Below are positions 1 through 64,000 of a stretch of DNA of 64,000 nucleotides, one piece after another. The notes under the pieces were generated by a model. That model did no database searches. It was not told where the DNA came from and saw nothing but the letters and a program-made list of their open reading frames with translations. Position 1 is the stretch's first letter. Every line of letters starts with the position of its first letter. This DNA is from Cellulophaga sp. 20_2_10 (GTDB taxonomy: Bacteria > Bacteroidota > Bacteroidia > Flavobacteriales > Flavobacteriaceae). The position numbers were made by a program, and so were the translations under genes. The stretch spans positions 62,001-126,000 of the forward strand of contig NZ_JAMCOJ010000005.1 in the NCBI RefSeq assembly GCF_023476645.1, read 5' to 3'.

Positions 1-113
1 CAGTAACAATACGCCATAGAGATACTATGGAACAAAAACGTGTTGCCATTACAGATTTAAAATCTATTATAGATGCAGAAGTATCTATGAAAGAATGGCT
101 TAAAAGAATTTAA
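1..113 (+). CDS. glyS: Glycyl-tRNA synthetase, C-terminal end (partial)
   Basis: This is the last 36 codons of a gene entering from the left edge, in the frame ending at TAA 111-113. The readable tail contains VTIRHRDTMEQKR, followed by a short helix ending KEWLKRI. The string R-x-RDTMEQ-R is characteristic of the C-terminal end of the anticodon-binding domain of dimeric (alpha-2) class II glycyl-tRNA synthetases, which charge tRNA-Gly in the cytoplasm. The catalytic domain lies outside the window, so completeness cannot be judged. A strong hairpin with flanking A and T tracts follows directly. Confidence 0.82.
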   Translation, partial: VTIRHRDTMEQKRVAITDLKSIIDAEVSMKEWLKRI

Positions 114-137
114 GTTTTTAAGTTGATAAAAAAAAAA

Positions 138-175
138 GAGCTCACTATAGCATTTGCCAATAGTGAGCTCTTTTT
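138..175. terminator. Bidirectional intrinsic terminator
   Basis: A perfect 10-bp stem (138-147 with 161-170, arm GAGCTCACTA) encloses a 13-base loop. An A tract precedes it (128-137) and a T tract follows (171-175). It sits between the convergent glyS tail and the minus-strand barrel gene ending at 193, so it can end transcription from both sides. Confidence 0.88.
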
Positions 176-192
176 ATATTTCGGATTTTAGT

Positions 193-711
193 TTAGAATC
201 TAAAACCAATAGAAAGTCCTGCTCTAAAAATAAAATCGTCCTGAAAATCTTTTGGGTTAATGTTTCTTCCAAAACCACCATTAAGCTCCAACGTAAAACG
301 CTCGCTGCGGGTTACCCATTTATAACCTCCTCCTAAACCAAGGGCTACATTACCATATTCCTTTTTAATCCTAGAACCAGACTCTGTTACTTTTTTTTCT
401 CCTTTAATATACAACCCTAAAGCTTCAGCAAAAGCTCCGCTTCTTGGCGTATCTCCAAAATAGGCTCTAAAATTTGGTCCAAAACCAAAGCTGCCATTGT
501 AATCTTCTGCATCTCCATCAAAATGAAGAATAGCACCAACACTTGTGTCATCACCTAAAAAATACTCGTAACCAAACTCTACAGATGTTGTTGCCAAAAA
601 CATTCCAATATTAAACCTAACTTCTTGATTTTTATCAAAGTTAGAATAAGCCTGTGCAGACACCATTTTTGCCGTTAGTATAAATAATAGTACTAATAAT
701 CCCTTTTTCAT
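193..711 (-). CDS. Secreted outer-membrane beta-barrel-like protein (172 aa)
   Basis: The protein starts with a Sec signal peptide (MKKGLLVLLFILTAKMVSAQ, cleavage expected after SAQA near residue 21). The rest alternates hydrophobic and polar residues, is rich in Gly and aromatics (for example FGFGPNFRAYFGD and GLGGGYKW) and ends in an aromatic F-R-F, a usual C-terminal signature of outer-membrane barrels. At about 150 mature residues it would form a small barrel of about eight strands. It starts at an ATG and is convergent with glyS. No specific function or ligand can be read from the sequence. The family call rests on pattern, not on a recognised enzyme motif. Confidence 0.7.
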   Translation of the reverse strand: MKKGLLVLLFILTAKMVSAQAYSNFDKNQEVRFNIGMFLATTSVEFGYEYFLGDDTSVGAILHFDGDAEDYNGSFGFGPNFRAYFGDTPRSGAFAEALGLYIKGEKKVTESGSRIKKEYGNVALGLGGGYKWVTRSERFTLELNGGFGRNINPKDFQDDFIFRAGLSIGFRF

Positions 712-835
712 AATGTATTATTTTCTATGTCTTATTTTTCAGTTTGCGAAAATAGGACTTTTTGTAAGAATCTCTCTCATTCATTTTTCATAGAACCCAT
801 TGTTTTGACTATTTTTAATGTTTTAATATTCTAAA

Positions 836-1603
836 ATGAAAATAATCTCATATAACGTTAACGGTATTCGTGCAGCAATAAACAAAGGTTTTATAGATTG
901 GCTTACTGCCACAGACCCAGATGTTATATGCCTTCAAGAAATTAAAGCCTTAAAAGAACAACTAGATTTATCTTTGTTTGAAGATGCTGGTTACGGCTAT
1001 AATTATTGGTATAGTGCACAAAAAAAAGGATACAGTGGTGTTGCTATTTTATCTAAAACTAAACCAGACCACGTAGAATATGGCACAGGAATAGATTATA
1101 TGGACTTTGAAGGGCGCAACATTAGGGCAGACTTTGGAGATGTATCTGTAATGAGTATGTACTTGCCTTCTGGAACAAACTTAGACAGACTAGAATTTAA
1201 GCTTACATATATGTCAGATTTTCAGATCTATATTGATAAACTAAAAAAAGACATTCCAAACATTGTGGTTCTAGGCGATTATAACATTTGTCATGAGGCA
1301 ATAGATATACACGATCCTGTACGCAACAAAAATGTATCTGGTTTTTTACCTGTAGAACGTGAGTGGATTGGTAATTTTATGGATAGTGGTTTTATAGATA
1401 GTTTTAGACATTTTAACAAAGAACCACACAACTACTCCTGGTGGAGCTACAGAGCTAACTCTAGAAACAACAACAAAGGTTGGCGTTTAGACTATGGTAT
1501 GGTGAGCAAAACCTTAGAAAGTCGTTTAAAAAGAGCTGTTATTTTATCCGAAGCCAAACACAGCGACCATTGCCCTATTTTAGTAGAGCTTCAAAAAAAA
1601 TAA
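836..1603 (+). CDS. xth: Exodeoxyribonuclease III (AP endonuclease family)
   Basis: A 255-residue endonuclease/exonuclease/phosphatase-fold enzyme, the usual length for ExoIII/ExoA. Family motifs appear in order: YNVNGIRAA at the N-terminus, the metal-binding Glu in LQEIKA (about residue 35), GDYNICHEAID (about residue 147), WRLDYGMVS and the catalytic His in SDHCPI near the C-terminus. The family cleaves DNA 5' of abasic sites and removes 3' blocks during base-excision repair in the cytoplasm. It starts at ATG 836, 124 bp from the divergent barrel gene. The mutarotase gene begins 20 bp downstream, so the two may be cotranscribed although they share no pathway. Confidence 0.93.
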   Translation: MKIISYNVNGIRAAINKGFIDWLTATDPDVICLQEIKALKEQLDLSLFEDAGYGYNYWYSAQKKGYSGVAILSKTKPDHVEYGTGIDYMDFEGRNIRADFGDVSVMSMYLPSGTNLDRLEFKLTYMSDFQIYIDKLKKDIPNIVVLGDYNICHEAIDIHDPVRNKNVSGFLPVEREWIGNFMDSGFIDSFRHFNKEPHNYSWWSYRANSRNNNKGWRLDYGMVSKTLESRLKRAVILSEAKHSDHCPILVELQKK

Positions 1604-1623
1604 ACCAAATAATACCTTTTACA

Positions 1624-2685
1624 ATGTTGCCACAATTACTAAATGCTGCCGATTTTGATACTATTTTAAATGGCAAAAAAGTAGCGCTTTATACACTAAC
1701 CAACAAACAAGGTTCTGTTGCTCAAATTACAAATTACGGAGGTACTGTTGTCTCTTTATGGGTAAAAGACAAAGAAGGCAATTTTAAAGATGTTGTACTT
1801 GGTTATAAAACATTAGAAGAATACAGAACCAACCCAAATGCATACTTTGGTTCTATTGTAGGCAGGTATGCAAACCGTATTGCAAAGGGTAAATTTACAT
1901 TAGACAACAAAACTTATACACTTGCAACAAATAACGGAGAGAACCACTTACACGGAGGCACAAGGGGTTTTGACGCTGCCGTATGGGTTGCCAAACAAAC
2001 TTGTGCGCACACCTTAGAGCTAACTTACGTTTCTGCGGATATGGAAGAGGGCTACCCTGGTAATTTAGCCATTACTGTACAATACCAATTAACAGAAGAC
2101 AATGCCTTAAAAATAACATATTGGGCTATTACAGATAAAACAACCATTATAAACCTTACCAACCACTCTTATTTTAATTTAAAGGGCGAAGGCAATGGTG
2201 ATATTCTAGATCATAATTTACAAATAAACGCAACTAAATTTACAAGTGTAGATCAAACCTGTATACCTACAGGTGAACTAACTCCTGTAAAAAATACACC
2301 TCTAGATTTTACAAAAGAAAAAACTATTGGCAAAGATATTACTGCAGATGATGAGCAACTTAAAATAGGAAACGGTTACGACCACAACTACGTTATAAAC
2401 CACACCGAAACTTTAAACTTAGCGGCTAAAGTAACAGAAACCACAACAGGTATTACAATGGAGGTACTTACCACTGAACCCGGCGTACAATTGTATACAG
2501 GTAATTTTATACCCGATACTGTTGTAGGTAAAACAAATAAAAAATACCACCCAAGAGCTGCATTTTGTTTAGAAACACAACACTACCCAGACAGCCCAAA
2601 CAATCCAGATTTCCCTACTGTTATACTACAACCAAAAGAAGAATACCATAGCGTAACTTTATACAAATTTAGTACAAAAGCATAG
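1624..2685 (+). CDS. galM: Aldose 1-epimerase (galactose mutarotase)
   Basis: A 353-residue protein read from ATG 1624. The open frame extends further upstream, but that part overlaps xth and gives an unrelated sequence, while residues after 1624 match the family from the start. Mutarotase motifs are present: GSIVGRYANRIAKGKF, NGENHLHGG with the substrate His, NLTNHSYFNLKG with the general-acid His, and LETQHYPDSPNN carrying the catalytic Glu. These enzymes interconvert alpha and beta anomers of aldohexoses. There is no signal peptide, so it is probably cytoplasmic. It is not embedded in a galactose operon here. Confidence 0.9.
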   Translation: MLPQLLNAADFDTILNGKKVALYTLTNKQGSVAQITNYGGTVVSLWVKDKEGNFKDVVLGYKTLEEYRTNPNAYFGSIVGRYANRIAKGKFTLDNKTYTLATNNGENHLHGGTRGFDAAVWVAKQTCAHTLELTYVSADMEEGYPGNLAITVQYQLTEDNALKITYWAITDKTTIINLTNHSYFNLKGEGNGDILDHNLQINATKFTSVDQTCIPTGELTPVKNTPLDFTKEKTIGKDITADDEQLKIGNGYDHNYVINHTETLNLAAKVTETTTGITMEVLTTEPGVQLYTGNFIPDTVVGKTNKKYHPRAAFCLETQHYPDSPNNPDFPTVILQPKEEYHSVTLYKFSTKA

Positions 2686-2775
2686 TTAATAATCCTATTG
2701 TTGGCTACTTCATAAAATTAAAAACAGGCACTAAAATTAATAAAGCACAACAACCAACCCTATTAAAACGTTTAG

Positions 2776-2783
2776 TAGCTTTG
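2776..2783 (+). promoter_or_regulatory. Candidate -7 box of the mqo promoter
   Basis: TAGCTTTG matches the Bacteroidota -7 consensus TAnnTTTG exactly and ends 18 bases before the mqo ATG. I find no convincing TTG -33 element at the expected distance, so the call rests on one box. Confidence 0.4.
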
Positions 2784-2801
2784 TAGTAAACACCACCACA
2801 T

Positions 2802-4286
2802 ATGATAGCAAAACAAGACTTTACACTTATAGGAGCAGGTATTATGAGCGCTACGCTTGGCGTTTTATTAAAACAATTAATTCCAGATGCTAAAATTTCT
2901 ATTTACGAAAGACTAGATAAGGTTGGCGCAGAAAGTTCTGATGCCTGGAACAACGCAGGTACTGGTCACTCAGCTTTTTGCGAACTTAATTATACTCCAG
3001 AAAACGAAGCCGGACAAGTAGATATTTCCAAAGCACTAAAAATTAGTGAGTCTTTTGAGGTTTCTAAACAGTTGTGGGCATACCTTGTAAAAAACAATTT
3101 ACTCCCAGCGAACAACCCTTTTATAAATGATATTGACCATATGAGTTTTGTTTGGGGTACTGAAAATATTGATTTTTTAAAAAAAAGACATACAGCACTT
3201 ACCGCATATCCAATGTTTAAAGATATGTTGCATTCAGAAAATTTTCAAGAAATTAAAGAATGGGCCCCATTAATGATGACGGGCCGTAATAAAGATCAAA
3301 AAATAGGCGCAACTAGAATGCCCATTGGTACAGATGTAAATTTTGGAACTATCACAAGAGGTATGATCTCTTATTTGCAATCTTGCGATGGCGTGGAAGT
3401 ATTTCTAGGTCACCAAGTAGAAGATATAGACGATAGAAAAGATAACACTTGGGAAATAGAAGTTAAAAATTTACACACAAATGAAGAAAAAACCATACAC
3501 AGTAACTTTGTATTTATTGGTGCCGGTGGTGGCGCATTAAAACTATTAGAAAAATCTGATATCCCAGAAGCAGATGGCTATGGCGGATTCCCCGTAAGTG
3601 GTCAGTTTTTAAAGTGCAACAACCAAGATGTTATTCTACAACACGAGGCTAAAGTTTACGGTATGGCAGAAGTTGGTGCGCCACCAATGTCTGTTCCACA
3701 TTTAGACACCAGAATGTTAAACGGCGATCGCTCATTGCTTTTTGGACCATATGCTGGTTTTTCTACTAAATTCTTAAAAAACGGATCGTATTTTGACCTG
3801 CCTCTTTCTATAGATGCACACAATATTTTTCCAATGTTAAGAGCTGGCTTACACAACCTATCCCTAACAAAATACTTAATAGAACAAGTAGTACAGTCGC
3901 CAGAAGAGCGCTTTAAGGCTTTAGAAAAATATTATCCCAATGCCAAAATAGAAGATTGGGAACTTATTACAGCAGGGCAACGTGTCCAAATTATTAAAAA
4001 AGACGCAAAAGAAGGTGGTGTACTTAAATTTGGAACCGAGATTGTAACCAATAAAAATAAAACAATAGCTGCATTGTTAGGAGCATCTCCAGGAGCATCT
4101 ACCTCTGTATCTATTATGTTATCTGTACTAAACGAATGTTTTCCTATGCAGGTAAAATCTAAGGCTTGGCAACAAAAGTTAACCCAAATGATTCCTAGCT
4201 TAGGCAGGTCTTTAATTACAGACGAAGAACTCTGTTTAAGCACTAGAGCTTACACCACTGGAATTTTAAAACTAGAAGACAAATAA
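2802..4286 (+). CDS. mqo: Malate:quinone oxidoreductase
   Basis: A 494-residue flavoprotein of normal family length. It opens with the FAD-binding fold LIGAGIMSATLGVLLK and has family blocks such as NNAGTGHSAFCELNYT, MPIGTDVNFG, GGFPVSGQFL, LLFGPYAGFSTKFLK and a C-terminal GASPGASTS. Mqo oxidises L-malate to oxaloacetate and passes electrons to the quinone pool. It is a peripheral membrane enzyme that replaces or supplements NAD-dependent malate dehydrogenase in the TCA cycle. It has its own upstream region of 116 bp and a strong terminator 10 bp after the stop, so it is probably monocistronic. Confidence 0.95.
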   Translation: MIAKQDFTLIGAGIMSATLGVLLKQLIPDAKISIYERLDKVGAESSDAWNNAGTGHSAFCELNYTPENEAGQVDISKALKISESFEVSKQLWAYLVKNNLLPANNPFINDIDHMSFVWGTENIDFLKKRHTALTAYPMFKDMLHSENFQEIKEWAPLMMTGRNKDQKIGATRMPIGTDVNFGTITRGMISYLQSCDGVEVFLGHQVEDIDDRKDNTWEIEVKNLHTNEEKTIHSNFVFIGAGGGALKLLEKSDIPEADGYGGFPVSGQFLKCNNQDVILQHEAKVYGMAEVGAPPMSVPHLDTRMLNGDRSLLFGPYAGFSTKFLKNGSYFDLPLSIDAHNIFPMLRAGLHNLSLTKYLIEQVVQSPEERFKALEKYYPNAKIEDWELITAGQRVQIIKKDAKEGGVLKFGTEIVTNKNKTIAALLGASPGASTSVSIMLSVLNECFPMQVKSKAWQQKLTQMIPSLGRSLITDEELCLSTRAYTTGILKLEDK

Positions 4287-4295
4287 AAAGCTAAA

Positions 4296-4328
4296 AAAAC
4301 CCGATTCTAAATAATAGAATCGGGTTTT
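4296..4328. terminator. Bidirectional intrinsic terminator
   Basis: A 14-bp perfect stem (4296-4309 with 4315-4328) with loop AATAA and a GC-rich centre (CCCGATTC). It lies between the convergent mqo and desaturase genes. An A tract on one side and Ts on the other allow function on both strands. Confidence 0.88.
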
Positions 4329-4347
4329 ACTTTTTTATACTATTGTA

Positions 4348-5343
4348 TTAAAGTAAGCCGTTAGCTTGTACCCATTTAAAGTGGTACTGATCATCATCAA
4401 TCTTCATACGGTCTGATATACGTTGCAATCTAGATGGTAACTTCGTTAAATAATCTCTTGCTTTTTCAGCAGAATCATTTAAACCTCTTACATTTTCGAT
4501 ATCCCAATAGCCGTTTAACTTGCTAAGAATTTCTATATAATCTTGAGCAGTATACACACCTAATCTCTGAGCACAATTGCTAAAAGTTTCAAAAGCTGTA
4601 CCTATGCTTCCTCCAGACTCACGTAAAAAATGAGCTGGCATTACAATCTTACGCTTCATCATATCTGCAAAAGCCAATATCATACCATTAGGATCTTGAT
4701 CCATAATAATTTTTACAAACTCTCTATATGCTAAGTGGTGACGCATTTCGTCTCCTGCAATAATATTACACATTTTACCAAGTAAGGTATTCCCTTTTTT
4801 CTTAGCCATTTGCCCCACTCTCTTATGAGATATGTTTGTTGCTAATTCTTGAAAAGAAGTATATACAAAGTTTTTGTACGGGTCTCTATCTGTTCCAATA
4901 TCAAAACCATCTGCGATTAAATGCTGTGTAGTAATTTCTACTTCTCTCATATTTACCCTTCCAGATAAGTACAAGTATTTATTTAACACATCTCCATGTC
5001 TATTTTCTTCTGCAGTCCAGTGTCTTACCCATTTAGACCAGCCATTCTCTGGCCCATCATGTTGATCTACACCTTCTACATCCATTAACCAAGACTCATA
5101 TGTTGGCAAAGCCTCTTCTGTAATGGTATCTGCTACTAGTGTAACCCAAAAATCATAACCTAATTCTTTAGCTTCTTCTCTTATTTGCTCTACTTCACTA
5201 AAAAAGTTATCACTTTGAGAATCTGGCAAAAAATCTGTTGGTTGCCATATTTTATCTATAGGAACAAGGTAAGAGTCTATAAAACCATCTACCTTGCCTT
5301 CTATGGCTTTCATTACTTCTAATCTTATATTGTGTGCAGACAT
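4348..5343 (-). CDS. Acyl-[acyl-carrier-protein] desaturase (diiron)
   Basis: A 331-residue soluble diiron desaturase of the plant stearoyl-ACP desaturase (FAB2) family. The two iron-binding E-x-x-H boxes are visible: EENRHGD (about residue 113) and DEMRHH (about residue 198). Further acidic ligands lie in TITEEALPTYESW and in the SFQELATNISHKR helix. These enzymes introduce a cis double bond into ACP-bound fatty acyl chains using O2 and ferredoxin and so set membrane fluidity. The start ATG at 5343 leaves a 37-bp gap from the phosphoesterase gene upstream. It may be the last gene of the minus-strand block or have its own promoter. Regiospecificity cannot be told from sequence. Confidence 0.92.
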   Translation of the reverse strand: MSAHNIRLEVMKAIEGKVDGFIDSYLVPIDKIWQPTDFLPDSQSDNFFSEVEQIREEAKELGYDFWVTLVADTITEEALPTYESWLMDVEGVDQHDGPENGWSKWVRHWTAEENRHGDVLNKYLYLSGRVNMREVEITTQHLIADGFDIGTDRDPYKNFVYTSFQELATNISHKRVGQMAKKKGNTLLGKMCNIIAGDEMRHHLAYREFVKIIMDQDPNGMILAFADMMKRKIVMPAHFLRESGGSIGTAFETFSNCAQRLGVYTAQDYIEILSKLNGYWDIENVRGLNDSAEKARDYLTKLPSRLQRISDRMKIDDDQYHFKWVQANGLL

Positions 5344-5380
5344 GTTTAATGATTGTTTTTACAAATGTCGTTAATAATTT

Positions 5381-6106
5381 TTAATTCCTTCCTTTTTCTG
5401 TAGGATAAAACGAAGCTACCGGATCGCTTTGCCACACCTCTTTTGTATCTATATCTAACATAGATAATGGACCTTTAAAAGCGGCACCTGTATCTATATT
5501 AAATACATTAGCAGCATTGTGTGGCTCAGTTTTACCTATGCGCGTAACAGGTGTATGTCCTATATATATTTCTTTATATAGTAATAATCGATGCGGATAC
5601 CTATTGTCTTCTTTGGATAAAGAACGGTCTACAGCCAAAGCAAGCTCCCAAAGAGTTCTATCCCAATAAAAAGATTTTGAAAAATATTCATAATCTACTC
5701 CTTTTAAATTGGTAAAACCTGCGTGTAAAAAAAGTCTATCGCTAGTATCTAAATAATAGTTTTCTAGACTTTCTAAAAAATCCATATGCTCACTTTTGGT
5801 AGTATCGTCTACATCTGCGTAAGATTTTTTTGTAGATACACCGCCATGTAAAACCCAAGTATCGTTATGTTCTTTTGTCTTTAACCAGTTAAGACAAAGC
5901 TCATCATGATTACCTCTTATAAATGTACAATTATGAGTCTTTTTTAATTCAATTAAAAAATTAATTGTCTCTACCGCCTCACTCCAGCCATCTACATAAT
6001 CTCCTAAAAAAATAAGGTGATCTTCTTTAGTTACGGCTGCTTTTTGCAACAATTGCTGTAATGCTTTTAATCCTGAATGTATATCTCCTATAACTAATGT
6101 TCTCAT
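5381..6106 (-). CDS. Calcineurin-like metallophosphoesterase (PPP/ApaH-like)
   Basis: A 241-residue cytoplasmic phosphoesterase with all metal-binding motifs of the bacterial serine/threonine phosphatase and diadenosine-tetraphosphatase group: GDIHSG at the N-terminus, GDYVDG (about residue 36), RGNHDE (about residue 65), then HAG and GHTPVT toward the C-terminus. Possible substrates are phosphoproteins or Ap4A, and the sequence does not decide between them. Its ATG overlaps the stop of the upstream zinc-ribbon gene (ATGA), which implies translational coupling. A functional link with that membrane protein is likely but unproven. Confidence 0.85.
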   Translation of the reverse strand: MRTLVIGDIHSGLKALQQLLQKAAVTKEDHLIFLGDYVDGWSEAVETINFLIELKKTHNCTFIRGNHDELCLNWLKTKEHNDTWVLHGGVSTKKSYADVDDTTKSEHMDFLESLENYYLDTSDRLFLHAGFTNLKGVDYEYFSKSFYWDRTLWELALAVDRSLSKEDNRYPHRLLLYKEIYIGHTPVTRIGKTEPHNAANVFNIDTGAAFKGPLSMLDIDTKEVWQSDPVASFYPTEKGRN

Positions 6107-7185
6107 TGAGTAAATAAAATAAATAGTCCAATTATTAATACTAGTAAAAGTACTAAAAAGAAAATTTTCCAGAAAGAATATGGCCTTGTACCACTTATTT
6201 TCCCAGTTTGTCCATTTACATAAAATCGATATTCTTTACCATCGTAATTGTATGCGCTAACGTAAATAGGCAATAAAATATGTTTAAATGTTTCTTCCTC
6301 TAGCTTAATGTCTGCCGAAGATATCTGTTGTGTATCCCCACCAATATCTTTTCGTATCCAATTGTGAGCAATTTCTTTTGCTTTTGCAAAGGATTGATGG
6401 TGACCATCTTTTAACGAAATTGTATATTTTTCGGTAACAAAACCGGCTAAAAACCCAGAGTTATAAGGCTTTAGCTCTTTTAGGTTCCAAAATGCCACTT
6501 TTGCAGGCACTTCCCTTTGTTTTTTTTCTGATGCGTTAATTAGAATATCATCTACAAAACCGTTTACCCTGCCAGATGCAGAATACCATCTTGTTCTACG
6601 TTCTTGTCTGGTGCTTGTACCATTTTTTGTTTTATATGTCTTGGTAACATAATAATACTCCCCACGTTTGCCTATATAATCTGCAGTCATATCTGCATCA
6701 AAAGTCCAATGTGGCATATATAAACCACGAATACCCTCTGGATCTAAAGCTGCTTTTTTTAGCTTATCTGGAGCAAACCAAATACCATTTACCCAGCTTT
6801 TAAAAATGCTTCTAGCCTTATTTGCATCTATTTGAAAGGGGAGAACTGCACTCGGCAAAATCCATCCTTCTTTTTCTATATCTTCTGTAATTAAAGGTTC
6901 ACTACAGTAAACACAATGTAAAGATTTGTAGTTTTCTTCTATATGCTGGTTGGCACCACAGTTTTTACAGTGCAGCAATTCTATAGTTTCTGTATACGCA
7001 TTATCGCCAACCACTTTTAAATAGTGATCTAACTCTAATTCTTCAAAACTACTTTTAGCCTGCTCTATAAACTCCTCGTACCCGCAATACCCACAGTTTA
7101 ATTGCTGCGAGCCAGGTTTATACTTTAATTCTGCGCCACAATTGGCACAAGATTTCTTTTGTTCAGATTGCTTTAATTCTTCCAT
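6103..7185 (-). CDS. Double zinc-ribbon membrane protein (YdjG-like)
   Basis: A 360-residue protein with two N-terminal zinc ribbons: CANCGAEL followed by CGYCGYEE (residues about 13-40), and CKNCGANQ followed by CVYCSEPL (about 73-97). A long soluble region follows, containing an RRTRW cluster and the conserved stretch LKPYNSGFLAGFVTEKY. A single C-terminal hydrophobic anchor (about 340-358, rich in L/F/I) ends the protein. It would sit as a tail-anchored membrane protein with a cytosolic head. This resembles Bacillus YdjG, which works with the SPFH protein YdjI; a YdjI-like gene lies just upstream here. The ribbons are TFIIB-like in pattern, but there is no evidence of a transcription role. 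Confidence 0.75.
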   Translation of the reverse strand: MEELKQSEQKKSCANCGAELKYKPGSQQLNCGYCGYEEFIEQAKSSFEELELDHYLKVVGDNAYTETIELLHCKNCGANQHIEENYKSLHCVYCSEPLITEDIEKEGWILPSAVLPFQIDANKARSIFKSWVNGIWFAPDKLKKAALDPEGIRGLYMPHWTFDADMTADYIGKRGEYYYVTKTYKTKNGTSTRQERRTRWYSASGRVNGFVDDILINASEKKQREVPAKVAFWNLKELKPYNSGFLAGFVTEKYTISLKDGHHQSFAKAKEIAHNWIRKDIGGDTQQISSADIKLEEETFKHILLPIYVSAYNYDGKEYRFYVNGQTGKISGTRPYSFWKIFFLVLLLVLIIGLFILFTQ

Positions 7186-7243
7186 AAAAGTTACTGCTTA
7201 ATAAAGCAGTAAAAAACTATTATTTTAGGTTGATGATCAAAAA

Positions 7244-7471
7244 CTACAGCATGTTAAATACTGCTCTTTTTTGTTGAACCCATTTTTGATAATCAGAAGG
7301 ATCTTTACACAAATCTTGCATTTCTTTCATTGCTTCTAAATGTGCATTATCTGCCAGCTTATACATTTCTATACCGTGCTGTTTACTTTGTTCCGATATT
7401 TCTTCAAAAGTAATTGCAAAAAACTCTTTCTCACAAGCGCCTCCCAATTCTCTACAAGTCATTTTTTTCAT
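7244..7471 (-). CDS. Small DUF1059-like protein
   Basis: A 75-residue protein read from ATG 7471; a GTG one codon upstream is an alternative. The N-terminal MTCRELGGAC, followed by a helix with H30-like spacing (EISEQSKQHGIEM), resembles the DUF1059 small-protein pattern of two cysteines followed by a helix containing histidine. The C-terminal half is helical and charged. No signal peptide or membrane segment is present. It lies between the SPFH gene (12 bp gap after correcting starts) and the zinc-ribbon gene, so it is probably part of the same operon. Function is unknown. Confidence 0.62.
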   Translation of the reverse strand: MKKMTCRELGGACEKEFFAITFEEISEQSKQHGIEMYKLADNAHLEAMKEMQDLCKDPSDYQKWVQQKRAVFNML

Positions 7472-7486
7472 CACCCTAAAAATTAA

Positions 7487-8623
7487 TTAAACAGTTGGCA
7501 ATGGTGGCGGTGTATTACCTCCTAAAAATACTTTCAATTCTTCAATCTCTTGTAAAGCTGTCCAACTAGGCATTCCTTGCTTCCATAATAAAGAATCTTT
7601 ATTTATGGTTCTGTTTGCAAAAAGCTCTTTTAATTTATCAAAAGCAACAGGACCCATTTGTTGTCCGTTTGCAGCATAAAAATACTGTACTTGGGTTGGC
7701 ATTGGTGGCGGCACCGCGCCTCCCTGTGGCTGTATCGCCGGTTGTTGTTGCATCATTTGAGGATTCATCATTCCGCCCATTTGCTGCGCCATTACAAAGC
7801 CCATTCCCATTCCCATACCTGCTCCTGCTGTGCCGCCATCATTCTTGGCAGCAGCTTCAATTGCTTTAGCTGTTTTAAACTGAGTTAACTTTCCTAAATC
7901 TATTTTATCTAACCTACTGTACTCAAAAATTTCCTTTTTAAGTTCCTCTGGCATAGAGACATTTTCTATATAGAATTTCTCTAATTCTATACCAATACGC
8001 CCAAACTCAGGTTGCATTACCTCTTGGCAGGTTTCAGAAAGCTCTGATGTGTTTGCTGCATATAATTCTATTGGCAAGTTAGCCTCACCAACAGTATCTG
8101 TAAAACGCGTTACTATTAAACTTTTTAAGTGCTCATTAACTTCATAATTGGTAAAGTTACCATCGGTACCAACAACATCTACTACAAATTTACCAGCATC
8201 TTGTATTCTAAAACTATACGTACCAAATGCTCTAATTTCAGTTAATCCAAAACGAGCATCACTAAGCATAATTGGGTTTTTAGTCCCCCATTTTTCATCT
8301 GTAAATAAGCTTGTGCTAACAAAATAAACCTCTGCTTTAAACGGACTATTAAAACCATATTTCCAACCTTTTAAGGTTGTTAAAATTGGTAAGTTTTGTG
8401 TATTTAAGGTGTATGTTCCTGGCTTAAAAACATCTGCCAACTGTCCCTCGTTAATAAAAACGGCTACTTGCCCTTCTCTAACAATTAATTGTGCGTTGTT
8501 TTTTATTTCGTTTTGGTAACGCTCAAAACGATACACAATGGTATCATCTGTGCTGTTTAACCACTCAATTATATCTATAAATTCGTGACTTAACTTCTTT
8601 TTAATTTCATCAAATATTCCCAT
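7487..8623 (-). CDS. SPFH/band-7 protein with C-terminal GYF_2 domain (YdjI-like)
   Basis: A 378-residue protein. The N-terminal region resembles the YdjI/virion-core-like SPFH group: QLIVREGQVAVFINEGQLADVFKPG, TLKGWKYGFNSPFKAEVYF and a long SPFH core to about residue 240. A Met/Gln/Pro-rich linker (about 265-310, with repeated MGMG and MMNPQMM) follows. The last 60 residues form a GYF_2-type domain (YFYAANGQQMGPVAFDKL, LLWKQGMPSWT). SPFH proteins scaffold membrane microdomains. No transmembrane helix is seen, so attachment may depend on partners such as the downstream zinc-ribbon protein. Heads the small operon 8623 to 5381. Confidence 0.85.
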   Translation of the reverse strand: MGIFDEIKKKLSHEFIDIIEWLNSTDDTIVYRFERYQNEIKNNAQLIVREGQVAVFINEGQLADVFKPGTYTLNTQNLPILTTLKGWKYGFNSPFKAEVYFVSTSLFTDEKWGTKNPIMLSDARFGLTEIRAFGTYSFRIQDAGKFVVDVVGTDGNFTNYEVNEHLKSLIVTRFTDTVGEANLPIELYAANTSELSETCQEVMQPEFGRIGIELEKFYIENVSMPEELKKEIFEYSRLDKIDLGKLTQFKTAKAIEAAAKNDGGTAGAGMGMGMGFVMAQQMGGMMNPQMMQQQPAIQPQGGAVPPPMPTQVQYFYAANGQQMGPVAFDKLKELFANRTINKDSLLWKQGMPSWTALQEIEELKVFLGGNTPPPLPTV

Positions 8624-8714
8624 TCTGGTTGTGTTTTATTTTTAGTCAAAAAAGATAACGTTTTTAGGCCAATTACTCAAACTAAAATTACAAATAGTTC
8701 TGCCTGTTATCTTT

Positions 8715-9851
8715 TTAATTATACTTTACTTTCCTTAAAATTCTGAAAGCTTCTTTTAAAGATTGATAAACTTCTTTGTTATACTTTTTAAGTAGTGGCT
8801 TTGCCTTTTCCATTTGCACAAATGCCTCTGGAAAATCATTTAAAAAACAGATTAAATATACATCTGGCAAATGTTTTAAGTCTTCCTCTTCTTGACTGCT
8901 TAACTTTTGTTTTTTATCTAACTTATCTACAATAAAATTGGTAGCATTAAAAATATGATGCAGCCCTTTTTTATTGTATCGCGGCGGTTCAAAAATTAAA
9001 TTACTATGAATAAAATAGGTTCCGTTATCGTTAAAATTTAGAACTACTTTTTCAAACGGATAGTACTTTTGTTCCTTTCCCAAACCTAATTGCACAAATT
9101 CTGTTATAGTAAAAGAATCTTCATTAAAGGCTATTGTTATTTCATCTAAGGTAGAATAAAACAGTTTAACTTGCTCGTTAATTAACTCTATATCTACCCT
9201 AGAATAATACGTTTTATCTTTTGTTATTTTCTGATTACCTGCCCAACAAACCACAAACTGCTCTTTAAAAACTTTATAGTTACTTGTTAAGTTTTTATGC
9301 CTATTATTTATAAAATCTATTACTCCATCTAAAGTTAACTCAATATTATTTTTGGCGTGTTGTTCTATGGTTGCTACAACGTCAGAATTAATATCTTTTA
9401 ATTCTATTCCGTATGCTTTTGGCATACTAATACTGCCCTCTCTAAAAAAGACAGAACCTCCGTAATACTTCCAAATATTTTTACGCAACACACATACCTT
9501 ACCATTAGATTTTATAGTAACCAAACCCACGACTTTGCCCTCTGAAAGCTGAGGAAAAGGTATGTTCTCATAAGAAATTAAGGGAGGATTATCTAGATAC
9601 GCATTTACCAGATTTTGTATTTTACTATCGTCGAAAAAATCTACCCCTACTATTTTATTGTCCTCATCTTCTACACCAATTACAATAAAAGAATTGTTGT
9701 TAGGGTTGCTATTGGCAAGAGCACAAACGTGTTTTAAAAATTTTGCTTTTCCTTCTTTTTGTCCAATGTCTATAAAGCGCTTTTTGTCATAAAAACTATT
9801 CTCGTCATTATGAGCCAGAAGGTTTTTAACTAAAAGACGCTTGTTAATCAT
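8715..9851 (-). CDS. AlbA_2 (Schlafen-type) domain protein
   Basis: A 378-residue protein. Its first third has the AlbA_2 pattern: an acidic-Lys helix (EGKAKFLKHVCALANS, about residues 33-48), then FIVIGVEDEDNKIVGVDFF, SKIQNLVNAYLDNPP and a VGLVTIKS strand. This is the N-terminal nucleic-acid-binding module of 'divergent AAA-4/ATP-binding' proteins. The remainder (about 140-378) has no motif I recognise and ends in a basic helix. It is cytoplasmic. It does not obviously belong to the SPFH operon (91 bp gap). Related proteins act as transcription factors or RNases in stress or defence settings, but nothing here points to either. Confidence 0.7.
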   Translation of the reverse strand: MINKRLLVKNLLAHNDENSFYDKKRFIDIGQKEGKAKFLKHVCALANSNPNNNSFIVIGVEDEDNKIVGVDFFDDSKIQNLVNAYLDNPPLISYENIPFPQLSEGKVVGLVTIKSNGKVCVLRKNIWKYYGGSVFFREGSISMPKAYGIELKDINSDVVATIEQHAKNNIELTLDGVIDFINNRHKNLTSNYKVFKEQFVVCWAGNQKITKDKTYYSRVDIELINEQVKLFYSTLDEITIAFNEDSFTITEFVQLGLGKEQKYYPFEKVVLNFNDNGTYFIHSNLIFEPPRYNKKGLHHIFNATNFIVDKLDKKQKLSSQEEEDLKHLPDVYLICFLNDFPEAFVQMEKAKPLLKKYNKEVYQSLKEAFRILRKVKYN

Positions 9852-9882
9852 TTTTTAAAAATGTTAATTACAAAATAGAAAA

Positions 9883-10644
9883 TCAATTTTTATTTATAAT
9901 TGTACTACTTGCTTGCGCGGTACTCATAACTACCAAATCTGCAATATTTACGTGGTATGGCCTTGTAACCACAAAATGTATAATATCCGCAACATCGTTT
10001 GGTTGTAATGGTTTAAAACCTTGGTAGACTTTAGCTGCTTTTGCTGTATCTCCCTTAAATCTAACCTCACTAAACTCGGTCTCTACCATTCCTGGATTTA
10101 CAGCACCAACTCTAATATTAAACGGATTTAAATCTATACGCATACCTTGGTTTATTGCATCTACCGCATGCTTACTGGCACAGTACACATTACCATTTGG
10201 ATACACCTCTTTCCCTGCTGTAGACCCAATATTTATAATATGTCCGGCTTTTTTAGCTACCATTTTAGGAATTATAGCTTTAGAAACATATAATAAACCT
10301 TTAACATTTATATCTAACATAGCGTCCCAATCTTCTAAACTACCTTCTTGTATAGGCTGTAGACCATGTGCATTACCTGCATTATTTATTAAAATATCTA
10401 CATTAGCAAACTCAAGCGGCAAGCCCTCTATTTGTTCTAAAACTGTAGTTTTGTTACGCACATCAAAATTTAAAGTATGTACCGCAACCTCTTTTTCCAA
10501 CTCTTTTTTAAGCGCATCTAAACGATCTTGTCTACGCCCACAAAGGACTAAGTCTATATTATTTTTTGCGAAAATTTCAGCTGTTGCTTTGCCAATACCA
10601 CTTGTAGCACCAGTTATTAGTGCCACTTTGTTTTTTATGTTCAT
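9883..10644 (-). CDS. Short-chain dehydrogenase/reductase (YdfG-like)
   Basis: A 253-residue classical SDR with the NAD(P)-binding GATSGIGKA (about residues 13-21), NNAGNAHG, catalytic Ser in NIGSTAGKE, and the Tyr-x-x-x-Lys pair in YCASKHAV. The Arg in CGRRQDR after strand two suggests NADP preference. The pattern is closest to the YdfG group of 3-hydroxy acid dehydrogenases (for example serine or 3-hydroxypropionate), although SDR substrates are hard to assign from sequence. It starts 10 bp after the aldo/keto reductase stop, so the two are likely cotranscribed. Confidence 0.87.
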   Translation of the reverse strand: MNIKNKVALITGATSGIGKATAEIFAKNNIDLVLCGRRQDRLDALKKELEKEVAVHTLNFDVRNKTTVLEQIEGLPLEFANVDILINNAGNAHGLQPIQEGSLEDWDAMLDINVKGLLYVSKAIIPKMVAKKAGHIINIGSTAGKEVYPNGNVYCASKHAVDAINQGMRIDLNPFNIRVGAVNPGMVETEFSEVRFKGDTAKAAKVYQGFKPLQPNDVADIIHFVVTRPYHVNIADLVVMSTAQASSTIINKN

Positions 10645-10654
10645 TTTTTATGTT

Positions 10655-11530
10655 TTAAGGAACAGAATGCCCTTGGCTTGCTTCTAATAAAACAAACCAA
10701 TCTTCTAACTCTAAATTAATTTCTAAGGCGTTAATAGCAGCTGTTATACGGTCCGGATTTGCAGTGCCAATTACCGGAAAAACTACGGCCGGGTGTTTTA
10801 ATACCCAAGCCAATAAAAGCTGATCTTCTGTTGCATTGTATTTTTTTGTGAGTCCCTCTAAAGCCTCTTTAATTCTAGTAGTTTTCTCATTTTTCTCTTT
10901 AAAATAAGATCCTAAAGAACTCCAAGCCATTGCCATTCTTTTATTTGTAATGCAATCGTCAAAAGTACCATCGTACATAACCCTATTCTGAGTTAAAGAA
11001 AACTCTACTTGATTCCCTAAAACAGGAACCGCAGTTTCTATCATTTGTATTTGAGATGGCGAAAAATTAGACACTCCAAAATCTATTATTTTACCTTCTT
11101 TTTTTAATTGATAAATAGCTTCTGAAACTTCTAATGGATGCATTAAAGGACTAGGTCTATGTAACAACAAAAAATCTATATAATCAGTTTTTAAATTTTT
11201 TAAAGACTGATTAACAGAATTGATAATATACTCCTTGCTGTATTCATAATGGCCAATTTTATTGCTCCTAGCTTCACAAACATGCTGAATTCCACATTTG
11301 GTGATAAGTTGCATATCTTTTCTAGAAATGCCACTATTTGCAAAGGCAGCACCAAACATAGCCTCATTTGTATAGCCGCCATAAATATCTGCATGATCAA
11401 AAGTAGTTACACCTACAGTTAAGCAATGTTGCATTAATTTAATAATTTCAGATTCAGAAAGTCCTCTGCCCCAGTTTCCCCAGGTCATTGTGCCAGCAAT
11501 AATTCTTGAGTAGTTTTGTGTTGTTTTCAT
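10655..11530 (-). CDS. Aldo/keto reductase (YdhF-like)
   Basis: 291 residues from ATG 11530. A longer frame adds 12 hydrophobic residues from a non-ATG codon and is less likely. The barrel motifs are visible: IIAGTMTWGNWG at the start, catalytic Asp and Tyr in DHADIYGGY, catalytic Lys in ITKCGI, and active-site His in LLLHRPSP. FGVSNFSPSQ and VFPVIGTANPDRI form the NADPH-binding half. The family reduces carbonyl compounds; the GTMTWG start resembles E. coli YdhF. It is the first gene of the pair with the SDR downstream. Confidence 0.88.
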   Translation of the reverse strand: MKTTQNYSRIIAGTMTWGNWGRGLSESEIIKLMQHCLTVGVTTFDHADIYGGYTNEAMFGAAFANSGISRKDMQLITKCGIQHVCEARSNKIGHYEYSKEYIINSVNQSLKNLKTDYIDFLLLHRPSPLMHPLEVSEAIYQLKKEGKIIDFGVSNFSPSQIQMIETAVPVLGNQVEFSLTQNRVMYDGTFDDCITNKRMAMAWSSLGSYFKEKNEKTTRIKEALEGLTKKYNATEDQLLLAWVLKHPAVVFPVIGTANPDRITAAINALEINLELEDWFVLLEASQGHSVP

Positions 11531-11675
11531 AATAGCTGTAAAAGTAAAAAATAAAATCACCACCAAATAACAATAGAAAAGGAATAATATTCCGAAGTGT
11601 TTAATTATATTAATTTTATATTTTAAAGTTTTTTCTTACATTAATGAATGCTTAATATTAACAAATAACTTGGCT

Positions 11676-12035
11676 ATGAAAAATATCACAGTAACACTTT
11701 TATTTTTAACGTCTTTCAATTGCTTTTCTCAACAAGATAATTCTAAAATTGTCCAAGAAATTAAGCAAAGTACTGAATACAAAGAATGGCATTGCTCGTT
11801 ACTAGCCTATGTCCTTTTTAATAACAAAAAGTTTGATCTTACATTAACAAAGAGTTTAAATAAAAGCACATATTATTACATTTTAAATGAGTTAACAGAT
11901 AACAAAATTGAAAAAAGTAATATTTTCAATAAAAAACTATCAACTTATAAAATTCAATTCTCGCCATTAGAAATTGAAACCATCTTTATAAAACCAATTA
12001 TCCAAGAAGCCTCTAACAAATTTAAAGATAGTTAA
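11676..12035 (+). CDS. Small secreted protein of unknown function
   Basis: A 119-residue protein from ATG 11676, with a TTG two codons earlier as a weaker alternative. Residues 1-20 are a Sec signal peptide (MKNITVTLLFLTSFNCFSQQ) cut near FSQ. The mature part is Lys/Asn-rich with no motif I recognise; a Cys in EWHCSLL is followed by aromatic and threonine-rich stretches. It stands alone between a divergent minus-strand gene and the Bat operon. It could be a lineage-specific periplasmic protein. Coding status is supported by the signal peptide and an uninterrupted frame only. Confidence 0.6.
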   Translation: MKNITVTLLFLTSFNCFSQQDNSKIVQEIKQSTEYKEWHCSLLAYVLFNNKKFDLTLTKSLNKSTYYYILNELTDNKIEKSNIFNKKLSTYKIQFSPLEIETIFIKPIIQEASNKFKDS

Positions 12036-12263
12036 CTAGTATTACCTTTCCTCTACAACAACAAACTCTCTTCTACATTTTATAAGGTAAGTTCTGTAAT
12101 TTTTCAGGACAACACCTCTAACTTCCTTTTTTACCGTTCTTGTCTGGTTTTCATAACAGTATGTGAAAATTAGAAATTAATTCCTTAAATAGTTCATAAT
12201 AATAGTAGTATTACGCAACATTTAACCTATTATTAACAGCAGAAACGCAAATAAATTTAGATT

Positions 12264-12293
12264 TTGCGTGTTATTAAATACTTTTATATTTTG
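12264..12293 (+). promoter_or_regulatory. Candidate promoter of the Bat operon
   Basis: A TTG at 12264-12266 is followed after 18 bases by TATATTTTG (12285-12293). This is one inserted T away from the Bacteroidota -7 consensus TAnnTTTG and has correct -33/-7 spacing. It lies 21 bp before the moxR start. The rest of the 279-bp gap upstream shows no other structure I can support. Confidence 0.4.
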
Positions 12294-12314
12294 CACAACA
12301 ATTTTTAATGGCTT

Positions 12315-13316
12315 ATGGAAGAAAATACTACAGTAGATATTAGTGCGGTTAATGAGAAGATAGCTCAAGAAAGTGCTTTTATAGATCTACTAATGCTAGA
12401 GATGAACAAAGTAATTGTGGGTCAAAAGCATATGGTAGAACGCCTACTAATTGGGTTGCTTGGTCAAGGTCACATTTTATTAGAAGGTGTTCCCGGACTA
12501 GCTAAAACACTTGCAATTAACACGTTATCTAAAGCCGTAAAAGGCAAGTTTAGTAGAATACAATTTACACCAGATCTTTTACCTGCAGATGTTGTAGGTA
12601 CAATGATTTTTAATATGAAAGAGAATGATTTCTCTATTAAGAAAGGTCCAATTTTTGCAAATTTTGTTTTAGCTGATGAAATTAACAGGGCTCCTGCAAA
12701 AGTACAATCAGCTTTACTAGAGGCAATGCAAGAAAAGCAAGTTACTATTGGGGATCAAACTTTTGTTTTAGAAAAGCCCTTTTTAGTAATGGCTACCCAA
12801 AACCCAGTAGAGCAAGAAGGTACTTACCCATTGCCAGAAGCACAGGTTGACCGTTTTATGTTAAAAACAGTAATTGATTATCCTAAATTAAACGAGGAAC
12901 AATTAATTATGCGTCAAAACTTAAAAGGTTCTTATGACGAGGTTAAGCCAGTAGTCACTGTACAGCAAATCTTAAATGCACAAAAAGCAGTTAGGGAAGT
13001 CTATATGGATGAGAAGATTGAAAAATACATCTTAGACATAATTTTTGCTACTCGTTACCCAGAAAAATACAATCTAGAAAGCTTAAAGCCACTTATTAGT
13101 TTTGGAGCATCCCCGCGTGGTAGTATAAATTTAGCTACTGCAGCAAAATGTTATGCTTTTATAAAACGTAGAGGTTATGTTATTCCTGAAGATGTTAGAG
13201 CAATTGTGCATGATGTTTTAAGACACAGAATTGGAATTACATATGAGGCTGAAGCAGAAAATATTACTTCTGAAGAAATCATTAACAAGATTATAAACGA
13301 AGTAGAAGTGCCTTAA
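12315..13316 (+). CDS. moxR: MoxR-family AAA+ ATPase, first gene of the Bat operon
   Basis: A 333-residue AAA+ ATPase with Walker A in EGVPGLAKT (about residue 59), Walker B in LADEINRA, the sensor ATQNPVEQEGTYPLPEAQ and an arginine-rich lid (SFGASPRGSINLA). MoxR ATPases act as chaperones that load or mature partner proteins carrying von Willebrand factor A (VWA) domains. Three such partners follow in the same operon. Length and motif order match the family. The next gene starts 92 bp downstream on the same strand. Confidence 0.94.
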   Translation: MEENTTVDISAVNEKIAQESAFIDLLMLEMNKVIVGQKHMVERLLIGLLGQGHILLEGVPGLAKTLAINTLSKAVKGKFSRIQFTPDLLPADVVGTMIFNMKENDFSIKKGPIFANFVLADEINRAPAKVQSALLEAMQEKQVTIGDQTFVLEKPFLVMATQNPVEQEGTYPLPEAQVDRFMLKTVIDYPKLNEEQLIMRQNLKGSYDEVKPVVTVQQILNAQKAVREVYMDEKIEKYILDIIFATRYPEKYNLESLKPLISFGASPRGSINLATAAKCYAFIKRRGYVIPEDVRAIVHDVLRHRIGITYEAEAENITSEEIINKIINEVEVP

Positions 13317-13408
13317 ATCAGTCGTCAGTTATTATATCGCAGTTGCTTTTTTGTTTACATTTTAAACACAGTAACTGAACCTTGTTAATGTACACTGCAA
13401 TCTGAGAA

Positions 13409-14275
13409 ATGGATACTAAAGAATTACTTAAAAAAGTTCGTAAAATTGAGATAAAGACGAGACGTCTTTCCAACCATATTTTTGGCGGGGAATACCACTC
13501 TACGTTTAAAGGACGTGGTATGACGTTTAGTGAGGTACGCCAATACCAATTTGGAGACGATGTGCGCGCCATAGATTGGAACGTAACAGCACGTTATAAC
13601 GAGCCATACATTAAGGTTTTTGAAGAAGAACGAGAACTTACAATGATGCTTATGGTAGATGTAAGTGGATCTGAAAACTTTGGAACTACCAATCAATTTA
13701 AAAAAGATGTTGTTACAGAAATATCTGCTACACTCGCCTTTTCTGCATTGCAAAATAATGACAAGGTTGGGTTAATCTTATTTTCTGATCAAGTAGAACT
13801 TTTTATTCCGCCTAAAAAAGGAAAAAGTCACGCACTACGTATTATTAGAGAACTTTTAGAGTTTAAACCTAAAAGCACTAAAACCAACTTAACAGAAGCT
13901 TTAAAGTATTTAACCAACGTAATGAAAAAGAAAGCCATTGTTTTTGTGCTATCAGATTTTATTACCGAAGATTATTTACAAACCCTGCGTATAACGGGTA
14001 AAAAACATGATGTTACTGGCATACGCATTTATGATGAGCGAGAAGAAACGATACCTAATATTGGTATGGTACAAATGCAAGATGCAGAGACTGGAGCTAT
14101 ACAACTAGTTAATACACAATCTAAAAAAGTAAGACTAGCTTACGGTAAACATTACCAAGACAAAGTGACTTATTTTAAAGAAACATTTACCAAATCTGGT
14201 TGTGGAACACTAAGCTGTAGAGTAGATGAGAGTTATGTTAAAAAATTATTAGGCTATTTTAAGCGAAGAGGATAA
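13409..14275 (+). CDS. DUF58 protein with VWA-like fold
   Basis: A 288-residue soluble protein. The DUF58 signature is clear: GRGMTFSEVRQYQFGDDVRAIDWNVTARYNEPYIK is approximated over residues about 33-67, and is followed by a VWA-like metal site (MLMVDVSGSENFG, residues about 77-89). MoxR-DUF58 pairs are universal in these operons, where the DUF58 protein is a presumed MoxR client. It lies on the cytoplasmic side and has no membrane segment. Its stop TAA overlaps the next start by one base (TAATG), indicating translational coupling. Confidence 0.9.
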   Translation: MDTKELLKKVRKIEIKTRRLSNHIFGGEYHSTFKGRGMTFSEVRQYQFGDDVRAIDWNVTARYNEPYIKVFEEERELTMMLMVDVSGSENFGTTNQFKKDVVTEISATLAFSALQNNDKVGLILFSDQVELFIPPKKGKSHALRIIRELLEFKPKSTKTNLTEALKYLTNVMKKKAIVFVLSDFITEDYLQTLRITGKKHDVTGIRIYDEREETIPNIGMVQMQDAETGAIQLVNTQSKKVRLAYGKHYQDKVTYFKETFTKSGCGTLSCRVDESYVKKLLGYFKRRG

Positions 14276-15948
14276 TGACAATTATTAAAGATCAAATAAA
14301 GAATAATAGTAACACATTGCTAAAAACAATGTGCGCCCTAGTGTGTCTTTTTTTAGGTTCGTTTACTAGCTACTCGCAAAATAAACCAAAAGTAACGGCA
14401 GACATAGACACCACTGCAATAAGAATTGGCGAACAAATAAAGTACACCATTTTAGTAGATGCCGATTCTACAGCACAAGTTATATTTCCTGAAGACCAAA
14501 CCTTTTCTCCTTTAGAAATGGTTGAAGCATTAGAAATAGACACTACAAAATACAAAGATCGTATAACTCTACAACGTGCGTATGCATTAACTCAGTTCGA
14601 TTCAGGTGCATACACAATACCAAGACAACGTATAGATGTAAACGGACAAGCTTTTTTCACAGACTCTTTAAGAGTACATGTTGGCACAGTTAAAGTAGAT
14701 ACTTTTGCTCAAAAAATGTACGACATAAAGCCACTTATAGAAGTGCAAAAACCATCTACATTTCCTTGGGTACTTGTTTCTATAATTGCGGTAAGCTTGT
14801 TACTTGTTGTCTTTTTAATCTATTGGTTTATTCTACGAAAAAAGCCTTTAACTGAACAAGAAAAAATAGCATTATTACCTCCATATGATCGGGCTTTAAT
14901 AGAACTTAAAAAATTAGAGAATTCTAAATATATTATTCAGGATGAATACAAAGAGTATTATTCTGAACTTACTACAATTGTACGTTCTTATTTAGAAGAA
15001 GATGTAAAAATATCTGCTCTAGAAAGCACAACAGATCAGCTTATAAGCAAATTAGAAATGCTTAAAGATGCCGGACAGCTTAAATTAGACAACGATACAA
15101 TCTCACAATTTAAGCGTGTTTTACAAACTGCCGATTTGGTAAAGTTTGCTAAGAAAAAACCAGAAACGTCTATTGCAGAGCAAGACCGTATGGCTATTGC
15201 ACAAATTGTAGAAAAAACACACGAAGCTTTACCAGAACCTACAAAAGAAGAATTGCTTAAGAATGAGGAATACTTAGAAGAACAGGCTCGTAAAAAAGAA
15301 AAGAAAAAATGGATTATTGCCATTGCTACTTTTGTTGGCGTATTGCTAATTGCTACTGGTGTTCTTGTAAAAGTTTATGGTTTTAAAACGGTTAAAGACA
15401 CCGCTTTTGGTCATCCTGTTAAAGAGCTTCTAGAAAGTGACTGGGTACAGAGTTCTTATGGCTACCCACCAATACACATACAAACACCTAAGGTATTGTC
15501 TAGACAAACTGTTGATTTACCTGAAGAAGCAAAAGCTGTTATTAAAGAACTACAATTGTTTACATATAATAGCAACAACACGTTATTTGCTGTTAGCGTT
15601 TCATCATCAACTTTTGTAAATCCAGAAACAGACCCAGATTTTAATCAGGTTGCTGAAAAAGTCTTACAACAACTAGAGGCTTCTGGCGCTAAAAATATCA
15701 CAACAAAACAAGAAGAATTTACAACCTTTATATCAGAATCTAAAGGATTAAAAATATATGGTTCAGGCAAATTTAAATCCCCTAAATCTGATGAATTGGT
15801 TAACGGAGAATACGCTTTAATTTGTTTTGGAGGCAAAGGTTTTCAGCAGCAAATACTTATCACTTATTTAGCAGACGATAGCTATTCTAAAGAAATTGCA
15901 GACCGTATTTTTAATTCAATTGAAGTTAAAGAAGATAAAAAAGAATAA
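14275..15948 (+). CDS. Bat operon membrane protein with BatD-like exterior domain
   Basis: A 557-residue protein. An N-terminal hydrophobic segment (about 19-35, ending SYSQ) serves as signal sequence. An Ig-like domain similar to BatD (TAIRIGEQIKYTILVDAD, GAYTIPRQRIDV) follows to about residue 155. A transmembrane helix (about 163-185) leads into a cytoplasmic helical region that starts LPPYDRALIELKKLE, as in BatD C-terminal halves. A Lys-rich stretch precedes a second transmembrane helix (about 343-365), and a further soluble domain ends the protein. It may link the MoxR/DUF58 module to the Bat VWA proteins. The extra C-terminal domain is not one I can name. Confidence 0.75.
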   Translation: MTIIKDQIKNNSNTLLKTMCALVCLFLGSFTSYSQNKPKVTADIDTTAIRIGEQIKYTILVDADSTAQVIFPEDQTFSPLEMVEALEIDTTKYKDRITLQRAYALTQFDSGAYTIPRQRIDVNGQAFFTDSLRVHVGTVKVDTFAQKMYDIKPLIEVQKPSTFPWVLVSIIAVSLLLVVFLIYWFILRKKPLTEQEKIALLPPYDRALIELKKLENSKYIIQDEYKEYYSELTTIVRSYLEEDVKISALESTTDQLISKLEMLKDAGQLKLDNDTISQFKRVLQTADLVKFAKKKPETSIAEQDRMAIAQIVEKTHEALPEPTKEELLKNEEYLEEQARKKEKKKWIIAIATFVGVLLIATGVLVKVYGFKTVKDTAFGHPVKELLESDWVQSSYGYPPIHIQTPKVLSRQTVDLPEEAKAVIKELQLFTYNSNNTLFAVSVSSSTFVNPETDPDFNQVAEKVLQQLEASGAKNITTKQEEFTTFISESKGLKIYGSGKFKSPKSDELVNGEYALICFGGKGFQQQILITYLADDSYSKEIADRIFNSIEVKEDKKE

Positions 15949-16947
15949 ATGTTAGAGAATATCACTTTTGCTAATCCACAGCTTTTTTGGTTGCTATTAT
16001 TGCTACCCTTGGCTATGCTATGGTATTTCTTTAAACGCAAAGAAGAAACTGCTGCTTTAAAAATATCTAGCACTAAAGGTTTTACCGATACTAGTATTTT
16101 AGTCAAGCTAAAGCCACTGCTTTTTATATTTCGTTTGTTGGCTTTGGCGGCCATTATAACTGCTTTAGCAAGACCGCAAACTAAAGATGTATCTACCAGA
16201 ACAAAAACTACTAAAGGTATAGACATTGTTATGGCTATAGATGTATCTTCTAGTATGTTGGCTAGAGATTTAAAGCCCGACAGGTTAACTGCTCTTAAAC
16301 AAGTTGCTGCAAAATTTATTAAAAAGAGACCCAACGACCGTATTGGCTTGGTAGCTTATGCTGGCGAAAGTTATACAAAAACACCAATTACTAGTGACAA
16401 GTCTATAGTACTATCTTCCTTAAGACAAATTACACACGGACAGTTAGAGGATGGTACTGCAATTGGCATGGGGTTAGCAACTGCGGTAAACAGATTAAAA
16501 GACAGCAAGTCTAAAAGTAAAGTTATAATTCTGCTTACAGATGGTGTAAATAATTCTGGTTTTATAGAGCCAAAAACTGCTGCAGATTTAGCTGTAGAAT
16601 ACAAGATAAAAACCTACACTATTGGCCTAGGTACAAATGGAAATGCATTAACGCCTATTGCTTTTAATCCAGACCACACCTATAGATATGGAATGAGGCA
16701 AGTAGAGATTGACGAAAAATTACTTGAAGAAATAGCACAAGTTACAGGCGGAAAATATTTTAGAGCCACTGACAACAAAAAGTTAGCTGCTATTTATGAT
16801 GAAATTAATAAGCTAGAAAAAACAGATATAGAAGAAATTAAATACACCAATTTTGAAGAGAAATTTAGACCTCTAATTCTTTTGGCTTGTATTTTGCTTT
16901 TACTAGAATGGGTAATGCGCAACACATTATTTAGAAGTTTTATCTAA
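15949..16947 (+). CDS. batA: BatA, membrane-anchored VWA protein
   Basis: A 332-residue protein with two N-terminal transmembrane segments (about 8-27 and 55-77), a VWA domain, and a C-terminal membrane helix (about 308-328). The MIDAS metal site is intact: DVSSSM (about residue 95), the Thr in GTAIGMG, and the Asp in LLTDGVNNSG. It belongs to the Bacteroides aerotolerance Bat family, where VWA proteins at the inner membrane assemble with TPR partners. It starts directly after the upstream stop (TAAATG), a coupled junction. Confidence 0.92.
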   Translation: MLENITFANPQLFWLLLLLPLAMLWYFFKRKEETAALKISSTKGFTDTSILVKLKPLLFIFRLLALAAIITALARPQTKDVSTRTKTTKGIDIVMAIDVSSSMLARDLKPDRLTALKQVAAKFIKKRPNDRIGLVAYAGESYTKTPITSDKSIVLSSLRQITHGQLEDGTAIGMGLATAVNRLKDSKSKSKVIILLTDGVNNSGFIEPKTAADLAVEYKIKTYTIGLGTNGNALTPIAFNPDHTYRYGMRQVEIDEKLLEEIAQVTGGKYFRATDNKKLAAIYDEINKLEKTDIEEIKYTNFEEKFRPLILLACILLLLEWVMRNTLFRSFI

Positions 16948-16969
16948 ACAATAAGATTAAGAAAGACAA

Positions 16970-18016
16970 ATGATACAAATAGACGAAAAATCATATTTCT
17001 ATTTACTTTTCATCATTCCTGTAATGGTGATCATCTTTGTGCTGCTCCTAATCTGGAAAAAAAGAGCACAAAAGAAATTTGCTAATTCTTATTTATTAAA
17101 AAGGTTAACTCCAACAAAATCTAGCTTTAAATCAATCTTAAAGTTTATTGTTTTTATTCTAGGCTTAACATTATTAATTATAGGTTTAACAAACCCTAAG
17201 ATTGGAACAACGCTAGAAACAGTAAAAAGAGAAGGTGTAGATATTGTATTTGCCGTAGATGTATCTAAAAGTATGTTGGCAGAAGATATAGCGCCAAGTA
17301 GATTAGCAAAAGCAAAACGTATAGTATCAGAAGTTATATCACAACTTGGCAGCGACCGTATTGGCATTATAGCCTATGCAGGGCAAGCGTATCCCCAGTT
17401 ACCAATTACAACAGATTATGGTGCTGCAAAAATGTTTTTACAAGGTTTAAACACCGATATGCTTTCTTCTCAAGGTACAGCTATAAACCAAGCGTTAGAT
17501 TTAGCATCTACCTATTATGATGATGACGAACAAACCAACAGAGTTTTGTTTATTATTTCTGACGGAGAAGACCATTCTGAAGGTTCTACAACAGGTTCTG
17601 TAGAAAAAGCAGTAGACCAAGGTATTAAAATATTTACCATTGGTGTTGGGTCTGAAAAAGGTGCGCCAATTCCTATAAAAAGAAACGGTGTTTTAGAAAG
17701 TCTTAAAAAAGATTTACAAGGTGATGTTGTTATTACCAAACTAAACAAAGATGTTCTAGAGGATATTGCAGATGATGGAAACGGACAATATATAGATGGC
17801 ACAAATACTGAAGCTGCTGTAAAAATTATAAAGGAAGAATTAAATAAAATGGATAAAACCGAGTTTGAAGCCAAACAATTTTCTGAGTACAAAGACCAGT
17901 TTCAATGGTTTATTGGTGCAGGATTGTTTTTCTTGTTTTTAGACATTTTTCTTTTAGACCGAAAAACAAAATGGCTTCAAAAACTTAATTTGTTTAACGA
18001 AAAAGAAGTAGAATAA
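16970..18016 (+). CDS. batB: BatB, membrane-anchored VWA protein
   Basis: A 348-residue paralogue of BatA. It has N-terminal membrane helices (about 9-28 and 57-77), a VWA domain with an intact MIDAS site (DVSKSMLAEDIAPSR at about residue 93, GTAINQAL, IISDGEDHSEG) and a C-terminal helix (about 309-327). Its order after batA and before the TPR gene batC matches the Bacteroidota Bat operon. It probably pairs with BatA in the inner membrane. The following gene begins directly after the stop codon, again TAAATG. Confidence 0.92.
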   Translation: MIQIDEKSYFYLLFIIPVMVIIFVLLLIWKKRAQKKFANSYLLKRLTPTKSSFKSILKFIVFILGLTLLIIGLTNPKIGTTLETVKREGVDIVFAVDVSKSMLAEDIAPSRLAKAKRIVSEVISQLGSDRIGIIAYAGQAYPQLPITTDYGAAKMFLQGLNTDMLSSQGTAINQALDLASTYYDDDEQTNRVLFIISDGEDHSEGSTTGSVEKAVDQGIKIFTIGVGSEKGAPIPIKRNGVLESLKKDLQGDVVITKLNKDVLEDIADDGNGQYIDGTNTEAAVKIIKEELNKMDKTEFEAKQFSEYKDQFQWFIGAGLFFLFLDIFLLDRKTKWLQKLNLFNEKEVE

Positions 18017-18901
18017 ATGAAAAAGCTAGTATACATTGTTTTTTTAGCAGGATGCTTTACTTATGCACAAGATGCAGACGTTAAAGAAAAAGAAAAAGCA
18101 CTAAACATATCTAAAACTCTAACTTGGGAAGCTAATAAAGAGTTGGCTGAAAATAAGTTTGCAGAAGCAGAAGCAAACTATCGAAAAGCTATTTCTAAAA
18201 GTAATGGTAATGCTGCCGCACCTTATAACTTAGGTAATGCTTATTACGGTAACGAAACATATAGCGAAGCTTTTGGCCGTTTTAAACAAGCTGGCGAATT
18301 AGCTACAAATAAAAAAGATAAACATAAGGCATACCACAACATGGGTAATGTTTTTATGAAAAATAAAGAATACGAAAAAGCAGTAGAAGCTTACAAACAA
18401 GCCCTTAGAAACAACCCTACTGATGAGGAAACCAGATACAATTTTGCTTTAGCAAAAGAAATGCTTAAAAAGCAACAAGACGAAGAGAAGAAAAACGACC
18501 AAAATAAGGACGATAAAAAAGACAACAAGGAAGACCAAAAAGAAAAAAATAAGGACAAAGAAAAAAACGAAGGAGACGGCGACGATAAAAAAGACGACCA
18601 AGGAAAAGACAAGGACAAGAAAGACGGCGAAGATAAAAAAGACAAAGGAGACGAAGGCGATAAAGAGAACAAAGACGATAAGGATGGTAAGGGTGATGAT
18701 CAGAAAAAAGATCAGAAAAAACCTAATGATAAAGGTGATAAGCCTCAAGAACAACAACAGCAACCAAGACCAAACCAATTGTCTAAACAACAGGTTCAGA
18801 ACTTGCTAAAAGCAATGCAAAACGAAGAAAAAAAGGTTCAAGAAAAAATGGATGCCAAAAAAGTAAAAGGCGCTAAAGTAAAGAACGAAAAAGATTGGTA
18901 G
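18017..18901 (+). CDS. batC: BatC, TPR protein with a long charged low-complexity tail
   Basis: A 294-residue protein with a signal peptide (MKKLVYIVFLAGCFTYAQ), three tetratricopeptide repeats (about residues 25-150, for example APYNLGNAYYG and AYHNMGNVFMKNKEYEKA) and a tail of almost only Lys, Asp, Glu, Gly, Gln and Asn (about 152-240). A Gln/Pro patch and a final basic amphipathic helix (LSKQQVQNLLKAM) follow. TPRs probably bind BatA/BatB in the periplasm. The tail is encoded by a purine-rich repeat-like stretch (about 18475-18740). It overlaps no real gene on the other strand despite long open frames there. Confidence 0.88.
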   Translation: MKKLVYIVFLAGCFTYAQDADVKEKEKALNISKTLTWEANKELAENKFAEAEANYRKAISKSNGNAAAPYNLGNAYYGNETYSEAFGRFKQAGELATNKKDKHKAYHNMGNVFMKNKEYEKAVEAYKQALRNNPTDEETRYNFALAKEMLKKQQDEEKKNDQNKDDKKDNKEDQKEKNKDKEKNEGDGDDKKDDQGKDKDKKDGEDKKDKGDEGDKENKDDKDGKGDDQKKDQKKPNDKGDKPQEQQQQPRPNQLSKQQVQNLLKAMQNEEKKVQEKMDAKKVKGAKVKNEKDW

Positions 18902-18909
18902 TAGATATA

Positions 18910-20688
18910 ATGAAAACAAAGCTGTACATACTATATATTTTAACTTTTTTTACTGTTTTAGGCGCAAATGCACAAGACAGTAATGTTACGTTTTCTGTAA
19001 AGATTAGCAAAGAAAAACTAGGTCTTAACGAAAGGCTTAAAGTTGAATTTACCACAAATAAAGATGGTGATAATTTTACAGCACCAGACTTTAATGGCTT
19101 TAATGTTTTAATGGGCCCATCTACAGCTATTAGTAGGTCCTGGAACAATGGTGTTCGTAAATTTTCATTATCGTACTCCTATATTTTACAACCTAATAAA
19201 AAAGGGAGCATCACTATAAACCCCGCAACAATTACCATTAGCGGACAATTATACAAGTCAGATGCTAAAACAATAACTGTTACAGAAGCTGTTGTAAACC
19301 CTAATGCTCCACCATCTGCAAGCGATATAGCAAAAGAAGGCTTGCACTTAGTAGCCGAAATAACAAAAGGAGACCCCTATTTAAATGAAGCTATAACGGT
19401 AGTCTACAAATTATATGTTAGTCCGTCTATTGAGGTTTCTGGATTTCAGGCTGTAGACAACCCAAAATATAATAATTTTTGGAGTCAAGATATTCCTGTA
19501 AAAAGATATCTTACCAAAGATGATAAATACAAAGGAGAAGAATATAGATCTGTAATATTAAAACGTGTTGTTTTATATCCACAGAAAACCGGAAAATTAG
19601 TATTAGAACCACTTTCTTTAGATGTGGGCGTACAAGTACCTACTCAAGGAAGAGATTTCTTTGGAGGTCCAATATATGCGCAAGCTAATTTAAGAGTTTC
19701 TGCAGGAAACAGATTTGTACATGTCAAGGCATTACCCGAGGAAGGAAAACCTGCAGGTTTTACGGGTGCAGTAGGAGATTTTAATTTCTTTGTAACAACA
19801 AGTAAAACACACCTAAACGCAGCAGAGTCTTTACAAGCTAAAGTAGAAGTTACAGGTAAAGGAAATTTAAAATTATTTGAAATTCCTACCTTAAACCTAC
19901 CTGGGTCTTTAGAGGTGTACGACCCTGAACATAATGAAAAAATTAGCACTTCGTACTCTGGTATGGAAGGAAAAATAAGTGATAGCTATACAATTGTACC
20001 GCAATACAGAGGTAAATACCCTATACCTTCAATAGCATTCAGTTATTTTAATCCTGCTACTAAAAAATACCACACTTTAAACTCGACCGAGACCGTAATA
20101 AATGTATTAGAAGGACCTACAAAAAACGAGGACAAAATAGATACGGCTTCTAACACACCTACTAAACAATCTGTAGAAATAAAAAGTAAGCAGTTTAATT
20201 TTATTAAAACAGAAGGGAATTTAAAGCCAATTGATACTAGTTACTTTTTTAATTCTAGAAACTATTATTTATGGTTATTATTACCAATACTACTAATTCC
20301 AATTGCCATATTTTTGGGACGTAAAAGAGATGCCATTGCAAAAGACGTCGTTGGTAATAAAGTGAGAAAAGCGAATAGATTAGCTCGTAAATATTTATCT
20401 GCCGCTAAGAAAACCTTAGGTAAAAAAGATGCTTTCTATGTTGCTTTAGAAAAAGCGTTACACAACTACTTAAAAGCGAAATTAAAAATTGAAACGTCTG
20501 ATTTTAGTAAAGATAAAATAACCGAGTTGCTAAATGAAAAAGAAATAGACAAGAGTACAATAGACGGATTTTTATCACTCTTAAAAAATTGTGAAATGGC
20601 ACGTTATAGTCCATTTTCTAATGTACAAATGAAACAAGATTACGATAAAGCAGGTGAAGTAATTTCACAAATGGATAAACAACTATAA
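18910..20688 (+). CDS. batD: BatD, secreted Ig-like/membrane protein
   Basis: 592 residues from ATG 18910; a five-codon extension begins at a TTG overlapping batC and is unlikely. A signal peptide (about 1-22, ending GANAQ) precedes repeated Ig-like domains: ISKEKLGLNERLKVEFTTN, FNGFNVLMGPSTAISRS, the BatD-specific YSYILQPNKKG, and GDPYLNEAITVVYKLY. A transmembrane helix (about 450-470) and a cytoplasmic helical tail (HNYLKAKLKIETSDFS, CEMARYSPF) follow. BatD is the large scaffold of the Bat system. It continues the same operon, with batE 2 bp downstream. Confidence 0.9.
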   Translation: MKTKLYILYILTFFTVLGANAQDSNVTFSVKISKEKLGLNERLKVEFTTNKDGDNFTAPDFNGFNVLMGPSTAISRSWNNGVRKFSLSYSYILQPNKKGSITINPATITISGQLYKSDAKTITVTEAVVNPNAPPSASDIAKEGLHLVAEITKGDPYLNEAITVVYKLYVSPSIEVSGFQAVDNPKYNNFWSQDIPVKRYLTKDDKYKGEEYRSVILKRVVLYPQKTGKLVLEPLSLDVGVQVPTQGRDFFGGPIYAQANLRVSAGNRFVHVKALPEEGKPAGFTGAVGDFNFFVTTSKTHLNAAESLQAKVEVTGKGNLKLFEIPTLNLPGSLEVYDPEHNEKISTSYSGMEGKISDSYTIVPQYRGKYPIPSIAFSYFNPATKKYHTLNSTETVINVLEGPTKNEDKIDTASNTPTKQSVEIKSKQFNFIKTEGNLKPIDTSYFFNSRNYYLWLLLPILLIPIAIFLGRKRDAIAKDVVGNKVRKANRLARKYLSAAKKTLGKKDAFYVALEKALHNYLKAKLKIETSDFSKDKITELLNEKEIDKSTIDGFLSLLKNCEMARYSPFSNVQMKQDYDKAGEVISQMDKQL

Positions 20689-20690
20689 TT

Positions 20691-21443
20691 ATGAAAAAGA
20701 TACTCTTTATACTTGTTTTATGTATTTCATTTTTGGGATACTCCCAAAATAACGACCTATTTAAAAAAGCTACAGAAGCTTATAATGATGGCAAGTATGA
20801 TACTGCTATAAAAGATTATTTAGCAATAATAGATAATGGCAAACACTCTGCTGAGCTTTATTACAATTTAGGTAACGCCTATTATAAACTTAATAAAGTT
20901 GCTCCTAGTATTTATTATTATGAAAAAGCACTGCTACTAAAACCTAATGACCCCGAAATAAAAAACAATTTAGGGTATGCAAAGAATATGACTTTGGATG
21001 TTATTAACCCATTACCGGTTACAACCCTAAGATCTACCTACAATAAAGTTATTGGTTATTATACTTTTGATGAATGGGCATACATTAGCATCTTATTTAT
21101 GCTGCTATTTGTAGTTGCGTACATTGCTTTTAAATTTTTTAATTATGCTACGCAAAAGAGAATCTCTTTTATTGCTAGCACAACTTTTCTCTTTCTTTCT
21201 ATACTAGCAATAACCGCAGCCTATTTTAATTATTCCGATTTTAAAAAGAATAGGCCAGCCATAGTTTTTAATGAAGAATCTTTGGTTATAGGAGAACCAA
21301 ACTCTAGAGGTAAAGAAGTTTTTAAGCTGCACCAAGGCACCAAAGTATTTGTCTTAGACCAATTAAAAAACTATTATAAAATTAAACTAATAGACGGAAA
21401 AACTGGTTGGATAGAACAAGAAGATCTTAAAGAATTAAAGTAA
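20691..21443 (+). CDS. batE: BatE, TPR/SH3 membrane protein
   Basis: 250 residues. A signal peptide (MKKILFILVLCISFLGYSQ), two TPRs (SAELYYNLGNAYYKLNK, PSIYYYEKALLLKPNDPE; about 22-95), two transmembrane segments (about 127-148 and 160-180) and a C-terminal bacterial SH3 domain (about 195-250; GEPNSRGKEVFKLHQG, KIKLIDGKTGWIEQEDL) give the standard BatE order. It closes the Bat operon. The TPR part faces the periplasm and may bind the VWA proteins, while SH3 domains of this type often bind peptides or cell wall. I see no clear hairpin terminator after the stop. Confidence 0.9.
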   Translation: MKKILFILVLCISFLGYSQNNDLFKKATEAYNDGKYDTAIKDYLAIIDNGKHSAELYYNLGNAYYKLNKVAPSIYYYEKALLLKPNDPEIKNNLGYAKNMTLDVINPLPVTTLRSTYNKVIGYYTFDEWAYISILFMLLFVVAYIAFKFFNYATQKRISFIASTTFLFLSILAITAAYFNYSDFKKNRPAIVFNEESLVIGEPNSRGKEVFKLHQGTKVFVLDQLKNYYKIKLIDGKTGWIEQEDLKELK

Positions 21444-21511
21444 TTTAAAGCTCTAATTTAACTAAATTCTAACTTCTGTTTTATATTTTAGCATCTTCGC
21501 TAACACGCAAT

Positions 21512-21802
21512 ATGCAAAAAAGAATACTATCATTATTTTTTACAATACTACTAACAGGTTTTATAATTACTCCTGCGGTATTGCTTACTGTTGATGATTC
21601 TATAGACATAACTATCTTTTATAATGCTGGTGAAGAAGAAGAAAATGTAAATGTTTTAAACCTAGAAGATTTTAACATAGCTAAAAAAGTAGAACTCGCC
21701 TTTTTTAAACCAAAAAAAGACTTGTACACGCCAATGTATTACTTCAAAAATTACCAAAAACCACAGCTAATCCTTTTAGTACCTCCTCCAGAAGTAAATT
21801 AA
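21512..21802 (+). CDS. Small membrane-anchored or secreted peptide of unknown function
   Basis: 96 residues with an N-terminal hydrophobic segment (MQKRILSLFFTILLTGFIITPAVLL, signal or anchor). An acidic patch (AGEEEENVN) and a lysine/aromatic C-terminal half ending in LLVPPPEVN follow. No family is recognised. It starts at ATG 21512, 68 bp after batE, and precedes the carbonic anhydrase and SulP genes on the same strand. That position raises the possibility of a link with bicarbonate transport, but nothing in the protein shows it. Confidence 0.6.
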   Translation: MQKRILSLFFTILLTGFIITPAVLLTVDDSIDITIFYNAGEEEENVNVLNLEDFNIAKKVELAFFKPKKDLYTPMYYFKNYQKPQLILLVPPPEVN

Positions 21803-21819
21803 TTTTAGGTTATATTTTT

Positions 21820-21940
21820 GACAAATCTTTGTCTATATTGTATACACCCTAAAAGTATTATTCTATTTTTATTTAATAATTTAACCAGAGCAATTTTACT
21901 TGCTCTAAATAATAGATCTCTATACAGAGATTACTTGTTG
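21820..21940 (+). promoter_or_regulatory. Hairpin-rich leader before the carbonic anhydrase gene
   Basis: The 183-bp gap holds three short inverted repeats in series: GACAAA/TTTGTC, GAGCAA/TTGCTC and ATCTCT/AGAGAT. It also holds a 12-codon open frame from ATG 21964 that overlaps the carbonic anhydrase start in another frame. These may be transcript-level control elements or chance in AT-rich DNA. Confidence 0.3.
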
Positions 21941-21985
21941 TATTCTACTTTGAATAAAACAATATGAGATTACAAAAACTTACTT

Positions 21986-22615
21986 ATGAAAGCACATACT
22001 AAAGAAACACAATCTACAATGACCCCAGAAAAATCATTGAGATTTTTAAAAGAAGGAAACCAAAGATTTCAAAATAACCTAAAAGCACACAGAAACTTAC
22101 TAGAGCAAGTAAACGACACTAGTGACGGCCAGTTCCCATTTGCAACTATTTTAAGCTGTATAGACTCAAGAGTCTCTGCAGAGTTGGTTTTTGACCAAGG
22201 TTTAGGAGATATTTTTAGTGTGCGTATTGCAGGTAACTTTGTTAACCAAGATATTTTAGGTAGTATGGAGTTTGGCTGTAAACTAGCAGGCACTAAACTT
22301 ATTGTTGTTTTAGGGCACACAAGTTGTGGCGCAATTAAAGGGGCTTGCGACAATGCAAAATTAGGGAACTTAACTGCAATGTTAGCTAAAATTAAGCCAG
22401 CTGTAAATGCTGTTACAGAGCCAAAAGATGAAAGCTTGCGTAACTCTAAAAACCTAGACTTTGTAGATCATGTTGCAGAAAAAAACGTATTGCTAACTAT
22501 AGATAGAATTGTAGCCGAAAGTGATGTTCTTGCAGAAATGCAAAAAAATGGTGAAGTAAAAATTGTTGGTGCCATGTACGATATTAATTCTGGTGAAGTA
22601 AAATTTTTAGATTAA
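21986..22615 (+). CDS. can: Beta-class carbonic anhydrase
   Basis: A 209-residue zinc enzyme that interconverts CO2 and bicarbonate. The beta-class ligands are all visible: the CxDSR motif in SCIDSRVSAEL (about residue 53) and the H-x-x-C pair in GHTSCGAIKGAC (about residues 107-115). RIAGNFVNQD and GSMEFGCKLAGTKLIVVLGH complete the core. There is no signal peptide, so it should be cytoplasmic. A methionine at residue 12 is a possible later start. The SulP transporter gene follows 127 bp downstream. Carbonic anhydrase next to SulP is a common arrangement taken to mean bicarbonate uptake and use. Confidence 0.93.
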   Translation: MKAHTKETQSTMTPEKSLRFLKEGNQRFQNNLKAHRNLLEQVNDTSDGQFPFATILSCIDSRVSAELVFDQGLGDIFSVRIAGNFVNQDILGSMEFGCKLAGTKLIVVLGHTSCGAIKGACDNAKLGNLTAMLAKIKPAVNAVTEPKDESLRNSKNLDFVDHVAEKNVLLTIDRIVAESDVLAEMQKNGEVKIVGAMYDINSGEVKFLD

Positions 22616-22742
22616 CACAAAAATTTTTAAGCTATAACAAACTACAATTTAGCAGTTCTAGCATTTTTATTGTATATTTTATAAATCGTTAGTTCGTATT
22701 AAGTCATCAAAATTTAATCGTTCTAAAAATCATTTTAACAAT

Positions 22743-24608
22743 ATGAAAAATCTTTTCTCTAACATAAAAGGGGATGTTTTTGGTGGCATTACCGCAGGTA
22801 TTGTGGCACTACCACTAGCTTTAGCCTTTGGTGTTAGTTCTGGTCTTGGCCCAGCAGCCGGATTATACGGAGCTATATTTATAAGTTTTTTTGCTGCCCT
22901 TTTTGGTGGCACTAGCACACAAATTTCTGGACCTACAGCACCTATGACTGCGGTAAGTATGGTGGTTATTGCAAGTATCATTGCTGTTCATGACGGCGAT
23001 GTAGAAACAGCTTTACCCTACATATTAACCGTATTTATTTTAGCCGGGTTAATGCAAATTACCCTTGGCTTACTTGGTATGGGTAAATACATAAAATATA
23101 TTCCATACCCTGTTGTATCTGGTTTTATGACGGCTATTGGTGTCATCATTTTAATAACCCAAATACTACCTGCTATTGGATATTACCCTAAAGAAGATAC
23201 GGATTTAGTCAATAGTTTTAAACCACAAGCTGAAGAAGTAATTTTAGAAAACATACTTAAAGAAGAAGCTGGCGAAGGTATTTTAGTTTTAGAAAACTTT
23301 AAAGAAACAATTACAAGAGCCAGTTCTGTATCTCAAGAAGATATGATGAAAGAGGCTAAAACGCTAGCTGCTAAAGAGGCTTCTGGAGTATTAGGCGCTT
23401 TTAAAGTATTTCCAAGGGCCATACATCAAATTAACTGGTTAGAGCTCGCATTAGCATTAGCAACAATACTAATTATATATGGATTTAAGCGCATCACTAC
23501 CGCTGTACCAAGTACATTGGTAGCACTTATATCCGTTTCTGCCGTAGCCTTTTTATTTAAACTACCATATAGGCGAATTGAAGAAATTCCTTCTGACATT
23601 CCAACGCCAAACTTAGAAATTTTCTCTCAGTTTAGTATAACATCTCTAACTCCCTATGTTTTTACTGCTTTAACATTAGCACTTTTAGGCGCTATAGATT
23701 CCCTACTAACATCTGTTGTCGCAGATAATATGACAAAGACAAAACACAAACCAAACAAAGAGTTAATTGGCCAAGGTATTGGTAACACAATAGCTGCTAT
23801 TTTCAATGGTATTCCTGGTGCTGGTGCAACAATACGTACTGTGGTGAATATTAATTCTGGTGGAAAAACCAAATTATCTGGTATGGTTGCAGGTGTTTTA
23901 CTTTTGGTTGTTTTATTAGCCTTAGGACCTATTGCTTCTGAAATTCCAGCTGGTGTTTTAGCAGGTATTTTAATTACTGTAGGTATCGGCGTTATGGATT
24001 ACAAAGGCTTAAAAGCTATTCCTAGTTTGCCGCGCGATTTAAAAATTGGTCCACTTAAAGTAAGCTCAGAAGTTATAATAATGCTTGTTGTATTGGTGCT
24101 TTCCTCAACTTGGAACTTAGTGTATGCCGTAGGTATTGGACTTGTTATTGCATCCTTAATGTTTATGAAAAAAATTGGCGACTTAACCGCAGAACGCTCT
24201 GATGTTAAATCGCTCTTACAAGAAAAAGCCTGGAAAGATGAAGCTAACTTTCCTGTAAATTTAAAAGAAGAAGTCTTTATTAAACATATAAAAGGTCCTT
24301 TATTCTTTGGTTCTACTAGTGATTTTCAGCAACTGGCAAGTCAAATTCCAACTACAGCAAACACTGTAATTATTAGAACAGGTAGAATGCAGTATATGGA
24401 CCAGTCAGGCTTGTATGCTATGGAAGACGTTTTAGTAGACTTAAGAAAGAACAATATAAATGTACTCTTTGTTAATTTATTAAAACAACCTAGATATATG
24501 ATGGAACGTATAGACATAATTCCAGACTTAATACCCAAAGAGCATATTTTTACTAGTTTTGATGCTGCCGTACAGTGGACTAAAGAAAATGTAGAAGATA
24601 AACACTAG
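22743..24608 (+). CDS. SulP-family anion (probable bicarbonate) transporter
   Basis: A 621-residue inner-membrane transporter. The first 480 residues carry the SulP transmembrane domain: AGIVALPLALAFGVSSGLGPAAGLYGAI, GGTSTQISGPTAPMT, and NTIAAIFNGIPGAGATIRT. An unusual hydrophilic insert lies at about 157-222 between membrane segments. The C-terminal STAS domain (about 500-615) includes MQYMDQSGLYAMEDV. SulP proteins move sulfate, bicarbonate or other anions, often with sodium. The adjacent carbonic anhydrase favours bicarbonate. A hairpin terminator follows the stop. Confidence 0.9.
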   Translation: MKNLFSNIKGDVFGGITAGIVALPLALAFGVSSGLGPAAGLYGAIFISFFAALFGGTSTQISGPTAPMTAVSMVVIASIIAVHDGDVETALPYILTVFILAGLMQITLGLLGMGKYIKYIPYPVVSGFMTAIGVIILITQILPAIGYYPKEDTDLVNSFKPQAEEVILENILKEEAGEGILVLENFKETITRASSVSQEDMMKEAKTLAAKEASGVLGAFKVFPRAIHQINWLELALALATILIIYGFKRITTAVPSTLVALISVSAVAFLFKLPYRRIEEIPSDIPTPNLEIFSQFSITSLTPYVFTALTLALLGAIDSLLTSVVADNMTKTKHKPNKELIGQGIGNTIAAIFNGIPGAGATIRTVVNINSGGKTKLSGMVAGVLLLVVLLALGPIASEIPAGVLAGILITVGIGVMDYKGLKAIPSLPRDLKIGPLKVSSEVIIMLVVLVLSSTWNLVYAVGIGLVIASLMFMKKIGDLTAERSDVKSLLQEKAWKDEANFPVNLKEEVFIKHIKGPLFFGSTSDFQQLASQIPTTANTVIIRTGRMQYMDQSGLYAMEDVLVDLRKNNINVLFVNLLKQPRYMMERIDIIPDLIPKEHIFTSFDAAVQWTKENVEDKH

Positions 24609-24634
24609 AGTAGTTACAAAACATTAATTAATAC

Positions 24635-24682
24635 AATCCAATACGGGAATAATTGCTAAATTTGCCCCGTATTGGATTTTTT
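24635..24682 (+). terminator. Terminator after sulP that overlaps the pheS promoter region
   Basis: A perfect 13-bp stem (24635-24647 with 24666-24678, arm AATCCAATACGGG) with an 18-base loop is followed by a T run to 24682. It would end sulP transcription. It lies only 6 bp before the pheS start, and its loop contains a perfect -7 box (24657-24664), so promoter and terminator are superimposed. Confidence 0.75.
24657..24664 (+). promoter_or_regulatory. Candidate -7 box of the pheS promoter
   Basis: TAAATTTG is an exact TAnnTTTG match, 23 bp before the pheS ATG. It lies inside the loop of the sulP terminator hairpin. No good TTG is seen at the -33 position. Confidence 0.45.
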
Positions 24683-24687
24683 GTGTT

Positions 24688-25707
24688 ATGATAGATGAAA
24701 TAAAAAAACATATTGCCTTAGTTAACGAGTTTACATCGACAGACTTAGACGCAATAGAAAGTTTTAGAATAAAATATTTAGGTAAAAAAGGATTATTAAA
24801 TGACTTCTTTGCCGAGTTTAAAAACGTTCCTAACGAACAAAAAAAGGAGTTTGGACAAACTATAAACGAGCTAAAAAATGCTGCAACAGATAAAGTTAAC
24901 TCTTTAAAAGATGCATTAGCTAGCACAACAGCCAGTGATAGTGTTTATGGTGACTTAACACGCCCAGGACAACCAATGTCTATTGGTGCAAGACACCCAA
25001 TATCTATAGTTAAAAATCAGATTATAGAGATTTTTTCTAGAATAGGCTTTAATGTTTCTGAAGGTCCAGAGATTGAAGACGATTGGCACAACTTTACTGC
25101 ACTTAACTTGCCAGAATATCACCCAGCAAGAGATATGCAAGACACATTCTTTATACAAACCAATCCAGATGTGTTGTTGCGTACGCACACATCATCTGTA
25201 CAGGTTAGGTATATGGAAAACAACAAGCCACCTATACGTACAATTTCTCCGGGTAGAGTATACAGAAACGAAGCAATTTCTGCTCGTTCTCACTGCTTTT
25301 TCCATCAAATAGAAGGTTTATATATAGACAAAGATGTTTCGTTTGCAGATTTAAAACAAACATTACAATTTTTTACGACAGAGCTTTTTGGTAAATCTAA
25401 GATTCGTTTGCGTCCATCATACTTTCCATTTACAGAGCCTAGTGCAGAAGTAGATGTGTATTGGGGACTAGAAACAGAGTCCGACTATAAAATTACCAAA
25501 GGAACCGGTTGGTTAGAAATTGGTGGTTGTGGTATGGTAGATCCTAATGTACTTAAAAACTGTGGTATTGACCCAGAAGAATACTCTGGCTTTGCCTTTG
25601 GTGTTGGTATAGATCGTATTGCTATGTTATTACACCAAATTACAGATATTCGTTTGTTAAGTGAAAACGATGTACGCTTTTTAGAACAGTTTAAAAGCGC
25701 CTTGTAA
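24688..25707 (+). CDS. pheS: Phenylalanyl-tRNA synthetase alpha subunit
   Basis: 339 residues, the normal length. An N-terminal coiled coil (about 1-90) is followed by the class II catalytic core: [34 protein letters not shown], motif 2 around [27 protein letters not shown] (residues about 190-216), and motif 3 in [15 protein letters not shown] near the end. With the beta subunit (not in this window) it charges tRNA-Phe in the cytoplasm. pheT is not adjacent, as is usual in Bacteroidota. The next gene starts 22 bp downstream. Confidence 0.96.
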
Positions 25708-25729
25708 AACTACTTAAAGTTATAAATTG

Positions 25730-26125
25730 ATGAAAAAAGACATCATAATACCTGTTGTTAAAGATGTAAACGTTGCTATTATACACGAGTTTAACAAAGA
25801 GTTTTTAGACAAGGAATGGAATGCTTATGTACTTAACAACAGAGCAGAACCTATAGAAATGGTTCTTATTGTGTCTAAGGGATATGATGATGATAAGCTA
25901 ACCTCTACAATGAGACATTCTATTGCCAGTTTAGAAGGTAATTCGTATGCCAAAGTAGAAATGTTGCAAGAAGATGTTTTACAACTAAACAATGAGTTTT
26001 TTGTAACCTTCTTTGCTGATAATAAACTTTTTGAAAAACGTTTCTTTTTTGAAAAGAACACAGTTACCGAAGCAAATTTAACTACAATTCCATTAATTGA
26101 AAAAGACGGAATATTAGCAAAATAA
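25730..26125 (+). CDS. Conserved-looking protein of unknown function
   Basis: 131 residues from ATG 25730; a TTG one codon upstream is an alternative. It has no signal peptide, membrane segment or catalytic motif I recognise. The pattern is alternating strands and helices (KDVNVAIIHEFNKEFLDKEWNAYVLNN, EMVLIVSKGYDDDKLT, EFFVTFFADNKLFEKRFFFEKNT split over residues 10-110). It looks like a small compact alpha/beta cytoplasmic protein. It sits 22 bp after pheS and may be cotranscribed with it. Confidence 0.65.
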   Translation: MKKDIIIPVVKDVNVAIIHEFNKEFLDKEWNAYVLNNRAEPIEMVLIVSKGYDDDKLTSTMRHSIASLEGNSYAKVEMLQEDVLQLNNEFFVTFFADNKLFEKRFFFEKNTVTEANLTTIPLIEKDGILAK

Positions 26126-26199
26126 TAGCCTTAAGAAAACATAGGAATATTTATTTTTAAGTTACATTCGCACTTTTTAAAAAAACTAAGATATTACCT

Positions 26200-27591
26200 A
26201 TGAGCAGTACTACTAAATTTGAAGGATTAGAAATTATTGGAGCAGAAGAATGGTGCGTTTTTAGCGACCTAGGAATACCAGCTGTAAAAGCACGTGTAGA
26301 TTCTGGCGCAAAAACATCATCTATACAAGCAAATAATGTAAAAATCTACAACAAAGGTTCTGAAGAATGGGTAAGGTTTGAGGTAAATCCAATACAAGAA
26401 AATAGAAGTGTAACTATTACTTGTGAGGCTCCTTTAGTAGACCGTAGAACCGTAAAAAGTTCTGTTGGTATTTCTGAGGAACGCTTGGTAGTAAGAGCAG
26501 ATGTTAAATTAGGGGAGAATGTGTATAGTATAGAACTTACACTTGCCAACAGAGATACTATGGAGTACCGTATGCTTTTAGGTCGCGAGGCTTTAAATCA
26601 ACGTTATATAGTTAACCCTGCAGAAAGCTATTGTGTGCAAAACTTTACTGAAGAAGAAATTCAGAAAAAATATGCATCTCATATGGCAGAAAAATCTGGA
26701 TTAACTATTGCTTTATTAGCTAGTAATCCAAATTTATATAGCAATAAGAGAATTGTAGAAGCTGGTGAAGCTAGAGGACATGAAGTTGTTTTTTTAAATG
26801 TAGAAAACGCTTATATGAAACTAGATACAAAGTCACCACAAATACGTTACAGAGGTGGTAATGTTTTAAATAAATTTGATGCTGTTATTCCTAGGATTAA
26901 GCCATCTGTTACTTTTTATGGCTGTGCATTAATTAGACAATTTGATAATCTTGGAGTGTATTGTTTAAACACTGCAGAAGCCATTACACAGTCTAGAGAT
27001 AAATTATTTGCATCTCAGCTATTCTCTAAAAACGATATTGACATTCCTATTACAGGTTTTGCAAAATCTCCAATGGACACCAAAGACCTTATACATATGG
27101 TTAATGGTGCACCACTAATTATTAAATTATTAGAAAGCACACAAGGTAAAGGTGTTGTTTTAGCAGAAACAAATAAAGCGGCGGAGAGTGTTATTAACGC
27201 TTTTAAAAGTGTGCAGACAAACATTCTAGTACAAGAATTTATTAAAGAAGCTAACGGCCAAGATATACGTTGTTTTGTAGTTAATGGTAAAGTTGTGGCA
27301 TCTATGCAACGCCAAGCTCAAAAAGGAGAATTTAGAGCCAACATTCACCAAGGAGGTATAGCATCACTAATTAAAATAACTGCTGAAGAACGCAAACTTG
27401 CTGTAAAAGCTGCAAAAATATTAAACCTTGCTGTTGCTGGTGTAGATATTATACGCTCTAACAAAGGACCTTTATTATTAGAAGTAAATTCTTCTCCAGG
27501 ATTAGAAGGCATAGAGGCAGCTACTGGTTTAGATATAGCTAATGTTATGATTAAGTCTATTGAGAAAAAACTGAATTACACCTCTAACTAA
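26200..27591 (+). CDS. rimK: RimB-like/RimK fusion: putative protease-like domain plus S6 glutamate ligase
   Basis: 463 residues in two modules. Residues about 8-150 match the RimB/retropepsin-like 'ATP-dependent zinc protease' fold: [18 protein letters not shown] holds the D-S/T-G-A active-site loop, and [18 protein letters not shown] ends the module. Residues about 168-460 are a RimK ATP-grasp ligase: [13 protein letters not shown], the ATP-binding [35 protein letters not shown], and the metal-binding [14 protein letters not shown]. RimK adds glutamates to the C-terminus of ribosomal protein S6, and RimB modulates RimK where the genes are separate. Here both are one chain. Confidence 0.9.
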
Positions 27592-27607
27592 ATCAAAAGA
27601 AATACAA

Positions 27608-27644
27608 CTAAAAAAGTCTAGTAAAATTTACTAGCCTTTTTTAG
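27608..27644. terminator. Bidirectional intrinsic terminator
   Basis: A long AT-rich hairpin (CTAAAAAAG at 27608-27616 with CTTTTTTAG at 27636-27644, one internal mismatch, inner stem CTAGT/ACTAG). It lies in the 56-bp gap between the convergent rimK and CYTH genes, with A and T tracts that suit both strands. Confidence 0.8.
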
Positions 27645-27647
27645 TTT

Positions 27648-28121
27648 TTACAAGCTCCATTTTTTAAAAGGTTTTTTACTTAACTGGGAGTTATAGTATT
27701 TAATATCTCCAGTGACTTCTTCCCCTAGCCAATATGGCTTCACAAACTCTTCATCCTCATCTTTTAGTTCTACTTCCGCAACAATTAAACCTTCGTTGTC
27801 ACTAAAAAACTCATCAACCTCATACAAGTGCTTTGCAACAGGAACATTGTATCGTATCTTATCAATCACTCCTTCTTCGCAAAGTTTAAGTAATGCTTCA
27901 GCTTCTTTGATTGGTATTTCCTTTTCCCACTCAAACCTAGATGTTCCTGTACGGTTAGACTTCCCTTTTATAGTTAAAAAGCCTTTATCCCCTTTTATTC
28001 GGACCCTAACCGTACGCTCTGGATCTGTATTTAAAAAACCCTGTACTATTCTTTTTTCTGTTATCGCTTCCGTTTTAAAAGCATCACTCTTCACTAAAAA
28101 CTTACGTTCTATTTCTAACAT
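27648..28121 (-). CDS. CYTH-domain protein (class IV cyclase/triphosphatase-like)
   Basis: 157 residues covering one CYTH domain. The signature ExExK is at the N-terminus (EIERKFLV), followed by RVRIKGDKGFLTIKGK, FEWEKEIP, DKIRYNVP and the acidic strands VDEFFSDNEGLIVAEVEL. CYTH proteins bind triphosphates in a beta tunnel with divalent metal. Members include adenylate cyclases and inorganic triphosphatases; small stand-alone bacterial forms such as this are most often triphosphatases. It starts at ATG 28121, one base after the upstream stop, so it is cotranscribed with the NAD(P)-binding protein. Confidence 0.9.
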   Translation of the reverse strand: MLEIERKFLVKSDAFKTEAITEKRIVQGFLNTDPERTVRVRIKGDKGFLTIKGKSNRTGTSRFEWEKEIPIKEAEALLKLCEEGVIDKIRYNVPVAKHLYEVDEFFSDNEGLIVAEVELKDEDEEFVKPYWLGEEVTGDIKYYNSQLSKKPFKKWSL

Positions 28122-28122
28122 T

Positions 28123-28791
28123 CTATTCTTTTCCTAATTCCTTAATCTTATCAGATTGTATTTTTGTGGCGTTTTCTTCATTATTTCCTAACCAAACCAT
28201 AGCCTTTGCAATTGTTTCTGGGTGTATTGGTTTGTATTTTTTTAGAGATCCAATTAATAAAAACTGAAACACCTTTAAAAACTGTTTTGCCAACCACTCT
28301 CCCAACCTTTTTTCCTTTCTTTTTCCTGCTATTAAAGACGGTTGTAATATATATGTTTTTGGTATTTGTAACGCAATTACATCATCTTCCATCTGGCCTT
28401 TTATTTTATTATAAAAAACAGAACTAGATGCATTTGCACCTAATGCAGATATCACCATAAACGTATTAATATTATTTTCTTTACATAATTTTGCGGCTTG
28501 TACAGGTATGCCGTAATCTATGTTTTTATAGGTTTCTTTGTCTGGAGTTTTAGCCTTTGTAGTTCCGATACAGCAATATACCTCATCTGCAGTAAAGCTA
28601 CTTTTATGTTTTTCTAGGTCCTGAAGATCCACTAAATATTCATCAATTTTTGGATGTGTAAAACCACTTACAGATCTAGAAAATAGCTTTATTTTTGCAT
28701 AGGCATTATGGTGTGTTAATAAAGACACCAATGCACTACCAGTTACACCGGTTGCACCCAAGACAATAGCTGTTTTTTCTTTTGTTTTCAT
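28123..28791 (-). CDS. NAD(P)-binding oxidoreductase-like protein (atypical SDR)
   Basis: 222 residues from ATG 28791. It begins with a Rossmann nucleotide-binding loop (AIVLGATGVTGSALVSLL, about residues 8-25), then KIKLFSRSV, YCCIGTTKAKT, and NINTFMVISALGAN, in which the Ser-based strand replaces a classical SDR centre. A YNKIKGQMED helix and ILQPSLIAGKRKEKR complete the atypical-SDR pattern of the HTATIP2/TIP30 group. These proteins bind NADP, but their substrates are unclear. It is divergent from dinB with only 27 bp between start codons, so the promoters must overlap. Confidence 0.8.
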   Translation of the reverse strand: MKTKEKTAIVLGATGVTGSALVSLLTHHNAYAKIKLFSRSVSGFTHPKIDEYLVDLQDLEKHKSSFTADEVYCCIGTTKAKTPDKETYKNIDYGIPVQAAKLCKENNINTFMVISALGANASSSVFYNKIKGQMEDDVIALQIPKTYILQPSLIAGKRKEKRLGEWLAKQFLKVFQFLLIGSLKKYKPIHPETIAKAMVWLGNNEENATKIQSDKIKELGKE

Positions 28792-28818
28792 CAACCTAAA
28801 TATACCGTAAATTTGTGT

Positions 28819-29916
28819 ATGACCAAGGATTTACCTTTACGAAAAATTATTCATGTAGATATGGATGCCTTTTACGCATCTGTAGAGCAGCTAGATAATC
28901 CTGAGCTTATTGGTAAGCCATTGGCTGTTGGTGGTGGCGAAAAAAGAGGTGTGGTTTCTGCTGCCAGCTATGAGGCTCGCAAGTTTGGTGTACGCTCTGC
29001 TATGAGTGGCTATATGGCAAAACGTAACTGTCCAGATTTAATTTTTGTGCCCCCTAGATTTGATAGATATAAGGAGATATCGCAAAAAATTAGAGCCATT
29101 TTTTACGACTATACAGATCTTGTAGAACCGCTTTCTTTAGACGAGGCATACTTAGATGTTACTGTAAATAAAAAAGGAAACCCATCTGCATCTTTACTCG
29201 CAAAGGAAATTAGACAACGTATTTTTAATGAGTTAGGACTTACCGCTTCTGCTGGTATTTCTATCAATAAATTCATTGCTAAAGTTGCTAGTGATTACAA
29301 CAAACCAAACGGGCAAAAAACGGTTAATCCTGAAGAAGTTTTTTCATTTCTAGAAGAACTAGAAATTCGTAAATTTTATGGTGTTGGTAAAGTTACGGCA
29401 GAAAAAATGTACAAAGTTGGTGTTTTTACCGGCTTAGATCTTAAAAATAAAACCTTAGAGTTTTTAGAAAAACATTTTGGTAAAAGTGGCGCCTATTATT
29501 ACCACGTAGTTAGAGGCATACATAACAGCCCAGTTAAACCTAACAGAATACCAAAGTCTGTTGGTGCAGAACGTACTTTTAATGAAAATTTAAGTAGTGA
29601 AGTTTTTATGTTAGAGCGATTAGAAAATATTGCTGGTGAATTAGAACGCCGACTTAAGAAAACTAAAATTGCAGGCAAAACAATTACTTTAAAAATAAAA
29701 TATAGCGATTTTACATTACAAACCAGAAGTAAAACTATTCCTTATTTTATAGCAGATAAAGACCTAATACTAGAAATTGCCAAAGAATTATTATACCAAG
29801 AAAAGCTTGAAAATTCGGTACGTTTACTAGGTATTTCATTAGCAAATTTAAACACTTCAGACAAGAAAAAACCTGAACAAGAGAGTATTAGCGTGCAATT
29901 GAAGTTTCTATTTTAA
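28819..29916 (+). CDS. dinB: DNA polymerase IV (Y family)
   Basis: 365 residues from ATG 28819. Y-family motifs appear in order: HVDMDAFYASVEQLDNP (first catalytic Asp), VSAASYEARKFGVRSAM, the catalytic SLDEAYLDV (about residue 107), GISINKFIAKVASDYNKPNG, and the little-finger region with RLLGISLANL. The C-terminus QLKFLF looks like a sliding-clamp binding peptide. The enzyme copies past damaged bases with low fidelity. It shares a 27-bp region between starts with a divergent gene, and I see no clear LexA-type operator there. Confidence 0.95.
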   Translation: MTKDLPLRKIIHVDMDAFYASVEQLDNPELIGKPLAVGGGEKRGVVSAASYEARKFGVRSAMSGYMAKRNCPDLIFVPPRFDRYKEISQKIRAIFYDYTDLVEPLSLDEAYLDVTVNKKGNPSASLLAKEIRQRIFNELGLTASAGISINKFIAKVASDYNKPNGQKTVNPEEVFSFLEELEIRKFYGVGKVTAEKMYKVGVFTGLDLKNKTLEFLEKHFGKSGAYYYHVVRGIHNSPVKPNRIPKSVGAERTFNENLSSEVFMLERLENIAGELERRLKKTKIAGKTITLKIKYSDFTLQTRSKTIPYFIADKDLILEIAKELLYQEKLENSVRLLGISLANLNTSDKKKPEQESISVQLKFLF

Positions 29917-29973
29917 TTGATTAGTTTACACAAAGTTTAACCTATTTTAACGCTTTAAAAGGTATTAATCTAT

Positions 29974-29981
29974 TAATTTTG
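29974..29981 (+). promoter_or_regulatory. Candidate -7 box of the peroxiredoxin promoter
   Basis: TAATTTTG is an exact TAnnTTTG match, 36 bp before the peroxiredoxin ATG. A TTT, not a TTG, stands at the -33 distance (about 29954). Confidence 0.45.
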
Positions 29982-30017
29982 TAGGGTAACTAGATTTTTA
30001 ATTTAAAACACAATAAT

Positions 30018-30656
30018 ATGGCAAGTTTAAGATTAGGTGATGAAGCACCAAATTTTACTGCAGATAGTTCTGTAGGAACAATAAATTTATATGATTATTT
30101 AGGTGATAGCTGGGGAATTCTTTTTTCTCACCCTGCAGACTTTACACCAGTTTGTACTACAGAATTAGGTACTGCTGCACAATTTAAAGATGAGTTTGAT
30201 AAGCGTAACGTAAAAATGATTGCGTTAAGCGTAGATGGTGCCGAGTCTCATAAAGAATGGATTAAAGATATTAATGAAGTACAAAATACTACAGTTACTT
30301 TTCCTATAATTGCAGATGAGGATAAAAAAGTATCTACTTTGTATGATATGATTCACCCTAATGCTGATAGCAGTTTAACTGTGCGTTCTGTGTTTATTAT
30401 TGGCCCAGATAAAAAAGTTAAATTAACACTTACATACCCTGCATCTACAGGTCGTAATTTTTACGAGTTGTTACGTGTAATAGACTCTTTACAATTAACT
30501 GCAAACCATAAAGTAGCTACACCAGCTAACTGGAAAAATGGCGAAAAAGTAGTTGTTAGTCCGGCTATTGCGACCAGTGATGCCATAAAAATATTTCCAA
30601 AAGGAGTAGAAGAAATTAAACCTTATTTAAGGATGACACCAGACCCTACTGCCTAA
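30018..30656 (+). CDS. 1-Cys peroxiredoxin (Prx6 type)
   Basis: 212 residues, with the long C-terminal dimer domain of the Prx6 group. The peroxidatic cysteine is Cys46 in HPADFTPVCTTELG. WIKDINEV, FPIIADEDKKVSTLYDMIHP and RSVFIIGPDKKVKLTLTYPASTGRNF follow, as in the family. There is no second cysteine in a position to resolve, so an outside thiol must recycle it. It reduces hydrogen peroxide and organic peroxides in the cytoplasm. It has its own -7 box upstream and terminator downstream, so it is monocistronic. Confidence 0.94.
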   Translation: MASLRLGDEAPNFTADSSVGTINLYDYLGDSWGILFSHPADFTPVCTTELGTAAQFKDEFDKRNVKMIALSVDGAESHKEWIKDINEVQNTTVTFPIIADEDKKVSTLYDMIHPNADSSLTVRSVFIIGPDKKVKLTLTYPASTGRNFYELLRVIDSLQLTANHKVATPANWKNGEKVVVSPAIATSDAIKIFPKGVEEIKPYLRMTPDPTA

Positions 30657-30680
30657 CACAAGTTGTTTGTATAAAACCTG

Positions 30681-30719
30681 GCTCTAGTATTCATTTTGTT
30701 TACTAGAGCTATTTTTTTT
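30681..30719 (+). terminator. Intrinsic terminator after the peroxiredoxin gene
   Basis: A perfect 9-bp stem (30681-30689 with 30701-30709, arm GCTCTAGTA) has an 11-base loop and is followed by an eight-T run (30712-30719). Confidence 0.88.
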
Positions 30720-30752
30720 GTAGTAAATTTAACCCTCCTAAATTTACGGTTT

Positions 30753-31844
30753 ATGGTAACTGCTGAAGAAAAATTAAAAGAACGTATTAAAGAGCTTACT
30801 TGTTTGTATGACGTTACTTCTATTATAGTTAATTGCGATTATAATGAGGTTGAAGTTGGTTTACGTGCTATTGTATTTTGTTTAAAAAATGCGTGGCAAC
30901 ATACAGAAGACACCTATGTGGTTCTAAAGACTGACGATTATTCTATCACTTCTAAAAAAGAGCACAACGACTATGTTTTTTTAACATCTGCTATTACTCT
31001 TTTTAATAAAGAAATTGGAACTATAAAAGTTGGATACCCTTCTAAAAAATACAGTGTTTTAGATTTTCTTGAAGAAGAACAACAGCTCTTAAACAATGTA
31101 TGTTTAGAGGTAGGAAACCTACTTGAGCGAAAAGAAATTAAAGAAAACGAAATTCTAATTAAAAGACAAGTAGAACAGTCTGATAGGTTACGTATTTTAG
31201 GAGAAATTACAGCTGGTATTGCTCACGAATTAAATACACCACTAGCAAATATACTTGGTTTTGCAGAGCTCTTAAAAGACAGAACAAAAGAAGACAAACA
31301 AGCAACCAAAGATCTAGATAAAATAATAAATAGCGCTATTTACTCTAGAGAAGTGGTGAAAAAATTAATGTTTTTTGCTTGCGAAATGCCGCAACAAAAA
31401 AGTCTAGTAAATATTATTCCTATTTGTAAAGAAGCGATAGAATTACTTAAACCTATTCTAAAAACAAAAAGTATCGCTATTAATACGACCTCTAGCAATC
31501 CTGAAATTGCTTTAAAAATAGATCGTATACAACTTACTCAAGTACTTTTCAACCTGGTCATAAATGCCATTTATTTTTCTAAGGAAAAGGGAATCATCGA
31601 CCTAGAAATTAAAGATAAATCTGCTACTGTAGAAATACATATTAAAGACCAAGGCTCTGGTATTGACCCAAAATTAGGAAATAAAATTTTTGAACCTTTT
31701 TTCACTACCAAACCTGTTGGTGATGGGTCCGGACTAGGATTAAGTGTGGTGCATGGTATTATTAAAAGTCATAAAGGAAACATAAGCTATAGCGCAAATA
31801 CACCTAAGGGCACTATATTTACTGTTACAATTCCAAAATTGTAG
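30753..31844 (+). CDS. Soluble sensor histidine kinase with N-terminal GAF-like domain
   Basis: 363 residues from ATG 30753; an upstream non-ATG extension runs through the terminator and is unlikely. Residues about 10-125 resemble a GAF-type sensor (LTCLYDVTSII, FLTSAITLFNKEIGTIKVGYP split over two strands). A coiled linker leads to the H-box ITAGIAHELNTPLANILGF (His about residue 160), the N-box QVLFNLVINAIYFS, and G-boxes DQGSGID and GDGSGLGLSVVHG. There is no membrane segment, so the signal is probably intracellular. It pairs with the NtrC-like regulator 4 bp downstream. A TTG-N18-TAAATTTA lies directly before the ATG and could be a weak promoter. Confidence 0.9.
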   Translation: MVTAEEKLKERIKELTCLYDVTSIIVNCDYNEVEVGLRAIVFCLKNAWQHTEDTYVVLKTDDYSITSKKEHNDYVFLTSAITLFNKEIGTIKVGYPSKKYSVLDFLEEEQQLLNNVCLEVGNLLERKEIKENEILIKRQVEQSDRLRILGEITAGIAHELNTPLANILGFAELLKDRTKEDKQATKDLDKIINSAIYSREVVKKLMFFACEMPQQKSLVNIIPICKEAIELLKPILKTKSIAINTTSSNPEIALKIDRIQLTQVLFNLVINAIYFSKEKGIIDLEIKDKSATVEIHIKDQGSGIDPKLGNKIFEPFFTTKPVGDGSGLGLSVVHGIIKSHKGNISYSANTPKGTIFTVTIPKL

Positions 31845-31848
31845 AAAA

Positions 31849-33171
31849 ATGGGGTTAGAAAAAGAAAATATTTTAATTGTAGATGATGATATACACATAT
31901 TAGAACTTCTACAACGACATTTACAGTCTCTAAATTACCACGTATACAAAGCTGTGTCTGTAAAACAAGCATTGTATGTATTGCACGACTCTACCATAGA
32001 TTTACTAATTACAGACATACAAATGCCAGAGATTGATGGTTTGCAGCTATTAAAATACACCGCAGAACATTACCCACATATTCCTAAATTAGTTATTACT
32101 GGATACCCATCTGTAGATGATGCTATGAGCGTAATAAAATCTGGAGCTACAGATTACCTAACCAAACCTTTTACAAAAGAGGAATTAAAACAAGCAGTAA
32201 ACAGGTCTTTAGAAAGCTCTAAAAAAGTTAAAGAACCAAAACAAAAAAAACAAGCAATAACTTCTAGTTACGGACAAATGATTGGGCAGTCCACTGCTTT
32301 TGAAAAAGTAACCGAAATTATAGAGCGCGTAAAAGACAATAAGGCTACGGTATTAATAGATGGAGAAAGTGGAACGGGAAAAGAACTTGTAGCAAGAGCT
32401 ATTCACTTTTCTGGTAAGTTTGCCAAACAACCTTTTATTGCCGTAAACTGTGGCGCTATACCAGAAAACTTATTAGAATCTGAACTTTTTGGCTATACAA
32501 AAGGTGCTTTTACAGGTGCAAATGAGAATAAAAACGGCTTTTTCCAAGCAGCAAATAACGGTACCTTGTTTTTAGATGAAATAGGTAATGCCTCTATCGC
32601 TGTGCAATCCAAATTACTTAGAGCACTACAAGAAAAAGAAATTACCAAGGTTGGGTCTCAAAAAGCAGAAAAGGTAGACTTGCGTATTATTGCTGCAACA
32701 AACAATAATTTACAAGAAGATATTACCAATAAAAAATTTAGAGAAGACTTGTATTACAGACTTACTGTTGTGCAAATAAGTGTACCACCATTACGAGAAA
32801 GAAAGTCTGATATTCCGCTACTAGTAGATCAATTTATAAGAAAATATGGCGTAGAATATAAAGACCGTTTGCTTAGTATTGCTGATGATGCTCTGGAGAT
32901 GTTGCAGAGATACCATTGGCAAGGCAATATTAGAGAGTTAGAAAATGTAATACAACGCGCTGTTATTATGAGCGATGGAAAAATTGAAATTAAAGATTTT
33001 CCAGATTATTTAAAATACAAAATAGAATTTCCAGACGCTTCATTCTCTAGCTTACAGCAAATGGAAAAAGAATACATTTTAAAAGTATTAGCCGCTACAA
33101 ATAACAATAAAACTAAGGCTGCAGAAATTCTTCAAATAGACCGTAAAACATTGCGTCAAAAATTAAAATAA
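31849..33171 (+). CDS. NtrC-family sigma-54-dependent response regulator
   Basis: 440 residues. Receiver domain at about 5-120 with phospho-acceptor Asp56 (LLITDIQMPEIDG) and Lys in LTKPF. AAA+ domain at about 140-370 with Walker A GESGTGKE, a canonical sigma-54-contacting GAFTGA at residues 219-224 and Walker B LFLDEIGN. A C-terminal Fis-type helix-turn-helix (about 400-440; TKAAEILQIDRKTLRQKLK) ends it. It must act at sigma-54 promoters. One such promoter lies 130 bp after its stop codon, upstream of the glutamate dehydrogenase cluster, which makes that cluster the likely target. Confidence 0.94.
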   Translation: MGLEKENILIVDDDIHILELLQRHLQSLNYHVYKAVSVKQALYVLHDSTIDLLITDIQMPEIDGLQLLKYTAEHYPHIPKLVITGYPSVDDAMSVIKSGATDYLTKPFTKEELKQAVNRSLESSKKVKEPKQKKQAITSSYGQMIGQSTAFEKVTEIIERVKDNKATVLIDGESGTGKELVARAIHFSGKFAKQPFIAVNCGAIPENLLESELFGYTKGAFTGANENKNGFFQAANNGTLFLDEIGNASIAVQSKLLRALQEKEITKVGSQKAEKVDLRIIAATNNNLQEDITNKKFREDLYYRLTVVQISVPPLRERKSDIPLLVDQFIRKYGVEYKDRLLSIADDALEMLQRYHWQGNIRELENVIQRAVIMSDGKIEIKDFPDYLKYKIEFPDASFSSLQQMEKEYILKVLAATNNNKTKAAEILQIDRKTLRQKLK

Positions 33172-33193
33172 AAAACGGGTAATTAGTACCCAC

Positions 33194-33222
33194 CTGGGGT
33201 AATTCTCCTCGCCCCAGTTTTT
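33194..33222 (+). terminator. Intrinsic terminator after the response regulator gene
   Basis: A 6-bp GC-rich stem (CTGGGG 33194-33199 with CCCCAG 33212-33217) and a five-T tail separate the regulator gene from the sigma-54 promoter that follows. Confidence 0.72.
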
Positions 33223-33237
33223 CATTAAAATTATTTT

Positions 33238-33278
33238 TTATTATTTAAAGTATTGATTATCAATATTTTAAATAATAA
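33238..33278 (+). promoter_or_regulatory. 41-bp palindrome, probable activator (enhancer) site
   Basis: Inverted repeat centred on 33258: outer arms TTATTATTTAAA and its complement are perfect over 12 bp, inner arms TATTGAT/ATCAATA over 7 bp, with one mismatched pair (33250/33266) between. It lies 22 bp upstream of the -24 box at 33300. No long T run follows it on the plus strand, which fits a dimer-binding site better than a terminator. It is likely bound by the sigma-54 activator encoded immediately upstream. Confidence 0.6.
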
Positions 33279-33298
33279 AAATAGTATACCTTCTTTTT

Positions 33299-33313
33299 AG
33301 GCACACAGCTTGC
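33299..33313 (+). promoter_or_regulatory. Sigma-54 (-24/-12) promoter
   Basis: AGGCACACAGCTTGC matches the consensus TGGCAC-N5-TTGC at every position except the first. The invariant GG (33300-33301) and GC (33312-33313) are exactly 10 bases apart. Transcription would begin near 33325. The leader then contains a perfect 10-bp AT hairpin (33337-33346 with 33355-33364). Confidence 0.82.
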
Positions 33314-33449
33314 CAATACACACACGAGTAAGTTATTATAAAAAATGATATTAAATTTTTTATAGTTGATTGATTGATTTGTCTACTTGGCTTTCTAAAT
33401 GTTTAACTCAAGTGGTGTGGTTTTTTTGTGAAGGTCAAGTAGCATTTTA

Positions 33450-33635
33450 ATGGTTAATAATAAAACAATGATAAAAATAATAGAGAAGAGCCTTTGCGGC
33501 ACTTGCGAGCATCAGCAGATTTGTGTTTTAACAACAAATAAAAAATCTGTATACAATTGCAGCGAGTACGATTATACGTTAAGTGAAGACTTAAGTATTA
33601 AAAAAGAAAACAAAAGAGAATTAGTTTTAAATTAA
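33450..33635 (+). CDS. Four-cysteine mini-protein heading the sigma-54 operon
   Basis: 61 residues; ATG 33450 is used, with Met7 as an alternative start. The core LCGTCEHQQIC, then YNCSEYDY, gives a C-x2-C-x5-C...C-x-EY pattern. It resembles small metal-binding or redox peptides with an acidic-aromatic end that I know only by pattern, not by function. There is no signal peptide. It is the first gene after the sigma-54 promoter and lies 5 bp before the glutamate dehydrogenase gene. A metal-sensing, redox or adaptor role is possible; none is shown. Confidence 0.65.
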   Translation: MVNNKTMIKIIEKSLCGTCEHQQICVLTTNKKSVYNCSEYDYTLSEDLSIKKENKRELVLN

Positions 33636-33640
33636 ATATA

Positions 33641-34924
33641 ATGATAGCAAAACAACAGAAAAAGTTGAAGCAAGGGATGCTAGATAATGTTATGCGACAA
33701 TTTAATTATAGCGCAGACAGTATTAACTTAAACCCCAACATTAGAAAAATATTAAGCATCACAAACAACGAACTTGTTGTGCATTTTCCTGTAAAAATGG
33801 ATAACGGCGATGTAGAGATATTTACAGGCTATAGAGTGCAACACAACAATGCACTTGGACCTTACAAAGGTGGCTTACGTTACCACCCAACTGTAGATAT
33901 AGATGCAGCTAGAGCATTGGCTATGTGGATGACTTGGAAAACTTCTTTGGCTGGTTTGCCATATGGGGGTGCTAAAGGTGGTATACAGTTAGACCCTTCT
34001 AAATACTCACTAGCAGAATTAGAGCGTATTACAAGGAGATTTACCTATGCTTTAGGAGATAATATTGGCCCGGAATTAGATATTCCTGCTCCAGACGTAA
34101 ATACAAATCCGCAAACAATGGCGTGGATTTTAGATACATATATGTCTACAAAAGCACCGTCAGAACGTTCTAAAAATATGCACGTTGTAACAGGAAAACC
34201 TGTTGGTGCTGGTGGTTCTGAAGGTAGAGATAGAGCTACTGGTTACGGCGTATATTTAAGTATAAAATTTTGGGCAGAAAATAAAAAAGTAGATCTAAAA
34301 GGTAAAAAATACATTGTACAAGGCTTTGGTAATGTAGGCTACTGGACTTCTCATTTCTTAGAAAAAGAAGGAGCTATACTGGTTAGTGTACAAGATGCAT
34401 CTGGCTCTATTTTAAATGAGAATGGTATATCTGTAGAAGATTTGTACAAACATACAATGGAACACAAAGGTGCTGTTGCCGGTTTTAAAAATGCCACACC
34501 AATTCTTAATGAAAGTTTCTTTGGTATTGATTGCGATATCTGTGTGCCAGCGGCTTTAGGTAACCAAATTACAGCTAACAATGCAGACAGCATTAAAGCT
34601 TTTTTAATTGCCGAAGGTGCAAACGGACCTACAGATGTAGAAGCTGAAAAAATATTATTAGATAAAGGTGTTTCTATTATACCAGACATTTTATGTAATT
34701 CTGGCGGTGTAATTGGTAGTTATTACGAGTGGTTGCAAAACCGTAACGGAGAAATTTGGCAACTAGACGAAGTAATGGAAAAAATGCACAAAAAGCTAAA
34801 AGAATCTTTTAACAAAGTGATGAAAACTGCTTTAGAAAAAGATATAGATATGCGTACTGCTGCTTTTAATATTGCTATAGAGCGCTTAGAACAAGCTTAC
34901 GTACAAAGAGGAATTTTTCCATAA
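33641..34924 (+). CDS. gdhA: Glutamate dehydrogenase (Glu/Leu/Phe/Val family)
   Basis: 427 residues. The Glu/Leu/Phe/Val dehydrogenase core is clear: YRVQHNNALGPYKGGLRYHP with substrate-binding Lys, WKTSLAGLPYGGAKGGI with the catalytic Lys, the Asp-containing GPELDIPAPDVNT, and a Rossmann domain (KKYIVQGFGNVGYWTS). Length fits the hexameric catabolic-type enzymes. It interconverts glutamate and 2-oxoglutarate plus ammonia. Control by a sigma-54 promoter next to a two-component system suggests nitrogen- or carbon-responsive expression. Cofactor choice is not evident. Confidence 0.92.
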   Translation: MIAKQQKKLKQGMLDNVMRQFNYSADSINLNPNIRKILSITNNELVVHFPVKMDNGDVEIFTGYRVQHNNALGPYKGGLRYHPTVDIDAARALAMWMTWKTSLAGLPYGGAKGGIQLDPSKYSLAELERITRRFTYALGDNIGPELDIPAPDVNTNPQTMAWILDTYMSTKAPSERSKNMHVVTGKPVGAGGSEGRDRATGYGVYLSIKFWAENKKVDLKGKKYIVQGFGNVGYWTSHFLEKEGAILVSVQDASGSILNENGISVEDLYKHTMEHKGAVAGFKNATPILNESFFGIDCDICVPAALGNQITANNADSIKAFLIAEGANGPTDVEAEKILLDKGVSIIPDILCNSGGVIGSYYEWLQNRNGEIWQLDEVMEKMHKKLKESFNKVMKTALEKDIDMRTAAFNIAIERLEQAYVQRGIFP

Positions 34925-34939
34925 ATAACAGAAAAGAAG

Positions 34940-35359
34940 ATGAAATACGGAGGCTTAATTATTGAAAAAAAAGAGTATGTACTGCTTAAAAAATTGATGA
35001 CTCTTTCTGGCTATCATAAAGACATTACGTACAAAAAATCTATTGCCAAGTTACATGAAGAGCTAAAAACTGCTATTGTTAAAGACGAAAGAGATATGCC
35101 TACAGATGTTATTAGGTTTAATTCTATTGTCACAATTGCAGCAGAAGAAGGCTGGCAAAAGAATTTTCAATTGGTTAAGCCTTCAGATAGTGATCTTAAA
35201 AATAATAAACTTTCTATTTTAACTCCAATGGGCACTGCCGTAATTGGTTACGCTAAAGGCGATACACTATTATGGGAGTTCCCTTCTGGGGAAAAAACAC
35301 TTACTGTGGCTAATGTAGAACAGAAAAATAATTATATAGATGTAAATACGGTATTATGA
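34940..35359 (+). CDS. GreA/GreB C-terminal-domain protein (Rnk-like)
   Basis: 139 residues. An N-terminal helical part (about 1-55) lacks the coiled-coil finger of GreA. The C-terminal half (about 60-135) has the GreA/GreB C-terminal beta domain: FQLVKPSDSDLKNNKLSILT, then PMGTAVIGYAKGDTLLWEFPSG. Such proteins bind RNA polymerase near the secondary channel (Rnk is one). It lies 15 bp after gdhA in the same operon and overlaps the next gene by 4 bp (ATGA). A transcription-related role in the sigma-54 regulon is an inference. Confidence 0.8.
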   Translation: MKYGGLIIEKKEYVLLKKLMTLSGYHKDITYKKSIAKLHEELKTAIVKDERDMPTDVIRFNSIVTIAAEEGWQKNFQLVKPSDSDLKNNKLSILTPMGTAVIGYAKGDTLLWEFPSGEKTLTVANVEQKNNYIDVNTVL

Positions 35360-35742
35360 GTTCAAAATTGTTTTACAACCACGAGGAAGACGCCAGCATA
35401 ATGATGAAGAAGGACAAGGAAGAGCTGCGCAACTGGATAGATAACTTAGAGTTTATAACAGAAGAGTTGGCTTACTTAATGGAGATTGAAGAACGCATTG
35501 CCAACAGCAAAGCTATACACCAAGAACTAATAGAGCTTAAGCAAGAGAATACAGATAACCTAGCAGAAATGCGCAGATATAATAATTCTACGCTAAGCAA
35601 TTTAGAATGCGACACTATGGAATGCGATGCTTTTTATCTTGAAAATCACGAATCAAAAAGGAATGCTTATTTGGAGTACATTAAAAAGTACAGACAAACC
35701 AAAACAAAAACATTTTCTATGATTTTACTTAAAGCTAAATAA
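35356..35742 (+). CDS. Coiled-coil protein of unknown function
   Basis: 128 residues, highly charged and almost wholly helical: EELRNWIDNLEFITEELAYLM, EERIANSKAIHQELIELKQE, and ESKRNAYLEYIKKYRQTK, each within a predicted coiled coil. Two cysteines sit in LECDTMECD. There is no membrane segment or known motif. Its start overlaps the end of the GreA/B-like gene (ATGA), so the two are coupled. It is the last gene of the unit, followed by a terminator. Confidence 0.65.
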   Translation: MSSKLFYNHEEDASIMMKKDKEELRNWIDNLEFITEELAYLMEIEERIANSKAIHQELIELKQENTDNLAEMRRYNNSTLSNLECDTMECDAFYLENHESKRNAYLEYIKKYRQTKTKTFSMILLKAK

Positions 35743-35813
35743 TTTATATAAGAAGGTTTTAAATAAGTTGATCCTTCTTACTATAACTAGGTTTTTGCAT
35801 TTAGGCCTAGATA

Positions 35814-35848
35814 GAACACAACGGTGGGGGCTGTTGTGTTCTTTTTTT
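35814..35848 (+). terminator. Intrinsic terminator closing the gdhA unit
   Basis: A 9-bp perfect stem (35814-35822 with 35833-35841, arm GAACACAAC) and a G-rich loop are followed by a seven-T run. A weaker AGAAGG/CCTTCT pair lies just upstream (35751-35778). Confidence 0.88.
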
Positions 35849-35855
35849 ATGCCTT

Positions 35856-36518
35856 TTATACTTTTCTTCCGTCTAATAAATTTAAGGTTCTAGACCCGTA
35901 AGTGGCATTTTTTTCTGAATGTGTAACTTGTATTATTGTTACTCCGTCTTTATTCAATTCCTTAAAAATCTCCATTATTTCTTCACCTTGCTTAGAGTTT
36001 AAATTACCTGTTGGCTCATCTGCTAAAATAAGCTTAGGACTAGAAATTAACGCTCTTGCAATACCTACCAATTGTTGTTGGCCACCACTAAGCTGACTAG
36101 GAAATAGTTTTTGTTTGCCTACAATATTAAATTTATCTAGCATATCTGCTACCAATGCTTTGCGTTCTGCTGAGCTATATTTTTTATAAAGTAACGGCAT
36201 TTCCAGGTTTTCATACACGGTAAGCTCATCTAATAAATGATATGCCTGAAAAACAAAACCAATGTATTGCTTGTATAAGTTAGAACGGTGTTTTTCTTTT
36301 AAGCTGTGTACAGAATCTTCTAAAAAATGATATTCGCCCTCATTAAAAACATCTAACATACCTATAATATTAAGCAAGGTAGACTTACCTGAGCCAGACG
36401 GACCCATTATTGAAATAAACTCGCCTTCTTCTACTTTTAAATTAATATCTTTTAGTAAAAATATTTTTTGTCCGCCAGACTGTACCCACTTGTATATATT
36501 GTTTAATTCTAATAACAT
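35856..36518 (-). CDS. ABC transporter ATP-binding protein, MacB/LolD-like
   Basis: 220 residues. Walker A GPSGSGKST (about residue 39), Q-loop FVFQAYHLL, signature LSGGQQQLVGIARAL, Walker B LILADEPTGN and switch His in VTHSE. Two positions deviate from the usual form: the Arg after LSGGQQQ is Leu, and the D-loop reads GNLNSKQG with Asn for Asp. It would energise FtsX-type permeases encoded directly upstream on the same strand (12 bp after the permease stop). It is the final gene of that group. The deviations may tune, not abolish, ATP turnover, since catalytic residues are intact. Confidence 0.9.
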   Translation of the reverse strand: MLLELNNIYKWVQSGGQKIFLLKDINLKVEEGEFISIMGPSGSGKSTLLNIIGMLDVFNEGEYHFLEDSVHSLKEKHRSNLYKQYIGFVFQAYHLLDELTVYENLEMPLLYKKYSSAERKALVADMLDKFNIVGKQKLFPSQLSGGQQQLVGIARALISSPKLILADEPTGNLNSKQGEEIMEIFKELNKDGVTIIQVTHSEKNATYGSRTLNLLDGRKV

Positions 36519-36530
36519 AATTTATCTTTT

Positions 36531-38972
36531 TTACTCTGTTCGTAAACTTTTTACTGGATTTCTAGTTGATGATATATACGTGCGCACACCCATTATTAGC
36601 AATGCAATTAATAACATTGCAATACCACTGATAGCAAAAACCCACCAACTTAATTTGGTTTTATTTGCAAAGTCTTGCAGCCAATAATCTAATCCAAAAT
36701 ATGCTATTGGTGCTGCTAGTACAAAAGCTATTGCTACTAAACTTAAAAATTCTTTACTAAGTAATACATTTAATTCTAGTAAAGATGCTCCTAAGACCTT
36801 GCGTATGCCTATTTCTTTAGTTCTGCGTTCTGTTGTATAAACAACCAAACCTAATAAGCCTAAGCAACTAATTACTATAGCCAAACCTGTTGCCCAATTT
36901 AGCAATACCGCCGTTTTGCGTTCTTGACTGTAAAAACGTTTTATTACAGAATCCATAAAAACAAGCTCAAAAGGCTCATCTGTATACACCTCATTCCAGG
37001 CACTTTCTAATTTTTTAGTGGTAACGGGTAAATTTTCCCCGTTTACGTTGGCAAAAGAAATGTGAAACGTTTTAAAACTCCTATTTGCTCCGCCTGCACC
37101 CATAAATGCTAAGGGTTTAATTGCTGTTTTTAAAGAGCGTTGATTAAAATCTTTGATAACACCTACTATTTGGTGTTCTTCTCCGTCACTTTTAATCATT
37201 TTACCAATAGCATCTTCTGGATTTGTGAAACCCAGTAAACGCAAGTAAGTTTCGTTAATTACATATTCTTTTATATTGTCGTTATTCTGTTTTCTGCCTG
37301 CAAGTAATTCTATTCCGTAGAGCTCTAAATAGTTTTTATCGCCATATAATAATTGTAATTCTGTGTGTACCGGAACATCATTACCAAAATAGCTGACATT
37401 TGTTGCGCTTGTACTAAAAGAAGCCGGTGGGGATTCTGCTAAACTAATTGTGCTTACCTCTGGTATTGCTTCTACTTTAGCTAATAATCGTTGTTGCTTT
37501 TCAGGCGTCATAGTATACCAAGGAGCTCTAAAAGATGCTATGGCTTCGGTTTTAAAACCCATATCTTTTTGTAACAAAAATGATATTTGTTTACCCACTA
37601 AAAGGGTTGCTATTATAAAAACTTGTGCTATTACAAACTGAAAAACAGTTAGGTATTTACGTACTGATGTTTTATCGTTAGCAGCTACAATCTGATTTTT
37701 AAGTACCGCTATTGGTTTAAAATGAGAGAGTACAAGTGCTGGATAGAAACCAGACAAAAAAGTAACAAGTATTAATAATAAAATTATAGACGTTATAACA
37801 ATTGGCTCAGCAAATAGTTCTGACGTTAAACCAACAGGTATGTACTCTTCAAATATTTTAAGTAGCCAAAAAGAAAGCGCTACAGATACTATTGCCGCGC
37901 ATACCGTTAATAAAAATGTTTCTCCTAAAAACTGATAAATTAATTGCTTTTTAGAACCACCCAATGTTTTTCTAATACCAATTTCTTTTGCTCTTTGCGT
38001 TGCTTGTGCTGTATTTAAATTTATAAAATTAATACTACCTAACAACAGTAAAAAAAGAGCAATGCACCCTAGACTTATTAAAACCGATTTACTTGCAGTT
38101 TCTTCATCAAAATCAAAAGTATAGTAATTTGCATCAAAATGCATTTCTTGTAATGGCTGCATATAAAACTTACGCTCGTTACCAAATTCTACTTCATTAG
38201 GATCTTTATGGACATCTGCTAACTTATGTAATGCTAACCGAACATCTGCTGCTCTTGTGTTTTTATCTGTCCTTATAAATAATTGCGATGCCGAGTTTGT
38301 ATTATTCCAATTGCTACTTAAAACAACACTTGTCATATCTGACTGTCTAGCCGTTCTTAGTGATATAAACTCTTCAAAAACAATATCTGTACGCTCTGTA
38401 AAATTAGCAACTACACCAGAAATTTTAACTGGTATAGTATCGTTATACACCATATTGGCACCAATAATATCTGTATAGGCTGTATTCGGAAAATATTTTT
38501 TAGCCCTTTTTTCTGATAGTACTAACTGGTTAGGATTATCTAATGCAGTGTCTTTAGAACCTGCCAGCCACTTGTATGTAAATACATTAAAAAACTCTTT
38601 ATCTGCATAAATAACAAAATCTGGATTTTTAAAGGTTTTGTCTGTAGCTGTATTTTTTATGTGCAACGGATACGTCGTTAAAAAAGAAGACACTGCAGTT
38701 ATACCTGTAGCGTTTTCTTGCAAACCCGCTCCTAACGGATATGAAACACCTGGATTATAAAAACTCCCTTCTGGTGTTACAAACTCTGTTGTTATTCTGT
38801 AAATATGATCTTTATCTGGATGAAATTTATCAAAAGAAAAATCGTAATACACCATTAAACCAATAACAAAAGATACACTTAAGCCAATGGCTAAACTGCT
38901 AATCTTTATTAAGGAAAAGAGCTTGTTATTCCATAAGTTTCTAAACGCTATTTTAAAATAATTCTTAATCAT
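36531..38972 (-). CDS. FtsX/MacB-type ABC permease (813 aa)
   Basis: A large inner-membrane permease with duplicated halves. N-terminal helix (about 20-42) and periplasmic MacB_PCD domain (about 45-265), then a triple-helix FtsX domain beginning near RAKEIGIRKTLGGSKKQL (about 325). A second periplasmic domain is followed by a second FtsX block with RTKEIGIRKVLGAS (about 715) and the C-terminal tail NPVKSLRTE. Eight helices in total are expected. This architecture extrudes substrates or works mechanically on periplasmic partners. Fourth permease in the group driven from the promoter near 47110. Substrate unknown. Confidence 0.9.
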   Translation of the reverse strand: MIKNYFKIAFRNLWNNKLFSLIKISSLAIGLSVSFVIGLMVYYDFSFDKFHPDKDHIYRITTEFVTPEGSFYNPGVSYPLGAGLQENATGITAVSSFLTTYPLHIKNTATDKTFKNPDFVIYADKEFFNVFTYKWLAGSKDTALDNPNQLVLSEKRAKKYFPNTAYTDIIGANMVYNDTIPVKISGVVANFTERTDIVFEEFISLRTARQSDMTSVVLSSNWNNTNSASQLFIRTDKNTRAADVRLALHKLADVHKDPNEVEFGNERKFYMQPLQEMHFDANYYTFDFDEETASKSVLISLGCIALFLLLLGSINFINLNTAQATQRAKEIGIRKTLGGSKKQLIYQFLGETFLLTVCAAIVSVALSFWLLKIFEEYIPVGLTSELFAEPIVITSIILLLILVTFLSGFYPALVLSHFKPIAVLKNQIVAANDKTSVRKYLTVFQFVIAQVFIIATLLVGKQISFLLQKDMGFKTEAIASFRAPWYTMTPEKQQRLLAKVEAIPEVSTISLAESPPASFSTSATNVSYFGNDVPVHTELQLLYGDKNYLELYGIELLAGRKQNNDNIKEYVINETYLRLLGFTNPEDAIGKMIKSDGEEHQIVGVIKDFNQRSLKTAIKPLAFMGAGGANRSFKTFHISFANVNGENLPVTTKKLESAWNEVYTDEPFELVFMDSVIKRFYSQERKTAVLLNWATGLAIVISCLGLLGLVVYTTERRTKEIGIRKVLGASLLELNVLLSKEFLSLVAIAFVLAAPIAYFGLDYWLQDFANKTKLSWWVFAISGIAMLLIALLIMGVRTYISSTRNPVKSLRTE

Positions 38973-39006
38973 AATGTTCTTGTATAAATGATCTTTTCTA
39001 TAACAT

Positions 39007-41424
39007 TTACTCGTCTTTTAATGCATCTACCGGATTAGCTAAAGCAGCTTTTAGACTTTGCCAACTTACAGTAAGTAATGCTATTACTAAAGCGGTGCAC
39101 CCTGCAACAGCAAAAACCCACCAGCTTATTGTGGTTCTATATGCAAAACCCTCTAACCATTTAAGCATAGTAAACCAGGAGATTGGAACAGCAATTACAA
39201 AAGCTAACGCTATCCACTTAACAAAATCCTTATTTAACGCAGCTAAAATATTTATAATATTAGCTCCGTTTACTTTACGCACTCCTATTTCTTTTCTTCG
39301 TTGGACAACCGTGTATGACGTAAGACCAAATAAGCCCATAGACGCAATTAAAATTGTTAGAATCGTAAAAATTAAAAATGCACTTCCAAAATTTTTATCT
39401 TCGCTATATTGTGCCTGAAACTCTTTGTCTAAAAAAGCATAACTAAACACATTCTGGGTATGCGCATTGTCCCAAATGTTTTCTATATCTTTCAAAACAG
39501 TACCAAAGCCTGCTACAGATGTAACACTTTTATCAAATTTAACCAACAGGTTATTCTTATCTTCATGGTGCCTAATTAAAATTGGCTCTATCGCTGTTTT
39601 TAAACCAAAATGATGATAGTCTTTAATGACTCCAGAAATAACCCAATCTTCTCCCCAAAGCTTTACTGTCTTATTAACTGCATCTTCTAGGTTACTAATT
39701 TGCATATGTCTTGCCATTTTTTCATTAATGACTATTTTATTGCTACTCCTTGTTGCTGTTTCTAAAAAAGAACTTCCAGCAACAAACTCCATATCTAAAA
39801 GATTAAAATAGTTTGGACTTACGTTATAGGTATAAAATATTCTATTCTCATCTACTGTGCCATTAGGGTAGGTAATCCCTACTGTAGAAGATAAATTATC
39901 ATAACCTCCTCCTGGGTATGTTTTCGCAGAAACAACATCTTTGACATATGGCAATTTGCGTAATTCAGATTCAAATAATTCAGAATCTATTTTTAATAGA
40001 GAGTCCTCTCTTTTATTTAAAACCTCCCAATTAAATGCTACTACCTGATCTAAATCTGCTCCTATAGGTTGATTTTCTAAAAATTTAATTTGTTTAGCTA
40101 CTACAATAGTGCCTACAAGCAATACAATTGTCGCGAAAAACTGAGTTATAATAAGACCTTTTCTAATATTAAGTCCACCAAAGGAAGCCCTTACTTTTCC
40201 TTTTAAAGCAACCGCCGGAGAATAGCCACTTAATACAATTGCCGGGTATAACCCCGATAAAATTGTACCTAAAAAAATAAATCCTAAGTACGGAAGTAAG
40301 CCTACCGCAACAGATGAAGTTAAAATTAACTCTTTACCTGTGTAGCTATTAAAAAAGGGCAATATAAATACAACAACAAGCGTGGCTAATGCAATTGCTA
40401 TACTATTTAGAATAATAGACTCTAATAAAGACTGAAAAATAAGCTGTGGTCTTTGTGCTCCTGAAACTTTTCTTATTCCTATTTCCTTAGCACGTTCCAA
40501 AGATTTTGTAGTTGCAAGATTCACATAATTAAGCCACGATAATATTAAAATTATAAATGCAATAGCCAATAAAAACTTTACTCTACTTTCGCTACCATTA
40601 GCTTCTGCTTCATACGGCTTATTAGAATTTAAATGAATACTCTCTAAGGATTCTATATTATGGCGCTCATCTACATCATCTTCAAAATTACTTTCTTTTA
40701 TTTTTGACTGTAAAGCATTAACATCTGCCTTTTTATCAATCTTTATATATGTGAAAAAATTATTCTGACTCCAATTAGGCTCATACTGTCCGGGAATAGC
40801 TTTCGATGTTTTTAAGGTTTCAAAAGAAATTAAAAAATTATTTTTTAGATGGGTATTAGATGGAATATCCTTTAATATTCCTGTAACAGTAACTTTTGTT
40901 TCACCTTTCCAAAAGACAGAAAGAGTTCTGCCAATAGGATCCTCTTTACCAAATATTTTTTTAGCTAAATTTTCTTGTAGTACTATAGTATTGGGAGCTT
41001 TTAATACATTTTTTACATCTCCTTTAATCAAAGGATAATCAAACACATTAAAAAAAGATGCATCTGTAATTGCACCTTTATTATTTTCGAAAATCTCATT
41101 TTCTTTAATTAATGCGGCCTTTTGAAGATGAAAAAAGCGAACATATTCTTCTATTTCTGGGAACTCCTTTTTTAAGGTTGGTCCACTTAAATTATAACTC
41201 TGTGCATCTCCTGGAGAAAACGAGTTTCCTACCATGTAATCCATATACACACGGTATATGTTTTCGGAGCCATTAAACTTATCATAATTACGTTCATTAG
41301 CAACGTACATCATAATTAAAACAAAAGATGCAATCCCTACAGAGAGCCCCAATATATTAATAAAAGAGTATAATTTATTCTTTAACAAGTATCTTGAAGC
41401 AATCTTTAAATATAAATTATACAT
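39007..41424 (-). CDS. FtsX/MacB-type ABC permease (805 aa)
   Basis: Same duplicated plan as its neighbours: N-terminal helix about 18-40, MacB_PCD periplasmic domain, first FtsX block around RAKEIGIRKVSGAQRPQL (about 318), second periplasmic domain, second FtsX block around RRKEIGVRKVNGAN (about 710). It is the most divergent of the five: the usual LGAS after the IR-K element reads SGAQ or NGAN, and the tail is NPVDALKDE, not NPVKSLRTE. Starts 15 bp after the previous stop, within one operon. It may form heteromeric transporters with the sister permeases. Confidence 0.9.
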   Translation of the reverse strand: MYNLYLKIASRYLLKNKLYSFINILGLSVGIASFVLIMMYVANERNYDKFNGSENIYRVYMDYMVGNSFSPGDAQSYNLSGPTLKKEFPEIEEYVRFFHLQKAALIKENEIFENNKGAITDASFFNVFDYPLIKGDVKNVLKAPNTIVLQENLAKKIFGKEDPIGRTLSVFWKGETKVTVTGILKDIPSNTHLKNNFLISFETLKTSKAIPGQYEPNWSQNNFFTYIKIDKKADVNALQSKIKESNFEDDVDERHNIESLESIHLNSNKPYEAEANGSESRVKFLLAIAFIILILSWLNYVNLATTKSLERAKEIGIRKVSGAQRPQLIFQSLLESIILNSIAIALATLVVVFILPFFNSYTGKELILTSSVAVGLLPYLGFIFLGTILSGLYPAIVLSGYSPAVALKGKVRASFGGLNIRKGLIITQFFATIVLLVGTIVVAKQIKFLENQPIGADLDQVVAFNWEVLNKREDSLLKIDSELFESELRKLPYVKDVVSAKTYPGGGYDNLSSTVGITYPNGTVDENRIFYTYNVSPNYFNLLDMEFVAGSSFLETATRSSNKIVINEKMARHMQISNLEDAVNKTVKLWGEDWVISGVIKDYHHFGLKTAIEPILIRHHEDKNNLLVKFDKSVTSVAGFGTVLKDIENIWDNAHTQNVFSYAFLDKEFQAQYSEDKNFGSAFLIFTILTILIASMGLFGLTSYTVVQRRKEIGVRKVNGANIINILAALNKDFVKWIALAFVIAVPISWFTMLKWLEGFAYRTTISWWVFAVAGCTALVIALLTVSWQSLKAALANPVDALKDE

Positions 41425-41439
41425 AGCATTATTTTATAA

Positions 41440-43827
41440 TTACTCCGTTCTTAAACTCTTTATTGGATTTGCTGTTGCTGCTTTTACAGCCTGAAAACTT
41501 ACCGTTAGTAATGCTATTAAAACAGCACACATACCTGCAACAAAAAACACAAACCAGCCTATATGTACTCTAAAAGCAAACTCCTCTAGCCATTTTTGCA
41601 TAAGAAAATATGCAACCGGAAAAGCAACTAGTAATGATACTCCTATTAACTTTAAAAAATCTTTAGATAACATTTGTGTAATCCCTACAACACTTGCTCC
41701 TAACACTTTGCGCACACCTATTTCTTTTTTGCGTTGCTCTGCTGTAAATGCAGCTAAGCCAAATAAGCCTAAACACGCTACAAAAATCGCTAGTAAACAA
41801 AATAATAATCCAACCTTTGCCATTTTACGGTCTTGGGCATATAGCTGCTCCATATTTTTATCTAAGAATGTATAATCAAAACTAGAATCTGGAGCAACCT
41901 TGGTATATGCTGCTTCTAATTGCTGCATTGTACTTGTTACAGATGCGCTATTAAAACGAACCAATAAATAGGGTCTTCCTTCAAACCTACTGTTATGAAA
42001 AGCATAAGCACCAATTGGCTTGTGTAGCGACTCAAAATTAAAATCGTCTACAACGCCAATTATAGTAGCATCGTCTCCTAATTGCATATCTACTTTTTTA
42101 CCGATTGCCTCTTCTGGCGTAAACCCTAAATAAGTAATTGCTTTTTTATTTAAAACAACATCTACAAGCGTGTCTCCTTCTTGTTTTACACTTGGCAATG
42201 TTTTACCTGCCAAAAGCTTTAATTGCAACACCTCTAAAACACTAGCATCTGCTACGTTGGTCTGTATATTTTTGCCATTTTCATCTTGATCATCTTTATG
42301 TAAAGATCTTCCACTAACATCCATACCAGGAAAACCTTGAGCAGAACCTACTTCTATAACCGAGCTTAATTTTTTAACCTCATTTGCTAAAGCCTGTTTG
42401 TTGGTATATGTTTCTATTGCGGCGGTAGAAACTGCTACAACATTTTGAGGGGTATAGCCTAAATCCTTGCTTTTCATAAACTCTAACTGTTGGTAAACCA
42501 CTAACACGCCAACAATTAAAACTACAGATGCTGTAAATTGTAATACCACCAATGCTTTTCTTACCACAGCATTACTCACCGTTCTGTTTGCTGGCTTTAA
42601 AATAGAGCTAGGTGAAAAACCAGCTAAGTAAAATGCAGGATAAGAACCCGCAATTAACGTAGTTATGAGCCACACCAAAAACATACCTAAGATAAAATCT
42701 GCTCTTAAAAGAAAATTATAGTCTAAGCTAGCGCCAGTTATACCATTAAAAACAGGGATAATAACCACAGAAAGCACAACGCCAATACACAGCGCTATTA
42801 AAGTTAGCAATCCTGTTTCTGAATAAAACCTAGCTATTAAACTTTTAGACGAAGCTCCTAATGTTTTATTTATACCCACATCTTTTGCTCTTTTTTGAGA
42901 ACGAGCCGTCATAAGATTCATATAATTAACACAGGCAATAAGTAAAATAAGCAATGCTAAAAATGATAAGTTTTTAATTTCCGAAATACTTCCTATTCTA
43001 GAAGTGTACGTACTTGTATAATCTTTAGAGTATAAATGTACTTCTGATAATGGTTGTAATGTAAGTGTATACCATTGCCCTTCCTTATCTACATTTTTAT
43101 CTAAAATTTGCTGTATTTGTTTTTCTGAAGTTGATTTAGAGGCGTTCTGTTTTAACTGCACATAGGTCTCAAAACTAGAGTTACTCCAACTTGGTTCTTT
43201 AAAAAAATATGTAGTACTAAATGATGCTATTAGATTACAGTCTATAGTGCTATTTGCTGCAAAATCTTCAAAAACGCCAGTTACCTCTAACTCTGTTTTG
43301 TCATCTACCTTTATCGTTTTCCCTATTGGATCTATGGTTCCAAAGTATTTTTCTGCTGCACTTTTAGATAAAACTACAGTGTTGGGTCTTGTAATTGCAG
43401 TAGCGGCATCTCCTTTAATAAATTTAGTTTCAAAAATTGAAAATAATTCTTGGTCGCACCAAAATAATCTTTTTTCTAAAAAATTATTGTTGTTTGCTTT
43501 TATAAAGGCTGTTTCACCAAAGCTGTGTTGCAACATTCTGGCAGTATGTTTTACTGTAGGTAATTCATCTTTTAAAGTAGGTGCAACTGCAGCCGGTGCA
43601 GTAGCCATAATTTCCTTATCAAAGGCATCGCCAGTTGTATTAACCAAGACTCTATACGTATCTGCATAATTTTTATACTGGGTATCAAAACTTTTCTCAA
43701 AAGTGATAAAAGCAAAAAGCAATATGGCAATTGTTAAACCAATAGATAACCCTAAAATGTTTAATGAAGAAAACATTTTATCCATCTTTAGACTTCGCCA
43801 CGCTATTTTAATATGATTTTTAAACAT
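41440..43827 (-). CDS. FtsX/MacB-type ABC permease (795 aa)
   Basis: 795 residues with the paired MacB_PCD/FtsX layout. Key blocks: N-terminal SLNILGLSIGLTIAILLFAF helix (about 22-41), RAKDVGINKTLGASSKSL (about 315), a second periplasmic domain, RKKEIGVRKVLGAS (about 700), and tail NPIKSLRTE. Asp replaces the usual Glu in the first block (KDVGINK). It follows the GIN-domain protein by 10 bp and precedes another permease by 15 bp, all in one operon. Substrate is unknown; adjacent secretion and adaptor genes suggest export or envelope maintenance. Confidence 0.9.
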   Translation of the reverse strand: MFKNHIKIAWRSLKMDKMFSSLNILGLSIGLTIAILLFAFITFEKSFDTQYKNYADTYRVLVNTTGDAFDKEIMATAPAAVAPTLKDELPTVKHTARMLQHSFGETAFIKANNNNFLEKRLFWCDQELFSIFETKFIKGDAATAITRPNTVVLSKSAAEKYFGTIDPIGKTIKVDDKTELEVTGVFEDFAANSTIDCNLIASFSTTYFFKEPSWSNSSFETYVQLKQNASKSTSEKQIQQILDKNVDKEGQWYTLTLQPLSEVHLYSKDYTSTYTSRIGSISEIKNLSFLALLILLIACVNYMNLMTARSQKRAKDVGINKTLGASSKSLIARFYSETGLLTLIALCIGVVLSVVIIPVFNGITGASLDYNFLLRADFILGMFLVWLITTLIAGSYPAFYLAGFSPSSILKPANRTVSNAVVRKALVVLQFTASVVLIVGVLVVYQQLEFMKSKDLGYTPQNVVAVSTAAIETYTNKQALANEVKKLSSVIEVGSAQGFPGMDVSGRSLHKDDQDENGKNIQTNVADASVLEVLQLKLLAGKTLPSVKQEGDTLVDVVLNKKAITYLGFTPEEAIGKKVDMQLGDDATIIGVVDDFNFESLHKPIGAYAFHNSRFEGRPYLLVRFNSASVTSTMQQLEAAYTKVAPDSSFDYTFLDKNMEQLYAQDRKMAKVGLLFCLLAIFVACLGLFGLAAFTAEQRKKEIGVRKVLGASVVGITQMLSKDFLKLIGVSLLVAFPVAYFLMQKWLEEFAFRVHIGWFVFFVAGMCAVLIALLTVSFQAVKAATANPIKSLRTE

Positions 43828-43837
43828 AACTTTAGTA

Positions 43838-44590
43838 TTACTTTATTTTCTGAATAGTTGCTTCACCGATAATAATGCCTTTATCTAATTCTGGATTTCC
43901 TTGGTAAGCAACAGTTGCTTCACCATAAGCTGTAACTTTTAATCTTTTAGAAACCTGTACACGATAACTACCTTCACCATAAGCTGTAATTTTTGTGTTA
44001 TCGTTTTTTATGCCCAATGTGTTAATTGTAGTTTCGCCATAAGCTGTAATTTTTAGGTTTTCTACACTACCCGTTTTTAGTTCTAAAAAGCTCTCGCCGT
44101 ATATTGTTGCGTGTAAATCTTTAAGGTCTGTATCATTTAAAAACACCTGAGATTCGCCATATATTTTTAATCGCAATTTGTTTTGTTTAAGTAAGCTTTT
44201 ACACACTATAGTTTCTTCTCCTCTTAAAGACAATTCTTCAATTTTTTTATATGTTACTGTAGCTTTTACTACTGTACCTTTATAAATAGATTTACGTTGC
44301 TTATACCCATTTTTATTTGTTTTTTCGCTTTTAGTATATTCTTTTGCTCCTTCTAAATACACACGTAAAGTTTTACCAGAAACCTCAACGTTTATCTTGT
44401 GTTTCTCTATCGTGCTACTTTCAATTGTTACACTTTCTGTTTCTCCTTCTATAAAGGTTACTTGTATATGCGGACTAACAATTACTTTGTTAAAAGCAGC
44501 TACTTTGGTTACATTATTTTGTGCCGTAACACTCATAGTCATCACTACTAAAAAAAGTGTTGCTAGTTTTTTAATTTGAATGATTTTCAT
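43838..44590 (-). CDS. Secreted GIN-domain (DUF2807-like) beta-helix protein
   Basis: 250 residues with a signal peptide (about 1-23, ending SVTAQ) and an N-terminal strand-rich region typical of the head-GIN family (FNKVIVSPHIQVTFIEGE). From about residue 120 the chain repeats a YGE-type motif roughly every 20 residues: RGEE (123), YGES (144), YGES (164), YGET (184), YGEG (204), YGEA (223) and IGEA (242). This implies a right-handed beta helix with a ladder of Gly-Glu turns. It is periplasmic or surface-exposed. Placed between two permease genes with gaps of 10 and 26 bp, it is a candidate cargo or partner of the transporter. Confidence 0.8.
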   Translation of the reverse strand: MKIIQIKKLATLFLVVMTMSVTAQNNVTKVAAFNKVIVSPHIQVTFIEGETESVTIESSTIEKHKINVEVSGKTLRVYLEGAKEYTKSEKTNKNGYKQRKSIYKGTVVKATVTYKKIEELSLRGEETIVCKSLLKQNKLRLKIYGESQVFLNDTDLKDLHATIYGESFLELKTGSVENLKITAYGETTINTLGIKNDNTKITAYGEGSYRVQVSKRLKVTAYGEATVAYQGNPELDKGIIIGEATIQKIK

Positions 44591-44616
44591 AGGTTCTATT
44601 TTTTTGATTGATGAAT

Positions 44617-47046
44617 TTATTCTGCTCGTAAACTTTTAACGGGATTTGTTATTGCTGCTTTTATACTTTGATAGCTTACAGTGACAACAGATATTGCAAG
44701 TACCAAAAATGCTATATAAACAAAAGACCAACCGTTTATTTCTATTCGGTATGAAAAATCTTCTAACCACTTTGTCATTACAAACCAAGCCAATGGTATA
44801 GCTATTACTATAGACACTACTACTAACTTTAAAAAGTCTAATGTTAACTTGTAAACAATGTTGCCAATACTTGCTCCTAGAACCTTGCGCACTCCTATTT
44901 CTTTTATTCTTTTTTCTGCATTAAAGGTTGCCAAACCAAACAGGCCTAGACAAGCTATTAAGATGGATAAAATTGTAAATGCAATAAATATTTTTCCCAA
45001 ACGCTCTTCTGCTTGGTATACATCATTAAAAGAATCATCTAAAAAATAGTAATTAAACGGTTGTCCAGAAGCAACGTTTCCCCAAAGTCCTTGAATACTT
45101 GCAATAGATTTTGCAAAATCTCCCTGACTTAATTTTACCACTAATTTACTGCTTACTCTACGGCTTAATCTAAAACTTACCGGATCTATAGCATTACGTA
45201 ATGTAGAGATATGAAAATCTTTAACTACACCAATAACTTTATATTCAATTTTATCACCGTCGTCTACCAATGTCATTCCTAAAGCATCCGTAGGGTTAAT
45301 TCCTAATCTAGACAAAGCCGTTTCGTTTACAATAATAGCAGTAGAATCTGTTTTATACTTTGTATCAAAATCTCTTCCGGCTAAAATATTTAAACTTAAA
45401 GTTGATACATAATCTTCATCTACATCCCATTTTTGCATTTGTACCACAGCATCTTCAACAGCTCTTCCTTTTACTGTAAAAGATTGATCTGTTCTGTTAG
45501 ATGGTGTTGGCAAAAAACTAGTAAGTGACACACTTTTTACACTCGCTAATTTCTCTATTTCTTGCTTAAACGATGCTACTTGGTCTCCCGCAGCATAAAC
45601 ATCATCTAAAACCAAAACCTGCTCTTTGGTGTAACCAATATCTTTACCTTTTATATATTGTAGTTGCTGAAAAACCACTAATGTACTCCCCATTAAAAAC
45701 ACAGAAATTGCAAATTGAAAAACCACTAATCCGTTTCTTATTTTTCCTCCGCCTGCGCTAGATTTTCCACCCCCTTTTAAAACCATTACTGGTTTAAATT
45801 TTGACATAAAAAATGCAGGATAAATACCAGAAAGCAAGCCCAAAATTAAAGCAAAACCTAAAAGAGCTAACCAAAAAAGTGGATTTAAAAACGGAATCTC
45901 TAATGATTTATCTGCTAAATCATTAAATGAAGGTAAAATTAAAAATGCTACAAAAACTGCAAAAACTAATGCAATTAATGATACCAATCCTGACTCTATT
46001 AAAAACTGTTTTATTAAGTCTGACTTAGAAGAGCCTAGTGTTTTACGGACACCTACTTCTTTTGCTCTTTTTAAGGATTGCGCCGTAGAAAGATTCATAA
46101 AATTTACACAAGCTAACACTACTAAAAACAACCCTATAAAAGATAAAATATAGATGTTTTGTATGTTGTTATTCTGATTTAGTTCTGCAATACGGTCTGA
46201 GTGTAAATGTATTTTACGAAGCGGCATGGCACTAAAAACATAAAAGTTTCCGTCCCTTATAAAACTCTCCACCGTCATTGTTGGAGCAAATGTTTTTTGC
46301 GCGTAAGGAGCAACGTAGTTTATAAATATATTTTGTAGTCTTTTATTAAAGTCCTTTATATTGGTGTTAGAGTTTAATTTTACAAATGTGCTAAAGTTAT
46401 TACTTCCCCAAGTAACTTCTTTTGCATTTGGGTTACTAGCCATAGACATTAGCATGTTATAATCTCTTAAAAAAGAATTCTTAGGAAAATCTTCTATAAC
46501 CCCAGTTACTGTATATACCTCATCATTGTCTAAAATTACTTGTTTACCAACAACGTCTTCTTCTGTAAATAGCGTTTTTGCTTCTGACCTGCTGAGTATT
46601 AAAGTATTTGGCTCTAGTAATGCTGTTTCTTTTGTGCCTTGTAACAATTCTAAACCAAACATTTTAAAAAAAGATGGGTCTGCATAAGCGTTTCCATTAA
46701 CCTTTACATTTTTATCAGAATTTGTTTGGCGTACTAACATACCGCCCCAACCTCTTAATCTTGTTGTAAGTTGTACTTCTGAGTATTCACTTTCTAAAAC
46801 CGAAGCCATTGGTGGTGTAACAACAGCTAAATTATTAGCCTGTGTTCCAAACTTAATATCTACATTAATTCTGTGAATTAATTCTTCATCAGTAAACATT
46901 TTATCATAGCTAAGTTCATCATAAATATATAATGAAATTAACAACGCACCTGCAACACCTATAGCTAAACCAAATACATTTAAAAAAGTAAAAAACAGAT
47001 TGTTCTTTAAATTACGCCACGCTATTTTTAGTTGATTTTTAAACAT
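44617..47046 (-). CDS. FtsX/MacB-type ABC permease (809 aa)
   Basis: 809 residues from ATG 47046. A longer frame adds 23 residues that run into the promoter and lack family resemblance. Layout as in its paralogues: helix about 20-42, MacB_PCD, first FtsX block RAKEVGVRKTLGSSKSDL (about 336), second periplasmic domain, second block RIKEIGVRKVLGAS (about 717), tail NPVKSLRAE. It is the first gene after a promoter region (47086-47214) that shares its upstream element with the TolC promoter, so this gene heads the second permease unit. Confidence 0.9.
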   Translation of the reverse strand: MFKNQLKIAWRNLKNNLFFTFLNVFGLAIGVAGALLISLYIYDELSYDKMFTDEELIHRINVDIKFGTQANNLAVVTPPMASVLESEYSEVQLTTRLRGWGGMLVRQTNSDKNVKVNGNAYADPSFFKMFGLELLQGTKETALLEPNTLILSRSEAKTLFTEEDVVGKQVILDNDEVYTVTGVIEDFPKNSFLRDYNMLMSMASNPNAKEVTWGSNNFSTFVKLNSNTNIKDFNKRLQNIFINYVAPYAQKTFAPTMTVESFIRDGNFYVFSAMPLRKIHLHSDRIAELNQNNNIQNIYILSFIGLFLVVLACVNFMNLSTAQSLKRAKEVGVRKTLGSSKSDLIKQFLIESGLVSLIALVFAVFVAFLILPSFNDLADKSLEIPFLNPLFWLALLGFALILGLLSGIYPAFFMSKFKPVMVLKGGGKSSAGGGKIRNGLVVFQFAISVFLMGSTLVVFQQLQYIKGKDIGYTKEQVLVLDDVYAAGDQVASFKQEIEKLASVKSVSLTSFLPTPSNRTDQSFTVKGRAVEDAVVQMQKWDVDEDYVSTLSLNILAGRDFDTKYKTDSTAIIVNETALSRLGINPTDALGMTLVDDGDKIEYKVIGVVKDFHISTLRNAIDPVSFRLSRRVSSKLVVKLSQGDFAKSIASIQGLWGNVASGQPFNYYFLDDSFNDVYQAEERLGKIFIAFTILSILIACLGLFGLATFNAEKRIKEIGVRKVLGASIGNIVYKLTLDFLKLVVVSIVIAIPLAWFVMTKWLEDFSYRIEINGWSFVYIAFLVLAISVVTVSYQSIKAAITNPVKSLRAE

Positions 47047-47085
47047 GATTTTAATTTTAACTGATGAATTACTCCCTAAGGATGC

Positions 47086-47111
47086 CAAGTGTATTTCTAT
47101 TTCTGTGCCAA
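47086..47111 (-). promoter_or_regulatory. Sigma-54-like promoter for the second permease unit
   Basis: On the minus strand TTGGCAC (TGGCAC at 47110-47105) is followed by N5 and TAGA in place of TTGC, so the -24 half is perfect and the -12 half degenerate (only G kept). TSS would fall near 47085, 39 bp before the start codon. An alternative reading is TTG-N15-TACACTTG, one base off the housekeeping -7 box with a short spacer. Confidence 0.5.
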
Positions 47112-47170
47112 ACAATTAAGTAACTGCCAATCAGAACCTTAACAGAACATAAATAACCTAAATCACATTT

Positions 47171-47214
47171 AATTGTAAAATATTTTTACACAAAGTGTCA
47201 ATTATTTAGACGCT
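47171..47214 (-). promoter_or_regulatory. Upstream element shared with the TolC promoter (copy B)
   Basis: Contains TTGTAAAATAT, then TTTTACA, then TGTCAAT. Aligned without gaps to 53177-53221 it matches 33 of 45 positions, 26 of the first 32. Its near edge is 61 bp from the TGGCAC at 47110, the same distance as in the other copy. Probable binding site of the sigma-54 activator encoded at 53291. Confidence 0.65.
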
Positions 47215-47225
47215 AAAAAAAAGAA

Positions 47226-49583
47226 CTACTCTGTTCGCAAGCTTTTAACAGGGTTGGTTATTGCTGCTTTTATGGCCTGAAAACTTACCGTTAACAATGC
47301 AATTGTTATTGCTCCTATACCCGCAAGCGCAAACATCCACCATTGCATATTTATACGATAAGCATAGTCTTGCAACCAACTAGACATTGCCCACCAAGCT
47401 AATGGTATTGCTATAGCTATAGATACTATTACAAGTTTTAAAAAGTCTTTAGATAATAAGTTTACAATGTTTACCACGCTTGCGCCTAAAACTTTACGCA
47501 CGCCTATTTCTTTACTTCTTTGTTCTGATGTGTATGCGGCTAAACCAAACAAACCTAAGCAAGAGATAAGTATTGCTAGTAAGGCAAATATTTGCGATAG
47601 TCTACCCACTAACATTTCACTTTTAAATTTTTGATTAAAAGCATCATCAACAAACTCATACTCAAACGGAAAAGCTGGGTTATGTTTTTGCATTATACCA
47701 GCCATACCTGCAAGTGTATTTTTTATGTCTGTATTATTAGCAATACGTGCATACATATACCTTGCTTCACTAGGTGCATTTAAAAATATAACCGGATCAC
47801 TTTTACCATACATATCGCCATATAAAAAGTCTTTAACCACCCCAACAACCTTGTATTTATCGTCTCCAAAATAAATGCTTTTACCAACTGCAGAAACAGG
47901 ATCTATGAGCTTAGCAAACGACTCTGTTATTATAAAATTTACACTGTCTAATTCTGGTTTCTGTTTAAAATTTCTACCATCTATAACATCCATACCTGCC
48001 GTAGCAAGAAAATCTGAATTTATGTACCTAAAAGAAATAAGCATTTCACTATTTGCTTCTGCCATACCAGACCAAGTTGCTCCAGAACCATTATTACCAA
48101 TAGATAGTGTGTTATAGCTATTTAAACCAACATTATCTACCATACCCGTGGCTAACATATCTTGTTTAATTGCAGTGTAGTTTTTAACAACATCTCCTCT
48201 AACATTCATTGTTACAAGATTGGTTTTATTATACCCTAACTGTCTGTTTTTTACGTGTTGTACCTGCTTATACACCACTATAGTACTTATAATTAGTATT
48301 ATTGATGCTGCAAACTGTGTTACAACCAATCCTTTTCTTATAAATATTGATCCTTTTTGATTGCTACTAATTCCTTTTAAAACAGTTACAGGTAAAAATG
48401 AAGACAAGTAAAATGCCGGGTAACAACCTGCAAAAACACCACAAAAAAGTGTAATTCCCACTAATACGAGCCAATGCATTGGGTTGGCTACTCCCATAAT
48501 TAATTGTTTTTCTATGACAATGTTAAATTGTGGCAACAATAAAAACACAAGCAAAATACTAACCAAAGTAGCTATAGTAGCAATAACCAAAGACTCTGTT
48601 ATAAACTGAAAAATTAAACGTTTACGACCTGCTCCTAACACTTTACGCACACCAACCTCATTGGCTCTTTTAGCGCTACGTGCGGTAGAGAGATTCATAA
48701 AATTTATACAGGCAATTACTAAAATAATCCAAGCAATTACAGAGAATAAATTAACGTATGTTATTCTACCACCAACTTGTACTCCTCCCTCAAAATTATC
48801 GCGCAAACGCCAATCTAGCATACTATGCATAAAAGCATACGTATCACTATCTTCTGTTTTGGTTTGCAAAAACTTTTTTACGGTAGTATTTACGACTGCT
48901 GCATTTGCTTTTTTATCTAATTGTATATAGGTATCTACTGAGTTATTTCCCCAAGTTTGTAAATTATCGTTATCTTTTGCATAAGGCTCAAAAGGTGCCA
49001 GCCAATTAAATTTTAAAGTAACATTTTCTGGGAAATCTGCTACTACTGCTGTTACGGTATACGTTTTTGTATTGTCTATTTTTAAAACTCTACCTACAGC
49101 GTTATTACCAGCTCCAAATAGCTGAGATGCTGTTTGGTTGGTTAGCACAATAGCATCTGTACTACTAAAGGCTGTGTCTGCATTACCTTGTATAAAATTT
49201 AAGCTAAAAATGTCTATAAAATCTGGATCTGCGTAATACCCTTTTTTATAAAAAGAGGCATCATCTAATGTAAAAAGATGTTCTTCATCTCTAACTCTTG
49301 TTGCATTTACTATGCCTGGTACTTCTTTTTTTAAAGCTTCTGCCAAAGGCCCTGGAGTAGAAGTAAACGTACGCCACTCACCATTATACTGTTGGTTTGT
49401 TGGCAAATAGTACACCTGTTCTTTATTTGGGAAAATTGCATCGTAGTTTACCTCATCTTCTACCCATAAAAAAATAAGACTAGCACAGGTTATACCCATT
49501 GCCAACCCAAATATGTTGAGAAAACTATAGCCTTTATTTTTTAATAGACTCCTAAATGCAATTTTAAAATAATTTTTGAACAT
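47226..49583 (-). CDS. FtsX/MacB-type ABC permease (785 aa)
   Basis: 785 residues with the same duplicated plan: helix about 19-40, MacB_PCD, FtsX block RANEVGVRKVLGAGRKRL (about 305), second periplasmic domain, RSKEIGVRKVLGAS (about 692), tail NPVKSLRTE. It follows the MacB-type ATPase with a 64-bp gap that contains clustered TGATTGAT repeats. It probably forms the core transporter with that ATPase, the HlyD-type adaptor and the TolC-like channel encoded upstream. No hairpin terminator is seen after it, so transcription may run into the second permease unit. Confidence 0.92.
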   Translation of the reverse strand: MFKNYFKIAFRSLLKNKGYSFLNIFGLAMGITCASLIFLWVEDEVNYDAIFPNKEQVYYLPTNQQYNGEWRTFTSTPGPLAEALKKEVPGIVNATRVRDEEHLFTLDDASFYKKGYYADPDFIDIFSLNFIQGNADTAFSSTDAIVLTNQTASQLFGAGNNAVGRVLKIDNTKTYTVTAVVADFPENVTLKFNWLAPFEPYAKDNDNLQTWGNNSVDTYIQLDKKANAAVVNTTVKKFLQTKTEDSDTYAFMHSMLDWRLRDNFEGGVQVGGRITYVNLFSVIAWIILVIACINFMNLSTARSAKRANEVGVRKVLGAGRKRLIFQFITESLVIATIATLVSILLVFLLLPQFNIVIEKQLIMGVANPMHWLVLVGITLFCGVFAGCYPAFYLSSFLPVTVLKGISSNQKGSIFIRKGLVVTQFAASIILIISTIVVYKQVQHVKNRQLGYNKTNLVTMNVRGDVVKNYTAIKQDMLATGMVDNVGLNSYNTLSIGNNGSGATWSGMAEANSEMLISFRYINSDFLATAGMDVIDGRNFKQKPELDSVNFIITESFAKLIDPVSAVGKSIYFGDDKYKVVGVVKDFLYGDMYGKSDPVIFLNAPSEARYMYARIANNTDIKNTLAGMAGIMQKHNPAFPFEYEFVDDAFNQKFKSEMLVGRLSQIFALLAILISCLGLFGLAAYTSEQRSKEIGVRKVLGASVVNIVNLLSKDFLKLVIVSIAIAIPLAWWAMSSWLQDYAYRINMQWWMFALAGIGAITIALLTVSFQAIKAAITNPVKSLRTE

Positions 49584-49596
49584 GGTGATTGGCTAT

Positions 49597-49645
49597 TTTA
49601 ATTGATTGATAGATTGATTGATGGTTTTGATTGATGATGAACTCT
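49597..49645. repeat. Clustered TGAT tetranucleotide repeats in the ATPase-permease gap
   Basis: The plus strand reads several TGATTGAT units here (for example AATTGATTGATAGATTGATT and TTTTGATTGATGATGA). On the coding strand this is an AATC-rich leader directly before the permease ATG. Similar shorter runs precede the ATPase start (50348-50361) and the GIN gene (44604-44611). Confidence 0.55.
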
Positions 49646-49647
49646 TA

Positions 49648-50346
49648 CTATTTTACTACTGCTTCAAAAGGTTTGTTATGACTTTCTGTTACTATTTGGC
49701 CATCAAAAAGATTTACGACTCTGTGTGCATAATGCGAGTCTCTATCTGAGTGCGTTACCATTACTATAGTTGTACCTTCTTGGTTTAGCTCGGTTAACAG
49801 GTTCATTACTTCTATACCGTTTTTAGAGTCTAAGTTACCTGTTGGCTCATCTGCTAGTATTAATTTTGGATTTGTAACTACTGCTCTGGCAATGGCTACA
49901 CGTTGTTGCTGACCACCAGATAATTGCTGTGGAAAATGCTTTTGTCTGTGTGCAATTTTCATACGTTCTAAAACAGCCATTACTTTTTGTTTGCGCTCTG
50001 CTTTGTTCATTTTTAAATAGATTAATGGCAGCTCTACGTTTTCAAAAACGGTAAGCTCGTCTATTAAATTAAAGCTCTGAAAAACAAACCCTAAATTACC
50101 TTTACGCAAACCTGTACGCTGGTTTTCTTTTAAACCTCCTACTTCATGACCTGCAAATTGATAACTGCCTTCTGATGGATTGTCTAACATTCCTATAATA
50201 TTTAGTAAGGTAGATTTACCACAACCTGATGGCCCCATTATGGCTACAAACTCGCCTTCGCCAACATTTAGGTTTACACTGTTTAGCGCCAAAGTTTCTA
50301 CTTCTTCGGTTCTAAAGCTTTTTTTAAGGTCTTTTATTTGTATCAT
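49648..50346 (-). CDS. ABC transporter ATP-binding protein, MacB type
   Basis: 232 residues from ATG 50346. The open frame continues 38 codons upstream, but that part covers the 82-bp repeat and has no family resemblance. Walker A GPSGCGKST (about residue 41), Q-loop FVFQSFNLI, signature LSGGQQQRVAIARAV, Walker B LILADEPTGNLDSKNG and switch His in VTHSD are all standard. With the following permease it forms a MacB-like exporter. It lies after the adaptor gene in the order tolC-hlyD-ATPase-permease. Confidence 0.94.
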   Translation of the reverse strand: MIQIKDLKKSFRTEEVETLALNSVNLNVGEGEFVAIMGPSGCGKSTLLNIIGMLDNPSEGSYQFAGHEVGGLKENQRTGLRKGNLGFVFQSFNLIDELTVFENVELPLIYLKMNKAERKQKVMAVLERMKIAHRQKHFPQQLSGGQQQRVAIARAVVTNPKLILADEPTGNLDSKNGIEVMNLLTELNQEGTTIVMVTHSDRDSHYAHRVVNLFDGQIVTESHNKPFEAVVK

Positions 50347-50380
50347 TTTGTTGATTGATTTTTTTAATGTGATTATATCT

Positions 50381-50462
50381 TGTGTTAGGGATTGTAGTGT
50401 AAATCCTTTTTTATTTTTCTTAAAAAAGATTGAAACGTAAAGCCCGCCCGTAGGGAACACCC
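50381..50462 (-). repeat. 82-bp intergenic repeat, copy 1
   Basis: Matches 59711-59792 over 82 bases with 9 differences and no gaps. Inside it, a unit of the form GATTG-A--G-AAA-CC occurs twice in the same orientation, separated by a T-rich/A-rich hairpin (TTTTTTA...TAAAAAA). It ends on the hlyD stop codon and starts 34 bp before the ATPase ATG, so it lies inside a transcribed operon. Confidence 0.85.
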
Positions 50463-51712
50463 TATTTTAAAACTATTTTTTCTGCTTCTCCAAAACTATC
50501 GTAATTAGAGGTAATTACATTTTCGCCGGCTTGCAAACCTTCTAAAACCTCGTAATGTTTAGAGTTTTGCTTGCCTATTCTTATGTTTCGTTTTAGTGCT
50601 TCGCCACCATCTGGGTTTACTACAAAAATCCACTGGCCTCCTGTGCTTTGAAAAAAGCTGCCTTTAGATATTAAAAGTGCATCTGAAGAGGCTCCTAATT
50701 GTAGTTTTACATTAAAACTTTGACCTGCTCTTATGTTTTCTGGTTTTTCTGCAGTAAATACTAGATCTACTTTAAATTTACCACCACGAACTTCTGGATA
50801 TACTTTGCGTAAACGCAGATTATACGTTTTTCCATTACGCTCAAAAGAGGCATTTAAATCTCTTTTTACACGGTCTATATAGTGTTCATCTATCTCGGCT
50901 TCTATTTTATAATCTGTTAGCACATTTATTTGTCCTATACGCTGACCTTGGTTTATGCTTTGGCCAATTTCGGCATCTAAAAACCCTAATTGACCATCTG
51001 CAGGCGCACGCACATTTAAGTGGTCTAGACGCTCGTAAACCATAGATAATGTCTTTTGCATTCTGTTTAAATCTGTATCTAAACCGGCTAATGATGTGTT
51101 ACGCATTTTATCATCTTGTTCTGTCTGTATTTTTACAATATCATGCTGTTTTAAAGATAGCTCGTAGTTTTCTTTTGCTGTTAAAAAGGCTTCTTTAGAG
51201 ATTAACCCGTCATTGTAAAGCTCTTGGTTTTGTTGGTAATTACGCTTTAAACGGGTTAACTCATAAGATGTGGTTGCTAAAGATTTACGGCCTTCTACTT
51301 GTCTAGAGTCAAAGGTTAGTTTGGTAGACCTTAAATCGTTTTGTTTTAGCGCTAGGTTACTCTCGCTTGCTAAAATTTGTTCGTATAAATTGCTGTTTTC
51401 TAGCTTTAGAATAATGTCGCCCTTTTTTACCATTGCGCCTTCTTCTATCAATTTCTCGGTTACTCTACCGCCTTCATAAGCATCCATATAAATAGTTGCT
51501 ATTGGCGCTGCGCTACCGTTAATTGTAATGTAATCGTCGAACTTACCTTGAGTAACTTCTGCTATAGATAATTTATCTTTCTCTGTCCTAAAAGTAGCTA
51601 CAGAATTGCTCCAAATTATTTTGTAGGCTGCAAAAGCAACTACTAGTCCAATTGCAATATATGCATAGTGCTTTGGGCGTAATCCTTTTTTCTTTTCTAA
51701 TTGAATATCCAT
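50462..51712 (-). CDS. HlyD/MacA-type periplasmic adaptor
   Basis: 416 residues. An N-terminal membrane anchor (about 15-33, HYAYIAIGLVVAFAAYKII) leads to a first beta-barrel/lipoyl half (AAPIATIYMDAYEGGRVTEK), then a long alpha-helical hairpin (about 110-225), the second lipoyl half (LNVRAPADGQLGFLDAEIGQ) and the C-terminal membrane-proximal domain ending EAEKIVLK. Such adaptors bridge the inner-membrane ABC transporter and outer-membrane TolC. It starts 14 bp after the tolC-like stop, so they are one transcript. Confidence 0.92.
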   Translation of the reverse strand: MDIQLEKKKGLRPKHYAYIAIGLVVAFAAYKIIWSNSVATFRTEKDKLSIAEVTQGKFDDYITINGSAAPIATIYMDAYEGGRVTEKLIEEGAMVKKGDIILKLENSNLYEQILASESNLALKQNDLRSTKLTFDSRQVEGRKSLATTSYELTRLKRNYQQNQELYNDGLISKEAFLTAKENYELSLKQHDIVKIQTEQDDKMRNTSLAGLDTDLNRMQKTLSMVYERLDHLNVRAPADGQLGFLDAEIGQSINQGQRIGQINVLTDYKIEAEIDEHYIDRVKRDLNASFERNGKTYNLRLRKVYPEVRGGKFKVDLVFTAEKPENIRAGQSFNVKLQLGASSDALLISKGSFFQSTGGQWIFVVNPDGGEALKRNIRIGKQNSKHYEVLEGLQAGENVITSNYDSFGEAEKIVLK

Positions 51713-51726
51713 CTATATTGTAATTG

Positions 51727-53076
51727 TTAGTTTATGGTAAATACTGGTAATCCGCGATAAAACGCCAACGTACTATGGTTCACTTTTAATCTTATTTGTA
51801 CTTGTAAATTCTCATTTTTAGCTGTGGTGTATAATACTTTTGCTTGGTACAGTTCTACAGCAGAAATCATTTCTTTCTCGTACTTTTTTTGTGAGATAGA
51901 AAAACTAAGCTCTTGTGCTTTTAGCTTTTTTATACTCTGTAAATTCTCTATTTCTAATGCATTTTTTTCTTGTACCAATTGTTGTATTAATTTGTACAAC
52001 TCTTGTTCTTGAATTTTTAAATTATTCTCTGCCTGTTGCAGTGCTATTTTCTGTTGCTTAATTTCTGACCTTCCAGACCACTTATTGCTAATTGGTATGT
52101 TCATAGAAAGACCAATAGACCTAGAGGCATTGTCTCTTATTTGATTTTTAAACGATATTATTTCTCTACTAATATCGTCTATATTAGTCTCGTAATACCC
52201 TGTGCCATACCCTGCATTTATCGTTATAGATGGGTATAAACCGCCTCTTGCAATTGCAACATCTTTTTCAGCCGCCTTTACACGCAACTGACTAGATTTT
52301 ATACTTGGTAAAAATCCTTTCGCTTTTGCGTAAACAGCATCTGACACTGTTGTATCTACTTCTTCATTTTCCTTAAAAGTTAATAGTTCTTCTTTTAGGT
52401 TTATAGTAGATACACCCTCTAAATTCATTTCCTGAATTAAATTTAGTTCTGCTGCTGCCAATTGGTTTTCTGCCTGCGTTACAGATAGTTTATCGGTTAA
52501 TAAAACAGATTCTGCTTCGTACATATCTGCCTGCGCTATTAAACCTAGCTCTAATTGTTTTTTTATAAATGCATAGTTGGTGTCTGATATACTTACTTGT
52601 TCTTTTGCTATAGCCACAGCTCCTTGAAAAAAACGAATGTCATAAAAGGCAGACATTACCCTAAATGCTAGTAAGTATTTTTGTTGTTCTGCATCTTCTT
52701 GTACTGCCTTGTAAATATATTTAGATGCCTTAATTGTGTTTATTCTTTGAAAACCTCTAAAAATATCTATAGAAGAATTTAAGCTGTAGTTATTAGAAAA
52801 GAAATCGGTGTCTATAACATTATTATTGTTTGGGTCTGTAGATCTACCATATCTAATAACATAATCTGCATACCCATTTACACTTGGCAACAAATTACGT
52901 ATTGCTTGTTTGTGCGTTTCTTTACTAGAGGCAACAGTATAAGCTTGGTTGGTTAATTCTAAGTTATGAGAAACTGCATAGTTAATACACTCGTCTAAAG
53001 ACCAACTTTGTTGTGCTTTAATAGGCAAGCTAACTAGTAGCAGCAAAAAAAGAATACGTGTTATTTTTAAGTTCAT
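51727..53076 (-). CDS. TolC-like outer-membrane efflux protein
   Basis: 449 residues from ATG 53076. The longer frame adds 34 residues that come from the promoter. A signal peptide (MNLKITRILFLLLLVSLPIKAQ) is followed by QSWSLDECINYAVSHNLEL, the start of the first OEP helix repeat, and a second repeat near residue 250 (TVSDAVYAKAKGFLPSIKSS). Long coiled-coil regions between them form the periplasmic tunnel. It trimerises in the outer membrane to give the exit duct. First gene of the export operon, facing the divergent two-component genes. Confidence 0.93.
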   Translation of the reverse strand: MNLKITRILFLLLLVSLPIKAQQSWSLDECINYAVSHNLELTNQAYTVASSKETHKQAIRNLLPSVNGYADYVIRYGRSTDPNNNNVIDTDFFSNNYSLNSSIDIFRGFQRINTIKASKYIYKAVQEDAEQQKYLLAFRVMSAFYDIRFFQGAVAIAKEQVSISDTNYAFIKKQLELGLIAQADMYEAESVLLTDKLSVTQAENQLAAAELNLIQEMNLEGVSTINLKEELLTFKENEEVDTTVSDAVYAKAKGFLPSIKSSQLRVKAAEKDVAIARGGLYPSITINAGYGTGYYETNIDDISREIISFKNQIRDNASRSIGLSMNIPISNKWSGRSEIKQQKIALQQAENNLKIQEQELYKLIQQLVQEKNALEIENLQSIKKLKAQELSFSISQKKYEKEMISAVELYQAKVLYTTAKNENLQVQIRLKVNHSTLAFYRGLPVFTIN

Positions 53077-53091
53077 AATTTTATTGTGTGC

Positions 53092-53117
53092 CAAAACTAA
53101 TACTATTGTTGTGCCAA
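53092..53117 (-). promoter_or_regulatory. Sigma-54-like promoter of the tolC-hlyD-ABC operon
   Basis: Minus strand: TTGGCAC (TGGCAC at 53116-53111), N5, then TAGT instead of TTGC. TSS would be near 53091, 15 bp before the ATG. The -24 half is perfect, the -12 half keeps only the G. A perfect TAGTTTTG housekeeping -7 box also fits at 53099-53092, but with only 15 bp to the TTG. Confidence 0.5.
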
Positions 53118-53176
53118 AAACGTATCCAACTAGAAAACAGCGCTTTAACCTCATTAAACTGAATGTACGAATATGC

Positions 53177-53221
53177 AAGTGTAAAATATATATACAAATA
53201 ATGTCAATATTTTTTACACTT
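53177..53221 (-). promoter_or_regulatory. Upstream element shared with the second permease promoter (copy A)
   Basis: 45 bp with outer perfect inverted arms AAGTGTAAAA (53177-53186) and TTTTACACTT (53212-53221), and an inner TGTA-N9-TACA. It matches 47171-47214 at 33 of 45 positions and lies 61 bp from its TGGCAC, as that copy does. It also lies 70 bp from the divergent regulator gene and could serve in autoregulation. Confidence 0.65.
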
Positions 53222-53290
53222 ATAAAATACTAAGCCATATCATTTGTAATTTTAAACTATAAATCTGTTACCAACCAAAACAATTTTGTT

Positions 53291-54661
53291 ATGCAAAAAG
53301 GTAAAGTATTAATTGTAGACGACAATAAAAGTGTATTAAGTGCATTAGAGATTTTATTGCAGTTTGAGTATGAAAAGGTAGATACTTTAGGCAACCCTAA
53401 CCTCTTATCTTCTTTTAAAAATTTAGAAGATTATGATATTGTTCTTTTAGATATGAACTTTTCTGCTGGTGTTAATACTGGTAATGAAGGTTTGTATTGG
53501 AATAGAGAAATTAAAAAACGTGCGCCACATATTTCTGTTATTATGATGACGGCTTATGGCGCAATAGACCTTGCTGTACAAGCACTAAAGGAAGGTGCAA
53601 CAGATTTTATTTTAAAACCTTGGAATAATGACAAGCTACTTGCTACATTAAAATCTGCTTACCAGTTACGCAAATCGCAAAAAGAAGTTTCGATTTTAAA
53701 AGAGAAAGAGAACTCTTTAAAGCAGGTTATTAATCAGAATAAAAATTACATTATTGGTAATTCTAAAGCACTAACTTCTGTTTTAAACTTAGTGCAAAAA
53801 GTAGCTAAAACAGACGTAAATGTATTAGTAACCGGAGAGAATGGAACAGGAAAAGAATTAATAGCAAGAGAACTACATAATTTATCTAACCGTAAAAATG
53901 AAGTTTTTATTGGGGTTGATATGGGTTCTATCTCTGAAACTTTGTTTGAAAGTGAACTTTTTGGACATACCAAAGGAGCTTTTACAGACGCCAAAGAAGA
54001 TAGGGCTGGTAAGTTTGAAGCTGCAAATGGCGGAACCTTATTTTTAGATGAAATAGGCAACCTAAGCCTACAAACTCAGGCTAAACTATTATCTGCTATA
54101 CAAAACAGAGTTGTGGTGCGTGTAGGCTCTAACAAACCTATACCAGTAGACATACGTTTAATTTGTGCCACCAATTGCAATCTAGAAAAAATGGTTGCAG
54201 ATGGTCTTTTTAGAGAAGATTTAGTATACCGTATAAACACCATACACGTAGAAGTACCCGCGCTTAGAGAAAGAGATGGCGACATTTTAATTTTAGCCGA
54301 TTTTTACCTCACTAAATTTATGACCAAATACGGCAAACTTGGTTTGCGTATTAATAACCTTGCACAAGAAAAACTACTAACATATAGTTGGCCTGGGAAT
54401 GTTAGAGAACTACAACACACTATGGAAAGAGCTGTTATTTTATGCGATGGAAATGTGCTTAAACCAACAGACTTTATTTTAAACGAGAAAGGTACACCTA
54501 CTTTAGACATCAAAAATGTAACCCTGTCTGAAATGGAACTGCTCCTAATTAACGATGCCTTAAAAAAGCACGATGGCAATTACAGTGCTGCAGCAAACCA
54601 ACTAGGAATTTCTAGACAAACACTATATAATAAAATTAAAAAGACAGGAAATGGCGAGTAA
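53291..54661 (+). CDS. NtrC-family sigma-54 activator with GAFTDA loop
   Basis: 456 residues. Receiver domain about 4-125 with phospho-acceptor Asp54 (IVLLDMNF) and Lys in ILKPWN. AAA+ domain about 150-390 with Walker A GENGTGKE, the sigma-54 contact loop reading GAFTDA at residues 229-234 in place of GAFTGA, and Walker B LFLDEIGN. A Fis-type helix-turn-helix at the end reads SAAANQLGISRQTLYNKIK. It is divergent from the tolC operon, whose promoter has a likely binding site. Its last 11 bp overlap the kinase gene, so the two proteins are made together. Confidence 0.94.
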   Translation: MQKGKVLIVDDNKSVLSALEILLQFEYEKVDTLGNPNLLSSFKNLEDYDIVLLDMNFSAGVNTGNEGLYWNREIKKRAPHISVIMMTAYGAIDLAVQALKEGATDFILKPWNNDKLLATLKSAYQLRKSQKEVSILKEKENSLKQVINQNKNYIIGNSKALTSVLNLVQKVAKTDVNVLVTGENGTGKELIARELHNLSNRKNEVFIGVDMGSISETLFESELFGHTKGAFTDAKEDRAGKFEAANGGTLFLDEIGNLSLQTQAKLLSAIQNRVVVRVGSNKPIPVDIRLICATNCNLEKMVADGLFREDLVYRINTIHVEVPALRERDGDILILADFYLTKFMTKYGKLGLRINNLAQEKLLTYSWPGNVRELQHTMERAVILCDGNVLKPTDFILNEKGTPTLDIKNVTLSEMELLLINDALKKHDGNYSAAANQLGISRQTLYNKIKKTGNGE

Positions 54662-56000
54662 AAGTTTCTATTTTCAGTTAGTACTTAGGGTTGTTTTTAT
54701 TACACTATCTGCATTTGGCCTAGCCTATTTTGGATTACAAAAAGAATACATTGTTGCTACTGTATTTTTAATTATTCTGGTTTTATTAACCGCATATTTA
54801 ATAAAATATGTAAACCACACCAACCGTAAAATTGCTTATTTTTTTGAGTCTATTAAAAATGAGGATTTTACACTACGTTTCCCTGAGTATGAAAATGTAA
54901 AGTCTTTAAAAGAACTAAATCGTAGCCTTAATATGCTTAATGCTATGATTCATAAAATACACGTAAAAAACCAGGTTCAAGAAAAATACTATCAGGAAAT
55001 ATTAAAACACGCAGACATTGGTATTTTAACTATAAATGATAAAGGTCACATACTATTTGCAAACCCTAGAGTAGAGCATTTACTAAATTACAAACCACTT
55101 AACCATATTAAGCAGTTGCAACAGGTAGATGTTAATTTGTATAATTTATTTGCGAAACTAGAGCCTTTTCAGCGTAAATTAATAGAGCTAACTAACGAAA
55201 GAGAAAAAATACAATTAACGCTAAAATCTACCACAGTAACTTTAGACAAGCAAAATTTATTATTGGTAGTAGTACAAGATATACAGAGAGAGCTAGAAGA
55301 AAAGGAGGCCGATTCTTGGGAGAAACTAATTCGTGTTTTAACGCACGAAATTATGAATACCATAGCGCCAATTACCTCTATATCTGAGTCTATTTTAAAC
55401 TACTTTAAAAAAGAAGACGGCTTAATTCCGCTTGAAGATTTAACCGAAAAACACATACAAAACACCTCTAAAGGTTTAGCCGTAGTAAAAGAACAAGGAA
55501 ATAATTTAATGGACTTTGTACAAAGCTACCGCAGCTTTTTAAGTATTCCGGCACCAGACAAAAGCTTAGTTAAAGCAGAACATTTAATACACAAAGTGTT
55601 TGTTTTAATAGACCAAGAAAATCAAAATAACAACATTAGTTTTTCTTCTAATCTAACCACTAATGAATTAGAGCTGTTTATTGATGAAAAACAAATAACG
55701 CAGGTACTTTTGAACCTCTGCAAAAATGCAGTACAATCTATTGGCGAACAAGAAAACGGGAGTATTATAGTTACTGCTGGTATTACAGATAAAAACGAAA
55801 AATTTATTACTGTTACAGATAATGGTCCTGGAATACCACCAGAGCTAATAGATGAAATTTTTATTCCGTTTTTTACAACCAAAAATACAGGAACAGGAAT
55901 TGGCCTTAGCTTGTCTAAACAGATCTTAAGATTACACGGCGGAAGCTTAAAATTAAGAAGTATACCAAACCAAGAAACTGTTTTTACTTTGTTGTTTTAA
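54651..56000 (+). CDS. Membrane sensor histidine kinase (NtrB/NtrY-like)
   Basis: 449 residues. Two N-terminal helices (about 8-27 and 33-52) with almost no periplasmic loop suggest sensing within the membrane or of envelope stress. A HAMP-like linker and a PAS-like domain (about 110-220; DIGILTINDKGHILFANP) follow. The H-box is LTHEIMNTIAPITSIS (His about residue 232), the N-box LLNLCKNAVQSIG, G-boxes DNGPGIPP and GTGIGLSLSKQI. It should phosphorylate the overlapping regulator. It ends 6 bp before the convergent arfB-like gene; no terminator hairpin is seen between them. Confidence 0.92.
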   Translation: MASKSFYFQLVLRVVFITLSAFGLAYFGLQKEYIVATVFLIILVLLTAYLIKYVNHTNRKIAYFFESIKNEDFTLRFPEYENVKSLKELNRSLNMLNAMIHKIHVKNQVQEKYYQEILKHADIGILTINDKGHILFANPRVEHLLNYKPLNHIKQLQQVDVNLYNLFAKLEPFQRKLIELTNEREKIQLTLKSTTVTLDKQNLLLVVVQDIQRELEEKEADSWEKLIRVLTHEIMNTIAPITSISESILNYFKKEDGLIPLEDLTEKHIQNTSKGLAVVKEQGNNLMDFVQSYRSFLSIPAPDKSLVKAEHLIHKVFVLIDQENQNNNISFSSNLTTNELELFIDEKQITQVLLNLCKNAVQSIGEQENGSIIVTAGITDKNEKFITVTDNGPGIPPELIDEIFIPFFTTKNTGTGIGLSLSKQILRLHGGSLKLRSIPNQETVFTLLF

Positions 56001-56006
56001 ACTTAA

Positions 56007-56411
56007 TTATTCTAAACTTGGTCTTTTACGGTTTGCTTTTTTTAAGGCCGATTTCTTTTTAGTGTTCAATCGTTTTTCTATTGCAGATCTAGATGGTTTG
56101 GTTTTTTTGCGTTTTTTAGGCACAATTAAGGCCGACTTTATAAGCTCTAAAAAGCGTTTTATAGCCAAGTCTTTGTTTTTATGCTGACTCCTAGAATCAT
56201 CACACTGCAACAACAGTACATTCTCTTTTGTAAGTCTGTTGCTCAGTTTTAATAATAGTCGCTCTTTCTCCTTATCTGTAATTGCAGTAGAGTTTTGCAA
56301 ATCGTACGTAAGTTCTATTTTAGTAGACACTTTATTTACGTGCTGACCACCAGCACCGCTACTACGCACTGCTTTAAATTGTAATTCTTGTACTATCTGT
56401 GCTATATTCAA
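56007..56411 (-). CDS. arfB: ArfB-like peptide-release factor (ribosome rescue)
   Basis: 134 residues with the release-factor motif GGQ in VRSSGAGGQHVNKVSTKIELTY split near residues 16-26. A basic C-terminal tail (KKRKKTKPSRSAIEKRL, then KKSALKKANRKRP) can enter the empty mRNA channel. These small hydrolases free stalled ribosomes by releasing peptidyl-tRNA. The start is TTG 56411: the only upstream codons before an in-frame stop are GTT, AAG and GGT, and the residues directly after the TTG match the family start. It follows the ABC ATPase stop by 4 bp, so translation is probably coupled. Confidence 0.85.
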   Translation of the reverse strand: MNIAQIVQELQFKAVRSSGAGGQHVNKVSTKIELTYDLQNSTAITDKEKERLLLKLSNRLTKENVLLLQCDDSRSQHKNKDLAIKRFLELIKSALIVPKKRKKTKPSRSAIEKRLNTKKKSALKKANRKRPSLE

Positions 56412-56415
56412 AACC

Positions 56416-57387
56416 TTACCCTATTCTTTTATTTAGTATTTCTAAAGAAACATTTAAGAACACTTTTTTGCCTACCTCTATACTTTTAGGATGCGTAAAA
56501 AACAAGCTTTGTTCCTCTGTTACACCTTCCATTAAATAATAAGCTCCCATTGCGTAGCTATTAATTACACGTACTTCTATGCCAGAAGTTTCAGATACCT
56601 TAAACTCGTGTGCATACACAACAATTTCTTTTTTAGTTTCTGTATATTCTTTTATAGTAGAAACAGGTACCAAGTTGGCCTCTGCAAATAAACTTGCTAT
56701 GTACAATGATTTTGGGTTGTTGTATAGTATTTCTGTTTTTTCGTTTGCTATTATTTCTTCATCTTTTATTACTAAAATACGATCTGCAAATGGCAGCACT
56801 TCTTTTTCATCATGTGTAGCAACAATACATGTGATTTTTTTCATTTTTAAGTAACCAAAAAGTCGCCTACGCAAGCTGTTTTTTCTAAAATTATCTATGT
56901 GGCTAAAGGGTTCGTCTAACAATAACAACTCTGGTTCTTGGGCCAATACCCTTGCTAGCGCCACTCTTTGTTGCTGACCACCACTTAATAATTTCACCTT
57001 TGTTTTGGCAAAACTCGTCATCTCTACCATTTCTAAAAGCTCTTCTGTTCTTTCTTTTAGTTCTTCTGGGTAAAAAACAGATAAGTACTGACTCACATTT
57101 TCTTCAACAGTAAGAAAAGGCATTAAGTCAAAATCCTGTGAGAGGTATTTCATATACTTTTCTCCTGGAATTAAGTTGTAATCTGGTCCTAAAACCTGAT
57201 TATCTTTCCAAGAAATTGCTCCTTCATTTAATTGAAGAAGACCATATATAATTTTTAAAAGTGTACTTTTTCCGCTGCCACTTTCTCCTAAAATGGCAAG
57301 GTATTCGCCTTCATGAACTGTAAAGTCTATGTTTTTTAAAACTGGCGTTGTGTTGTATGAAAATGTAATGTTATTTACGTGTAGCAT
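56416..57387 (-). CDS. Orphan ABC transporter ATP-binding protein
   Basis: 323 residues. Walker A GESGSGKST (about residue 35), Q-loop YLSQDFDLM, signature LSGGQQQRVALARVL, Walker B LLLLDEPFSHID and switch His in VATHDEKE. After about residue 215 a C-terminal domain of about 100 residues follows, reminiscent of the regulatory extension in PotA/MalK-type importers. No permease or binding protein is next to it, so the transporter partner is elsewhere or the protein has a non-transport role. It is cotranscribed with the ribosome-rescue gene downstream. Confidence 0.87.
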   Translation of the reverse strand: MLHVNNITFSYNTTPVLKNIDFTVHEGEYLAILGESGSGKSTLLKIIYGLLQLNEGAISWKDNQVLGPDYNLIPGEKYMKYLSQDFDLMPFLTVEENVSQYLSVFYPEELKERTEELLEMVEMTSFAKTKVKLLSGGQQQRVALARVLAQEPELLLLDEPFSHIDNFRKNSLRRRLFGYLKMKKITCIVATHDEKEVLPFADRILVIKDEEIIANEKTEILYNNPKSLYIASLFAEANLVPVSTIKEYTETKKEIVVYAHEFKVSETSGIEVRVINSYAMGAYYLMEGVTEEQSLFFTHPKSIEVGKKVFLNVSLEILNKRIG

Positions 57388-57394
57388 AAAATTG

Positions 57395-57428
57395 AAAAAA
57401 TCCGTCTCTCTTAAGAAACGGATTTTTT
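57395..57428 (-). terminator. Intrinsic terminator after prolyl oligopeptidase
   Basis: A perfect 11-bp stem (57395-57405 with 57418-57428, arm AAAAAATCCGT) gives a U-rich 3' side on the minus strand. It separates the peptidase gene from the ABC ATPase gene. Confidence 0.8.
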
Positions 57429-57443
57429 TATAATTAATAGTTC

Positions 57444-59591
57444 TTATTCTTTAAAATCTTTTAAAACAGCTTGGTTGGGTAATTCTTTATACCCCATATT
57501 AAATAGTGTAAACGCTTGCACATCTACCTGCTCATTAATTATAGCTTCGGTAGATTTACCTGCTCCGTGACCTGCGTTTATATCTATTCTTATTAATGCA
57601 GGGTTAGTACCTGTTTGTTTTTCTTGTAACTCTGCCGCAAATTTAAAACTATGCGCAGGCACAACACGGTCGTCATGATCTCCTGTAGTTATTAAAGTTG
57701 CAGGATATTCTACTCCTTTTTTAACGTTATGTACTGGTGAATATCCTAGTAAATAGGTAAACATTTCTTTATCGTCTTCTGCCGTACCATAATCATAAGC
57801 CCAACCAGCACCTGCTGTAAATGTGTGGTAACGTAACATATCTAAAACACCTACTGCAGGCAATGCTACCTTGGCTAAATCTGGACGCTGCGTCATTGTT
57901 GCTCCAACTAGTAAACCTCCGTTAGAACCACCTCTAAGTGCTAAATACTCTGGTGTTGTATACTTGTTTTCTATTAAGTATTCTGCAGCTGCTATAAAAT
58001 CATCAAAAACGTTTTGCTTTTGTTGTTTTGTACCTGCATCATGCCATTTTTTACCATACTCACCACCACCTCTTAAATTAGGTACTGCGTATACTCCGCC
58101 TTGCTCCATCCAAACAGCATTACTAATACTAAAACTAGGAGTTAAGCTTACATTAAAACCACCATAACCATAGAGTATAGTTGGGTTTTTACCGTTTAAT
58201 TCCAATCCTTTTTTATAAGTAATTATCATTGGTATTTTAGTACCATCTTTAGAAGCGTAAAATACTTGTTTAGACTCGTAATCCTCTGAGTTAAAATCTA
58301 TGTTTGGACTCCAATATTGTTTGTATTCTCCTGTTTCTACTTTATAGCTATAAGATGATCCTGGCGTGCTGTAATTTGTAAATGAAAAGTAAAATTCTTT
58401 ATCCTCTTTTTTACCTCCAAAACCAGCTGCCGTACCAACGCCAGGTAATTTTATAGTCCGTACCAAATCGCCATTGTAATTATATTGCAATACTTTAGAA
58501 ATGGCATCTACCATATAATTGGCAAAAAAATAACCGCCACCAGTACCTGCTGTAAGCACATTATCTGTTTCCGGAATAAAGTCTACCCAATTTTCTGGCG
58601 TAGGATTACTAAAATCTGTAACCACTACTTTTTGGTTTGGCGCATTTAAATTGGTTACCAAATACAATTTAGAACCTACATTCTCTAACACATACGTATC
58701 TGAATCTGTATGGTTTACAACCGTTTTAACCTCATTAGTTTCTAAGTTTTTTAAAAACAATTTATTGCCAGATGTAGATACTGCTGCTGTAATTTGCAAA
58801 TATTTACCATCTTCTGTTACTGTACCACCAACATACCTGTGTTTTTCTTCTGCTGTGCCACCAAAAACCAGCTCGTCTGTGCTTTGTGGTGTTTTTAATT
58901 TGTGATAGTATAGTTTATGCTGATCTGTTTTTGCAGACAACTCGCTACCCTTTGGCTTGTCATAACTAGAGTAAAAAAAACCCTCGTTACCTTTCCAGGA
59001 TAAGCCGCTAAATTTTACGTCTATCAAAGTATCTTCTACAACACTTTTTGTTTTTGCATCTAGAATTATAATTTTTCGCCAGTCGCTACCACCTTCAGAT
59101 ATTAAGTACGCTGCTAAAGAACCATCTTTAGAAAAACTTAAGCCTGCTAATGATGTTGTACCGTCTTCTGAAAACTTGTTAGGATCTAGAAAAACTTCTT
59201 CTACATCATCTTTTTTTCTGTAGATGACAGATTGATTTTGCAATCCGTTATTTTTTGAAAAATAGGTATAATCTCCCTCTTTAAAAGGTGCACCTAATTT
59301 TTCATAATTCCATAATTTTTCTAGCCTTTTCTTTATTTGGTCACGAAAAGGAATTTGATCTAAATACCCAAACGTTGTTTTGTTTTGTTCTTTTACCCAA
59401 GATTCGGTTTCTGTACTACGGTCATCTTCTAACCAGCGGTATGGATCTGCTACATCTGTACCAAAGTAATTGGTTACGGTATCTACCTTATTGGTTGTTG
59501 GATATGAGGTCATAATTGCTTCTTTTTTTGAAGGTGATTTACAGGCTACAAAGGTAATAGCAGTAAAAATAAATATGCTTAATTGTTTCAT
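57444..59591 (-). CDS. Prolyl oligopeptidase (S9A), predicted lipoprotein
   Basis: 715 residues from ATG 59591; a longer frame adds 11 residues without support. A lipoprotein-like signal ([19 protein letters not shown], Cys about 17) places it in the cell envelope. N-terminal and C-terminal hydrolase parts surround a seven-bladed beta-propeller. The active site is readable: nucleophile Ser in GGSNGGLL (about 558), Asp in DHDDRVVP and His in AGHGAGKS near the end. The NLRGGGEYG block completes the S9A signature. It cuts short peptides after proline. Its own promoter region lies before a palindromic terminator. Confidence 0.93.
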
Positions 59592-59670
59592 AAGAATTTG
59601 TTTATTTTTAGGTTGATAAAACATAACCGTTTTGTATTAAACGTTTTACGCTTTTAAAAATAATACAAAA

Positions 59671-59702
59671 AAACCTTTAAGAAGAATTCTTCTTAAAGGT
59701 TT
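59671..59702 (-). terminator. 32-bp perfect palindrome, terminator for asd
   Basis: Arms of 16 bp (59671-59686 with 59687-59702) match perfectly with no spacer (left arm AAACCTTTAAGAAGAA). On the minus strand a T-rich run follows, so it should terminate transcription after asd and the repeat copy next to it. Confidence 0.75.
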
Positions 59703-59710
59703 CTATTTTT

Positions 59711-59792
59711 TGTGTTAGGGATTGTAATGAAAATCCTTTTTTATTTTTATTAAAAAAGATTGTAGTGCAAAGCCCGCCCGTTAGGAACACCC
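59711..59792 (-). repeat. 82-bp intergenic repeat, copy 2
   Basis: Second copy of the element at 50381-50462 (73 of 82 identical). It lies 17 bp after the asd stop codon and 8 bp before the palindrome at 59671-59702, in the same orientation relative to its gene as copy 1 is to hlyD. The outer blocks TGTGTTAGGGATTGTA and AAAGCCCGCCCG are conserved. Confidence 0.85.
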
Positions 59793-59809
59793 AAAACTAA
59801 AACTGCGTA

Positions 59810-60799
59810 TTACAGTAGTTTATTGTTGTTTAGGTATTCTGCAATTTGTACTGCATTTGTTGCCGCTCCTTTACGCAGGTTGTCTGCAACGATCCACATA
59901 TTTAATGTGTTTGCTTGCGACTCGTCTCTACGTATACGACCTACAAAAACATCGTCTTTATTGTGTGCGTAAATTGGCATAGGATAGGTGTTTGTATCTG
60001 GATTATCTTGTACTACCACACCTGCTGTCTGACTTAATACTTGTCTTACCTCACTAACATCTGCATCGTTATAAAACTCCACATTTACAGACTCTGAGTG
60101 CCCACCTGCTGTTGGTATACGCACTGCTGTTGCTGTTAATGAAAAAGTACGATCGTTAAATATTTTTTGTGGTTCGCGAGATAATTTCATCTCTTCTTTT
60201 GTGTAACCATTATCCATAAAAACGTCACAATGTGGTAACGCATTTCTGCTAATTGGATAAGGGTAAGCCATTTCTCCTTTTACTCCTGCAATCTCGTTCT
60301 CTAACTGCTGTACTGCTTTTACGCCAGTACCAGAAACAGATTGGTAGGTAGAAACAACTACGCGTTTCATTTTATATTTTTTATGCAAAGGTGCTAAAAC
60401 CATTACCAATTGTATGGTAGAGCAGTTTGGGTTTGCAATAATTTTGTCTTCTTTGGTTAGTTCATGCGCATTAATCTCTGGAACTATTAATTTTTTGGTA
60501 GGATCCATACGCCAAGCAGAAGAATTATCTACTACGGTTGTACCAACCTCTGCAAATTTTGGAGCCCATTCTAAAGAAGTGTCTCCGCCAGCAGAAAAAA
60601 TAGCTAAATCTGGTTTAGCTGCTACTGCATCTGCTAAGCCAATAACGGTGTGTTCTTTGCCGTTATAGGTCATTTTTTTACCCACAGAACGTTCTGAGGC
60701 TACTAATAATAACTCTGTCAATGGAAAATTACGTTCGCGTAACACGTTAAGCATTACTTCTCCTACCATTCCTGTGGCACCAACTAAGGCTACTTTCAT
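59810..60799 (-). CDS. asd: Aspartate-semialdehyde dehydrogenase
   Basis: 329 residues. N-terminal NADP-binding VALVGATGMVGEVML, the catalytic Cys in NPNCSTIQLV (about residue 126), SVSGTGVKAV, and the substrate-binding His in GGHSESVNV. Length and motif order fit the enzyme that makes L-aspartate 4-semialdehyde from aspartyl phosphate, shared by lysine/DAP, threonine and methionine synthesis. It has its own promoter with TTG-N20-TACATTTG upstream and a repeat plus palindrome downstream, so it is probably monocistronic. Confidence 0.95.
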   Translation of the reverse strand: MKVALVGATGMVGEVMLNVLRERNFPLTELLLVASERSVGKKMTYNGKEHTVIGLADAVAAKPDLAIFSAGGDTSLEWAPKFAEVGTTVVDNSSAWRMDPTKKLIVPEINAHELTKEDKIIANPNCSTIQLVMVLAPLHKKYKMKRVVVSTYQSVSGTGVKAVQQLENEIAGVKGEMAYPYPISRNALPHCDVFMDNGYTKEEMKLSREPQKIFNDRTFSLTATAVRIPTAGGHSESVNVEFYNDADVSEVRQVLSQTAGVVVQDNPDTNTYPMPIYAHNKDDVFVGRIRRDESQANTLNMWIVADNLRKGAATNAVQIAEYLNNNKLL

Positions 60800-60819
60800 T
60801 TTTTTGATATTTAGAATAA

Positions 60820-60850
60820 CAAATGTAGTTTAATGTGTTTTAACTGCCAA
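60820..60850 (-). promoter_or_regulatory. Promoter of asd
   Basis: On the minus strand, TTG (60850-60848), 20 bases, then TACATTTG (60827-60820), an exact match to the Bacteroidota TAnnTTTG box. It ends 20 bp before the asd ATG. Confidence 0.6.
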
Positions 60851-60924
60851 GCAAGTTTTAATAGAATAAAATAAATATAACAAATTGTTTTATTTATAAC
60901 ATTTTAAAAAGAAGTATAAAAAAA

Positions 60925-60952
60925 CCGCCAAGCTTAATGGTGAGCTTGGCGG
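60925..60952 (-). terminator. Intrinsic terminator after mscL
   Basis: A 10-bp GC-rich stem (CCGCCAAGCT 60925-60934 with its complement 60943-60952), followed on the minus strand by a seven-T run (60924-60918). Confidence 0.9.
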
Positions 60953-60973
60953 CTTTATATAGTTATTAGGGAA

Positions 60974-61378
60974 TTACTTTTTTAGTAAATCTCTAATTTG
61001 CGCTAATAACTCTTCTTGTGTTGGTCCTGCTGGTGCAGCTGGAGCCGGAGGAGTTTTTGTTTTGTTGTAAGCTCTTACGATTAAGAACATTACAAAACCT
61101 ACTATTAATAAGTTAATAATTGTATTAATCCAAGCACCGTAAGCAATTACAGCACCACCTGCTTCTTTAGCTGCTGCTAAAGTTGCATATTCTTTACCGT
61201 CCATTGCTACGTGAAGGTCTTCAAAGTTCATACCTCCTGCAAAGTAACCTACAAATGGCATTGCAATGTTGTTTACAAAACCAGTAATAACTCCGCCTAA
61301 AGCCGTAGCCATAATAACCGCAACTGCAAAATCAATTACATTACCGGTCATAATAAAATTCTTAAATTCTTTTAACAT
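60974..61378 (-). CDS. mscL: Large-conductance mechanosensitive channel
   Basis: 134 residues. The gene has the standard MscL layout: MLKEFKNFIMTGNVIDFAVAVIMATALGG helix 1 (about 14-40 in the membrane), a periplasmic loop (FEDLHVAMDGKEYATLAAAKEAG), helix 2 (about 80-104) and a cytoplasmic helix with QEELLAQIRDLLKK. It releases solutes when membrane tension rises on hypo-osmotic shock. It starts 64 bp after alr and ends in a strong terminator. Confidence 0.95.
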   Translation of the reverse strand: MLKEFKNFIMTGNVIDFAVAVIMATALGGVITGFVNNIAMPFVGYFAGGMNFEDLHVAMDGKEYATLAAAKEAGGAVIAYGAWINTIINLLIVGFVMFLIVRAYNKTKTPPAPAAPAGPTQEELLAQIRDLLKK

Positions 61379-61442
61379 GTTTAGTGTATTTATTTAGTTA
61401 ATACCTGCAAGATACTAAAAAATAAAGTTTCTTAAAATTTTC

Positions 61443-62549
61443 TTAAAAAATAAAAATTCTGTTAACACGTTGAGATATTCCTGTAACCAATTCATAAGAG
61501 ATTGTACCTGCTGCTGTAGCTAGTGCGTCTGCAGTGTGCTCTTCATTAAAAACTATAACCTCATCACCTTCTTTACAGTCTATATTGGTTGCGTCTACCA
61601 TAATCATATCCATACAGGTATTGCCAACTATTGGTGCTTTTTTACCATTAATAAATACAAAGCCTTTTTGGTTACCATAAATTCTGTAAATACCATCTGC
61701 GTGACCTAAAGGCAAGGTGGCTGTTACCATTTTATGGGTGGCTTTGTATGCCATATTATAACCCACACTTTCGTTTGGCTCTAAGGTGTGCAATTGAGAA
61801 ATTACCGTTTTTAGACTTGCTATTGGTTTTAAGTATACATCGTACTTAGGGTCGTTACCAAAACCATACAAACCAATACCGCTACGTACCATATTAAAGT
61901 GTGCGTCTGGATAATTTAATATCCCAGATGTATTACACATGTGTTTTATAGGTGAATAGCCTAACAAATTATCTAACGTTTTACTTATACTTTTAAAGTA
62001 CTGTATTTGTTGTTCTGTAAACTCCTTTTCACTAATATCTTCTGATGCTGCTAAATGAGAAAAAGCAGAGGCTACTTTTATACTTGTTGTTTCTTTTATT
62101 TTTTTTACAATTTGATCTATATCGCCCTCTAAAAACCCCAACCTATTTAAACCCGTATTAAATTTTAAGTGTATTGGGTAATTTTCTTTTTCTATGGATG
62201 ATACATATGCTATAAACTGATCTAAAACTCGATCTGAATAAATACTTGGTTCTAAATTGTAGACTACAATTTCTTCAAAATTTACCTCTTGCGGGTGCAA
62301 CACTAAAATAGGTGTTTTAATACCTGCTTTACGTATAGCAACACCTTCGCTGGTATAGGCAACTGCTAAATAATCTGCTCCTAATTCTGTTATTTTTTTA
62401 GCAATTTGCACTTGGTCACTGCCGTAGGCAAATGCTTTAACCACAGCCAAAAACATTGTGTTTGGTGCTAATTTAGATTTTAGGTATTTGTAATTTTGCT
62501 CTAGAAAATTTAAATTAATTTCTAAAACTGTTTGTGTTGCCTTAGGCAT
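61443..62549 (-). CDS. alr: Alanine racemase
   Basis: 368 residues. The PLP-binding lysine is Lys38 in [10 protein letters not shown], the second catalytic tyrosine is in [10 protein letters not shown], and further conserved parts are [29 protein letters not shown] and [11 protein letters not shown]. It makes D-alanine for peptidoglycan. Its start overlaps the tdk stop by 8 bp, so the two are translated from one message. Length matches the family. Confidence 0.95.
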
Positions 62550-63186
62550 TACTATCTTTTTTTGGGTCTTTTACTTGCTCTACGTCTACATCTATAGTTT
62601 TTACCTTTTCTTTAAGCATCGCTTTGTAATAAGCTGCTCTACTTAATGGCTCATACTCTTCCGTCTCACCAAGCATTACTAAATTATCGTTATTAGATTT
62701 TCTAAAGCTATAGTTTGCTAAGTTTCCGGTACGTGTACAAATTGCATGCACTTTAGTAACATACTCGGCTGTAGCCATTAGTGCAGGCATTGGACCAAAT
62801 GGGTTTCCTTTAAAATCCATATCTAACCCAGCTACTAAAACACGAATTCCCTTGTTGGCTAAGTCATTACAAACCGTAACAATTTCGTCATCAAAAAACT
62901 GAGCTTCATCTATACCTACAACATCACAACCATCTGCTAATAATCTAATATTTGCAGCAGCTGGTACAGGCGTAGACCTAATTTCGTTGGCATCATGAGA
63001 TACTACCATTTCTTCGTGGTAGCGTGTATCTACAATAGGCTTAAAAATTTCGACTTTTTGCTTGGCAAACTGCGCACGCTTAAGCCTTCTAATTAATTCT
63101 TCTGTCTTACCAGAGAACATAGATCCGCAAATAACCTCTATCCAGCCAAATTGTTCTTTGGGGTTCACCGTATTTTCAAGAAACAT
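62542..63186 (-). CDS. tdk: Thymidine kinase
   Basis: 214 residues. P-loop [15 protein letters not shown] (about residues 20-34), catalytic Walker B GIDEAQFF (about residue 93) and the lasso region [15 protein letters not shown] near 155. It phosphorylates thymidine for salvage to dTMP. Only one Cys (in CTRT) of the usual CxxC/CxxC or CxxH zinc site remains, so the structural zinc is probably missing. It is the first gene of the tdk-alr unit and starts 104 bp from the divergent unknown gene. Confidence 0.94.
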
Positions 63187-63289
63187 TTTGTATTTTTAGA
63201 CGAAAATAAAGCGTTTTTCGTTCTTATTTAGTAGATCGATTAAAATTATTGAAAATTTTCACCAGATAAGGTTTTAAAATATTAGGAAG

Positions 63290-63973
63290 ATGAAGGAAAA
63301 ATTAAAACAAGAAATAATGAAAATGTCTACGGACATACTAACTTCCAATGAATTAGATAACGTTTCTAGTTTGTATGAAACTGCTAAATCATTATATGAA
63401 AAATTAGCCGTGTTAAAATTTATTGAAGAGAAGTTACACGATGTTGAGATAGATGTTACCAAAAATATTATTGCAGAAAAGTTTGAAAAATTGGCGAATG
63501 CCGTTATTTATGAAAACACTTCTGTACCAGAAAGCAATCCGCACCAAGAAGATATTATGACCCCAGGTATAGATACTATTATGGGTATGATGCCAGAGAT
63601 GGAAGACCCTAAAGCTACAGATGATATGCTTAACGAATTTGCAACTAAACCAGAGTATGCAAAAAACGATCTTGAGCTTTTTATGCCAGAATCCGAGGTT
63701 AAAACAAAAACTGCAACAGAAAAGGTAGCAAATAGTGTTGCTGCCACTGAGATTAAAATTGGTCTTAACGACAGGTTAGCGTTTGTAAAACATTTGTTTA
63801 ATGATAGCAATGAGGATTACCAAAGAGTATTATCGCAATTAAGCACTATAGATACAGAAGAACGTTCTGTTGCTTTTATTGTAAATATGGTAAAACCAGA
63901 TTATAGCAATTGGTTAGGAAAAGAAGAGTACGAAGAGCGTTTTATGGCAATTATTGAACGTAAATTTGCATAA
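63290..63973 (+). CDS. Conserved-looking acidic protein of unknown function
   Basis: 227 residues from ATG 63290; Met10 is an alternative. The N-terminal third is helical (SLYETAKSLYEKLAVLKFIEEKL), the middle is acidic and Pro/Met-rich (GIDTIMGMMPEMEDP, about 98-113), and the C-terminal 80 residues form a compact helical domain (KIGLNDRLAFVKHLFND, NWLGKEEYEERFM). There is no signal peptide, membrane segment or catalytic motif. It may bind other proteins through helices at either end. Divergent from tdk. Confidence 0.68.
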   Translation: MKEKLKQEIMKMSTDILTSNELDNVSSLYETAKSLYEKLAVLKFIEEKLHDVEIDVTKNIIAEKFEKLANAVIYENTSVPESNPHQEDIMTPGIDTIMGMMPEMEDPKATDDMLNEFATKPEYAKNDLELFMPESEVKTKTATEKVANSVAATEIKIGLNDRLAFVKHLFNDSNEDYQRVLSQLSTIDTEERSVAFIVNMVKPDYSNWLGKEEYEERFMAIIERKFA

Positions 63974-63982
63974 AACTTTCTA

Positions 63983-64000
63983 ATGAACATTACTAAAATA
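63983..64000 (+). CDS. Possible start of the next gene (6 codons only)
   Basis: ATG at 63983 is followed by five open codons (NITKI) up to the window edge, 9 bp after the stop of the gene before it. The spacing would fit a coupled gene, but the sequence is too short to identify or confirm. Confidence 0.25.

Follow-up and report, generated by a model that had tools for sequence, protein, structure and literature searches.

A predicted two-component, sigma-54-type regulon for tripartite export in Flavobacteriaceae, with tandem operators at a near-constant distance from the promoter

Upstream activating sites of the NtrC/NifA type are dyads, bound by Fis-type HTH dimers, that lie some 100 bp upstream of the sigma-54 promoter. 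In BceRS-BceAB systems, an intramembrane-sensing kinase, whose two membrane segments are joined by a short loop, is combined with an OmpR-type regulator and FtsX-type permeases. A comparable promoter arrangement is described for orp of Desulfovibrio vulgaris, whose sigma-54 promoters depend, according to the available part of the source, on the activator DVU2106 and IHF, with activator sites at -88 and -131 and functional IHF sites at -43 and -79 (PMC3897727); the same text prints WATCARxxxxTTR as the E. coli IHF consensus. Regarding the GAFTGA loop of activators, the published excerpts available report that NorR G266D, carrying a G-to-D change in the loop, is active and constitutive and forms open complexes in vitro (PMC2941729), that GAFTDA is among the loop variants thought to be active in D. 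vulgaris (PMC4641369), and that VfmH, a GAFTDA protein, pulled down no RpoN, with the cost of the G-to-D change to sigma-54 contact stated as an open question (PMC10714721). For Bacteroidia, the accessible text of PMC12316311 describes COG0577 permeases as sigma-54-regulated, keeping only activators with an exact GAFTGA. Sigma-54 control is little mapped in the phylum Bacteroidota, and the literature searched, mostly without subscription papers, yielded no description of the regulon presented here or of its list of targets.

The present analysis concerns a window (the whole stretch of DNA analysed, 64,000 nucleotides) from Cellulophaga sp. 20_2_10, for which an earlier note had proposed that a single two-component system switches on two export gene units through one shared upstream element. 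The predicted regulon belongs to a familiar class, that of NtrC/sigma-54 regulons, and is unusual in its activator loop and its -12 element. Its genes are the following:

53291..54661, plus strand: NtrC-type response regulator with a GAFTDA loop (receiver, sigma-54 AAA+ and Fis-type HTH domains)
54651..56000, plus strand: histidine kinase (PAS and HATPase domains; a short loop separates its two N-terminal hydrophobic segments)
47226..53076, minus strand: unit A, tolC-HlyD-type adaptor-ABC ATPase-P1, a predicted operon
51727-53076, minus strand: tolC (unit A)
50462-51712, minus strand: HlyD-type adaptor (unit A)
49648-50346, minus strand: ABC ATPase (unit A)
47226-49583, minus strand: MacB/FtsX permease P1 (unit A)
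35856..47046, minus strand: unit B, P2-DUF2807-P3-P4-P5-ABC ATPase 2, a predicted operon
44617-47046, minus strand: permease P2 (first gene of unit B)
43838-44590, minus strand: DUF2807 gene (unit B)
41440-43827, minus strand: permease P3 (unit B)
39007-41424, minus strand: permease P4 (unit B; named by sequence reading and BLAST)
36531-38972, minus strand: permease P5 (unit B)
35856-36518, minus strand: ABC ATPase 2, ABC2 (unit B; named by sequence reading and BLAST)

The domains of the two plus-strand genes bear out the claim that an NtrC-family activator and a kinase are encoded beside the first copy of the element, the regulator matching PF00072, PF00158 and PF02954 above cut-off in the Pfam scan. 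By reading of the search results, the genome encodes four NtrC-type activators including this one, together with a single copy of RpoN. Neighbouring genes of unit B are separated by coordinate differences of 11 to 35. Ranked by E-value, the NCBIfam model closest to the adaptor is that of the darobactin exporter adaptor DarC, whose cut-off is not reached. A second pair of kinase and NtrC-type regulator genes lies at 30696-33171 in the window, its regulator having the standard GAFTGA loop.

Upstream of each unit lies one copy of the element, copy A before tolC and copy B before P2, with the following parts:

53180..53218, unstranded: operator A (predicted), two dyads, from alignment, genome pattern search and family conservation
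53180-53196: copy A dyad 1, TGTAAAATATATATACA
53202-53218: copy A dyad 2, TGTCAATATTTTTTACA
47174..47212, unstranded: operator B (predicted), two dyads, from alignment and genome pattern search
47174-47190: copy B dyad 1, TGTAAAATATTTTTACA
47196-47212: copy B dyad 2, TGTCAATTATTTAGACG, with ACG as its 3' end
53135..53147, unstranded: IHF-type block of copy A, AAACAG-N4-TTA, differing at one position from WATCAR-N4-TTR
47129..47141, unstranded: IHF-type block of copy B, AATCAG-N4-TTA, agreeing with WATCAR-N4-TTR throughout
53102..53116, minus strand: sigma-54-type -24/-12 promoter of tolC, TGGCAC-N5-TAGT
47096..47110, minus strand: sigma-54-type -24/-12 promoter of permease P2, TGGCAC-N5-TAGA
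53089..53093, minus strand: second TGGCA box of copy A, 23 bp below the -24 box and close to where the tolC transcript is expected to start
47083-47087: second TGGCA box of copy B, 23 bp below the -24 box

Realignment of 53177-53221 with 47171-47215 reproduced the ungapped agreement at 33 of 45 positions that had been noticed earlier. Elsewhere in the 64-kb window, the first copy had next-best ungapped matches of 29/45 on the plus and 28/45 on the minus strand, its near-palindromic self-match (34) being excluded, and a composition-only estimate for both strands of the window gives about 4e-4 expected chance matches of the 33/45 quality. The equal distance to a minus-strand TGGCAC was likewise confirmed, GTGCCA starting at 53111 and 47105 with 60 bases between it and the 45-bp segment in both copies (61 by coordinate subtraction). 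The earlier description of three cores within one 45-bp unit was right as to the shared sequence and not as to its structure, each segment consisting of two 17-bp dyads, TGT-N11-ACA, arranged in tandem with a 22-bp repeat. Constancy of geometry holds for this revised anatomy too, with 63 bases between the TGCCA of the -24 box and dyad 1, and the same 22-bp repeat, in copies A and B alike.

Within the whole genome (4,168,929 bases), the tandem-dyad pattern, three mismatches at most being allowed, matched at these two places only, so that a genome-wide scan, which the earlier note had called for, found the element not scattered. A looser second dyad pattern, with up to two mismatches, gave two further weak places (L170 and C34), and no TGCCA box was found on reading the sequence of L170. 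On the regulator side of operator A, a block like TTTGTAGTTTT at 53240-53253 recurs in aligned relatives and may be part of the regulator's own promoter.

The distribution of the element was followed in a sample of the family comprising 299 genomes from 236 genera, using the composite pattern TGCCA-N61..65-TGT-N11-ACR-N5-TGT-N11-ACR, which leaves the middle block unconstrained, and the reversed pattern as control. The composite gave 68 matches in 39 of the 299 genomes, and the control none. Orthologs of the regulator (E at most 1e-160; identity 62-100%) occurred in 44 genomes and in 37 of the 236 genera, and the composite was found in 37 of these 44 genomes versus 2 of the 255 others (Fisher's exact p about 1e-37, genomes being treated as independent although they are not). 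The two composites from genomes in which the regulator was absent at the threshold (G160 and G223) were judged to be chance matches, since the centres of their dyads are out of keeping with the element and the sequences show no resemblance to it. Seven regulator genomes had no exact composite; a search without the box requirement showed dyads in six of them, and in G054, the seventh, a contig end lies shortly upstream of the regulator. Overall, this dyad-only search gave matches in 10 of 11 regulator genomes and in none of four regulator-free ones. Most of the dyad-only finds examined had TGCCA at -67 to -69, while five (L155, L161, L168, L169, L176) kept the middle block and had a box variant with one or two mismatches, and three (L170, L174, L177) had dyads with the box not at its usual place. 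A wide occurrence of the composite across the class was rejected: 295 class genomes, eight of them other members of the family, returned only this genome (two matches) and G542, the latter match, as far as its sequence was displayed, being unlike the element; the reversed pattern likewise matched once (G539).

A second view of the promoter was obtained from the best 80 of 178 loci fetched by the regulator protein alone, ignoring the promoter; this set includes Cellulophaga, Aquimarina, Arenibacter, Zobellia, Maribacter and Allomuricauda and partly covers genomes already sampled. Dyads lie upstream in 77 of these 80 loci, and the element is thus conserved in relatives, a check that had been set for it. 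Of the remaining three, L219 breaks off 38 bases before the regulator gene begins, and L229 and L238 have the regulator with no operator found within the stretch fetched. The regulator adjoins tolC in every locus in which the operator was seen beside it, and therefore co-occurrence alone cannot separate the regulator from its neighbours. Distant relatives of the regulator (L028-L042; minus-strand loci oriented by hand, L037 as fetched) showed no common upstream operator. Two of the distant loci, L038 and L040 (45-47% identical to the regulator), carry tandem TGTTCG-type dyads with the same 22-bp repeat about 120 bp upstream, hinting at a wider family with altered specificity.

Together with 11 promoters from same-genus loci fetched by regulator, the 68 family matches make up 79 distinct composite promoters, whose next gene encodes TolC in 41 cases, a MacB/FtsX permease in 30, and an ABC ATPase and a DUF2807 protein in one each, 73 in all. 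Six have no assigned target: L105, L108 and L117 lie too close to the end of the stretch for a call, the target of L111 resembles DUF2807 by eye, and L141 and L145 are the two composites from regulator-free genomes.

Within the regulator-anchored promoters, TGCCA is exact in 74 of 77 and has one mismatch in the other three; exact boxes lie at 67, 68 and 69 nt in 16, 53 and 5 promoters, respectively. The T and the G of the -12 element are present in all 77. When the 79 composite promoters are read with GG-N10-GC spacing, the -12 G is found in 75 and the -12 C in only 15, and the two window copies, in which the -24 TGGCA box is exact, have T and A at the C position. The loop of the regulator departs from the standard, being GAFTDA instead of exact GAFTGA, and the D is found in all 80 orthologs (GAFTDA in 34, GSFTDA in 46; best 80 of 178 loci); the other three activators of the genome have GAFTGA twice and GAFTSA once. 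The presence of D in 80/80 orthologs, together with an operator with conserved -24/-12 in 77/80 loci, argues that sigma-54 contact is retained despite the loop D; the failure of VfmH to pull down RpoN (PMC10714721) speaks against it. A filter for exact GAFTGA, such as that described in the available part of PMC12316311, would miss these 80 regulators.

The second TGGCA box lies 23 bp further down and is present in 32 of 41 TolC promoters and in one of 30 permease promoters, the latter being copy B of the window; at 23-25 bp, it occurs in 56 of the 77 regulator-anchored promoters. Its reading as a further sigma-54 promoter was rejected, as there is no conserved -12 G in its register, and so was its reading as a housekeeping -7 box, for which the register of TAnnTTTG is found in 10/77 only. 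As a speculation that we consider rather unlikely, the natural G[A/S]FTDA clade may have co-evolved with promoters that keep the -12 G, release the C and carry this second box at the expected tolC start. If so, loop and promoter would form a matched, altered mechanism of sigma-54 opening dedicated to the export regulon.

The -7 element of the Bacteroidota housekeeping sigma factor has the consensus TAnnTTTG, and the first box in the window is followed by TAGTTTTG, which is similar to it. The dyads could accordingly be bound by the regulator while transcription is by the housekeeping factor and not by sigma-54, as the departure of the loop from GAFTGA and the mostly missing -12 C might also suggest. 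We regard this as very improbable, since TAnnTTTG is in register in only the 10 of 77 regulator-anchored promoters mentioned above, against a near-invariant -24 TGCCA and an invariant -12 T and G. More weight attaches to a doubt about the middle block alone, which could be the site of another factor or merely a curved A+T-rich spacer, leaving the remaining model intact. WATCAR-N4-TTR occurs between box and dyads at a fixed offset in 32 of the 79 composite promoters as a perfect match and in 53 with at most one mismatch, compared with 4 and 25, respectively, in 3,871 tests at other offsets of the same sequences; in 58 of the 77 regulator-anchored promoters it has no more than one mismatch, and some of the other 19 have it shifted by one base. 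The consensus, however, derives from E. coli, the genome's two HU/IHF-family proteins both score below the NCBIfam IHF model cut-offs, and adjacent bases are conserved as well (AA at positions 13-14, T at 20). The block nevertheless matches the IHF consensus as printed in the available text of PMC3897727 and is placed between box and activator site like the IHF sites described there. A non-IHF block is a serious possibility, if somewhat improbable.

A different explanation concerns the likeness of the two copies, which might be a relic of a duplicated permease unit with its leader and imply no joint regulation of both units. P1 and P2 are indeed paralogous permeases, and the number of internal operator copies varies from none to two among relatives in the stretches fetched (before permease units, one in L045, L046, L049 and L052, and two in L047 and L048). 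The two permeases have nevertheless diverged, P2 matching P1 at about 37%, while operator and geometry were kept, and composites stand upstream of unrelated target types and at dispersed loci. An uncultured Flavobacteriaceae genome (G035) has nine composite promoters on four contigs (C1, C2, C3 and C5; regions L107-L114) and appears to represent a dispersed form of the regulon. We consider a duplication relic very improbable.

The anatomy and fixed geometry of the element, its conservation, its co-occurrence with the regulator and the identity of its targets are direct readings of the sequence, and what they describe is very probably a small sigma-54 regulon of Flavobacteriaceae, governed by a two-component system and serving tripartite (TolC-adaptor-ABC) export. 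In the mechanism that we infer, the kinase (54651-56000) would phosphorylate the NtrC-type regulator (53291-54661), which would bind the tandem dyads upstream of tolC and P2, with centres near -98 and -120 as counted from the -24 box. An IHF/HU-type protein would bend the WATCAR-N4-TTR block, near -51, bringing the activator ring within reach of the RNA polymerase that sigma-54 holds at the -24/-12 box, so that units A (tolC-hlyD-ABC-P1) and B (P2-DUF2807-P3-P4-P5-ABC2) would fire together. The interpretation of the earlier note is supported as largely right: the proposal of a single regulon under one two-component system is upheld by conservation, by tracking of the regulator and by TolC and permease targets, but requires amendment for the tandem operator, the IHF-type block, the GAFTDA loop and the -12 C, which is mostly absent. 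A whole regulon, with its predicted sensor, activator, operator, bend site, promoter and targets, can thus be read from sequence.

When compared with known systems, the locus resembles NtrC/NifA sites in that its dyad operators stand some 100 bp upstream of the sigma-54-type promoter and its regulator has a Fis-type HTH, and differs from them in its TGT-N11-ACA pairs every 22 bp, the near-constant distance and the export-gene targets. Like BceRS-BceAB, it has, near FtsX-type permeases, a kinase whose two hydrophobic segments are separated by a short loop, and by analogy it is possible that a signal is passed through the pump to the kinase; unlike BceRS-BceAB, it combines an NtrC-type regulator with a tripartite pump including TolC. 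With orp, as described in the available part of PMC3897727, it shares a -24/-12-type promoter and an IHF-type block between the promoter and palindromic, here predicted, activator sites, whereas activator type, genes and phylum are different and one tandem-dyad geometry is repeated here at several promoters of one regulon. The COG0577 permeases of PMC12316311 are likewise ABC-type antimicrobial peptide permeases under predicted sigma-54 control in Bacteroidia, for which the accessible text of that source names no regulator, operator or TolC. Finally, the loop change is the same G-to-D as in NorR G266D, which the excerpt of PMC2941729 presents as a laboratory mutant that escapes regulation, while in the regulators described here the D is natural and present in 80/80 orthologs.
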